Virus record (IMG/VR): IMGVR_UViG_3300017751_000046
Location: 1 to 42,394 of that record
Origin: a virus
Strand: one strand, 5' to 3'
Length of the DNA: 42,394 bases
Shown here: in pieces, positions 1 through 42,394 of the stretch
How the letters are laid out: each line of letters opens with the position of its first letter
Numbering within the stretch: position 1 is the first letter of the stretch
Notes under the pieces: generated by a model
What the model was told of the DNA's origin: nothing
The model's input: only the letters and a program-made list of their open reading frames with translations
Databases searched by the model: none
Made by a program: the position numbers and the translations under genes

Positions 1-73
1 AAATAATATTTGTCGAATCACCTCTATACTTCTGTGGGTGTCGAGGTTTAAATTTTCCTTGCATCAAAGGCAT
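1..73 (-). CDS. 4: Head completion protein gp4-like (partial, 5' end only)
   Basis: This leftward gene is cut off by the left window edge, so only about 24 residues are visible. The reading frame opens at ATG 73 (or an in-frame ATG at 64) and runs without a stop to base 1. The peptide starts MPLMQGKFKPRHPQKYRGDS and continues TNII. The GKFKP..P.KY.GD.TNII pattern is, from memory of the family, typical of the N-terminus of T4 gp4 (also called gp50), a head completion protein that acts on filled capsids before tail joining. In T4 gene 4 sits beside gene 53, and gp53 is two genes to the right here, which fits. A leftward late promoter box lies at 111-118. No strong ribosome binding site is visible, so the choice between the two ATGs is open. 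The identification rests on a short stretch. Confidence 0.6.
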   Translation of the reverse strand, partial: MPLMQGKFKPRHPQKYRGDSTNII

Positions 74-86
74 TATACATTACTCA

Positions 87-94
87 TATAAATA
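87..94 (+). promoter_or_regulatory. T4-type late promoter (rightward, hub operon)
   Basis: An exact TATAAATA box, the sequence recognised by the phage late sigma factor gp55 in T4-type phages, lies 39 bases upstream of the gp48-like start codon. With T4 spacing, transcription would begin near base 100. It probably drives the long run of overlapping genes from 133 onward. A leftward box sits only 16 bases downstream on the other strand. Confidence 0.7.
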
Positions 95-110
95 AAGTTA
101 TCACTTTATG

Positions 111-118
111 TATTTATA
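111..118 (-). promoter_or_regulatory. T4-type late promoter (leftward, gp4-like gene)
   Basis: TATTTATA on the + strand reads TATAAATA on the - strand, an exact match to the T4 late box, 38 bases upstream of the ATG of the leftward gp4-like gene. With T4 spacing its start site falls near base 105, so the two 5' untranslated regions would overlap and each transcript would cross the other promoter. Confidence 0.6.
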
Positions 119-132
119 CAGGATAAAAGTAA

Positions 133-1212
133 ATGGCAAGCGGTAACGAAACAGTTAATGCATCAAAAAAAGATTCTAGCTTAGAGGTCTTAAGTTTTCC
201 CAGTAACCTGGGCGTACACCAAATGATCTTAAAATTTTATGAATACGACTACTCTCGTGTGTCGAAAGGTAAGGGTGCTCATGGAGTAAAAGCATCTATC
301 GCTTTGCCGTTGCCGCAAAATATTGTTGATCAATCTCGCCTTGAGGTTGGCGGCACACAGTTGGGTGTGCTTGGCGGAATTACTGCAGACATCTCAGGTG
401 CTGCAAAGTCAGGTAATCTAAGTGCTAATGCACAAAAAGACATCAGTGCATTTAAAAATGAAGACGGTTCATTTAAAGGTGCTACTGAAATGATGAGTGC
501 TTTTGCGAATAATTTTAAAGATGTTATTGGTTCGGGCATGGATGCATCTGTTTATTTGTTGAAAGCAGGTGTAGGAAGCATTGCTCCGCAGATAGGACAA
601 GCATTATCAGCAACAAGTGGAGCAGCAATGAACCCACAAACAACGCTTGTATTTGACGGTGTTGATCTAAAAATTCATAACTTTGAATGGTTATTGTCTC
701 CTAAGAATGAAAAAGAACAGAAAGAATTAGATAAGATCATTCAACTCATACAATATTACATTCATCCTGACTATAAGAGTCCTGCCGCAGGATTAGAGTC
801 GTCAACATTCAGAAGTGTTAGTCGTGGACTGTTAACATATCCTGCGCTTATGCAAGTAGAGTTAGTTGGTGTGTCAGGTAATCTTAAGACAATATTTAAA
901 TCAGGTAAATATTTAATGGTCAATCAATTTGCTGTTGACTATACTCCACAGGGCATGGTATTGAATAAAGGCGGCACGGCATCAGTTATTCGTTGCTCGT
1001 TAAATACAACTGAAAGCGAAATTCATACTCGTGCCGACTATCGTTATGGCGAATTTGGTGCGTTAGGTGATGAGTCAAATACTCTTTCTGATATTTTAAC
1101 TGATGTGTTAGATGGCGCAGCGGACATTGAGAATATCATCCAAGGCGAAACCGATAGTCAACTCAGTGGCGCAGTTAATGATCTCGCAGACAAATATAAC
1201 GTAACCGCTTAG
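133..1212 (+). CDS. 48: Baseplate tail tube cap, gp48-like
   Basis: Likely gp48, which sits on the baseplate hub and, with gp54, starts tail tube polymerisation. The 359 residues are close to T4 gp48 (about 364). The N-terminus has the FPSNLGVHQMILKFYEYDYS segment (about residues 22-41), followed by a strand rich in ALPLPQNI, as in marine T4-like gp48 proteins. The C-terminal half (residues about 225-310) has an extended beta pattern with FAVDYTPQG, which recalls the tail-tube-like fold shared by gp48, gp54 and gp19. The central part (about 80-165) is rich in Ala, Gly and Ser. An AGGA lies upstream of the ATG. It is the first gene after the late promoter and is followed after 9 bases by gp53. 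It could instead be gp54, the sister protein; gp48 is preferred because of length and position. Confidence 0.72.
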   Translation: MASGNETVNASKKDSSLEVLSFPSNLGVHQMILKFYEYDYSRVSKGKGAHGVKASIALPLPQNIVDQSRLEVGGTQLGVLGGITADISGAAKSGNLSANAQKDISAFKNEDGSFKGATEMMSAFANNFKDVIGSGMDASVYLLKAGVGSIAPQIGQALSATSGAAMNPQTTLVFDGVDLKIHNFEWLLSPKNEKEQKELDKIIQLIQYYIHPDYKSPAAGLESSTFRSVSRGLLTYPALMQVELVGVSGNLKTIFKSGKYLMVNQFAVDYTPQGMVLNKGGTASVIRCSLNTTESEIHTRADYRYGEFGALGDESNTLSDILTDVLDGAADIENIIQGETDSQLSGAVNDLADKYNVTA

Positions 1213-1221
1213 GAATAAATT

Positions 1222-1926
1222 ATGTATTTTAAATCTTTTCCGACAACACTTTGGGACAAAAAAGAGATGGTAGACATCTCTAGACGTGCGACTATCCTTA
1301 ATAAAGTTAAAGGTGATCCGTATGGATTCGTTCCTTACACAGTTCAGGATGGCGATACGATAGAAATGATTGCGTATCATTATTATGGCGATGCAGAATT
1401 GTCATGGTTGATCCTGCTTGCCAACGATATTATTGATCCTTATGAAGATTTTTTCAAAGAGAAAGGACAACTAGATCAATATATTACTAACAAATATCGT
1501 GACGAATGGTATCAAAAAGTTTTAATTACAGGTAAAGCTAGTGCGGGTCAAATCTCAAGTTACGATACAACCACAATTGAAGGCTACAATGAACACTTTG
1601 GTAATACTAACTTTAGACTATGGAGTGAAGATGAGATAATATTGAGATGGACACAAAACCAAGTCGTTCCTACAAGTGCGGATTCATACTTGTCTGAACC
1701 TGGCGCTCAATTTTTTGAAACAATTAAATATTATTATTCAAAAAACAATCCTAACATACAGATCACGCCCGCAACACAAATAAAATATCCTTCAGGCGAG
1801 TTTGTTCCTAAGTATATTTACGATTATGAAGTAGAAGAGAACGAAAAGAAACGTAATATTAATTTAATTTCTGATATATACGTCAATCAAATCATAGATG
1901 AGATGAAGACAGTTCTAAATGACTAA
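1222..1926 (+). CDS. 53: Baseplate wedge protein gp53
   Basis: gp53 locks neighbouring baseplate wedges together around the hub. The 234 residues are somewhat longer than T4 gp53 (196). The clearest sign is a LysM-like segment at residues about 37-80: a VPYTVQDGDTIEMIAYHYYG stretch, then SWLILLAND and the IIDPYEDFF motif; the LysM-like fold is a known trait of gp53 and its P2/Mu relatives. The N-terminal MYFKSFPTTLW is also typical. The C-terminal 100 residues are rich in aromatic and charged residues and probably carry the lineage-specific extension. The start codon lies 9 bases after the gp48-like stop, and the end overlaps the next gene by 8 bases (ATGACTAA), suggesting coupled translation. 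Confidence 0.88.
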   Translation: MYFKSFPTTLWDKKEMVDISRRATILNKVKGDPYGFVPYTVQDGDTIEMIAYHYYGDAELSWLILLANDIIDPYEDFFKEKGQLDQYITNKYRDEWYQKVLITGKASAGQISSYDTTTIEGYNEHFGNTNFRLWSEDEIILRWTQNQVVPTSADSYLSEPGAQFFETIKYYYSKNNPNIQITPATQIKYPSGEFVPKYIYDYEVEENEKKRNINLISDIYVNQIIDEMKTVLND

Positions 1927-3406
1927 AGCAAAGATCGCACCCCATGCAGGATACATTGATGTTTCGAAACTTTTAATCGTTTCGCACGAGAGCGGGAAGT
2001 CAGTCGATGTAAAGGCAAACTACGTCTCGATCCACATGACTGAAAACTTATACAATCCTTTCCTAGATGGATACATTGATATTGCGGACACTTACGGAAT
2101 GATATATCCCACCGCTTCTGAACGATCAGACGATAATTTTTTTCAAATACGAGGCGAAGAGTATCTACATATAGAGTATTACGACTACAAATCTTTCGAT
2201 GATGCATCAGAACTCAAAAAAGAAACTTATTTTATATATGCAATCGAAGAGATAGAGATGCTTGATCGTAAGAAAGAAACAGGATTACAATACAGACTCT
2301 TCTTTACATCACCACAAAAAGTATTTTCTGATACAAAACTTATAAGCAAAGCATATAGAAACATGTCATGTAGTGAGATAGTACAAAGCATATACGATGA
2401 ATACTATACAAACACAACAAATGATCTATGTAAACAGAAAGATAATAACGGAAATATATTAAATATAAAGAAAGATCTTATAATAGAAGAGACAAAAGCA
2501 AAGTATACAATCGTAATACCTAACCTATCACCAGAGAAAGCAATACAGTTTATAGGGAAACGAGCGTACAGCGAAAAAAATTCAAGCAGTTTCTTCATGT
2601 TTTTCGAGACACGAGATAATTTTTATTTTTGCACCACAGAATACTTAGTAGAAAAGAATCGATTAAAATCAATTGAGCTCGGGGAACGATTTGAGTATTC
2701 TTCTGGTAAAGATGACAATTCTCCTGATGGACAAGAACGTGCGATGAACATCATATCGAATGGCACTTTCCCCTCAGTCAACTCCTTGGAAGCGATTAAG
2801 AAACAAGCGTATTCACGTAGAATCAGTGAGATCGATCTAGCGAATCGAGACATCAATCACTTCTATTATCAATACAAAGATAACTATACAGGGTATGAGA
2901 ACATTGATGAGCGACCACAGTTGCAGAACTCTAAAGCGTTTATATCACAAACGACTGGAGATGTCAACCATATAGACGATACGTATGTGTTTAAGGACTA
3001 TGCAGGTATTGGTGAAGCGTATCAGAAACAAGCGAATCACGATAGACAGTATCCGTATTATAAGGAAACATTAAGTACGAAACCTGTGTTTGCGTATCAC
3101 TTTGCAAAGAATACTATGACGGGATCTATTAAAGGAAGGGATAAGATGTTTCCTGGATCTTTAATCAATGTTGATATACCTGAGTATGCAGTTACATCTA
3201 TGAAAAATAATATTCCTTTAGATAAATATTTTGGCGGTACACAGATGGTTGTATCATTAAGTCATGTTATAGTGAATAATGAATGGAATAGTTCTATATC
3301 ATTTACGAAAGCATTACGTGGAGGAGGGAGTATACCTAACGCCCCGGGATCGAATGCATCTGCTGTAACAGAAGAACAACCTACACCAGAGAGTGAGACA
3401 TCATAA
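1919..3406 (+). CDS. 27: Baseplate central hub protein, gp27-like
   Basis: This 495-residue protein is best read as the hub protein equivalent to T4 gp27 (391 residues), which forms the trimeric ring joining the tail tube to the gp5 spike. The evidence is position, directly upstream of the OB-fold spike gp5 with a 1-base overlap, and a fold pattern of repeated beta segments: residues about 20-110 with NLYNPFLDGYIDIADTYGMI and GEEYLHIEYYDY, then an ETYFIYAIEEIEML strand, as in tube-like domains of hub proteins (gp27, VgrG gp44-like). The last 30 residues are low-complexity Pro, Ser and Glu. No catalytic motif is visible. The sequence is AT-rich with many AGA and ATA codons in the first half, while CGT dominates in its neighbours, which may indicate a different recent history. 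Confidence 0.75.
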   Translation: MTKAKIAPHAGYIDVSKLLIVSHESGKSVDVKANYVSIHMTENLYNPFLDGYIDIADTYGMIYPTASERSDDNFFQIRGEEYLHIEYYDYKSFDDASELKKETYFIYAIEEIEMLDRKKETGLQYRLFFTSPQKVFSDTKLISKAYRNMSCSEIVQSIYDEYYTNTTNDLCKQKDNNGNILNIKKDLIIEETKAKYTIVIPNLSPEKAIQFIGKRAYSEKNSSSFFMFFETRDNFYFCTTEYLVEKNRLKSIELGERFEYSSGKDDNSPDGQERAMNIISNGTFPSVNSLEAIKKQAYSRRISEIDLANRDINHFYYQYKDNYTGYENIDERPQLQNSKAFISQTTGDVNHIDDTYVFKDYAGIGEAYQKQANHDRQYPYYKETLSTKPVFAYHFAKNTMTGSIKGRDKMFPGSLINVDIPEYAVTSMKNNIPLDKYFGGTQMVVSLSHVIVNNEWNSSISFTKALRGGGSIPNAPGSNASAVTEEQPTPESETS

Positions 3407-5097
3407 TGGCAGGATTAAAACAATTTGTACATTTTGTAGGATACGTAGTTGATCGTGAAGATGGTCAGAACTTAGGTCGTGTTAAAGTTAAAGCATTAGG
3501 ATTCCACGATATTGACTCAAAGGTTATATGTGCTGATGACTTACCATGGGCGCCTGTTGTTGATGGTACGTATGGCGCTGTATCAACTATTCCATTAATA
3601 GGCGATTGGGTATTAGGTGCGTTTCTCGATGGTGCCGATGCTCAACATCCTATTGTCTTAGGTTGTATCCCAGGCTATAACTCGCAGGCTCCTTCTGGTA
3701 CGGAAACAAACGGAACCGAAGTTGCTGAATACGCAAATGATCCTAATCTATTTGGCAAGTTTCCTTTACATCCTGTATTAGGTGGCGAAGGTGTTGATCA
3801 ATTAGAAGGTTTATTATCAGCAGCGACTGCTACACGTAGAGATGATAACGATTTAAAAGATTCAATTGAACGTAAGCATACAGAAGAAGTTGCGATGCGT
3901 CCTGAACGTGATCTTGATAATCGTGTGTTATCGTCTACAGATGATCAGAACTATATTTTAATGACTGACTCAGATGGTGGACATATACAAATAGTTCATC
4001 ATAAAGGTACTGTGATACAAATCAATGAAGATGGCGATGTATTGATTAAGACTCGTGGCGGTATGCAGAATATGGTTGATGGTGGCCTTGTTGAACAGAT
4101 CGATGGCGACTACAATACAATGATTGGACAAGATTATACATTAAAGGTTGACAACAACGGAAAGATGTATTTCCGCAACGATCTAGACATTGAATGTGAG
4201 AACTTTAGTTTAACAGTACGTGGTGATACATTAATTAATACGAAAGGCACACATATACAGAAATCATTTGGTAACATGATGATTAACTCTGGCGATGATA
4301 TGGATATAGTGTCTGAAAAGAAATTAAAAATTCAATCACTTGATCTCACAACAATACAATCTGATAATCATGGTATCTACTTATATGCAACTGGTGCGCA
4401 GAATAAGATTGATATGACATCAGGTTCGTTAAAAATGACTACAGAAATTAAACCGAATACTGCGATACCTGATTTCACGGAAGCGGATACACATGAATTA
4501 GGTACTATCGATATACAAAGCGCTAACAATATGTTTATCGAAACGAAGGGAGTGCCCGCAGATTCACCGCCTAGCACTGCAGAGACTGAGGACTCAGACG
4601 GTTACATAGACATTAAGTCATCAGGAGGCCTTCGTTTAGAAACAACGGGCGGAAATATTACAGCGCTATCATCTAATGATACATTCATGACAACACAAGA
4701 GAATTTAAGTCTCACATCAGGGGGCATATCAGATATAGCGTCTTTAGGTAACATAGCCATAGCATCAGCAGCACAAACTTATATTCGTGGTACAACAACT
4801 TATATTGATGATGTTGTTCGTATGGCAGAAGGTGGTGCTGATACACATAATGATGTTGATGGCAGAGTTGAACAAAATTTCCCTGCGTCTTCCACTGAAG
4901 CAATGATTAGTTCATTGACACGTAAGAATGTCGATGACGATGATGATCTACAAAAGGCAAATGCAGCAGGTGGATTAGCACCTATGCCGCCTGACAATCA
5001 GGGTGTGGGTGGATACAAGGTGCCTGATTCAATACCTATAATACCGAACCCAGGTAATACAAGTGGTTCACAAGGAGTAGCAGAAGAAGATGAGTAA
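3406..5097 (+). CDS. 5: Baseplate hub spike protein gp5 (no lysozyme domain)
   Basis: gp5 forms the membrane-piercing spike below the hub. Residues about 8-95 form an OB-fold domain: GYVVDREDGQNLGRVKVKAL, then DLPWAPVVDG and GDWVLGAFLDG.DAQHPIVLG, matching gp5 and VgrG/gpV. Residues about 180-210 have YILMTDSDGGHIQIVHHKGT, followed by a long run of short alternating strands (about 210-490), as expected for the intertwined beta-helix needle. In T4 a lysozyme domain lies between these parts; here there is no room and no glycoside hydrolase motif, as in marine T4-like relatives. The last 50 residues are Pro- and Gly-rich. The gene overlaps both neighbours (ATG in the TAATG at 3404-3408; ATGAGTAA at 5090). 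The cell-wall-acting function, if any, must lie elsewhere. Confidence 0.87.
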   Translation: MAGLKQFVHFVGYVVDREDGQNLGRVKVKALGFHDIDSKVICADDLPWAPVVDGTYGAVSTIPLIGDWVLGAFLDGADAQHPIVLGCIPGYNSQAPSGTETNGTEVAEYANDPNLFGKFPLHPVLGGEGVDQLEGLLSAATATRRDDNDLKDSIERKHTEEVAMRPERDLDNRVLSSTDDQNYILMTDSDGGHIQIVHHKGTVIQINEDGDVLIKTRGGMQNMVDGGLVEQIDGDYNTMIGQDYTLKVDNNGKMYFRNDLDIECENFSLTVRGDTLINTKGTHIQKSFGNMMINSGDDMDIVSEKKLKIQSLDLTTIQSDNHGIYLYATGAQNKIDMTSGSLKMTTEIKPNTAIPDFTEADTHELGTIDIQSANNMFIETKGVPADSPPSTAETEDSDGYIDIKSSGGLRLETTGGNITALSSNDTFMTTQENLSLTSGGISDIASLGNIAIASAAQTYIRGTTTYIDDVVRMAEGGADTHNDVDGRVEQNFPASSTEAMISSLTRKNVDDDDDLQKANAAGGLAPMPPDNQGVGGYKVPDSIPIIPNPGNTSGSQGVAEEDE

Positions 5098-7003
5098 TTG
5101 TCCAACTAGTTTACCATTAAGTCAATTAACTGATACTGATGAATTTAAAAATATTTTATCAGGAGAAGATCTATTAAACTTAACAGATCCCACAAAGCAA
5201 TTGAATCAAGCATTGTTGTCTGTGACTACGGATACGATTAATGATAAGTTAAATGATCAGAAGACGAAACAATCTCCATCCGCATATACGTTTGATCAAT
5301 TTAAAGATGACTATCCTACACTAGCTAAAAAGATACAAGACGATGATATTAGTCCTGCTGAAGTCGCTATATTCGCAACTGAAACAGGCGCCACCCTGCA
5401 ATCCCCCTTGAATAGTGCGTTTGACACTCCCACAGATGGTGATGATGTTGAAGGAGTAACGACTGGAGATACTATTAAGGCGGGTCAATGTTCATTAGAT
5501 TTTCGTGCATGGACTCCAGGATCTTATCCTACAGCGCAAATTGCTGGTGCATTAGCGCTACTTGATTCGTTCCTTGATGATAATATAGGGTCATCATTAT
5601 CGGGGGGTCAATGTGCCGCCTTTGCTGCTTTGGGTAATTCGTTACAAAGTTTATTACAATCTATGAAAGCAAAGGCAGATTCACTTGATAGCATACCCGG
5701 ATTAGATCTTAAGAAGTTCTCTTTAAGTGAGATTCTATCAGGAGAAGTGATAAAGGTCAAGTTAAAATTAGAAATGATTGGTAAATTAATTAAGGATACT
5801 GTAGAGAAAGTTATTGAAAAGGTTAAGAATCAAGCAAAGTCACTCGTTGCTTCACTTAAAGATCTTCCTAATTCATTACAAGCACAGTTGAATAAGGCAC
5901 AATTGAAGATTGAGGCATTCACATCTGACAAGAATAAGAACGGTGTGATGGACGGAATTGATAAAATGATTGCGAATGTTGGGTCAATGTTCGAGAAATT
6001 AACCCCTGCTGTATTGGGTTTATTGTTGTTTCGTTTCTGTCAAGTAACAAGTGCTATACAAAATGCAAGTGAAACTCCTTTAAAATCATTGATGAATACA
6101 GTGAATGGCATTCAAGAAACACAAAAAATCATGAAGAGTGAGAGTGCAAAGGCAACAAAAACCGCTGTAGAGTCAGGTGCTAACCGCATGGATGCTGACG
6201 ATGTTGAAGAACAAAAGGAAAAAGCACGTACAGAAATGCGTGAACGTAGTACGAAACTTGATGATCTCGCTGAAGGACACAAGTCTTTATATGGTACAGG
6301 CGATGGTGTTGGTGAATTAAATGTTGACAAAAGGATTAATAATAATCCATTGATATATGATTTTATGAAGTCATATCCACGACCAAAGAGAGCAAAGGAT
6401 TTACCAAAAGAATTAAGACCCTATGTTTCTAAGCTAGGCAATGATACTTCTATAACTGGGGGTGTTGGACCCATCAAATTTAAGGGAGGATCGCCGATTG
6501 CGACTACACAATTACGTAAGAATGGTGATGATACTGGTGCTCCAGGACCGGGTTGGACTCTAGTACAAACAAAAATATGGGTACAGATACTAGATATGGC
6601 AAATCAATTAGAGGAAGATTTAATTATAACCAAAGGGTTCGATTATGAATCTACATCTAAATATCGTAAGAAAGGACAAATAGTAACTATAGAATTACCT
6701 TCTGATGATATAACTACACAATTAAGATATGTTATTGCCGCTTCCCGTGCAGGACTTAAAGGAATGAAGATACGTGCGAATCCGGGATCAATTACTGTAG
6801 GTAATGTTGGTCGTGGTGGATGGTTGGGCGACAACCTACAAAAAGAATATGATGATTTATTTAAAGGGGATAATGTGAATGAACGTGCTGACTCATTCCT
6901 CGCAGGAAGAGATAGTACATCTATATTCGCATTAAGAGCTGCTATATCTGATCATAGGCGTGATGTATGGTATCCTAGAGTTGCCGTCAAGAATGATAAA
7001 TAA
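5090..7003 (+). CDS. Hub-associated protein with a degenerate M15-peptidase-like C-terminus
   Basis: I do not recognise the whole 637-residue protein. Residues 1-200 are low-complexity and acidic. Residues about 195-300 and 340-400 are Lys/Glu-rich and likely helical or coiled coil. One hydrophobic stretch near residues 305-318 (VLGLLLFRF) is too short to call a membrane segment with confidence. Residues about 480-600 resemble an M15A (D-Ala-D-Ala carboxypeptidase-like) domain: WVQILDMANQLEEDLIITKG, then KKGQIVTIEL where GxAxDI is expected, AASRAGLKGMKI, and GSITVGNVGRGGW where the I-H-V-D segment is expected. The metal-ligand positions are Arg526, Thr533, Thr569 and Gly571 instead of His/Asp, so activity is unlikely. 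It overlaps gp5 by 8 bases, which suggests a role at the hub or spike. The fold assignment is inference. Confidence 0.55.
   Translation: MSNCPTSLPLSQLTDTDEFKNILSGEDLLNLTDPTKQLNQALLSVTTDTINDKLNDQKTKQSPSAYTFDQFKDDYPTLAKKIQDDDISPAEVAIFATETGATLQSPLNSAFDTPTDGDDVEGVTTGDTIKAGQCSLDFRAWTPGSYPTAQIAGALALLDSFLDDNIGSSLSGGQCAAFAALGNSLQSLLQSMKAKADSLDSIPGLDLKKFSLSEILSGEVIKVKLKLEMIGKLIKDTVEKVIEKVKNQAKSLVASLKDLPNSLQAQLNKAQLKIEAFTSDKNKNGVMDGIDKMIANVGSMFEKLTPAVLGLLLFRFCQVTSAIQNASETPLKSLMNTVNGIQETQKIMKSESAKATKTAVESGANRMDADDVEEQKEKARTEMRERSTKLDDLAEGHKSLYGTGDGVGELNVDKRINNNPLIYDFMKSYPRPKRAKDLPKELRPYVSKLGNDTSITGGVGPIKFKGGSPIATTQLRKNGDDTGAPGPGWTLVQTKIWVQILDMANQLEEDLIITKGFDYESTSKYRKKGQIVTIELPSDDITTQLRYVIAASRAGLKGMKIRANPGSITVGNVGRGGWLGDNLQKEYDDLFKGDNVNERADSFLAGRDSTSIFALRAAISDHRRDVWYPRVAVKNDK
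6995..7002 (+). promoter_or_regulatory. Possible weak late promoter before gp25
   Basis: GATAAATA matches 7 of 8 bases of the late box and lies 23 bases upstream of the gp25 start, in the only intergenic break of the 133-12166 run. It overlaps the stop codon of the preceding gene. Other 7-of-8 matches occur inside coding regions (for example TATAAATG near 28955 and TATAAATC near 36246), so the match alone is weak. Confidence 0.25.
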
Positions 7004-7025
7004 TATATAAACCCAGGAATAAGAC

Positions 7026-7433
7026 ATGGCATTAACACCCAATAAAATAGCACGTACAGTGGCGGCGGATTTTCATAAGGACATGACGATTGTTCCTGGG
7101 AAAGAAGATTTAGCACGTAAGATGAATGAACAAGCAGTTAAAGAAGCTATACGCAATATAGTATTAACTAATAAAGGAGAGCGTCCGTTTCAACCTGAGT
7201 TCGGTTGTAATGTTCGCAAGATGTTATTTGATAATGCTACACCACAAACATTTGACTTAGTTGAAACTGTGGTATATGATGCTATTGATCTATATGAACC
7301 CCGATGTGAATTAATGGGGGTTGATGTAACGGGTGATATAGATAGTAATGCGATTAATATATCGATTGTGTTTCGATTGATAAATACTGATACTCCAACT
7401 AAGTTTAACATAATCCTCGATAGGACAAGATAA
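7026..7433 (+). CDS. 25: Baseplate wedge protein gp25
   Basis: gp25 is the core wedge protein that contacts the sheath and triggers its contraction together with gp6 and gp53. The length (135 residues) agrees with T4 gp25 (132). The family core is clear: TNKGERPFQPEFGCNVRKML at about residues 48-68, and the strongly conserved Glu-Pro-Arg motif in LYEPRCEL (about 88-95), followed by the beta pair ending at FNIILDRTR. An AGGA lies 11 bases before the ATG. gp6 starts 3 bases after the stop. This order, gp25 then gp6, matches the W-J order of simpler contractile systems such as P2. Confidence 0.93.
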   Translation: MALTPNKIARTVAADFHKDMTIVPGKEDLARKMNEQAVKEAIRNIVLTNKGERPFQPEFGCNVRKMLFDNATPQTFDLVETVVYDAIDLYEPRCELMGVDVTGDIDSNAINISIVFRLINTDTPTKFNIILDRTR

Positions 7434-7436
7434 GAA

Positions 7437-9191
7437 ATGGCAAAGATTGCACCATATAATAAACTTGATTTCACACAAATTAAAGCGAACCTACTCGCTC
7501 ATTTACAGAATCAAGATCAATTCAAGGGATTCGATTTCGAAGGATCGAACATGAATGTGCTAGTTGATTTACTAGCGTATAACACATATAGTAATATGAC
7601 TTATTATAATATGACGTTAGGAGAAACATTCCTCGATTCCGCACAGTTAAAAAATAGTGTTGTATCTCATGCAAAAGAATTAAATTATTTGCCACGTTCT
7701 AGACGTTCAGCAGGGGCATTATTATCATTACGTATTACTGCATCTCAGGCAGGTAATACATTCACTATACCTCGTGGAACATCTTTCCTAGGTAGATGTG
7801 GTAATGTGTCATATAATTTTATCACAAATAAGACATATAGTGCAACTCGTGAAGGATCAAGTGGCAATATATTTGTAGCGAATGATGTTGCTGTATTCGA
7901 AGGTCGTACTATAGTTGAAGTGCTTGATTATCAGAATACTGTATTATCTAATTCGTTTATTGATACACGTGCTATTCGTTTGTTTGTAAACGGTGAAGAG
8001 TATAGATACGCTACAGGTATATTCGGAGTTGTAGAGAATGATAGAGTATTCTATTTACAGCCAGAGTTAAATGATAAGTATTCGATACAATTTGGTCAGA
8101 CATTATTCGGGTATCAACCAACTGCAACCGATGTGATAGAAGTTCAGTATCGTGTATGTTCTGGGACTCAATCAAATGGTGTGAAAGCATTTTCTGTTGA
8201 TGCAGGAGCAATAGGAGCAACTAGCGTGATTGCGACTCCCATTGGAAACTCGATAGGCGGCGCAGATGCTGAATCAGTGGAATCGGTAAGGGAGTTTGCC
8301 CCGAAAGCGTTTCAGGTTCAGGATCGTGCTGTGACTGCTAATGATTACGAAGTTTTGCTTAAGACACAGTTTCCCGAGATTGAAAACATTAGTGTGTTTG
8401 GTGGTGACGAAGCAACGCCACCTCAATATGGTCGTGTGATTGTTGCTGTTGATGTACAAGGTCGTGATGGTGCTGCTGCAACTGAAATGGCATTATATAA
8501 AGATTATATTAAGAGTAAGAGTCCATTAGCAATCGAACCCATTTTTCAAGAAGCAAAATTCTTATATGCTAAAACGAATATCGTAGTATCCTTTGATCGT
8601 AACAATATTCTTACATCTATTGCGGGATTAGAAGCATTGGTTCGTGATTCATTGACTACGTATTCAAGTACAAATTTAAATAAGTTTGGTGCAACATTAG
8701 GTTCGTCAGATTTAAGTTATTCATTATCACTAGCAAATGAAGCAATAACATCTGTATCAGTGACAACAGATCCTATTATTGATTACAAACCTGTATTGAA
8801 TGCAAATGAAAGTCCTACGTTTAACTTTAATCAAGAGTTATTAAAACCATATCCATATAATGACACTAGTGGATTAACAGATTACAAACCGTGTATTTCA
8901 TCTACACGATTCACGATTGATAATACAATTGTTGAATTACAGGATGATGGTAATGGTGTTATACAAGCGATTGTATCTAGTGATGCATTACGTTCTGTAT
9001 ATAAGAAGAACTTAGGTACCGTGAATTATGATACAGGCGAAATCATTTTGAAGGATTTGCGCATACGTAACTTTGAAGGTGCAGCAATACAAATTACTGT
9101 TAAGACAAAAACTCGTGATTTCACATCACCTAAGGATCGTATCTTTAGAATAAGACAAAGTGATACTACAGTAACAACAAGGGCAGTTTAA
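7437..9191 (+). CDS. 6: Baseplate wedge protein gp6 (J-like)
   Basis: gp6 dimers form the continuous inner ring of the baseplate. The 584 residues are a little shorter than T4 gp6 (660). Residues about 35-75 carry the typical FEGSNMNVLVDLLAYNTYSN and NMTLGETFLD block; residues about 295-320 carry the Baseplate_J signature TANDYEVLLKTQFPEIENIS. The C-terminal 80 residues contain a beta-rich segment (LGTVNYDTGEIILKDL) common in marine T4-like gp6. It begins 3 bases after gp25 and its stop overlaps the start of the next gene (TTTAATG), so gp25, gp6 and gp7 are probably co-translated. Confidence 0.92.
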   Translation: MAKIAPYNKLDFTQIKANLLAHLQNQDQFKGFDFEGSNMNVLVDLLAYNTYSNMTYYNMTLGETFLDSAQLKNSVVSHAKELNYLPRSRRSAGALLSLRITASQAGNTFTIPRGTSFLGRCGNVSYNFITNKTYSATREGSSGNIFVANDVAVFEGRTIVEVLDYQNTVLSNSFIDTRAIRLFVNGEEYRYATGIFGVVENDRVFYLQPELNDKYSIQFGQTLFGYQPTATDVIEVQYRVCSGTQSNGVKAFSVDAGAIGATSVIATPIGNSIGGADAESVESVREFAPKAFQVQDRAVTANDYEVLLKTQFPEIENISVFGGDEATPPQYGRVIVAVDVQGRDGAAATEMALYKDYIKSKSPLAIEPIFQEAKFLYAKTNIVVSFDRNNILTSIAGLEALVRDSLTTYSSTNLNKFGATLGSSDLSYSLSLANEAITSVSVTTDPIIDYKPVLNANESPTFNFNQELLKPYPYNDTSGLTDYKPCISSTRFTIDNTIVELQDDGNGVIQAIVSSDALRSVYKKNLGTVNYDTGEIILKDLRIRNFEGAAIQITVKTKTRDFTSPKDRIFRIRQSDTTVTTRAV

Positions 9192-12166
9192 TGCAATACA
9201 GACCATCAACGATAGCGCCGACTATACCCGAGCAGTTTCCTGAACACTATCGTGAAGATGGTCCTGATCTTGTTGAGTTCGTTAAACAGTATTATGAATA
9301 TCTAGACGAAACAAATGATCGAAACTTTGCAGGATTACGTGACATTGATTCGACATTACAAGGTTTCCTAAAGTATTATAAGAACAAATATTTACACAAT
9401 CTTCCTTTTGTAAATAAAGCACTTGAGGATATACCTTTCCTTGTTAAAAACATTGGCGATTTATATCGCAGTAAAGGTACGTCAGAAGCACTCGAACTGT
9501 TATTTAAAATGTTCTACAAAACGGAAGTTGAAACATACTATCCGGCGTCTTCTATTCTATCGTTGTCTGATTCGAAGTGGGCATTCTCTACATTCATTGA
9601 GTTCCTTCCTGTACAGGATGTATCAATCTTCCCTGTGAAGAAAGGGGATAGGATTGAAGGTGATACATCAAAGGCAACGGCATTCATTGACGAAATTGTA
9701 TTTTATAATATTAATGGTGTACAAGTTCCTGTAGCGTATATATCAAATGTGTATGGCAAGTTCACAAACGATGATGGATTACGTGTAGAAAGAGATGGTG
9801 TTATTACTTATCCGGGTAAACTGATATACGGATCTATTGAATCGACAAATGTATTAACTAGAGACGCAACAGCAAATAATGTAGTAGGTAACAAATTAAA
9901 AATTGTTTCAAGCAGAACAGGTGTTGATGGCGAAGCAACAGTTCGAACAGTATCCGATATTCCGACAGGTGTTGTTGATTGGCAATTATTGGATAGTGGT
10001 TGGGGATATGCAGTTCCTGAAGGATCAACACAGAGTGGTAGTAATTACACAGTAGGTCCTAACTCAGTTGATACAGAAAACGAAATATTGACATCGACAC
10101 AAGTATTGATTGTTGCAGGAGATGAAGTACCTGATCTTGTCCCAGGTACAACTATCAACGCCAACAATGTAACTGTAAACGAAGTTTCAAACGGATCATC
10201 AACACCAGTAGCAAATAAGCGACTTGATGGTATTGGTACAGTTATCGCATACGAACATCCGATCATTTACCTATATGCGTTTCCCGAATCGACAACAACT
10301 GATTTCGATGATGGTGCATTTGTCATAAGAAATACTGTTACAGGTCTTGAAGAAGATTGGCCTTTTGCGCCAGTCGTCATTAATCCTAGAGCAACGGTTG
10401 ATGTCGGTAATAATGTAGGTGCGGTTGAAATATCATCGATGACACGATATAATGATTCAGCATCATTTTCATTTGAAAAATTTTCGAATGTTGAAACTGT
10501 ATCATTCCTAGATGACATTATTAGTTTCTTTCTAACAAAGAATCTAGATGCATTTAACTACAATATGGGCGGAAGAATAAATCCTAATAACAAAGATACT
10601 AAAATTCAAGATGCCTTAGGTGTAACGACAACGAGTATCGGATCAATCGATGAGATCAGAGTCGAAAGTTCGGGTGATAGTTATAAGAACAATGTGAGAA
10701 CACGATTACGAAACCCAACAATCTTTCCTCACGATTTAGGATTGATTGGATTAACATTTGATGTGACTAACTTCATTATTCAAGAAGATGATATAATTGA
10801 ACAAGATATTCAAATTGAAGATTTGACACGAGACAGCGAAGGTGCGTTTATAAACTCTGGTCAACAAATAACACATACGACAAGAGGACGATTTGTTCGT
10901 AGGGAAGGAAACATTTTCTATTTCCAACCATTAAGTTATTACCCCTTTAGTATTGATGGCGCATCAATTACATTCAAGGGTAGAGCATTGACTGTAGAAT
11001 CAGTATCCAGATTACCAGAAAATACTGCTGGCGGTAATGCTGTCGTTGATGGTGAGGCAGAATATTTGTCAGGACAGATAACAGAAATTAATATTGCAAG
11101 ATCAGGTTTCAGATATACGTCAGGTGAAACTGTTGACTTAGTCGGTAACGATGAGGATGATGAAGACAAATATCAACAAATAGTTGCCAAGGCAAAAATT
11201 GATGTTGGGGGAATGGGAGAAACAGCAGGTAACTGGATAACTACAACGTCACACCTTTCTGATAACAATAGATTCATTCATGATAATTATTATTATCAGC
11301 AATATTCATATGATGTATCGACTATATTAGATCCTCCGGTGTATGAAAAAACAGTAAAAGATATAACGCATGTTGCAGGAACTAAGTTATTTGGTACACC
11401 ATTGATTGCTACGATTGATGATATTCGTCCAGAAATTGATGCGAGTGTCGGTCAAACAGAAACAATATTAAAAATTATTGTTGCACGACTCGAACCAAAT
11501 CCGAACGCAATTTATGACATGTTGATGATAAATACTCAAAATGTTTTGCAATCTAGAGCACCGCTATTGTATGGTGTTATTCATGAGAACGACTCTTCAG
11601 GCGCACCTTATGTTACTCTTGACCCGGATGGGTTAACTGGATTAAATCAAATTCAACTTTTATCTTTGTGGAATGCCAGTGCGAAGGTAACAACTGGATA
11701 TCCTGAGGTTGATGCTCGAATAGATGCGATGATTGATCACATAACCGATAATATATTGTCTGTTGAAACTGAATTTTCTAATTTAGTTGGTGGTGGTAAC
11801 GTACAGTTGTTCAGTTACGATTATTCACTTGTTGAACCTAGCGATGATTATCCTGACGGATTCTCTCCGTTAATGTTAGAAGCAGATACAACAGATCCTA
11901 GCGCATATGACGGACTTGCACGAGTTACTGTTGATCCAGGCGATTTTGTCATAGGCACAACTTATCAGATTGTCGATCTTGGGGATCTTGCAGGCAGTAG
12001 TTCACAGTGGAATGATGCTGCGGATACATCAGCACAAACTTATTCGCAAGGATCAGTATTTAGAGCAAATAATGACGGATCTTCATTGACAAATGCAATT
12101 GTTATTCCTGCACTCATGGCATCAATTGTCGAAACAGGTACTGATACAGTAGTCGGATTTGATTAA
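9191..12166 (+). CDS. 7: Baseplate wedge protein, gp7-like (tail protein I related N-terminus)
   Basis: This 991-residue protein follows gp6 as gp7 (1032 residues) does in T4, and I read it as the gp7 equivalent, the wedge scaffold that pairs with the gp6 dimer. The N-terminus has FPEHYREDGPDLVEFVKQYY (about 16-35), then helices up to YRSKGTSEALELLFKMFYKT (about 91-110); this helical block is of the tail-protein-I type found in the P2 gpI/T4 gp7 family. The middle (about 115-720) is beta-rich with repeated small domains (for example IDEIRVESSGDSYKNNVRTR and ITEINIARSGFRYTSGETVD, two copies of a strand-turn motif). The end is acidic and ends in a beta module with FVIGTTYQIVDLGD. Identity beyond the N-terminus rests on gene order and length. 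Confidence 0.72.
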   Translation: MQYRPSTIAPTIPEQFPEHYREDGPDLVEFVKQYYEYLDETNDRNFAGLRDIDSTLQGFLKYYKNKYLHNLPFVNKALEDIPFLVKNIGDLYRSKGTSEALELLFKMFYKTEVETYYPASSILSLSDSKWAFSTFIEFLPVQDVSIFPVKKGDRIEGDTSKATAFIDEIVFYNINGVQVPVAYISNVYGKFTNDDGLRVERDGVITYPGKLIYGSIESTNVLTRDATANNVVGNKLKIVSSRTGVDGEATVRTVSDIPTGVVDWQLLDSGWGYAVPEGSTQSGSNYTVGPNSVDTENEILTSTQVLIVAGDEVPDLVPGTTINANNVTVNEVSNGSSTPVANKRLDGIGTVIAYEHPIIYLYAFPESTTTDFDDGAFVIRNTVTGLEEDWPFAPVVINPRATVDVGNNVGAVEISSMTRYNDSASFSFEKFSNVETVSFLDDIISFFLTKNLDAFNYNMGGRINPNNKDTKIQDALGVTTTSIGSIDEIRVESSGDSYKNNVRTRLRNPTIFPHDLGLIGLTFDVTNFIIQEDDIIEQDIQIEDLTRDSEGAFINSGQQITHTTRGRFVRREGNIFYFQPLSYYPFSIDGASITFKGRALTVESVSRLPENTAGGNAVVDGEAEYLSGQITEINIARSGFRYTSGETVDLVGNDEDDEDKYQQIVAKAKIDVGGMGETAGNWITTTSHLSDNNRFIHDNYYYQQYSYDVSTILDPPVYEKTVKDITHVAGTKLFGTPLIATIDDIRPEIDASVGQTETILKIIVARLEPNPNAIYDMLMINTQNVLQSRAPLLYGVIHENDSSGAPYVTLDPDGLTGLNQIQLLSLWNASAKVTTGYPEVDARIDAMIDHITDNILSVETEFSNLVGGGNVQLFSYDYSLVEPSDDYPDGFSPLMLEADTTDPSAYDGLARVTVDPGDFVIGTTYQIVDLGDLAGSSSQWNDAADTSAQTYSQGSVFRANNDGSSLTNAIVIPALMASIVETGTDTVVGFD

Positions 12167-12171
12167 TAGTA

Positions 12172-12179
12172 TATAAATA
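12172..12179 (+). promoter_or_regulatory. T4-type late promoter (gp8 block)
   Basis: An exact TATAAATA lies in the 39-base gap between the gp7-like and gp8 genes, 26 bases before the gp8 start codon. It should start a second late transcript covering gp8, the DUF4815 protein and the S74 fibre genes. Confidence 0.75.
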
Positions 12180-12205
12180 AAACAAACACTTAGGAAAACT
12201 TTTAC

Positions 12206-13870
12206 ATGGCAAAGGTTGTAACTGAAAATTTTAGAGTTGAATCAACAAATGAGTTCGTAGATTCATTTGCGAACGCTAACGGCAATAATTATTACATTAT
12301 GGCATCTTCAGTTAGTGAAGATTCAACCATCGCTAACACTCAAAAAGATATTAGAGAGTTTCAGCGTAAAGTGGTGTTCGGCAATAAGATTGACTCGAGC
12401 AATGTTAGATACATGTTTAACATTAAACCATGGGTGACAGGAACTGTATATGACATATTCGATGATACTCAAGACATGAGTACAAAGAATTTTTACGTGA
12501 CCGTTCTCGATGGCACAATCAACGAAACATCATATAAGGTTTACAAGTGCTTGAGAAATAATAGCAACTCGCCTTCTATCGATACGCCTCCTACTGCTGA
12601 GTTAGAGTCTGGGTATGAGGTAACGTCAGGTGACGGATATGTATGGAAATATTTGTTCGATGTGCCTCCTGCGCAATACTTATTGTTCGGCACATCAAAA
12701 TTTTTACCCTTTATTCCTAACTCTGCTGTTACTGCTGCTGCAACACAAAGTATTAGTGATATTTTGATAACTGATGTCGATGCTGGCGCATTTAAACCAT
12801 ACCTCATAGGAGAAGATGGTACGCCCACAAAAGCAACAATTGCATCAGTATCTTCGGACATTATTGTTGATCAATATCAATTACAGTTAACGTGTTCTAG
12901 GGTGCCAAAAAATGCGACAAACGCTTACACTAACATGTATGTGAGAACTACCTCTGGACATATATTTGATATTGTCGAAAGTTCTGTACCTGCTAATGTC
13001 GATTCAACAACAAACAAAACTCTTAATTTATTTGTTAAGACGCCGATAAACCTAAATAATGAAGTAGGATTATCGGGAGGTGCTTGTTTTGTTGTTCCTA
13101 AAATTTATATAACTGAACCTGACGACTCGACAGGAACTCAGGCCATTGCGTATGGCGTATTAAACAATGAAGGAACATTAACGTCTATTAACTTTACGAC
13201 AAAGGGTTCAGGTTACACATTTGCGAGTGCACAAGTTAAAGCACCGCCAGCATTAGTATTTTCTGATACGTCTGTTAGGACCATTGTATCACCGACAGGC
13301 GGACACGGATCAGATCCCGTACATGAATTGTTTATGAGTAAGGTCGGAACAGTTACTAGTTTTGTTACTGATACAAACACGAATATTCCTGATTCAAATC
13401 AGTTTACAAAAATAGGTCTTGTCAAAAATCCTACATTCAGAGATGGCACATATCCCATTGATTTTGATAACAGGGTGAACTTTTCTATAGACGAAGCATT
13501 GGACGCATCACAGGTTGTTGTCGGTAGTATTGTTAAGCAAGCGTCATCTTATGATATTGACGGAAATCCTATAGGCACAGAGGTTGTTGGGACTGTTCAT
13601 GAAATTGTCACACTTAACAATGGAACAGCAACAGGTTTATATATTGTTGATAATGTTGGCGCATATAGTAAAGAATTTGAGGCAGGCACCTTTCAAATAT
13701 TTGCCAGTGAAGGAGATGCAAACACATCTTATCAAGGCGCTATAAACACTGTTAGCATACGACATAAATATAATAAGTATTCCGGAGAAGTAATGCACTT
13801 TGTTGACTTTGATCCGATCACACGAACCGCTACATCTAAAGAAAAAGTAAAACTTATTTTCGACTTTTAG
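12206..13870 (+). CDS. 8: Baseplate wedge protein gp8
   Basis: gp8 bridges gp7 and gp10 in the outer wedge of T4. The recognisable core is in the first 180 residues: an RDV-like N-terminal block with NIKPWVTGTVYDIFDDTQD (about 70-90), YKVYKCLRNN (about 110-119) followed by Pro-rich PSIDTPPTAELES, and GDGYVWKYLF (about 140-149), all in the order seen in T4 gp8. The protein has 554 residues against 334 in T4; the extra length is beta-rich sequence in the middle and C-terminus (for example FTTKGSGYTFASAQVKAPPA). AGGA lies upstream of the ATG, and a late promoter just before that. The next gene starts 17 bases after the stop. Confidence 0.87.
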   Translation: MAKVVTENFRVESTNEFVDSFANANGNNYYIMASSVSEDSTIANTQKDIREFQRKVVFGNKIDSSNVRYMFNIKPWVTGTVYDIFDDTQDMSTKNFYVTVLDGTINETSYKVYKCLRNNSNSPSIDTPPTAELESGYEVTSGDGYVWKYLFDVPPAQYLLFGTSKFLPFIPNSAVTAAATQSISDILITDVDAGAFKPYLIGEDGTPTKATIASVSSDIIVDQYQLQLTCSRVPKNATNAYTNMYVRTTSGHIFDIVESSVPANVDSTTNKTLNLFVKTPINLNNEVGLSGGACFVVPKIYITEPDDSTGTQAIAYGVLNNEGTLTSINFTTKGSGYTFASAQVKAPPALVFSDTSVRTIVSPTGGHGSDPVHELFMSKVGTVTSFVTDTNTNIPDSNQFTKIGLVKNPTFRDGTYPIDFDNRVNFSIDEALDASQVVVGSIVKQASSYDIDGNPIGTEVVGTVHEIVTLNNGTATGLYIVDNVGAYSKEFEAGTFQIFASEGDANTSYQGAINTVSIRHKYNKYSGEVMHFVDFDPITRTATSKEKVKLIFDF

Positions 13871-13887
13871 AGGAAAGAGTAAACTAA

Positions 13888-16800
13888 ATGGGTATTAACA
13901 CAAATCTAAACACAGCTCCTTACAATGATGACTTTGATGCTGACAAGCAATACATTCGTGTGTTGTTTAAACCAGCACGGGCAGTTCAAGCAAGAGAGAT
14001 GACACAGCTACAATCAATCCTTCAAAATCAGATAGAAAGGTTTGGTAATAATATTTACCAAGAAGGAACAATCATTGAAGGTGTGAACCCAACGGTTGAT
14101 AAAAATGTCAATTTTGTCAAGATTAATGATCAATCAGGTATTGACGATTTAACAATCTATGCATCGACAGATGACGTTTCGTATTTCATTGAAGGTCTTT
14201 CGTCAGGACTTACTGCACGAATCGTTGCCGGAGCAAATGGATTCCAGAGTGATGCGCCTGACTTAAAAACATTTTTTGTAAAGTATTTGCAATCAGTTGC
14301 AAACCAAGCCGGCACAGACGTTAAGCAATTTATTTCTGGTGAGCTATTAAGTGTTACAAGAGAAGAGAATGGCATAACGACAGCCGTTGCAACTGTCACA
14401 GCAAACGATGGGACTGATCATGTAGGAGAATCTTTAGCCGTTCAAGTAAGCGATGGAGTAATCTATCAGCACGGCCACTTTAATTATGTTGCACCGCAAC
14501 TTATCATCGCATCAAAATATAATATTATTCCTGCTGATATCTCAGTAGGTTTCAACATCAATGAATCAATCGTTGACTCAGCACTAGACAATACTTTGCT
14601 GGACAATGCCCAAGGATTTAACAATTTTAATGCTCCTGGTGCTGATAGGTTAAAACTAGAACCTAAGTTGGCAGTATATGATACTGCAACAAGACCTGAA
14701 TCCTTCTTTGCATTATTGAGAATCGAAAAAGGACAGACAGTATTTGTTCGTGGCGATACACAGTTTAACTCCATTAAAAAAGAACTTGCAAAAAGAACAC
14801 AAGATGAGTCAGGCAGTTATGTTGTTAACGGATTACCTATCACAACAGAAAAAGATTCAGATGGGAAGTTTCAGGCTGTTATTGGTGCGGGCCGAGCATA
14901 TGCGTTCGGGTTCGAGATAAACAACATAGGTAAAACACGACTAGAGATTGAGCCTAGTGCAACAACAAGCACAAAATCTTTACAATCAACAGGTGTTGAG
15001 TACGGAGGATACCTGACAGTAGATGTATCATCATCAGGCACTGACGTTGAATCATTTAATTTCTCTGATAGATATAAATTGTGTAATTCAGCACAGCAAG
15101 ACATAGGCACATGTTCAATACGAAACATTGAACCTGTAGGCAATGATAAGTTAAGAATTTATGTATATGCAGTACAAAAAAATGAAAATGAACAAACTAC
15201 TGAGATAGCATTTATTTACAAAAATGCGACAACAAAAACTGCTGTGCTATCAGGCAACATCGTTGATGCGAATAAAGGATTGGCTATATTTGATACAGGC
15301 CGTCAAGGCATGAAGTCGGTTTCTGATGTTGTGTACACAGAAAGACAAAGAAAATATTATGCTATACCTGTTTCGTCATCATCTCCTATTGTAATTCCTG
15401 TTGAGGTTAACGGACAAGTAACGACATCACCTATCACGCAAGGTGGCGCTTTTGCAATTGACACTTCTGGTGAATATGTCGGTGCAACGAGCGTAGAATC
15501 AGTCGCATCACCTAGCACAGGTATCAGCATAACATTCCCGTCAGGTAAAAACCTACAATATATCTATTACAATGCGAACATTAGTGGCGTTACACAAGAC
15601 ACATTAACAGCAATTGATGTTTGGGTTACTACTAGTTTCTCTGCGATAAATAATTTTGCTTCTTTAGGTCTTCCTAATGCTGTTGTGCTTAAGCAGGTTA
15701 AGAATAGTGAAGGAAAGGATGTCACGGGTAAGTTTGCATTACAAAGAAATCAAAATGATGCGTATTACGGGTTATCTTATCTTACACTTAAATCAGGTGA
15801 AACGCTTGGCGCTGCAAGTGCAACGATAACTGCGAACTTCACCGTTCTTCAAAGAACTGTTAACGGCGGGTATATAACACCCAATAGTTATAGCAATATT
15901 ACTGATGTTGCTGAAAAACTTATATCATATACTGGCAGGAACGGAAAAACATATAATCTTTTAAATTCGTTTGATTTCAGACCTTATGCAGATACAACTG
16001 TTCAATATTTGACTGAAGAGGCGGGTGCTGCATCAGTCAACATTTCATCTTTACAACTTGACACTTTAGGTTCTGCAATTCCTGTGTCATCGAATTCTAC
16101 TATACTTGCAACACAAGAATATTATTTGAGCAGAATAGACAAACTTGCAATTGACAAAACACAACAGTTTGTGATTGTAAAGGGTCAACCTGCTGATAAC
16201 CCAGGAAAAGTTGTTAACGATTCTGTGTTCGGCATAGCAGACATTTTTGTGCCTGGCGTTAATATGTCTGTGTCAAAAGCAAATCCGATAAGAGTCGAAA
16301 GGAACACAATTAAAAATTACACTATGAAAGACATCGAATCAATTGAGAAAAGGGTTGACAGGGTTTTTGATGTGCTATCATTGAGTTTGCTTGAATCACA
16401 AACAAGCGATATGTTTATTCCTGATGCAAACGGAAATAATAGATTTAAAAACGGAATCTTAGTTGATCAATTTAAAGATCTTAGAGTTGCAGATATTACT
16501 GACGGAGATTTCAAAGCGTCAATTGAATCAGTGCAAAAATATCTTGCTCCTGCAGTGACTCAGTTCCCCATCGATCTTAAAGTTGACAGCGCAACATCAT
16601 CAAATGTTGTTTCATATGACGATGTGACAACACTATCAACTTCTAGTAGAGAAACATTGCTTTCACAGGAATATGCGACAAGTTTCAGAAACTGTGCATC
16701 AAACTTTTATAATTACAACGGCACAGTTTTAATGGAACCTAAATTTGATGCTGGGTATGATGTTATTGAAAACCCAGCGGTCACAATAGATATCGATCTT

Positions 16801-19173
16801 GCTGGTGCTGTGCTTAGCGCAGTAGACGCAATTCAAGAATTTGTTCCGTTGACATCGACAACTCAAACAAATAGCGTTCAGTCACAATTTAGTCAACAAG
16901 GAAACTTTTCTGTAGCGAGTATAACTGATTCATTTTTGACTGAAACTTTGACCAGCGACACATTTAACACGACACAAAATTTAGGTTCATTCGTAACCGA
17001 TTTTTCAATGACACCCTTCATGAATTCTAAAGTCATTAAAATCGGGGTTTCAGGATTACGACCAAACACAAGACACTATTTCTACTTTGATGAGAAACCA
17101 GTTTCTGCTCATGTTGCTCCTGGCGGCATTATAGAAAATGACATTTCACGAAGTATTAAAGCGTCTGACATCTCTGCAATAGGGTCGAGAGGCGCTGCCG
17201 TTAAGTCAGATCAATACGGAAGATTGTTTGCAGTATTCCAGCTTCCCGGACAAACATTCTTGGTAGGTGAAGCAGACCTTGTTATCTCAGATGCTGATCA
17301 ATTTAATAGTATCGAATCAGCAGGAACATCTTCTGCTAAAGAAACTTATCGTGCGTATGGGTTTACTGTGAACAGAACTGCAATAGGATCAGATGTTAGA
17401 TCCGTTGACTTCGATATTGAATCAGACACATTCAGCACATCAAGAGAACTTAGAGTTTGGAATCCTCCACCAAGAAGAAGAGGCGGAGATCCATTGGCGC
17501 AAACTTTCGCAATTCAACCTGCGCAAGCAGAATATGCATCGTACATCTTTACCGATAAACTTGATTTGTGGTTTAAGAAGAAATCACCTGCTTCACGAAG
17601 AAACGGAGTCACTGTCCAATTGCGTGAAGTTGAAAACGGGTATCCTACTGCTAAAATAGTGACATTTGGTATGAAACATGTTGACTGGAGTGAAATATCA
17701 ATATCTGATGATGCATCATCAGCAACTACTGTTGTTTTTGATAATCCAGTCAAACTTGAAGTCGGGAAAGAATATGCAATTGTTGTTGTTCCTGATGCAA
17801 CTGATCCTGATTATTTCATATGGACGGCAAAGGTTGGAGAGAATAGCATCAGTGATGATAGCGTTCAGGTTTCATCTGACTGGGGTTCAGGTGTATTGTT
17901 TACATCAACAAACAACCAAGCATGGGAATCATATCAAAACGAAGACGTCAAATTTAAGTTGTACAAGATTCCGTTTTCCACAAATCCGGGACACATTGAT
18001 CTTGTTTCTAATGACATGGAATTCATTGACATTAATCCTGATACACGCAACGGCAACTTTATTGTTGATGAGTATGCTTATGTGTCATTATCAGGCAATA
18101 CATTCTCAGGAAACTTAACATCTGAAAGAAAGATTAATGTTCCTAGTAGTTTAAGCGACTTTTCTATTGTTCAGGGTGACTTGGTCATTGTTGAAAAACA
18201 AGGAAACACGCATGTGTCAACTGTTAAATCTTTGACAACTGTAGCATCAAATCGTGTTATTGTCCTTTCAGATTTGCCGCCATTTACTGCGGGAGCATTG
18301 ACAATATCGCTAGGTGTCGGGGGTAAAGTAACATACTTCAACCAAAACAAGGGTGATATAGTACATATCAAAGAAAGCACGTCAAGAACTTCTGCTCAAT
18401 ATACAGCATCAGCAACTCTTACAGGTGCAACTTCTGGGGCAACAGGAGAAATTGTTTCTCTGTCAAGTGCAAATGTATCTTACATTCAACCTTTCGTTAT
18501 GCAACAAAATACATTGCGAACCTCTAGTGAATTGACGCTATTTAAAAATACAGCAGCATTTGATACTGCAAACTTGTCGCCTGGGCAAGGTGTCCCTTTA
18601 CACTCTAACCTTTTCTTGACAGGTGAACAAAGATCAATCCCGTCAAAGCAGTTATTGCTCGCTGATACTGCAGGCAATCAAATCGACAGGTTCAGATTGA
18701 GATTAGATTTATCTAATAATGAATACAAATACGTAACACCTGTTATTGATAATGCACTTGCACAACTTCAGGCATACAATTATACGATGTCGAATACTAT
18801 AGGTAACACATCTAAATATGTTTCTAAGAAAGTTGTGTTGCAAGCTGGGTACCCCGGGCAAGGATTGAAGGTCATTTTGTCTGCATTCCGACCCACAGGT
18901 ACGAGCGTAGATGTTCAAGCACGATTCTTGTATCCGTCTGATCCCGAAAATTACTCCGACTGGGTTTCATTAACTAATAACAATCCTGACTTATATTCAT
19001 CATCTGCAAACATAAAAGATTTTCGTGAATTTGATTATTCGTTTACTGAAGCAGCAAGTCCTTTAGAGTATGATGCGTTTCAAATTAAGATTGTTATGAA
19101 GCACGATGATGCAGGTGCAAGCACTGGGTTGTTCCCACTCGTCAATGATTACAGAGCGATAGCGTTGACATAA
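13888..19173 (+). CDS. Giant baseplate/tail structural protein, DUF4815-type N-terminus
   Basis: The 1761-residue product is the largest in the window. Residues 1-60 match the pattern I know as DUF4815: PYNDDFDADKQYIRVLFKPA, then RAVQAREMTQLQSILQNQIE and the glycine turn before an EGTIIEG strand. The domain probably anchors the protein to the baseplate. The rest is beta-rich, with many Ser/Thr-Gly turns and no catalytic motif. Near residue 1190 a basic PPPRRRGGDPLAQTFAI segment occurs in the middle of beta domains; this also is common in marine phage homologues as I remember them. Its place right after gp8 is where T4 has gp9-gp12, so it may take over the peripheral roles of gp10/gp11. AGAGGAAAG precedes the ATG. 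The stop overlaps the next ATG (ATAATG). Confidence 0.72.
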   Translation: MGINTNLNTAPYNDDFDADKQYIRVLFKPARAVQAREMTQLQSILQNQIERFGNNIYQEGTIIEGVNPTVDKNVNFVKINDQSGIDDLTIYASTDDVSYFIEGLSSGLTARIVAGANGFQSDAPDLKTFFVKYLQSVANQAGTDVKQFISGELLSVTREENGITTAVATVTANDGTDHVGESLAVQVSDGVIYQHGHFNYVAPQLIIASKYNIIPADISVGFNINESIVDSALDNTLLDNAQGFNNFNAPGADRLKLEPKLAVYDTATRPESFFALLRIEKGQTVFVRGDTQFNSIKKELAKRTQDESGSYVVNGLPITTEKDSDGKFQAVIGAGRAYAFGFEINNIGKTRLEIEPSATTSTKSLQSTGVEYGGYLTVDVSSSGTDVESFNFSDRYKLCNSAQQDIGTCSIRNIEPVGNDKLRIYVYAVQKNENEQTTEIAFIYKNATTKTAVLSGNIVDANKGLAIFDTGRQGMKSVSDVVYTERQRKYYAIPVSSSSPIVIPVEVNGQVTTSPITQGGAFAIDTSGEYVGATSVESVASPSTGISITFPSGKNLQYIYYNANISGVTQDTLTAIDVWVTTSFSAINNFASLGLPNAVVLKQVKNSEGKDVTGKFALQRNQNDAYYGLSYLTLKSGETLGAASATITANFTVLQRTVNGGYITPNSYSNITDVAEKLISYTGRNGKTYNLLNSFDFRPYADTTVQYLTEEAGAASVNISSLQLDTLGSAIPVSSNSTILATQEYYLSRIDKLAIDKTQQFVIVKGQPADNPGKVVNDSVFGIADIFVPGVNMSVSKANPIRVERNTIKNYTMKDIESIEKRVDRVFDVLSLSLLESQTSDMFIPDANGNNRFKNGILVDQFKDLRVADITDGDFKASIESVQKYLAPAVTQFPIDLKVDSATSSNVVSYDDVTTLSTSSRETLLSQEYATSFRNCASNFYNYNGTVLMEPKFDAGYDVIENPAVTIDIDLAGAVLSAVDAIQEFVPLTSTTQTNSVQSQFSQQGNFSVASITDSFLTETLTSDTFNTTQNLGSFVTDFSMTPFMNSKVIKIGVSGLRPNTRHYFYFDEKPVSAHVAPGGIIENDISRSIKASDISAIGSRGAAVKSDQYGRLFAVFQLPGQTFLVGEADLVISDADQFNSIESAGTSSAKETYRAYGFTVNRTAIGSDVRSVDFDIESDTFSTSRELRVWNPPPRRRGGDPLAQTFAIQPAQAEYASYIFTDKLDLWFKKKSPASRRNGVTVQLREVENGYPTAKIVTFGMKHVDWSEISISDDASSATTVVFDNPVKLEVGKEYAIVVVPDATDPDYFIWTAKVGENSISDDSVQVSSDWGSGVLFTSTNNQAWESYQNEDVKFKLYKIPFSTNPGHIDLVSNDMEFIDINPDTRNGNFIVDEYAYVSLSGNTFSGNLTSERKINVPSSLSDFSIVQGDLVIVEKQGNTHVSTVKSLTTVASNRVIVLSDLPPFTAGALTISLGVGGKVTYFNQNKGDIVHIKESTSRTSAQYTASATLTGATSGATGEIVSLSSANVSYIQPFVMQQNTLRTSSELTLFKNTAAFDTANLSPGQGVPLHSNLFLTGEQRSIPSKQLLLADTAGNQIDRFRLRLDLSNNEYKYVTPVIDNALAQLQAYNYTMSNTIGNTSKYVSKKVVLQAGYPGQGLKVILSAFRPTGTSVDVQARFLYPSDPENYSDWVSLTNNNPDLYSSSANIKDFREFDYSFTEAASPLEYDAFQIKIVMKHDDAGASTGLFPLVNDYRAIALT

Positions 19174-19370
19174 TGAATAGTGCAAATACTTTTACACGAG
19201 CAGAAACGTCAGCATTAGTTAATACAGACGATGCTGCATATAGAGCAGCAAAGTTGAGATCAAAAAAAGAAAACGAATATCAACAACTGATTCAAAAAGT
19301 TGAAAGGCTAGAAACATGTGTTGAAAATTTAAAACTTAGAATAGAAGAGATGAAAACCAATGGCGATTAG
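19173..19370 (+). CDS. Small coiled-coil protein between DUF4815 and fibre genes
   Basis: This 65-residue protein has a polar N-terminus and a long helix from about residue 25 to 62 with heptad hydrophobics (YQQLIQKVERLETCVENLKL), so a coiled coil is likely. A single Cys sits within the coil. Its start overlaps the stop of the giant gene by one base and its stop lies inside the next gene (ATG at 19360), an 11-base overlap. This tight coupling at both ends argues that it is a real gene. Function unknown; by position a small fibre connector or trimerisation chaperone is possible. T4 gp38 and gp57A are short fibre helpers, but I see no direct similarity. Confidence 0.7.
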   Translation: MNSANTFTRAETSALVNTDDAAYRAAKLRSKKENEYQQLIQKVERLETCVENLKLRIEEMKTNGD

Positions 19371-20808
19371 TTATACAGCATTACAAACTACTGACACATT
19401 CCAGGAATGGTTTGATAAGACTAATGAGATCGGCGATAACTTATCTGACAATGCGGTTTGTTATGGCGGCGCATCAGGTGATAATCGTGGTTCTGGCGGC
19501 GTTCTTATTGAAGGTCCTTTGGTCACAGAAAATACAACTGTAGGTGTTCAAACAAATATCCTTACGCCGAACACAGGCACTACAATTAAACTTGATGCGA
19601 ACACAGTTGAGTTCTCTGAACAACAAATGATATTTACTCCTGCTGAAGGTAAAAACGACACGATACAATTCGTGAAAGGTACAACTGCTTCATCGAATAA
19701 TAAAATATGGAAAATAGGTCCTGTTGATAATCACACTGACCTAGACATTGTCGGTCGAAACGCAGATAATACTAACGCTGATGCAATCTTTACAATTAGA
19801 AGATCAAATGGTGCCACACTTGGCTTGATAACAGGAACTGACATTAAACTCGATACAGAATTGTTAAAAGATGATGTCGCTGCTAATACAGCCAATCAAT
19901 GGGCAACAACTCGCCAAATTTCAATATCGGGTATGGTGACAGGCACTGCAGTAGACATTGACGGGACGGGAGACATTGAGATCGCCGATACAACTGTCGA
20001 CTTTAGTACTGTGCAATCTGGTGTTCAAGTGTTGACGATTGGTGACGGATTGGTTGAATTTACAGATGACGCTGCTAGCACTGCGGCAGATCCTAATATT
20101 AAACACTATGTACCTAATCCTGTCGCAACGACCACATCAAACTCTACAGGCACCTTGATTGAAGATTTACAATTTGATGAATTTGGCCACGTTGAATCTG
20201 TGACAACCCTTAATGCAGATAATCGATATCTACTGCGTAATCCGGCAGGACAAGCAAACAGATCGACACTTGATGGTGATGGGTTCCTTGTAGAATCTGG
20301 CACAAAAATATCTTTCGAACAATCAGGCAACACACAAGCTACTTCTGAAGCGTTTATACAAGGATCGGGAGTCAGTGACTTTATTGTCAGTTCGGGTAGT
20401 ATGAACAATTTAAAATTGCGAGCAAACAGTAAAGTGTTCATACAGAATAAAGCGGGAACCTCCAAGTTCGAATTTTCAACTGCTTCTGGGAACTTTATTG
20501 CGACCGGCGATATTACAGCATTCGGTACCGCATCTGATAAATCGTTAAAAGAAAATATTGAACCTATCGAAAATGCTCTTGACAAAGTTGATGCAATTAA
20601 TGGTTACACATTCAATTATATTGATGCGCCTGAAAAGGGAAGAGTGCCTGGTGTGATTGCTCAAGAGTTAGAGCAAGTGTTACCTGAAGCAGTATATGAA
20701 ACTGAAGACGGTAAAAAGGCTGTTAGGTATGATAATACAGTTGCGCTACTTGTTGAAGCAATCAAAGAATTGAAACAACAAGTCGAAGAATTAAAAGCAA
20801 ACAAATAG
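19360..20808 (+). CDS. Tail fibre with C-terminal S74 self-cleaving chaperone domain (fibre 1)
   Basis: A 482-residue fibre protein. Residues 1-385 are repetitive beta sequence with strand-turn units of Thr, Asp, Gly (for example FVKGTTASSNNKIWKIG) as in fibre shafts. Residues about 388-482 form a peptidase S74 intramolecular chaperone: SDKSLKENIEP with the Ser392-Lys397 dyad (spacing of five, as in endosialidase tailspikes Ser911/Lys916), then GYTFNYI, GVIAQELEQVLPEAV, and VRYDNTVALLVEAIKELKQQ in a terminal coiled coil. By analogy, the chaperone drives trimer formation and is released by cleavage at the Ser-Asp bond, leaving a fibre of about 392 residues. Followed after 10 bases by a second S74 fibre. 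Confidence 0.85.
   Translation: MAISYTALQTTDTFQEWFDKTNEIGDNLSDNAVCYGGASGDNRGSGGVLIEGPLVTENTTVGVQTNILTPNTGTTIKLDANTVEFSEQQMIFTPAEGKNDTIQFVKGTTASSNNKIWKIGPVDNHTDLDIVGRNADNTNADAIFTIRRSNGATLGLITGTDIKLDTELLKDDVAANTANQWATTRQISISGMVTGTAVDIDGTGDIEIADTTVDFSTVQSGVQVLTIGDGLVEFTDDAASTAADPNIKHYVPNPVATTTSNSTGTLIEDLQFDEFGHVESVTTLNADNRYLLRNPAGQANRSTLDGDGFLVESGTKISFEQSGNTQATSEAFIQGSGVSDFIVSSGSMNNLKLRANSKVFIQNKAGTSKFEFSTASGNFIATGDITAFGTASDKSLKENIEPIENALDKVDAINGYTFNYIDAPEKGRVPGVIAQELEQVLPEAVYETEDGKKAVRYDNTVALLVEAIKELKQQVEELKANK
20533..20805 (+). other. S74 intramolecular chaperone domain of fibre 1
   Basis: The encoded domain runs from Ser392 to the C-terminus. The predicted catalytic pair is Ser392 and Lys397, and the domain ends in a Glu/Lys-rich coiled coil. 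The predicted cleavage is at the Ser392-Asp393 bond, based on the endosialidase family. Confidence 0.8.
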
Positions 20809-20818
20809 GATTGATTAC

Positions 20819-22966
20819 ATGGCAATTAAGTCATATGTAGATTTAGATGATGATGTAGCAACCTTTGATCCTGCATCGTCTTTAAAAATGTCTGAAATAA
20901 AGGCAGAATTTACGGGCGATTCTACTCCTTCTTTAGGTGAGTATTTTCGTGAAGGTGACAAAGTAAGGTCGCATGATTTTCTTCACACATATAAAGGCGC
21001 ATATGCTTTAAGTTTTTATGCTGTAATAAACTCTGGCAATAGTGCCAAAATGGATATTAGGTATCATATACCAGGTGTTACTGGTGATGGACAGACAACA
21101 ACACTTTCTGCACAAACTGTACAACCCGGCGGCACATTGACGTATGGCGACAATTCACAATATCAATTTAAAGTTGATGACGAATTTTTGGACGGATCAA
21201 CGACTAGGTATGGCGTTAAACTTAGAATTATTAAAAACATTGGCATTCCTACTAAAGTATCAGGTAAACCTGTACCTATTTCATTCAGTGATTTTTATGG
21301 AACAGAAAAAGCAACTGCTGTTCCGTTAGACGCACAAGTTTTAACAATAAACATTAAAACTAACTTCGGGAAGGCTTATGATGGATGGAATTTGAAGGAT
21401 GAATTAGAAAAGTATTCTGCGTGGGAAAACCCTAATGTGCTTGTAAATGAAGTAATTGTGAATATAAATGACGGAACTGTATTGGGATCAACAGATACTT
21501 CTGTTGCAGGTTTTACTATTGCAGATTTACCTGAACAATTAAAGGTTACAGTTAACCTTAATGTAGGCGCCATTATTTACGGATGCGGCGGCGCAGGTGG
21601 CGATGCTCCGCTAAATAATCCGATGAATAATACCGCCCTGGGCAACGCTGCGAAAGCAGAGGCTAAAGGTAAACCTGGCGGACCTGCAGTAAAAATTGAT
21701 CACCCTGTAGGTATGGTTTACTTTAATATAGAAGACAGAACTGCGTTTAACAGAAACTCGCAGTCAATACTTGGCGGCGGCGGCGGCGGTGCAGCAGGAT
21801 ATACTACCAATTCAAGTGGCGTAGCATATGGGAGCGGCGGCGGCGGCGGCGCAGGCGGAGGCCAAGGTGGCAGTTGTCGATCAGGCGGTTCTGTAGTTGA
21901 AATGCATGATGCTGGATATCGTTCTAATTTTAGCGAATGGAAAGGTCTAGCAGGCATCTCTTCTAGAAGAGATACAAATCCTGAGGAAGCATACTTGGTG
22001 GAACCTAAAGAGGCAATTGCTGGCGGTTCTGGAGGAAGTGTCGTAAGAAATCTTAAAAGGCTTGGAGTTATTGATTACTATTACAACAAAGGATTGACCA
22101 CTACTAACGGACAAACTGTAGAGCAAGTTTTGAAAGCATTTCACGGCGGGCAAGCGGACAACAGTAAAGTGAGTGCAGGAAATTATCTGGATGTTAATAT
22201 CCCAAATCTCGCTGGTAGCGCTTTCGTAAGACATAATTATTCAGGTAAACATACAAGAATTTTTGTTATTGTGGATGGGCGTATTAAATATGCAGATGTT
22301 GGTATGAGATACAACTGGGATTATACTGCTAACAATGGTTACCAGATGCAACTGTATGGTCAAGCCATAGGTACTCACATAGCTCACAGCAACGGGCAAT
22401 TTTCGCATAAATGGATGATATATAGATTGAATAGAAAAGATGTATCGATAAGCCCAACATCATATACAACAAACTTTACTGTAAGCACGGGGGCGAATGG
22501 TGCAGTGGTTCCTAAATACAATGCATCTATTGGAACTGGTATAGGACAGAATTTGTGGTCCGGAGGAACAGCAATAGAAGAAGCTATTGATTACTCCAAT
22601 ATTGATTTATCAAATATTAGTTTAGGTAGCCCAGGGTCGGGAAGGTCTTTATTTAACCTCAATCACATATCTGATGAAAACTTAAAGCAAAATATTAACA
22701 ATGTTAGTGATGCCCTAGATAAAGTTTGTAGCTTGGATGGTGTCACATTTAATTATAAACATGACGATAAGGAATCTGCTGGTGTGATTGCTCAACAGGT
22801 GGAGAAAGTATTGCCTTCAGCTGTGTTAGTTAATAATACTGGTGATGAAGAATATAAAACAGTAGAATATCATCAGTTATCAGCATTATTCATTGAATCA
22901 ATTAAAGAACTCAAAGCAGAAAACGAGGAATTGCGGTTGATGATTAAGGATCTAAAGGAGAAATAA
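20819..22966 (+). CDS. Tail fibre with glycine-rich core and C-terminal S74 domain (fibre 2)
   Basis: A 715-residue fibre. Residues 1-170 look like an N-terminal attachment domain with beta sequence and a central FSDFYG (about 155-160), a segment often seen just before glycine-rich parts of phage fibres. Residues about 245-410 are rich in glycine (CGGAGG, then two runs of five or six Gly encoded by GGC repeats, then GGSGGS). Such segments can fold as polyglycine-II helices, as in the gp38 adhesin of phage S16. Residues about 616-715 are an S74 chaperone: Ser618-Asp-x-x-x-Lys623, GVTFNYK, SAGVIAQQVEKVLPSAV, and a final coiled coil. After cleavage the fibre would end near residue 618. It is followed without gap (TAAATG) by a small glycine-rich protein. 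Confidence 0.82.
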   Translation: MAIKSYVDLDDDVATFDPASSLKMSEIKAEFTGDSTPSLGEYFREGDKVRSHDFLHTYKGAYALSFYAVINSGNSAKMDIRYHIPGVTGDGQTTTLSAQTVQPGGTLTYGDNSQYQFKVDDEFLDGSTTRYGVKLRIIKNIGIPTKVSGKPVPISFSDFYGTEKATAVPLDAQVLTINIKTNFGKAYDGWNLKDELEKYSAWENPNVLVNEVIVNINDGTVLGSTDTSVAGFTIADLPEQLKVTVNLNVGAIIYGCGGAGGDAPLNNPMNNTALGNAAKAEAKGKPGGPAVKIDHPVGMVYFNIEDRTAFNRNSQSILGGGGGGAAGYTTNSSGVAYGSGGGGGAGGGQGGSCRSGGSVVEMHDAGYRSNFSEWKGLAGISSRRDTNPEEAYLVEPKEAIAGGSGGSVVRNLKRLGVIDYYYNKGLTTTNGQTVEQVLKAFHGGQADNSKVSAGNYLDVNIPNLAGSAFVRHNYSGKHTRIFVIVDGRIKYADVGMRYNWDYTANNGYQMQLYGQAIGTHIAHSNGQFSHKWMIYRLNRKDVSISPTSYTTNFTVSTGANGAVVPKYNASIGTGIGQNLWSGGTAIEEAIDYSNIDLSNISLGSPGSGRSLFNLNHISDENLKQNINNVSDALDKVCSLDGVTFNYKHDDKESAGVIAQQVEKVLPSAVLVNNTGDEEYKTVEYHQLSALFIESIKELKAENEELRLMIKDLKEK
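21773..21790 (+). repeat. In-frame GGC trinucleotide repeat 1
   Basis: Five GGC codons followed by GGT encode six glycines (residues 319-324 of fibre 2). The codon phase matches the repeat, so unit gain or loss keeps the frame. Confidence 0.9.
21836..21850 (+). repeat. In-frame GGC trinucleotide repeat 2
   Basis: Five uninterrupted GGC codons occur 45 bases downstream of the first array, again encoding Gly in fibre 2, followed by GCA, GGC, GGA, GGC codons. The GC-rich string stands out in the AT-rich background. Confidence 0.9.
22670..22963 (+). other. S74 intramolecular chaperone domain of fibre 2
   Basis: The domain starts at Ser618 with Lys623 as the predicted partner, followed by the same order of conserved segments as in fibre 1 (FNYK, GVIAQQ, coiled coil). 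The two domains are diverged paralogues, clearly alike in pattern. Confidence 0.8.
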
Positions 22967-23626
22967 ATGGCAGGACATACCCCGGGTGCTATGTGGAGCT
23001 CAGGCGGCGCAGGCGGTGTAACCTTTGATTTTAGTGGCCTTACAACGCTTGATCAAGCTACCAACACCATAACCACCAAAACAGTATTTTATCCAGATCT
23101 GCCTCCATACATACCTGAAAAGGGTGACAGAGATATTCATCCTGGAGGTTATGGTGGATCGTTCTTAGATAGCACAGCACCTGTAATGGATAACCTTGCG
23201 GTTGGTATAGTGTCATCTTATGGTGGCGGCAAAGCAGGTTATCCTGATCCTCACGAAAAAAATGGATCAGGACACCCTAATCCGACTTCATTAATAGGTT
23301 TAGTTGGTCTTCACAGTAAGACAAGAATAAAGTACGATACGTCTGATAATGTCCTCGGCGGAGCAGGCGGTGGCGGAGGCGGATACGGTTTCTATGGCGG
23401 CGATACATATGTTCACCTTAATGGAGTATCACAAGGTGAATCTTTGGGTGGGCCTGAAAGAATACTTGGTGGCAAGCCAGGAGGAGCTTTTGCTGTTAAT
23501 GATAGCCGTCACCTTGATTCTACATATTCAAACGTAATTGCGATCAACAAAAGTAAAATCGGCAGAATCGAAGGTCCTTTAACAGACCTCAATGGGAATG
23601 TTATCCAAACTCGGATAGGATTTTGA
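22967..23626 (+). CDS. Glycine-rich protein, candidate gp38-type fibre-tip adhesin
   Basis: This 219-residue protein starts directly after the stop of fibre 2. Glycine-rich stretches occur at residues about 12-18 (SSGGAGG), 52-56, 84-86, 130-146 (LGGAGGGGGGYGFYGG) and 155-175, separated by short segments with aromatic and charged residues. This alternation recalls the gp38 adhesins of T2/S16-like phages, where Gly-rich motifs build a sandwich of polyglycine-II helices and the loops between them bind the receptor. In those phages gp38 follows the fibre gene gp37, whose C-terminus is cleaved off; here a self-cleaving S74 fibre precedes it. There is no S74 domain and no signal peptide in this protein. 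It could instead be a fragment split from a longer Gly-rich fibre. The adhesin role is inference. Confidence 0.6.
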   Translation: MAGHTPGAMWSSGGAGGVTFDFSGLTTLDQATNTITTKTVFYPDLPPYIPEKGDRDIHPGGYGGSFLDSTAPVMDNLAVGIVSSYGGGKAGYPDPHEKNGSGHPNPTSLIGLVGLHSKTRIKYDTSDNVLGGAGGGGGGYGFYGGDTYVHLNGVSQGESLGGPERILGGKPGGAFAVNDSRHLDSTYSNVIAINKSKIGRIEGPLTDLNGNVIQTRIGF

Positions 23627-23662
23627 TGCAAGGTTGTATGTAAGCACGCTTGTAGGCGTATA

Positions 23663-23670
23663 TATAAATA
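23663..23670 (+). promoter_or_regulatory. T4-type late promoter (distal fibre block)
   Basis: An exact TATAAATA lies in the 76-base gap between the Gly-rich adhesin candidate and the 1224-residue protein, 32 bases before its start codon. AAAAGGAAAGG just before the ATG is the likely ribosome binding site. It should start a third late transcript running through the large tail genes. Confidence 0.75.
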
Positions 23671-23702
23671 AACATTATACTTAAAAGGAAAGGCACAACC
23701 AG

Positions 23703-26700
23703 ATGGCAATAAAATTTAGTCAACTACCAGCAACCACAACGCTTGCGAACAATGATTTGTTTGCCGTAACATCGACAAGTGAAAATACTTCAGTAAGTAT
23801 TTCGTTCGCTAGCCTTAAAGACATAATGGTTGACGCTTCAACATTCACAGATAATGTGAACGATGTTGTGACCGCATTGAACTCATATACGACTGCCGGA
23901 ACATCACCTGCATTAAACGCAGGACAACTTGGCGGATTTGATAGTGCACATCATTTAAATTGGGATAACCTAACAGGTGTTCCGACTGTTCTGTCTAACA
24001 TGAAAAATGTGCCATTAGATTTGCATGATTTTGATAACAGTAAAGATGGCGGCGGATTTATTAAAATTGTTTCTGATGGAATCACAACTTCATTAGCATT
24101 TGATCTTGTCGATCAAGGTGTAACACAATCTACAACCGCTGTTACAACTGATTATGTGACTGAAGGCACTCAAAATTTATACTTCACCGATGACAGAATA
24201 GAAGGATATTTTGATTCTAATTTTGCCACGTATTTCAACACTTATAGTACAACATTCGATCAAGGTGAGGTGACTGATAGTTATTATGATACTGTAGGGT
24301 TCGCACCTTCAGGCACCCTTAGTGCAACGGGATTGGGCAGAGTTATCAGGATTAGGAACCAAGGACAGATTCCGGGCATGTCTGCTGATTATGCAAAAAG
24401 AAATCAGTCAGGTAGATTTGCATCTTATCAGCCGAATAAGGTTGTTCGATTATATGGCGCAGATTTGCCATCAAGAGAAGATCTAACAAATCAATTAAAC
24501 GTAACCAGCGAAGCAATCGGATTTACAGCTGTAAGTGATGGCAATGCAGGCATTACTCCTGCGTTTGACTCTGCTATTGTTGACGTTAATCAGAATGCGA
24601 TCACATTTAGCAGTCCTCACGGTCTTGCGACAGGTAATGACGTTATCTATAATTCTGGTCAAGGCACCGCTTTAGGTAATCTGACAAGCGGCGCAGCGTA
24701 TTATGTTATTAGAATTAGCGACACCGTTATTCAATTGGCTGATAGTTATGCAAACACTGGCGCAGGTGGCGGCAGTGCAACGCCACGAACAATTACTACT
24801 CAAGGTACAGGAACAACTCATACAATAACCCCTATTGTTGTAAATAATCCGTATCAAAGATTTACATATAGAGTGTGTGAATTTGATATGAACACAGGAC
24901 AAATTGCGCCTGCAGCAACACCTGTTTCTATTAACGTAAGTGTTCCTGCAACAACTGATCCTAACAATGTCACAACATTCTTGCAAGAAGATCGTAATGC
25001 GTTATTGAAATCCTTTAGTGTTGAAAATTTTGTAAAATTAAATTTTACTCACGTTATTGAGCTTGCAGTTGCTGACGGCGTATCTCCTAGTCGAGGACTT
25101 GCTGTTTATAGGTCAATAGCACAAGTAAATACTGTTGATTCAACTTTGCAAGGTGTGAGTAAACTTGTTGCTGTTTTAGGTCCTAAAGATTTAGTTAATG
25201 ATTCATGGATCGATTATTACACTGATGATATTTTAGATTATTCACTTAAAGATCAAGATGATAATTCATATATTCCTGAAAATACTGTACACTTTAAACC
25301 ATTCAGTGAAGGCGCTGATTCCGAGCGAGGTTGGGTAGACGCAACAATTGAAAGTGTACAATTCGAAGATGAAGTTAATGAATCGTTAAGTACTTTCATT
25401 GATGTTACGCTGAAATCAAGCGTTAAAATGAACTCGGGTGAAGTTAATGGTGTTTGGATCTCACATAATGATACAAATGCAATCCAAACAGGCATTCTAA
25501 ACAATGCAGGTCGTGGACAAAAGGCAGTTAGGTTAAATCCTAAAAATTATGTCGTCTCAGGAATAACTGTTCCCGCAAACTTTAGTGTCGAAGGATTTTC
25601 ATATAATACGAAATTAACCAAGTTGCCTTGGTCAGGGTGGAACGGATCAACAACCGCATCCTCATCAAAAATAATTACTGCTCAAAGCGAGACGGTCGGC
25701 ACACAAACAGTTACAAATTCAAGTTTTGTAGGATTTGATATTGACGGCAATGCTGTAAACTCGATAGCATTCGATGACACAACATTTAAAGGCAAAAACT
25801 CTGCGATTGATTGTGGTCAAAGATCTACTGCCGTATTGGTTGATAAAATTAGAATGACTAACGTAATCGGCGGCGGAATTTATGCGCCAGATTCAAAAAA
25901 TCTTAAAGTTGTTTCATCAGAAATAGTAAATAGTGCTGTCACAGACAGGCATGTGTTCTCTCCGCTTGTTGCTGACGGCGGCGAAAATACATCAATTTCT
26001 TCCAATAGATTTGAAAACTTCTCAGATAGTTTAGATGCATCTGTGACAAACAAAGGTGTTATTGAAGGCAACATTATTTCAAACTGTGGAACAGGTTTAT
26101 TGATGTACGGGTCAAGATTCATGATTACAAGTCCTAACGTATTGACAGGACCAGCAGGTGAATTTTTACCACAACCTGATACTTACAACTCAGAGTTTGA
26201 CTCGATTAATATTGATCTCACATCAGCATCTATTACTGATCCTATTGCTGATTTTAATTCTGGACCGTTTAAATATCAAGAGAACGGTGAAGTATATGAC
26301 CTTACCTCATCGCCCGTCACATATAAAATATTTGCTCTTAAGAAATCATCTCTCGGAGAAGAGTCAATTTGGATTGAAGATTTGCGACCACCAGAAAGTG
26401 ATGCTGCAGACAAACAAACAATCATAAATGTTTTCAATGCTGGCGCTGGTGGTGCAACTATTAATACAGGAAGTGACACGATACCTTTGCCGGATCACGA
26501 TTTAGTTACGGGCGATCCTGTTGTCTATAATGAAAATGATGGAGCGTACACATCATTAACAGACGGTACAACGTATTTCGTTAATGTTGTAGGGACTGAT
26601 AATGATGAAATTAAATTGTACGACACTCAAGCAAATGCGTTTGCTGGCGGCGATAACTCTGCAGGTCGAATAAACCTTGGTGCTGCAGGAGGAAGTAATA

Positions 26701-27377
26701 CCGGAGCAAATCATACATTGACACGAAGTGCATATGTTGAAATGCGACCTGGCTCTGAAGGTGACAATCCTCCTTCTGAGGGTGGATTCCAGTGGACAAT
26801 ACCATCTGCATCAGTACGCAGAATGAAAATTGCTGGTCAACAATATACAGTTGATTACATGAAAAATCCAAATAATACAATTTATCATACTTCTGGTGAT
26901 CCTGATAACGATATACCATTAGGCACACCTTCAACCACCGTAGGTGATGCTGATCACGTAGGTTTGGGTTGGTCGGGAACTGTGACACAATATGTACTCA
27001 ACGGCATCATTCAAAATGACCCGAGTGATCCTGCTATTTGGAGTGCGCAATATAACGACAACGGAAAAAATTACGCCAACTATACAGTTAAAGTTTCTGA
27101 TTATAAATACTTAGCAGTAGGCCGTAAAGTTCGACCGACAGCCGCAGGCGCAACAGCACATGACAACTTTAGTGCAGGTGACAATACTGTCGTTCCACCT
27201 CCTGCAGATTTTGGTGTCATTGAAAGCATTTCAGGGTCTAATACATTAAAAGAAGTCGTAATAAAATGGGAAAACGCAAATCCTATTGTTAATGCAAACC
27301 AAACAGCAGCAGTAGGATCAAGTGGAACATTAGAAGCAGAAAATAGTTTTGTAATCGCAACCGGAAGGATTAAATAA
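23703..27377 (+). CDS. Large tail fibre/tailspike-like protein with beta-helix region
   Basis: A 1224-residue protein of unknown exact role. The N-terminus (IKFSQLPATTTLANNDLFAV, about 3-22) is a module common at the start of phage fibres, probably for baseplate attachment, followed by a shaft region with NLYFTDDRIEGYF (about 158-170), another known fibre motif. Residues about 620-820 look like a right-handed parallel beta-helix: short turns with Asn, Gly and Ser such as NSSFVGFDIDGNAV, NVIGGGIYAPDSKNLKVVSS, SISSNRFENFS and GVIEGNIISNCGTGLLMYGS. Beta-helices in tailspikes often bind or cut polysaccharide, but I cannot identify catalytic acids. A repeated beta module with an H-(G/D)-L-x-(T/A)-G motif occurs twice (His306 and His932). 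First gene after a late promoter. Confidence 0.7.
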   Translation: MAIKFSQLPATTTLANNDLFAVTSTSENTSVSISFASLKDIMVDASTFTDNVNDVVTALNSYTTAGTSPALNAGQLGGFDSAHHLNWDNLTGVPTVLSNMKNVPLDLHDFDNSKDGGGFIKIVSDGITTSLAFDLVDQGVTQSTTAVTTDYVTEGTQNLYFTDDRIEGYFDSNFATYFNTYSTTFDQGEVTDSYYDTVGFAPSGTLSATGLGRVIRIRNQGQIPGMSADYAKRNQSGRFASYQPNKVVRLYGADLPSREDLTNQLNVTSEAIGFTAVSDGNAGITPAFDSAIVDVNQNAITFSSPHGLATGNDVIYNSGQGTALGNLTSGAAYYVIRISDTVIQLADSYANTGAGGGSATPRTITTQGTGTTHTITPIVVNNPYQRFTYRVCEFDMNTGQIAPAATPVSINVSVPATTDPNNVTTFLQEDRNALLKSFSVENFVKLNFTHVIELAVADGVSPSRGLAVYRSIAQVNTVDSTLQGVSKLVAVLGPKDLVNDSWIDYYTDDILDYSLKDQDDNSYIPENTVHFKPFSEGADSERGWVDATIESVQFEDEVNESLSTFIDVTLKSSVKMNSGEVNGVWISHNDTNAIQTGILNNAGRGQKAVRLNPKNYVVSGITVPANFSVEGFSYNTKLTKLPWSGWNGSTTASSSKIITAQSETVGTQTVTNSSFVGFDIDGNAVNSIAFDDTTFKGKNSAIDCGQRSTAVLVDKIRMTNVIGGGIYAPDSKNLKVVSSEIVNSAVTDRHVFSPLVADGGENTSISSNRFENFSDSLDASVTNKGVIEGNIISNCGTGLLMYGSRFMITSPNVLTGPAGEFLPQPDTYNSEFDSINIDLTSASITDPIADFNSGPFKYQENGEVYDLTSSPVTYKIFALKKSSLGEESIWIEDLRPPESDAADKQTIINVFNAGAGGATINTGSDTIPLPDHDLVTGDPVVYNENDGAYTSLTDGTTYFVNVVGTDNDEIKLYDTQANAFAGGDNSAGRINLGAAGGSNTGANHTLTRSAYVEMRPGSEGDNPPSEGGFQWTIPSASVRRMKIAGQQYTVDYMKNPNNTIYHTSGDPDNDIPLGTPSTTVGDADHVGLGWSGTVTQYVLNGIIQNDPSDPAIWSAQYNDNGKNYANYTVKVSDYKYLAVGRKVRPTAAGATAHDNFSAGDNTVVPPPADFGVIESISGSNTLKEVVIKWENANPIVNANQTAAVGSSGTLEAENSFVIATGRIK
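24580..24765 (+). repeat. HGL-type beta module, copy 1
   Basis: The copy encodes residues about 293-354 of the 1224-residue protein: SPHGLATGNDVIYNSG, then LTSGAAYYVI and IQLADSYANTG. It shares pattern (H-x-L-x-x-G-x-x-V, L-T-x-G-x-x-Y-x-V, I-x-L) with two other copies in the window, at the protein rather than the DNA level. Confidence 0.65.
26463..26658 (+). repeat. HGL-type beta module, copy 2
   Basis: The copy encodes residues about 921-985 of the same protein: PDHDLVTGDPVVYNEN, SLTDGTTYFVNVVG and EIKLYDTQANAFAGG. It is about 600 residues after copy 1 in the same polypeptide. Confidence 0.65.
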
Positions 27378-27383
27378 AAAAAT

Positions 27384-30300
27384 ATGTCTAGTTTAACGAA
27401 TATTAATAATAACACCAGGGTAGTCAATGTAGGTAGAACAACCCCAGTTGCTCCAGGTCAACAACCTGCATCAAAATCAATTCCTGTTGTTCTGGCTACT
27501 GATCAAACCGCTATTCCTGTTGTTGAACAGAATAAAGTTCAATCAGAAGTTTCATTGTCTCTGCTAGGCATTCCTCGATCAGAAGTTGCCTTAGGTATTT
27601 TTGCAGACGTTAATACTTACGATGTAAACCCATCAGAATGGTCATCGAGTCCTCAATACTACATTTCAGGTGATATTGGCGGCCATGGCATTAAACATTT
27701 GCCGACTGAAGCAGGTGCGCTTGTTGAAGCACCTCGTGATGAAAGCGCTGTACTTACATCGAAGCGTTTCTTCAGATATCAACCAGGTCGTGTATCTGCG
27801 GCAACATTCGGCATCAAATCATCCATTTCAACTGCCGATTACGCAAGAAATCCTGCTATTCGCAAATACGGCATCTTTGATAACTTTGATGGATATTATT
27901 GGGAAACAAAACAGTCAGGTAAAGGTGATAACTTTAATGTTGTGCGTAGAACACAATCTTTAATGCACTTTCCGCCTTCGCCGTTCGGTTTAACTAATGA
28001 GGTTTTACGTAAACCTAATCCCGCTGCAGACGATGAACCTATACCGTACAATCAAACAGATGATTATCGTATCATCGGTAAGGAAGGAAAAGAATTAAAA
28101 ACAGATTTACTTGAGCGTGATAGACAAGTATTAAGTGACAATATCCTTAGTATCGCTGAAAACGCATTTAATAATCTATTAACTGCATCTGGTGGCAATA
28201 ACGACTTTGCTGATTATTATAATAACACTGATAATAATAGCAATAATGGTAGCGGCACAGGCCTTGCCACTCCTTATGACAGATACGAATTTAAACAAAA
28301 GTGTCAGCGTGACGTTCAATTTGCTCTTAAGATGATGTTGATGGATCTTGAATGGGGCGGCGATGCACATACAAGAATCAATACAAAAAATTATCAAACC
28401 GGGCTTTTCCCTGCGATATTCGGCACCTTAGCTCCAGGGCAATTTGAACTTGATTTGCATACTAATGCAAGAGCGATTGCTGTCGGTTTGCCGGGATTGA
28501 CTTCACCGGGTGTAACTAAGATCGGACAATTATACGACTTCTTGGTTAAAGTTTCTGCAGGAAACGATAAAGGATTCTTTAACAGAATAGTTGCTGGCGT
28601 AAATCAGGTAGTTGCGTATCCTCCAATTACAGGCACCAATGCTTCATTAACAACGCTAAGCTACGGGTCAAAGAGTAAAGTTGATACGCTTATTGATACA
28701 AGAAAGCATTATTGGTCGTATTTCGTATCGTCATTTGCATTTGTAAATAGTGATCCCGATAACACTGCCACTAAACAAACATACAAATTTAATGCCTTTG
28801 CAAATTATCTTCCTGAAGGTTACGATGCTTCGTTGATAGGTAAAGAATTAAGTGGGTCAGATTATCCTTATGCATTGAACGAGTCAATAGATGGTGTTGT
28901 GCTTGCTGACGCTGCTGACGTTCTTGCTGTAAATGAATTTTACAGAAACATAAAATATAAATGTGCTCGAGATCTCGAATACATTGTCAACGGGTATAAG
29001 GATGATATTGTTGGCGGCGGTAATGCTCAGACCCTTTACAACGCATCAATGTATTATAAAGCTGCGGGGTTATCAATCTTTACACAGGAAGACAGTGATA
29101 TTCCTCGTGAAGTTGCTAAGCATAATCATCTAAAACAATGGATACAATCAGATTTTGAGGATTCAGATATTACAGGATTTGATTTGCCTGTCACATCACC
29201 AGAAATTGTTAAATTAAACTCTTTGTATAGCATCATAGATTCCAACTTCGTTAGAGAAACAAAAGAAGGTGTTGAGTTAGGTAGTCGTGGATTCGCAGGT
29301 AACCTGATTGCATTTAGAGACGGTCTGTTGATGACACATGCAGCCGTCAATGACCCTAGCATGTTGAAAGACGCTAAACAAATAATAACAACTGTTAAAG
29401 AGCAATTTGATGATAGTCAACCCACATGCTTTAAGCTAGCAACGGGTAACGTGACTTTCGGGCAAAATGTTAAGGTTCTAACAACAGGAAACGAAACGCA
29501 AATTAGTGACGGAAACAACTTTACCTCAGATACGACAGGCAATGTTGTCGAAACTGTTGTTGCTGAATACGGAGGCATTTATAAGGTCAGTCGTGTTTAC
29601 GGTCCTACAGGTAGTGAATTTACTCTACAGGATCAAGCCGGAAATGATATCTATGCTATGAGAGGTTCTGCTGATGCAGGCACTCTTATCACAGACACAA
29701 TTGTTATTGAAACTGTTGTTGCGTTTATCGGCGATGTTGTATACAATCCTGCTGAGTATAGATTGGCAACGGGTATTCGTGCAGAAAGAACGATTCAATC
29801 GTATGACGGAACCGATGATACTATTCAATACACAGAAAATACAGACCCGTTCCCGAAAGGTATGCAATGGCCGTATCGATATTCATCATCTGCGCAATTA
29901 GGTGATGCGACTGCTAAATTTATTGGACACATCGACACTTCTTTGAGTCCTAATGATTCTACTGAAATAGGTACAATTCGTCAACAATATGATGAAATTA
30001 ACTTTACACCTGAATACATTAATTGGATTAAGAACAATGTTAAACCAGAATACTGGGGTGTTTACGAGTATCGTGTGCCACGTTCAAGATTCAGTCATGA
30101 CAAATTAGACGGCAAAACGTCTAAGAGAGTGTATAGCGATTTAGCAACAGGTAGTACTGGTATTGTTCGTCCGGGTATGGAAGTGTTAGACGAAGACGGG
30201 ATCTGGACAGATGCTGTATCAGAATATGATTTTGACTTCACTAAAGTAACGATGCTTAAAATTGAATTCTCGTGGTATGGTGCGGTAGGCGCATTGTTCC

Positions 30301-31637
30301 TTGCTTATGTTCCAATTGGTAACGGTGAAGCACGATGGGTACGAGTGCATCACTTAAGAGCATCGAATCAGTTGAAGATTGCATCTCTTGGTAACGCAAC
30401 ACTACCAATCACATACAATGTATATGGCGGAGGATCGCCGGCAGCATTCGGTGACGGAGAAGTTGCAACACATACTTACGGAAGTTCGCAAAGTCATCAT
30501 ATTGTAAAATACGGTGCTTCATACTACATCGATGGCGGTGACCGTGGTACTGTTCGTCTTTACAGCCATAATAATAATACTCCTGTTGCCGCATATGGCA
30601 AGAAATGGGAAACGACACAAGCAATCAATGCGGGCGTTCTTAACTTGAATGGCCAAACTCAAACATCGGGTGGCGAAGCATTGCCTGTCCTAGATGGTAG
30701 CGGACCTTTGTCGTTACAGTACTTTATGGGTGCAGAGTTAAAGACTAACAGTCCTCTTGATGCAGGTATTAAAGTTGTTTGGGTTGATACTGCTACAAAT
30801 AGTTTGTATTTCTCAAGAAATCCTATAGGAACTGGTGTTACATTGATTCCTGATCGTGGTGAACTTGTTTACGGATTAGAGACAAAAGATTTCATTCTGA
30901 GCACTGTTGAAGGAAACCCTGTACGTAACAGAGTACAAGTGTACCCAACCAAATTATCAACTGCGAATCTTAACACCGGTCCAGTTCGATTAACTATGAG
31001 AAGAACTCCAATATTCCAGACTCTTACAACTATTGGCACAAATTCAGCGCTCGCAATAGGAACAGATCCTTATATTGTAAGTGCTTCTAATGAGCCATTG
31101 AACGTAGCAGAAACGAATACATATCTACAAAACGGCGAATCAATTTACGGATGGTTCCAGGGAGTTGTCGGCGCAATTGACGAAGAAACAATTTTCGGCA
31201 GATTGTATAAGAAAACAAATAGTTATTATTTTGAAGTTTTGCAATCATTTGGTGATACAATCACGCTCAACGCTAATGGCAAATTTCTTCCTGATGTGAG
31301 GTATGTGAGAGACGCCTCAGGTGAAGTTATAGGCCTTGTTGCTGACACAGTAACAAAAACAGAAGTTCCTTTGCAGGATACATTGACATCAATTAAAGTG
31401 TTTGATAATCCTGTTACACCCATTCCGGGTACAGGTGCTAATGTCGCTACGTTATACTTAGCACAAAACGGAACAGAGCAGTTAGATCTTGATACGTATT
31501 TTGATTATAATAAAGAATATCTATCCTACCCACTAACAGATGAAGCGGAAACATTGTATTTTGTTGTTGATAAAGATACAGCAGCAGATGCGACACCGAA
31601 TGAAATAGCAATAGGATTGACATGGGAAGAACAATAG
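27384..31637 (+). CDS. Large virion structural protein, paralogue A
   Basis: A 1417-residue protein with a marine-phage-type N-terminus (RVVNVGRTTPVAPGQQPASK, about 12-31). Four blocks match the next gene: SEVSLSLLGIPRSE..FADV.TY (about 53-75), RFFRYQPGRVSAATFG (about 128-143), KIEFSWYGAVGALFLAYVPI (about 959-978), and KYGASYYIDGGDRGTVRLYS (about 1042-1061); the C-termini also agree. Between the second and third blocks lies an extra, partly helical region with two copies of a motif, KC.RD...(D)...GG.A.T (Cys307 and Cys527). No enzymatic motif is visible. Function is not established; being late-expressed and in the fibre block, a tail or fibre component is likely. The start has only a distant GGAAGG (about 16 bases upstream), and the start context is AT-only. 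Confidence 0.65.
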   Translation: MSSLTNINNNTRVVNVGRTTPVAPGQQPASKSIPVVLATDQTAIPVVEQNKVQSEVSLSLLGIPRSEVALGIFADVNTYDVNPSEWSSSPQYYISGDIGGHGIKHLPTEAGALVEAPRDESAVLTSKRFFRYQPGRVSAATFGIKSSISTADYARNPAIRKYGIFDNFDGYYWETKQSGKGDNFNVVRRTQSLMHFPPSPFGLTNEVLRKPNPAADDEPIPYNQTDDYRIIGKEGKELKTDLLERDRQVLSDNILSIAENAFNNLLTASGGNNDFADYYNNTDNNSNNGSGTGLATPYDRYEFKQKCQRDVQFALKMMLMDLEWGGDAHTRINTKNYQTGLFPAIFGTLAPGQFELDLHTNARAIAVGLPGLTSPGVTKIGQLYDFLVKVSAGNDKGFFNRIVAGVNQVVAYPPITGTNASLTTLSYGSKSKVDTLIDTRKHYWSYFVSSFAFVNSDPDNTATKQTYKFNAFANYLPEGYDASLIGKELSGSDYPYALNESIDGVVLADAADVLAVNEFYRNIKYKCARDLEYIVNGYKDDIVGGGNAQTLYNASMYYKAAGLSIFTQEDSDIPREVAKHNHLKQWIQSDFEDSDITGFDLPVTSPEIVKLNSLYSIIDSNFVRETKEGVELGSRGFAGNLIAFRDGLLMTHAAVNDPSMLKDAKQIITTVKEQFDDSQPTCFKLATGNVTFGQNVKVLTTGNETQISDGNNFTSDTTGNVVETVVAEYGGIYKVSRVYGPTGSEFTLQDQAGNDIYAMRGSADAGTLITDTIVIETVVAFIGDVVYNPAEYRLATGIRAERTIQSYDGTDDTIQYTENTDPFPKGMQWPYRYSSSAQLGDATAKFIGHIDTSLSPNDSTEIGTIRQQYDEINFTPEYINWIKNNVKPEYWGVYEYRVPRSRFSHDKLDGKTSKRVYSDLATGSTGIVRPGMEVLDEDGIWTDAVSEYDFDFTKVTMLKIEFSWYGAVGALFLAYVPIGNGEARWVRVHHLRASNQLKIASLGNATLPITYNVYGGGSPAAFGDGEVATHTYGSSQSHHIVKYGASYYIDGGDRGTVRLYSHNNNTPVAAYGKKWETTQAINAGVLNLNGQTQTSGGEALPVLDGSGPLSLQYFMGAELKTNSPLDAGIKVVWVDTATNSLYFSRNPIGTGVTLIPDRGELVYGLETKDFILSTVEGNPVRNRVQVYPTKLSTANLNTGPVRLTMRRTPIFQTLTTIGTNSALAIGTDPYIVSASNEPLNVAETNTYLQNGESIYGWFQGVVGAIDEETIFGRLYKKTNSYYFEVLQSFGDTITLNANGKFLPDVRYVRDASGEVIGLVADTVTKTEVPLQDTLTSIKVFDNPVTPIPGTGANVATLYLAQNGTEQLDLDTYFDYNKEYLSYPLTDEAETLYFVVDKDTAADATPNEIAIGLTWEEQ
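28299..28394 (+). repeat. C-x-RD helical motif, copy 1
   Basis: The segment encodes KCQRDVQFALKMMLMDLEWG, then GDAHTRINTKNYQTGLFP. The C-x-R-D-(V/L)-x(7-8)-D-x(3)-GG-x-A-x-T pattern recurs 220 residues later in the same protein. Confidence 0.6.
28959..29072 (+). repeat. C-x-RD helical motif, copy 2
   Basis: The segment encodes KCARDLEYIVNGYKDDIVGG, then GNAQTLYNASMYYKAAGLSI. It aligns with copy 1 over the Cys, Arg-Asp, Gly-Gly, Ala-x-Thr and Tyr-x(2-3)-Gly positions. Confidence 0.6.
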
Positions 31638-34600
31638 ATGCCAAGACAGGTCAAAATTGGATTTGATAAGGTACCATCACCTCCAGTAAAAACGTATCAT
31701 CAACTTACCGATATTTTCGGTACGCCGCTAGAAGATTTGGCAGGCAACCCTCTTGTTACAGAAGAAGATTCTGTAATATCTACCTTCGCACAGGCAAATA
31801 ATTCATTATCGAGTTTTGTTGCTAATAAGGAATCGTCAGAAAGCATTCCTATAGCAGAGAAATTTGGCACTGATTCAGAGGTAAGTACTACACTCCTAGG
31901 TGTGACTCGTGCAGAAGAACAGTTGAGTTTATTTGCCGATGTATCGACATACGGATTAGATGCATCTAATTGGAATTATTATACTGTAGGTCAAGGCAAT
32001 TATCCTTCGCAATGGTATAATAGAAAACATCCTGTTTTCGGCAAACGAGGTTTTGCGGCATTTAAAGAAGAGACAAATGAGCAGGCATTGTACCTGAAAT
32101 CTTTTCCTACGCAATTTCGTTATCCTCGTCATCCGAGCAAATCAACTGACACCTTCTCTCCGACAAGTGATTTCGGTAAATACATAAGATTTATTGCTTT
32201 AGGAAGATGGCTATTTGAAATATGGAAAGATGTAGATCCTGTATTTGCTGAAAATAACTTCTTGACAGATTGCTTGACTATTATCAGTTCATCAAAACAG
32301 AATATCCCAATAACAAAGCAATCGTGGAACATGACTCCTGCGGGCGGATTTGCGTCTGAAGCACAATTCCATAATGTAATATACACATCAGATTCCAATA
32401 ATGGCAATGACGATATACAAATTGCGATGAATCAAATTGAAAAATGGACTCTGTTCTATTTCAGAATAAGAAATGAAACAGACACATATCCAAAATATGT
32501 GGTTAATAACGGCGATGGATCAACGACAACATATCCCGTATTCAATCTTGAGGTGTTTACAAATAATCCTATACCAAATGTAGGACAATATCTCTATGTT
32601 CGTGACTATGTAAGCGCTGAAGTAACACGTCCAGGAGGATCTTCAATAAACTCTTCAATAGGAGTTTTAGAAAGTCGAAAAACATTTAGGTATCAACCTG
32701 GTCGTGTATCAGGATTCACATTCGGATTAAGGTTAAAGAATAATCCAGGGTCATCGGCGGACAAAATTGAATGGGGTTGTGCAAACCAGACAGATCAATA
32801 TATGTTCCAGATTTCAGGTACAAAATTTAATATTGTTCGCAGGTCAACTATTGCGATTCCTAACGATGTTGTTGAAGAAGAAGGCGGCATGAACCTTGTT
32901 CCTGCTTCAGATTTTCAGACAGATGAACCAGAAGTTCCGCCAAGTCGTGATAATTCAAAACCTATGTACACGCTCACAATTCCTCGTGACAAATGGAACG
33001 GAGATAGATTAGACGGAAGTGGTCCTTCAGGGCATATCATTAATCCTGAAAATGTTACAATGTATAAGATTGAATATTCATGGTATGGTGCAATTGGCGC
33101 AAAATTCTATGCATATGTTCCGATAGGTGGCGATGAATGCAGATGGGTACGTCTGCACACATTTGTAATCGAAAACAAACTACCTAGTCCGGTTTTAGAG
33201 AATGCTGATTTTAAATTTAGATATGTGCTTTATAATAACGTAACCGAGAATTTAACTGAACCTACGTTCATTTACAAATATGGGTCGTCATATTATATCG
33301 ATGGAGGCGATGAAGGAAGTATTACTCTAAATTCAGTCACATCAGGCACAAGATCGTTTGTAAACCCTAATAATACTGGCGCAATTATGGCGCTTCATCC
33401 CAAAGATTTAATATTTAACTCTTCAACAGATACGGTATACGGCGGAACGGCCAATAATAAAAAAATATATCCGCTGACACTATCTGTATTTTCAAGTGAT
33501 AATGTGCGTATTGATGTGAGTAAGGTTAAAGTTAGTCCTGATGGTCAACACGGCACAAAGTCAGTCGATCTTATAGCAGGCACTGCATTTGAAAAGGATA
33601 TTAAGTTTACAATAACTGATAGAAACCTTATAAATTTGACAGGTGATAGTCCATCTTCATTTGATGTTTTAGACACTAATGCAAAGGTTATTGGTGACGG
33701 GTTTTATAACATTTATACAGGCACTCTTTTCAACGCATTAAATGAAGTAAACACGACAAGGGCTGAGATACTGAGAAGAGAACAATATCAATTAGGTGCT
33801 GACACAATAGGTGAAGCGATAAGGCTTGTTGACAAGACAAGTATCAATATTAGTCCTGCTACAGACACAACAGTTTTCAATGCTAAACTTACTTCGTATA
33901 GGAGTATAGTTGCATCTGACACTCCTATTCGAACTAATAGGTTTAAGATACATTTTTTGAATCCATTAAGAAAGGACTCAAGATATTCTTATTTTCATTG
34001 GGCTGATTTTGCAATAGGTGTTACTGGCGATGCGCCAACAACAGCTGTTGAATCGACTCAAAATGGATTACAAGGACATCTAAAATTCGGTGCATATGAT
34101 CGTGTCTATCACGATACTATTCCTGAATCAGAGTATGATAATAATTATTATTTTGATATTAATAAGCAATTAATGGTTGAATGGACGAATCAACATCATG
34201 TTAATTCATTAAGAGATGTTGCTGATCTGCGTGAAGTAGAAGGGGCCCATGGCAGTCGTCTCGAGCAAGATTATCGTATTCGTGGCACTGATCTGCCTAT
34301 GAGCAGAAAATTGTCTAACGGGAGAGTTAGTACGAAAGGTGTGCTAGGATGTGTTAAGGGTGAAGTGAGGGTTATAGAGTACCCGATATCTTTAATTGAT
34401 GATCAAAATGTTCCCGTAAATGCCGACTTGAGGGTCGTCTTCGCTACTACCGCATTTCCTCCTGTAACACAAAATACACTAGGAATTGCTGAATTAGGAT
34501 TTAATGAGGGCGGGTCGGGATATGTATTCATGACTGCCCCTGCTGTGCAGATAGTAGATGGCGCACAGGTGTATGTTGCATATATCAGAAAACTAAACGG

Positions 34601-35234
34601 TGCGGCATCAGTAGCCGATTTTGCATTAACAGGAAGTTCGACAACTTATGATTCCTCAACTCATGTCACATCAATTCAAGCAAAAGTTGTTACACTAGAA
34701 GACGACAATAAAATTTCTGGCTCTGACAACGCAAAAGATTTCACAGTACAAGACGTATATAGATTTAACATTCAGCCTTTGTATTTGTTTGTTGCAATGA
34801 AGTCAAACGCTCGAATAAATAATATCATCGTTGAAGAAATTACATCAACTGAAAGAACGTCACATGTACCTAACTTTATAGGTGCTACTAACGAAACAGG
34901 ATTTAATGATACATCGAACATAACAATAGAAAAAGATGTGTTGGCATCACCTTCTTTGTCACCTTCAAACTTTATCCCTAAGGATGGATTATCAGGAATA
35001 AAATTTGATATTAATACAAGCAATCCTGTTGCAGACGAAAAAGAAAAATTATATTCATTTTATGTGGGGCAAAACGAAGCGGTGAAATTTGGATTACAAG
35101 ACATATTTGATATTGATCGTGCTTACTTGACAAGCGGATTATATAACAATGAGGCGTTATATTTCAATGCGGTTCCCGTAGGCGATAATGCGTCTGCTGA
35201 TGTTCAAATGACATTAACAGTTAAGGAGCAGTAA
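31638..35234 (+). CDS. Large virion structural protein, paralogue B
   Basis: A 1198-residue protein that shares, in the same order, the four conserved blocks of the preceding gene: SEVSTTLLGVTRAEEQLSLF and ADVSTY (about 81-106), TFRYQPGRVSGFTFGLR (about 349-365), KIEYSWYGAIGAKFYAYVPI (about 477-496), and KYGSSYYIDGGDEGSITLNS (about 548-567). The C-termini both end in a beta strand followed by (E/K)EQ. The spacing differs: the second block is far later and the third and fourth are far earlier, so insertions have been gained or lost on each side. Gene A ends with TAG immediately before this ATG. The first 80 residues are unlike those of A and carry FGTPLEDLAGNPLVTEEDS. Function is unknown; a tail or fibre component is likely from context. 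Confidence 0.65.
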   Translation: MPRQVKIGFDKVPSPPVKTYHQLTDIFGTPLEDLAGNPLVTEEDSVISTFAQANNSLSSFVANKESSESIPIAEKFGTDSEVSTTLLGVTRAEEQLSLFADVSTYGLDASNWNYYTVGQGNYPSQWYNRKHPVFGKRGFAAFKEETNEQALYLKSFPTQFRYPRHPSKSTDTFSPTSDFGKYIRFIALGRWLFEIWKDVDPVFAENNFLTDCLTIISSSKQNIPITKQSWNMTPAGGFASEAQFHNVIYTSDSNNGNDDIQIAMNQIEKWTLFYFRIRNETDTYPKYVVNNGDGSTTTYPVFNLEVFTNNPIPNVGQYLYVRDYVSAEVTRPGGSSINSSIGVLESRKTFRYQPGRVSGFTFGLRLKNNPGSSADKIEWGCANQTDQYMFQISGTKFNIVRRSTIAIPNDVVEEEGGMNLVPASDFQTDEPEVPPSRDNSKPMYTLTIPRDKWNGDRLDGSGPSGHIINPENVTMYKIEYSWYGAIGAKFYAYVPIGGDECRWVRLHTFVIENKLPSPVLENADFKFRYVLYNNVTENLTEPTFIYKYGSSYYIDGGDEGSITLNSVTSGTRSFVNPNNTGAIMALHPKDLIFNSSTDTVYGGTANNKKIYPLTLSVFSSDNVRIDVSKVKVSPDGQHGTKSVDLIAGTAFEKDIKFTITDRNLINLTGDSPSSFDVLDTNAKVIGDGFYNIYTGTLFNALNEVNTTRAEILRREQYQLGADTIGEAIRLVDKTSINISPATDTTVFNAKLTSYRSIVASDTPIRTNRFKIHFLNPLRKDSRYSYFHWADFAIGVTGDAPTTAVESTQNGLQGHLKFGAYDRVYHDTIPESEYDNNYYFDINKQLMVEWTNQHHVNSLRDVADLREVEGAHGSRLEQDYRIRGTDLPMSRKLSNGRVSTKGVLGCVKGEVRVIEYPISLIDDQNVPVNADLRVVFATTAFPPVTQNTLGIAELGFNEGGSGYVFMTAPAVQIVDGAQVYVAYIRKLNGAASVADFALTGSSTTYDSSTHVTSIQAKVVTLEDDNKISGSDNAKDFTVQDVYRFNIQPLYLFVAMKSNARINNIIVEEITSTERTSHVPNFIGATNETGFNDTSNITIEKDVLASPSLSPSNFIPKDGLSGIKFDINTSNPVADEKEKLYSFYVGQNEAVKFGLQDIFDIDRAYLTSGLYNNEALYFNAVPVGDNASADVQMTLTVKEQ

Positions 35235-38200
35235 TGGCTATATACACAGGTCTGAATGTATCATTACACCTAAATGATGTAAATAATTCTAGCGAGTCTT
35301 TAAGAAACTTGGGAATGAATCGCAAGGATTTTGATCATATTCGTGGACTCAGTAATGTTTTAGAGACAAGAAACCAGCTTCATTTGCTAGGAAACCTTGA
35401 CGTTGATCAACAAAAACAAACATATCTAATGTATCGATCAGCAGTCAGCATGGGTGCAGAATTAGATAATATTGATGACACGAACAAACCATTACCTTAC
35501 GATATTCGCATCAATAATCAGTTACGTGCTGGCGCAATAAAATATAAGTATTTAGACGGGTCAAATACACTTAAAGGTGCTGATATTTCGACAAGTCGTG
35601 TATCTTCGTGGTCGCAGATAGGTGACGGGCCGATCTTTTACGGCGCTGATGTGAATATCAATCCTTATGACGGATCTGATGCATCAACAGGTGATCCCAG
35701 CAAAAGCATTTTAAAATTAAAAGATATTGTATTTAAAGGCGAATTTTCTCCTAAACGATTTGCTGCTGAAGTTCCTACGCACACGGTTACTGTAAATGTA
35801 AACGGAGTTGATCGTGAATTATATGCTATGCGCAACATTCCTATGCGATTTGAAGGTAATTTTTCTAGTGCAAAAGTTACATATTCAATTGATAATGCAT
35901 CTGTTGCGCCGACAGTTTTATTTGTAGATCCTCAAAATTTCGATCCGCCGTTAGAGGTTGCCGTAACAGGTCCTACGAGTACAGTAAATCATACCGCTGA
36001 AGTAACAAACATCAAAGGCGGCGATAAATTTATTGATATTTACTATAGACCTGACGGGCTAAAAAAGTTGACATTGCCTGCTATGCAAATGTTCAACTTC
36101 CCTGCCATAGAGTTGAGGAATTTAAATTCAATATCTGTTGCAAATAATAAACTAGAGAATATGCCTGATTGGTTCGCTATCAGCGGAGGCAATCTTAATG
36201 GGCACACACAGGCACTAACATCAATTACAATATCAGGTAATCCGTTATATAAATCTTCTGATGTTGCTAACACCCAATTGCAAAAATTGCCCAGGTCAGT
36301 ACAAACATTAAATATGCATGGATGCTTTTCTGATTCAACTCCTATTGACATAAGTCAATTAAAACAAGGTGGAGGATCAACAACTTTAGTCGATTCAAAT
36401 TTAAAAAATTTCAGGTTTAGCGGATGGAATAATAATAAAAGAGTTGACATGAAAGATACTGGTACAACACCAAAGGTCAATATTTCTACAATTCTGAATT
36501 ATCAAGTCAGATATCATCCGTATACTCGTTTAAGTTATAGTGCAGCAGGCGCACCGAATTTGAACAGCTTAGATCTTTATGCAATGGATATCAATTCAGC
36601 AGAACAATCAAATGGATCAACAACATCAACGATCACAATTGCTTCTTCAGGCATTAAAACTATAAACATGGACTTTAATGCTGTAGACGTAATAGATGTC
36701 TCGGGTAAACAAGAACTTACATCTTATACACACAGACATAATGGTGGCAGTGCAAACAATAATATAGAAACATTGTTTACTGGGTGTGTTGCGCTATCTT
36801 CTTTAGATTTTGAAAGTTCGAGTGTGACAGGAAACTTAGACAGCATTTTCACAGGACTTCCTGAACTATCATTACTAGATTTGCGAAGCACTAGATTGAC
36901 GGGAAAGATGACCGCTAGCGCTTTCGCTGGAACGAAATTACAGGAATTTAACTGTACAGGTGGTCAATTTGTTACTGCAGTTGGTCAAAACAACTTTTTC
37001 GGTAACGATCATATTCCTATTGCAAATGAACCTCCCGGAGCAGTAGGGTCAGATTATGAGGGTGGGTATTATGCAGGAACAATTGTCGATAACAGCAACG
37101 AAGAGTATTGGCTAGTTGTTTCGGATAAAAGTCACGAAGTCATACGTTCACGATATGCAATTCTTGGAGGTAACGGAACTTCTGGGTCAACAGATGCAAG
37201 GACTGGTTTGGATAATACTACTGTTGAATTTAATACCTCAGCTTATGAAGCGGCGAGTTATGCTTTGGGATTGAGTGTTACAGATGGCGACACAACATAC
37301 GATGATTGGTATATTCCATCAAAAAGTGAACTTGAAATGATGTATCGGAATTTCAAACCGACATCAACACCCAATGACACATCAAGTGGGAACAATCCTC
37401 ATTCTAGGCCAACATATACGACAACTTATAATGATAACCCGATAAATCCTACACAAACGCCTTTCAGTGCTTTCCAGACAGGCGGCGCACAAGCATTTTC
37501 AACGCCTGCGCCTCAACAATATGTCTCTAACTTCAATTTCTCTTCTGGGACAAGTGGATGGTCAGGGTTTAACGGCGCAACAATATCTGTGCCACAAGGA
37601 AGCAGTAATAAGATTCGTGTAACGCAAGATTCTGCCGGAACTGCTGCAGCAGGAACGCCAAGTGCGACTGATGCAGTTGCTGGCAACGCAGGTGTATTCC
37701 GGACAGTAACTCTACCTGCTGGGACATATGATTTTGATTTTGAATTTACCGCTTCTAGAGCAACAATTCCTTCCGGGTCGTTTGTTTCTGGCGAAACATA
37801 TGAAATTGTAAGTGTAGGAACTGCACCAACATTTAATAATATTACATATTCAAGTATCAATCAAACCAATGATAGAATCACGCTAGGTTCTGGTCACGGA
37901 TTAACTAATGGAACAATCGTCACATTTAGTTATGTTTCAGGTGTCACAGAAAATTTTACAAATCTAGTTAATGGAACAAATTACAGGGTCGTTGACACAG
38001 CGGCAGCGTCTGTTAAATTAGAACCTGTCGGTGGTGGCGGTGCAATTGATATTGCACAATCTGCAGATGTGACTCATGCATATACAATTACTGCTGGTGA
38101 CGGAACTGATTATACGTTTGATGCAGGAACGGATCGAGCCATATCCTTTGCATCCGGAACAACAGATCCTGATCTTATGATACTTTTAGGTGATACTGCA

Positions 38201-39655
38201 ACATTTGATTTAACCGCTTTGTCGGGCGCTCATCCTTTGTATATAAAAACAGCATTGGGTTCAGGCACAACAAATCAAATAATAGATTCAACTGTAACAG
38301 GTCAAGGCACAGGCAATGTCTCATTCACTCCAACATCAGCAGGGACATATTATTATCAATGTTCTGCTCATCCTGATATGAATGGATCAGTCCGAGTATT
38401 ACAGAGATCAGGAACATTTGGTATTGCTGTTGATCTTACAGAGAACTGGAATGATATTGGTGCAAGTACTGTTGCCGTGGGAGCAAACTTCGATGCTTCA
38501 GGGTCATATGCTACAGGAACTACTCTTTACGGTGCATCTGTTGCACTCGCAAGCAGCAACGACCTTTATGAGCATTATGTGTACGGATTAATATCATCAG
38601 GAACTGATCCTGATACCTCAAGTTTATTAAATTCAGTTGCAAGCTATAAATATGATGCTATAAACGATACTGCTACGATTTCAGGTAATGGGACTACTTC
38701 TGCAAGCACATTTACTGTTGATGCGCAAGCAACATATGTTGTAAGTTTAAAATCATTTGCATTTGATCTTGATGTCACGAATATATCAATTCGAAGCAGG
38801 GAAGGGTATTATTGGACATCAACTAGCTCATCAGCTGTTAATACTCAAGGTATTGCACAAAACTTCGACAATGGTGAACAGGTTGATGTACATAAAGATC
38901 ACAGATATTTGGTGCGCCCAGTTAGGCGAGTAAGTAAAAACTCTGACGTATCTTCTGAGCAACAAGGAACATCATTAACATTCCAACCTGTTCAATCAAC
39001 TTTGGTTAACTTTACACTTGAAGGTCAAGGAAGAAATGCATCGACTGGGCCTAATATACGAGGAAAGATGCCTAATACTGCATATCTTGCACAAATACAA
39101 ACCTTTAGTTTGACCAATACGCAAATCGAAGGAATTGTTCCTGATTTCAGCAACTCTCTGAACTTGAATAAGTTGATTTTAAGCAATAACAATTTTACAG
39201 GTCCCTTTGCAATTAACAATCCTTCAGTGGCGCAAGTTGAAATCCAAAATAACAACTTGACAGGGATAGGGTCACTATTTGCAGCAAATATGTGGAAATT
39301 GCATGGTCAGGATAACGATTTTGAAAATGCTGTGCCGTCTTTCGTAGCATGCCAAGATATATCTGATATAAATCTGAGTAGAAATCAGTTTACTGGGTAT
39401 TTGGCAGGGTCTTTGTCCACAAACCTCGAATTGAAAAAATTAAATTTATCAGAGAATGCATTAACAGAGGGTGCTGCACAGAGAATCTTCGAAGACATGA
39501 TGACAAACTGGACTGCTAATACACGAGATGGAGTGACTGTAAATTTATCGGGCAATCCTCAAGTGAGAGAATCGAGATTAATTAAAAACGCAACCACAGG
39601 CGGAATTATACGAGAGTTGAGATCTGCTGGCTGGACAATATTGCTCAACGCATAG
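35234..39655 (+). CDS. Leucine-rich-repeat tail protein with inserted Lcl/DUF1566 and cupredoxin-like modules
   Basis: A 1473-residue mosaic. Residues about 290-590 and 1260-1425 hold leucine-rich repeats; the last block is clearest: LNKLILSNNNFTG, ISDINLSRNQFTG, LKKLNLSENALT. Residues about 605-720 begin a DUF1566/Lcl domain (GGYYAGTIV, DDWYIPSKSELEMMYRNF), which resumes at about 1189-1235 (GYYWTSTSS, FDNGEQVDVHKDHRYLVRPV); this family has a C-type-lectin-like fold. The roughly 450 residues between the halves hold a beta-sandwich-like piece (NFNFSSGTSGWSGFNG, about 768), an HGL-type module (His888) and a cupredoxin-like segment (about 957-1060) with His1000, Cys1043, His1046 and Met1049. A role in receptor or glycan binding is inference. 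The start overlaps the preceding stop by one base. Confidence 0.7.
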   Translation: MAIYTGLNVSLHLNDVNNSSESLRNLGMNRKDFDHIRGLSNVLETRNQLHLLGNLDVDQQKQTYLMYRSAVSMGAELDNIDDTNKPLPYDIRINNQLRAGAIKYKYLDGSNTLKGADISTSRVSSWSQIGDGPIFYGADVNINPYDGSDASTGDPSKSILKLKDIVFKGEFSPKRFAAEVPTHTVTVNVNGVDRELYAMRNIPMRFEGNFSSAKVTYSIDNASVAPTVLFVDPQNFDPPLEVAVTGPTSTVNHTAEVTNIKGGDKFIDIYYRPDGLKKLTLPAMQMFNFPAIELRNLNSISVANNKLENMPDWFAISGGNLNGHTQALTSITISGNPLYKSSDVANTQLQKLPRSVQTLNMHGCFSDSTPIDISQLKQGGGSTTLVDSNLKNFRFSGWNNNKRVDMKDTGTTPKVNISTILNYQVRYHPYTRLSYSAAGAPNLNSLDLYAMDINSAEQSNGSTTSTITIASSGIKTINMDFNAVDVIDVSGKQELTSYTHRHNGGSANNNIETLFTGCVALSSLDFESSSVTGNLDSIFTGLPELSLLDLRSTRLTGKMTASAFAGTKLQEFNCTGGQFVTAVGQNNFFGNDHIPIANEPPGAVGSDYEGGYYAGTIVDNSNEEYWLVVSDKSHEVIRSRYAILGGNGTSGSTDARTGLDNTTVEFNTSAYEAASYALGLSVTDGDTTYDDWYIPSKSELEMMYRNFKPTSTPNDTSSGNNPHSRPTYTTTYNDNPINPTQTPFSAFQTGGAQAFSTPAPQQYVSNFNFSSGTSGWSGFNGATISVPQGSSNKIRVTQDSAGTAAAGTPSATDAVAGNAGVFRTVTLPAGTYDFDFEFTASRATIPSGSFVSGETYEIVSVGTAPTFNNITYSSINQTNDRITLGSGHGLTNGTIVTFSYVSGVTENFTNLVNGTNYRVVDTAAASVKLEPVGGGGAIDIAQSADVTHAYTITAGDGTDYTFDAGTDRAISFASGTTDPDLMILLGDTATFDLTALSGAHPLYIKTALGSGTTNQIIDSTVTGQGTGNVSFTPTSAGTYYYQCSAHPDMNGSVRVLQRSGTFGIAVDLTENWNDIGASTVAVGANFDASGSYATGTTLYGASVALASSNDLYEHYVYGLISSGTDPDTSSLLNSVASYKYDAINDTATISGNGTTSASTFTVDAQATYVVSLKSFAFDLDVTNISIRSREGYYWTSTSSSAVNTQGIAQNFDNGEQVDVHKDHRYLVRPVRRVSKNSDVSSEQQGTSLTFQPVQSTLVNFTLEGQGRNASTGPNIRGKMPNTAYLAQIQTFSLTNTQIEGIVPDFSNSLNLNKLILSNNNFTGPFAINNPSVAQVEIQNNNLTGIGSLFAANMWKLHGQDNDFENAVPSFVACQDISDINLSRNQFTGYLAGSLSTNLELKKLNLSENALTEGAAQRIFEDMMTNWTANTRDGVTVNLSGNPQVRESRLIKNATTGGIIRELRSAGWTILLNA
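37862..38071 (+). repeat. HGL-type beta module, copy 3
   Basis: The copy encodes residues about 877-946 of the LRR protein: SGHGLTNGTIVTFSYVSG, LVNGTNYRVVDT and VKLEPVGGGGAIDIA. It matches the pattern of the two copies in the 1224-residue protein over 11 kb away, suggesting that the module has been shuffled between tail genes. Confidence 0.6.
38116..38415 (+). other. Cupredoxin-like domain with a possible type-1 copper site
   Basis: The segment encodes about 100 residues. The order is GDTATFDLTALSGAHPLYIK with His1000, then VSFTPTSAGTYYYQCSAHPD with Cys1043 and His1046, then Met1049, Gly1051 and a VRV strand. His...Cys-x2-His-xn-Met is the ligand order of plastocyanin-like proteins, but the His-to-Met spacing is two residues rather than the four of plastocyanin. 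Copper binding is inference from the pattern. Confidence 0.6.
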
Positions 39656-39664
39656 GTATCATAA

Positions 39665-40801
39665 ATGGCAATCGGATTTGCAAAAACATCAAACTTATTC
39701 GAATCGCAAGATTCAAATTCTGCGACTAAAATATTTAACAATCTTGCAGGAGAAGGCATTTCTTCTGATATTGCGTTATTCACGAATAACTTACGCACAG
39801 TAACTGAACTTGATTACACAAATTTCAAAGCAAGCGCACAATCTTTTCCTTCTGCAGATGAGGTTTTTTATACTGTAGGAAATGCCTCTGCATACGAGTA
39901 TATAGTCATTCCTTCTAGCGAGTTCGGCAAAGTTCCGTTTAGTAATAATTCGATCATATATGTTGTACAGGATAATAGCATTAAAACTTCGTATATAGTT
40001 GATGACAGCAATGGCATTGATAGGTTCAGACTATATGCTTGGAACGGCACAACAAAAGGTGCTGTCGCATCATGGGACGATTTTAAAGATCTTGAAACCA
40101 AAAAGTTTTTTAGGCAAGATCCTGTCACATTTGCCAACATAACCAATTACTCTAAAGATCGCATAACAATGAACGATGGGTCAACATCTTTAGAGAATCC
40201 GTATTCATTACCAGAAGAGTTACAAACTAGCAATAGAGATCGGTCACAACAAGTAACATTTCTAAAAACTCTTACGCCACAAACTTTGAATAGTCGAATT
40301 GATAGTGCAATAGAAAATTTCCGATATAAAGAATCAAGAAGTATACTTACACACAGAAAAACTACACTTAATAAATTATTAAATGTGGGCGGTAGTGTAC
40401 AAATAGCGAATGATGCTGGGTTAGTGCTAGGAACTACAGCAACCAATGACACAATGCCCGGATTATATATCATGGCTGATGGCGTCAAGGAAAGAGCGTT
40501 TTCTGACACAAACAACCCGTGGGTCGTAGGGACTGAAGATTTGACTTCGTATGATACTGACGACACTGTTCTTGCAACAGAAAGTTTTATAAAAACTGGT
40601 TCGTCAACGCAAAATGCACAAGTGTTTAATCTACTTTATAAGGGTCCCAACCCACACATAATAACAACAAACGCTTCAGGTGTCAGAGCAACCAATGGTT
40701 CAAAAGTAGTCGACTCAACATGGACACATAAAGCCAAAGTTGAAATTAATGGCGAATCATATTATATTTTATTAACTGATCAAGCAAGTACTTTCAGTTA
40801 A
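39665..40801 (+). CDS. Unrecognised structural protein, probable fibre component
   Basis: I do not recognise this 378-residue protein. The N-terminus (MAIGFAKTSNLFESQDSNSA) has the short polar form of other fibre genes here. The middle contains a Tyr-rich beta segment (NNSIIYVVQDNSIKTSYIVD), a helical, charged part (about 200-240, ESRSILTHRKTTLNKLLNVG), and the end is beta-rich, ending in GESYYILLTDQASTFS. The start is 9 bases after the stop of the LRR gene, so it belongs to the same transcript. Its stop TAA overlaps the stop of the convergent gene by two bases. It has no transmembrane segment or signal peptide. By context a minor tail or fibre component is likely, but this is unproven. Confidence 0.6.
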   Translation: MAIGFAKTSNLFESQDSNSATKIFNNLAGEGISSDIALFTNNLRTVTELDYTNFKASAQSFPSADEVFYTVGNASAYEYIVIPSSEFGKVPFSNNSIIYVVQDNSIKTSYIVDDSNGIDRFRLYAWNGTTKGAVASWDDFKDLETKKFFRQDPVTFANITNYSKDRITMNDGSTSLENPYSLPEELQTSNRDRSQQVTFLKTLTPQTLNSRIDSAIENFRYKESRSILTHRKTTLNKLLNVGGSVQIANDAGLVLGTTATNDTMPGLYIMADGVKERAFSDTNNPWVVGTEDLTSYDTDDTVLATESFIKTGSSTQNAQVFNLLYKGPNPHIITTNASGVRATNGSKVVDSTWTHKAKVEINGESYYILLTDQASTFS

Positions 40802-42394
40802 TTCATTAATATCCAATAATCTTTGTAGGTGCTTGCGCCTGTTTTCTCTTTTAGTAGCAACCCTGTATTTGCTGTTGCTGTTGTAGGAGAGGCGACCTCT
40901 GTTGTATTAGCCTGATCCATAGTAATACCCGTTATCTCAAAGTCTCCGCCGATGGATAAATGCGGGTGCGATGCAACTGTTGATAATCCTAAGTCAGTTC
41001 CTGCAAAAGGCGGTGCGGTATTTAATGGGATAATACACAATTCTTTATCGCCGGTTGTCGGATCGCTTCCAGGATCATTCGCATCTTTTACAAATATTAA
41101 TGTTCTTGAAGCAGGCAAACTGCCAATGAGACCCGTTGATAATGTGATTGACGGAGGATTTGTTGCACTATTTACGCTAGAAACTCGAGTCGTATTTGTA
41201 CCTGAAACTATTCCGGGAAGTTGTACGAAATCGCCGCTACTTCCTGAAGTAATATCATTCACATCTGTTAAGAATATTTGCGTGGCGCCAGAATTTGCTG
41301 TAACAGCGACTTCTTTTCCGTAAACGCCTTCACATTGCGCAGATACTGAATGATCAGATAGTCCACGATGAGCATATACAAGACACCAATTATGACTACT
41401 ACTATTAAATGTGTCATTTCCTATAGCTTTAGAGCCCAACAAAACTGTATCCATGTTGGTAGTAGTATCAGTAATAAATACGTGTCTAATTTTCCTACAC
41501 GTATTTTGCGTAGTGTTTAGTGTTATCATAAGATCATCTGGACGTATATCATTTGTTTCGTATTGATGTCCTGTATAAGGTACAATTACGCCACCTGCGG
41601 AATCGTAGGCGTTACCTGCTTCTTTTACACTATGGTTTAGGCTTGCACCCGCACCACCGGAGTAGGTAGTTATATGCTGAAAGATGCCCAACAATCCTTT
41701 TGGCTTAACAACAAAATAATTTTGCGATTGACCGACTGTTATTAAAGCACCTGATGCCAAATCTTCGACCATCGACCCCTTAAAGGGTTCCGTGATAATA
41801 ATATTACCTCTTACTTCATATACTTGAAAATAGGTGTAGCCAGTCGAATTAGCAAAAGCGGGCAATAATATATCACCTTCTTCAACAAATGTTGCTGATG
41901 TGTAAAATGTCTTTTCACCTAAATATGTAAAGGCATAATTTGCACCACTATTTTTAACATAATCATTTACAGAGGTTGTCGGAGCATAGTCAATGTACAC
42001 AGGTTTTTCGTTTTGTAAATATTGATCACTCTTTTTTAATCTGCCGCTGATTCTATTTCTTTTGAAATGATCAAATGTGTTCACCTTTGCCACGCTGTCA
42101 GGTGCCAATTGAGGTGTTTTGTACCAATAATTAAAAGGTGTGGTGCTCGAGGCACTATCACCTGTATCCTTTATGTCGAAAAAGAATTTTAACGGGCCGT
42201 ATGTACTCACACCAGTTTTAAGGTTAGTGCTTGCGCCGGTGCTCTGCCCAGGAATAAGAGTGTGGTCTCCCCCAAATTGCTCTGGACGTGGGTACCATAC
42301 AGTTAGTCGTATTCTATTCGTTTGTCCTTTAGCTTTACTGCCAAATGGGTTAAAGTCGACACGTAAATCATCTTCACCTATATTCCATGTAAAA
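40798..42394 (-). CDS. Unrecognised leftward structural-type protein (5' end outside window)
   Basis: The frame is open from base 42394 to the stop at 40798-40800, so at least 531 residues are present and the true start lies beyond the right edge. A GTG at 42210 could be mistaken for the start, but the frame continues upstream through readable protein (FTWNIGEDDLRVDFNPFGSK at the edge, then RIRLTVWYPRPEQFGGDHTL). The visible part is beta-rich: PVYIDYAP, GYTYFQVYEVRGNIIITEPF, VKPKGLLGIFQHITTYSGGA, then Ser/Thr/Asn-rich strands and a C-terminal GASTYKDYWILMN. The GGAG-rich and NT-rich turns fit a virion protein, but no family is recognised. It is convergent with the fibre block and its promoter is not in the window. 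Confidence 0.7.
   Translation of the reverse strand, partial: FTWNIGEDDLRVDFNPFGSKAKGQTNRIRLTVWYPRPEQFGGDHTLIPGQSTGASTNLKTGVSTYGPLKFFFDIKDTGDSASSTTPFNYWYKTPQLAPDSVAKVNTFDHFKRNRISGRLKKSDQYLQNEKPVYIDYAPTTSVNDYVKNSGANYAFTYLGEKTFYTSATFVEEGDILLPAFANSTGYTYFQVYEVRGNIIITEPFKGSMVEDLASGALITVGQSQNYFVVKPKGLLGIFQHITTYSGGAGASLNHSVKEAGNAYDSAGGVIVPYTGHQYETNDIRPDDLMITLNTTQNTCRKIRHVFITDTTTNMDTVLLGSKAIGNDTFNSSSHNWCLVYAHRGLSDHSVSAQCEGVYGKEVAVTANSGATQIFLTDVNDITSGSSGDFVQLPGIVSGTNTTRVSSVNSATNPPSITLSTGLIGSLPASRTLIFVKDANDPGSDPTTGDKELCIIPLNTAPPFAGTDLGLSTVASHPHLSIGGDFEITGITMDQANTTEVASPTTATANTGLLLKEKTGASTYKDYWILMN

Follow-up and report, generated by a model that had tools for sequence, protein, structure and literature searches.

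How is a single phage open reading frame (ORF) built when the two parts of one lectin-like domain lie hundreds of residues apart within it, and what might such a protein do? We addressed this question for the ORF at 35234..39655, a single 1473-aa frame with an ATG start, in a 42,394-nt window (the whole stretch of DNA analyzed, positions 1 to 42,394 of virus record IMGVR_UViG_3300017751_000046 from IMG/VR). Coordinates are those of the window, and all features described lie on its plus strand. A first-pass annotation had proposed a tail protein of nested domains in which leucine-rich repeats (LRRs) flank a split Lcl/DUF1566 domain. Profiles, insert-free relatives, and a structure model confirmed the nesting, which goes deeper than claimed. 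The insert is nested in one Lcl fold, but “flank” proved too weak a word for the LRRs, and a tail location is likely at best. The evidence suggests a virion-type protein of a marine phage, and with moderate confidence we read it as a large adhesin on the virion of a T4-like myovirus, one that is related to cyanophage S-TIM5. Searches of phage records by tblastn at E 0.01 returned nothing for the N-terminal part plus LRR, nor for the C-terminal LRR alone, and relatives were therefore taken from IMG/VR; a scan of genome contigs yielded two relatives, both on MAG contigs. Photo_RC (psbA/psbD) had no match in the 11 records scanned.

The Lcl/DUF1566 halves occupy 37013..37507 (aa ~594-758) and 38795..38938 (aa 1188-1235). 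The split seen earlier stood, and the boundaries originally drawn at 605-720 and 1189-1235, with an insert of ~450 residues, were redrawn to leave an insert of ~430 residues. The C-terminal part alone scored against Pfam Lcl_C (PF07603; profile positions 75-117 of 117 at aa 1189-1231, 1.3e-5, 25.9 bits), under the curated cutoff of 34.9, as in 11/11 records searched; we class the domain as a split Lcl type and do not count it among curated Pfam members. Phage DUF1566 proteins without an insert match aa 595-757, and the insert-free rows end at ~aa 758 in the alignment. A 202-position profile made from 87 distinct viral Lcl domains without an insert matched the protein in two pieces, positions 6-178 at aa 599-779 (1.1e-36, 123.5 bits) and 159-200 at aa 1190-1233 (4.3e-7, 26.8 bits), compared with a best score of 10.8 bits when the protein's residues were shuffled 1000 times. 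The two-piece match recurred in 9/9 carriers, with a weak second piece in some (0.16 in L017; 0.001-0.002 in L044 and L045). We rejected a tandem Lcl duplication because, apart from the tail of the first piece, the two matches fall on separate stretches of the profile.

Both halves in the predicted model align together to the Legionella Lcl domain (8q4e_A; Z 12.3, rmsd 2.6, 124/131 residues, 25% identity). This alignment spans aa 594-1233 of a model aided by insert-free rows, and it points to a C-type-lectin-like Lcl fold built from both halves. A single fold and insert-free homologues, which match the Lcl halves, had both been named as checks by the first-pass annotation. The halves folded well only with insert-free Lcl rows in the alignment, whereas orthologues alone gave pLDDT values of ~43-75. 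The two models had pTM values of 0.50 and 0.59, and domain orientations are therefore not reliable. At the sequence level, an insert-free viral Lcl profile (A9) found 8q4e at 1.3e-7; one insert-free Lcl sequence (P0002) compared with PDB sequences returned only an irrelevant match at 1.4. The first AlphaFold model by itself would not have settled the Lcl domain.

The insert had been said to hold a beta-sandwich piece, an HGL-type module, and a cupredoxin-like domain, and all are present by profiles and in the model; in addition, the beta-sandwich piece turns out to be one half of another split domain. The halves of this CBM-like jelly-roll lie at 37508..37789 (aa ~759-852) and 38522..38794 (aa ~1097-1187, the lower boundary being drawn from the L044/L045 alignment). 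Model residues 170..601 (aa 759..1190) align to 8xmz_A (Z 12.4, rmsd 2.9, 129/137 residues) and 8ic1_A (Z 13.2, rmsd 2.4, 129 residues), as expected of a predicted CBM-type jelly-roll fold spanning both insert ends. DUF5013 matched the first half at 1.2e-4, below the cutoff. No free or uninterrupted copy of the jelly-roll was found among 278 loci, so the model is the basis for identifying it.

Judged from sequence, a small module of ~40 residues is probably split in turn around the HGL module and the cupredoxin. Its first part (37790..37837, aa 853-868) matches module profile positions 1-16 at 6.1 bits, a score that is weak alone and was reached by 5/1000 shuffles; its second part (38441..38521, aa ~1070-1096) matches positions 16-40 at aa 1071-1094 with 11.5 bits, whereas none of 1000 shuffles exceeded 10.7. 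Among other carriers, the first part was matched in L127 (0.16), L002 (0.41), and L018 (2.4), and no match to it was found in L017. The HGL-type beta module (37838..38062, aa ~869-943) was recognized by a profile whose further matches include additional proteins of these phages as well as the N-terminal LRR of L018 and L019. We rejected its assignment as an E1_FCCH domain, given a Pfam match of 0.038 and a UBA6 chain at rank 44 in Foldseek, and retained the term “E1_FCCH-like.”

The cupredoxin follows at 38063..38410 (aa ~944-1059). Pfam Copper-bind and Cupredoxin_1 scores were below cutoff; our cupredoxin profile (A5) matches PDB chains of nitrite reductase, rusticyanin, amicyanin, and plastocyanin. 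The modeled domain, with pLDDT blocks of 88-96 across most of its length, aligns to 2dv6_A (Z 10.0, rmsd 2.3, 95 residues) and rusticyanin 2cal (Z 9.1, rmsd 2.7, 96 residues), consistent with a predicted cupredoxin beta-barrel. When the 656-residue model was searched against the PDB with Foldseek, the top hits were mostly cupredoxins, and a VIA-align comparison revealed the other folds. In a BFVD search, most of the proteins returned came from cyanophages or other phages, and TM-scores over the whole model were low.

The LRRs lie on both sides of the Lcl domain, at 36053..37012 (aa 274-593) and 38957..39652 (aa 1242-1473), as first described, but that description understates the arrangement, in which the Lcl domain is itself inserted in the LRR. 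This conclusion follows from the alignment of both stretches to single LRR solenoids and from the existence of orthologues without Lcl. Pfam LRR_8 matched the C-terminal part at 1.2e-5 (25.4 bits, under the cutoff of 27), plant LRR receptors matched by phmmer at 1.5e-13, and AlphaFold gave pLDDT blocks mostly of 80-96 over the first part, with dips to 63-73. Both parts were aligned by all 50 solved LRR chains listed; every alignment started at or before model residue 223 and ended at or after 1172, and the range was 1..1200 in 25/50, with 5gr9_B reaching Z 26.9 and rmsd 4.8 over 467 residues of that range. In the predicted model, the two stretches form one continuous solenoid. Ahead of the solenoid, the N-terminal family domain (35234..36052, aa 1-273) is conserved in alignments of 9 and 7 sequences, with invariant columns at S119, T120, S121, R122, S124, W126, and S127 and at A198, M199, I202, and P203. 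It is a candidate virion anchor.

Relatives lacking one or more of these levels were found among the loci collected. The LRR loop is empty in L024 and L026, and the LRR also occurs without Lcl in many other orthologues; L025 has another domain in the same loop. L044 and L045 carry Lcl, the jelly-roll, and a contiguous small module, without HGL or cupredoxin, and Lcl occurs without insert in 87 of the 109 distinct Lcl ORFs (the best 80 of 337 relatives were taken). Because relatives lack some levels, we suggest that the nest was built by successive insertions. Across 72 complete distinct orthologues, from which ORFs cut by contig ends were excluded, 33 of the 36 internal insertions of at least 40 aa fall at two LRR positions, in a map that depends on hmmalign placement of insertions. 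The Lcl nest sits at one of these two positions in 9/9 carriers. Each count was made after merging identical sequences; close relatives were counted separately (the window, L001, and L002; L044 and L045; L091 and L094; L021 and L022), so that 33/36 is a count of sequences and not of events.

The gene sits after a T4-like baseplate/tail-fiber block that includes S74 tail-fiber genes. A homologue of its upstream neighbor (31638..35234, 1198 aa, phrog_1645) precedes it in 76/78 distinct orthologue loci, the other 2 being cut by contig ends; some of the orthologue loci also have a homologue of the downstream neighbor (39665..40801, 378 aa) after the gene. A virion protein is supported by gene order and by the annotation of homologues, and gene order makes a tail protein likely. 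The earlier call of a tail protein agrees with the baseplate/fiber gene order but is at odds with two upstream neighbors that match a PHROG labeled head and packaging and with S-TIM5 and S-TIM54 homologues annotated as “virion structural protein and packaging.” These two labels favor a head-decorating or general structural protein, whose nested domains would be weak, nonspecific adhesion or stability modules on the capsid or tail; in addition, the separate S74-type tail fibers in the window could be the primary receptor-binding proteins. We regard this alternative as unlikely, though a serious contender, since a PHROG label is a family annotation and not a test, and a position by the baseplate/fiber block together with varied cargo at fixed loops fits a host-facing role better.

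A second alternative makes the cupredoxin the active part, in which case the protein would carry or sequester copper, or transfer electrons, on the virion surface. Residues H1000, C1043, H1046, and M1049 are candidate ligands, to which we presumptively assigned the type-1 copper ligands H, C, H, and M, and we take the C-x2-H-x2-M loop to be like that of amicyanin. The four residues are kept in 86/92 distinct copies covering all four positions and in 7/7 cupredoxin-carrying orthologues, and the domain probably binds copper. An active role is nevertheless improbable: the cupredoxin is optional cargo, being missing from L044 and L045 as the whole nest is from LRR-only orthologues; no redox enzyme was named in the family matches of those window ORFs that were scanned, with both libraries applied to some ORFs but not all; and the ligands could be conserved for stability. 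The domain may serve no more than structure or adhesion. That a virion-type protein conserves copper-site residues is in any case a further testable oddity.

That a diversity-generating retroelement (DGR) targets the Lcl nest is very improbable. A human-microbiome survey found DUF1566 to be the commonest annotated DGR target domain (PMC4159848), and the contig of the LRR-only relative L024 has a DGR, with its reverse transcriptase located downstream of the LRR gene at a distance of ~11 kb; the variable repeats on that contig, however, lie in two other ORFs, and RVT_1 had no match in the window or in the contigs of the 8 other carriers, all of these records being fragments. We accordingly set aside DGR targeting of Lcl. 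The idea that the ORF is an assembly or frameshift artifact, or that the Lcl pieces are remnants unrelated to each other, has next to no probability: Pfam scores under the curated cutoffs would allow it, but the full-length protein occurs on 2 other contigs (94-95% identity in the best segment), 6 further carriers at 37-39% identity have the same split, which rules out an assembly error unless one error is common to all the contigs, and the model shows a single Lcl fold.

Purifying selection acts on the gene and no sign of an arms race was seen, which tells against the adhesin reading; of all segments, the second LRR part evolves slowest in both of the comparisons made with the window. Third-position GC values of the segments lie close together (0.20-0.33, with one 16-codon piece at 0.06), so a recent acquisition was rejected and no fresh import is visible.

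The computations show the nesting, the synteny, and the purifying selection. Our preferred reading is that of a host-binding adhesin with an LRR chassis and exchangeable nested cargo, which we consider reasonably probable. The chassis consists of the conserved N-terminal domain, which would anchor the protein in the virion, and one continuous LRR solenoid, a fixed loop of which bears the lectin-like Lcl/DUF1566 domain. Inserted into an Lcl loop before the YWTSTS strand is the CBM-like jelly-roll; a jelly-roll loop carries the small beta module, and inside that module probably lie the HGL module and then the cupredoxin. Each inserted domain exits and re-enters its parent, so that the nest would project sideways from the rod as a separate head. 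Glycans or proteins of the host surface may be bound by the LRR and the nested domains, and a multi-ligand receptor-binding device, as the first-pass annotation proposed, may fairly be inferred from the domain types. Phages might shift specificity by exchanging cargo at the LRR loop sites. More tentatively, we propose a receptor-recognition rack in which a conserved LRR solenoid offers two fixed loop sites for exchangeable nests up to five domains deep; it would be re-aimed by cargo swap and nesting and not by fiber-tip mutation, with relatives keeping intermediate nesting steps. If the adhesin reading is true, host binding may evolve by stepwise loop insertion of domains at fixed ports. The order of assembly is directly testable because relatives without several levels survive. 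Every nested domain is already a known type. Among the matches listed from the open-access literature, we found no LRR solenoid as the chassis of a phage virion protein and no cupredoxins in tail fibers.

Several known systems share parts of this architecture. The cupredoxin has the fold and four ligand positions of amicyanin, rusticyanin, plastocyanin, and the nitrite reductase domain, but it is deeply nested in an adhesin-like protein and its copper site is predicted. Plant LRR receptor ectodomains (PXY/TDR and HAESA) likewise form one continuous LRR solenoid, whereas the phage protein bears a large domain nest on one loop; only the repeats are alike, and we claim no shared function. The Legionella Lcl C-terminal domain (8q4e) has the same fold in the model, where both phage halves are used. 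That domain lies unbroken at the C-terminus, forms trimers on a collagen-like stalk, and recognizes sulfated glycosaminoglycans (PMC11162425); in the phage protein, an LRR loop carries the Lcl domain and ~430 residues interrupt it. Phage DUF1566 proteins also occur on their own, such as AUM59635.1 of Pseudomonas phage PMBT3 (~217 aa), which has 35.5% identity to the first Lcl half and carries neither insert nor LRR. Two cyanophage proteins belong to the same LRR family: S-TIM5 AEZ65694.1 (1.8e-31 to the LRR-only profile), in which no Lcl, HGL, cupredoxin, or small-module match was found, and S-TIM54 UYE97282.1 (2.3e-17 to the N-terminal LRR profile), which had no Lcl match. In S-TIM54, the LRR gene follows a homologue of the 1198-aa neighbor, and different material occupies the two LRR positions.

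The LRR/Lcl-nest protein is encoded by a single 1473-aa ORF (window 35234..39655, + strand); the window is a virus fragment of 42,394 bases. Upstream lies a block whose family matches are typical of T4-like myovirus tails, including a tail-tube cap (phrog_230), gp53, a gp5-like hub, gp25, gp6, and additional baseplate wedge proteins, along with two proteins that carry the tail-fiber chaperone S74. Three large genes separate this block from the LRR/Lcl-nest gene, and the last two match phrog_1645, which is labeled "virion structural protein" in the head and packaging category. The top matches of the adjacent 1198-aa neighbor (31638..35234, + strand) among cultured phages are in the cyanophages S-TIM54 and S-TIM5, whose homologues of the LRR/Lcl-nest protein are annotated as virion structural. 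On the related IMG/VR locus L001, an 838-aa ORF with no match in a Pfam search (11562-14078, minus strand) lies on the opposite strand directly past the downstream neighbor; the window ORF at the matching place (40798-42393) extends off the window end.

Pfam detects only the C-terminal part of Lcl_C (aa 1189-1231), and aa 595-757 are matched by free-standing DUF1566 proteins of Pseudomonas phages. The first-pass annotation proposed that one DUF1566/Lcl domain is divided in two halves around an insert, and both the profile pieces and the joint alignment to Legionella Lcl in a structure model bear this out. In the collected loci, 87 distinct copies have no insert, and a profile built from them placed its positions 6-178 at aa 599-779 and 159-200 at aa 1190-1233. 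All nine carriers (proteins with the Lcl nest, window included) gave the two pieces, with a weak second match in L017 (0.16) and modest ones (0.001-0.002) in L044 and L045. The real pieces scored 123.5 and 26.8 bits, versus a best score of 10.8 bits in 1000 shuffles of the protein, and MAFFT alignment of insert-free rows with the carriers opened a gap at ∼758-1190 unprompted. Insert-free homologues make up 87 of the 109 distinct Lcl ORFs among the collected loci (full model covered; relatives drawn from IMG/VR as the best 80 of 337 confirmed). The remainder are the 9 carriers and 13 cut, partial, or shortened forms; seven shortened ORFs lack ∼45 to 55 profile positions immediately before the carriers' insert point.

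An AlphaFold model of aa 274-1473 with 33 orthologues (mean pLDDT, 76.4; pTM, 0.50) was confident for the LRR parts but not for the Lcl halves (pLDDT, ∼43 to 75). A second model, which covered aa 590-1245 and drew on additional rows of insert-free Lcl and cupredoxin (mean pLDDT, 80.8; pTM, 0.59), aligned with 124 of 131 residues of the solved Legionella Lcl C-terminal domain (Z, 12.3; rmsd, 2.6; 25% identity). Because this alignment spans aa 594 to 1233, the halves are predicted to form one domain; closure in the model depends on the added insert-free rows, and the sequence split is independent of them. CBM-type jelly-rolls aligned from aa 759 to 1190 (8ic1, Z of 13.2; 8xmz, Z of 12.4 over 129 of 137 residues), so that in the model the sandwich is made from both ends of the insert. 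The cupredoxin domain of 2dv6 aligned at aa 945-1058 (Z, 10.0; rmsd, 2.3); all such ranges give first and last residues only, and inner domain boundaries were set from orthologue alignments. In every one of the 50 rows listed, the LRR stretches on either side of the nest align jointly to one LRR solenoid (e.g., 5gr9_B, 467 residues, rmsd of 4.8).

Based on the nested profile and model ranges, the domain order is LRR, Lcl, jelly-roll, small module, and HGL plus cupredoxin. Among the 278 loci collected by then, profiles of the jelly-roll halves matched the nine carriers alone, with no free copy. For the small module (∼40 residues), a profile derived from 29 contiguous copies in non-carrier proteins placed positions 1-16 at aa 853-868 and 16-40 at aa 1071-1094, and the HGL-type module and cupredoxin sit between these pieces. 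The module is contiguous in L044 and L045 (2.6e-7 and 2.7e-6 when 13 proteins were searched), carriers with Lcl and jelly-roll present and HGL and cupredoxin absent. Shuffles reached the first-piece score in 5 of 1000 cases, and the second piece scored above all 1000. L002, L018, L019, and L127 give a poor match for the first piece, and L017 gives no match to the profile; the split small module is the least well supported nesting level.

Cyanophage proteins with the annotation "baseplate wedge tail-fiber connector" match the HGL-cupredoxin pair in the same order (29.6% identity, 4e-4 to 5e-4, for insert query positions 126-307), so the pair may travel as a cassette. HGL modules also occur in the N-terminal LRR of carriers L018 (aa 373-452) and L019 (aa 431-468), at the other cargo position. 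ORFs of L015, L016, L017, and L019 at the place corresponding to window 23703-27377 each have two HGL matches, and the module thus seems, from sequence, to be reused in several proteins of these phages. In the cupredoxin, H1000, C1043, H1046, and M1049 are consistent with the four ligands of a type-1 copper site as assigned in amicyanin and azurin, the former being one of the cupredoxin profile's matches. Of 92 distinct copies that cover the four positions, 86 retain these candidate ligands, as does each of the seven orthologues with a cupredoxin.

Scans that used either the neighbor gene or the protein's N-terminal and LRR part as query led to orthologues at 78 distinct loci. The 1198-aa neighbor's homologue lies upstream in 76, the other two being cut by contig ends. 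Nine orthologues have the Lcl nest, and many others are LRR-only (e.g., L024, 781 aa; L026, 786 aa). At the LRR loop where carriers have Lcl, L025 has a different ∼490-residue stretch (L025:15982-17439) with a weak FG-GAP match (0.14). Mapped on a 798-position LRR-only profile, insertions of at least 40 aa occur in 26 of 72 complete distinct orthologues. With close relatives counted separately and placement hinging on hmmalign, the 36 internal insertions fall at positions 579 (18), 369 (15), 427 (2), and 142 (1), besides 7 C-terminal extensions; the nest is at 579 in all nine carriers.

The contig of LRR-only L024 likely holds a diversity-generating retroelement (DGR; L281:14505-18378) ∼8 to 12 kb downstream of the LRR gene, with a template repeat near 17105-17276, variable repeats from 15363 and 16870, each at the end of a different ORF, and a reverse transcriptase ORF (17320-18378). 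Mismatches fall at template A in 16 of 17 and 11 of 11 cases in the best 80-base windows and in 26 of 46 and 23 of 42 over 150 bases.

Every part of the LRR/Lcl-nest gene is under purifying selection relative to its two closest relatives. In the window's two comparisons, dN/dS was highest for the cupredoxin and the stretch that follows it (0.32 to 0.60); when L001 was compared with L002, the values for these parts were lower, at 0.07 and 0.23. The C-terminal LRR stayed at 0.04 to 0.07 throughout the three comparisons. This pattern fits a fixed chassis that bears an exposed head, without proving such an arrangement.

The protein is most likely an adhesin, still putative, in which the conserved N-terminus would sit in the virion, the LRR would form a rod, and the nested head would present several potential ligand surfaces. 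Among the literature matches listed, none reported a phage virion-type protein in which an LRR chassis with two cargo ports bears a nest five levels deep; the component parts are already known. Legionella Lcl is described as binding sulfated glycosaminoglycans and as having a C-type-lectin-like fold (PMC11162425), and a human-microbiome survey gives DUF1566 as the most frequent annotated DGR target (PMC4159848). By analogy with both, we can fairly infer that the LRR/Lcl-nest protein would bind glycan or protein.
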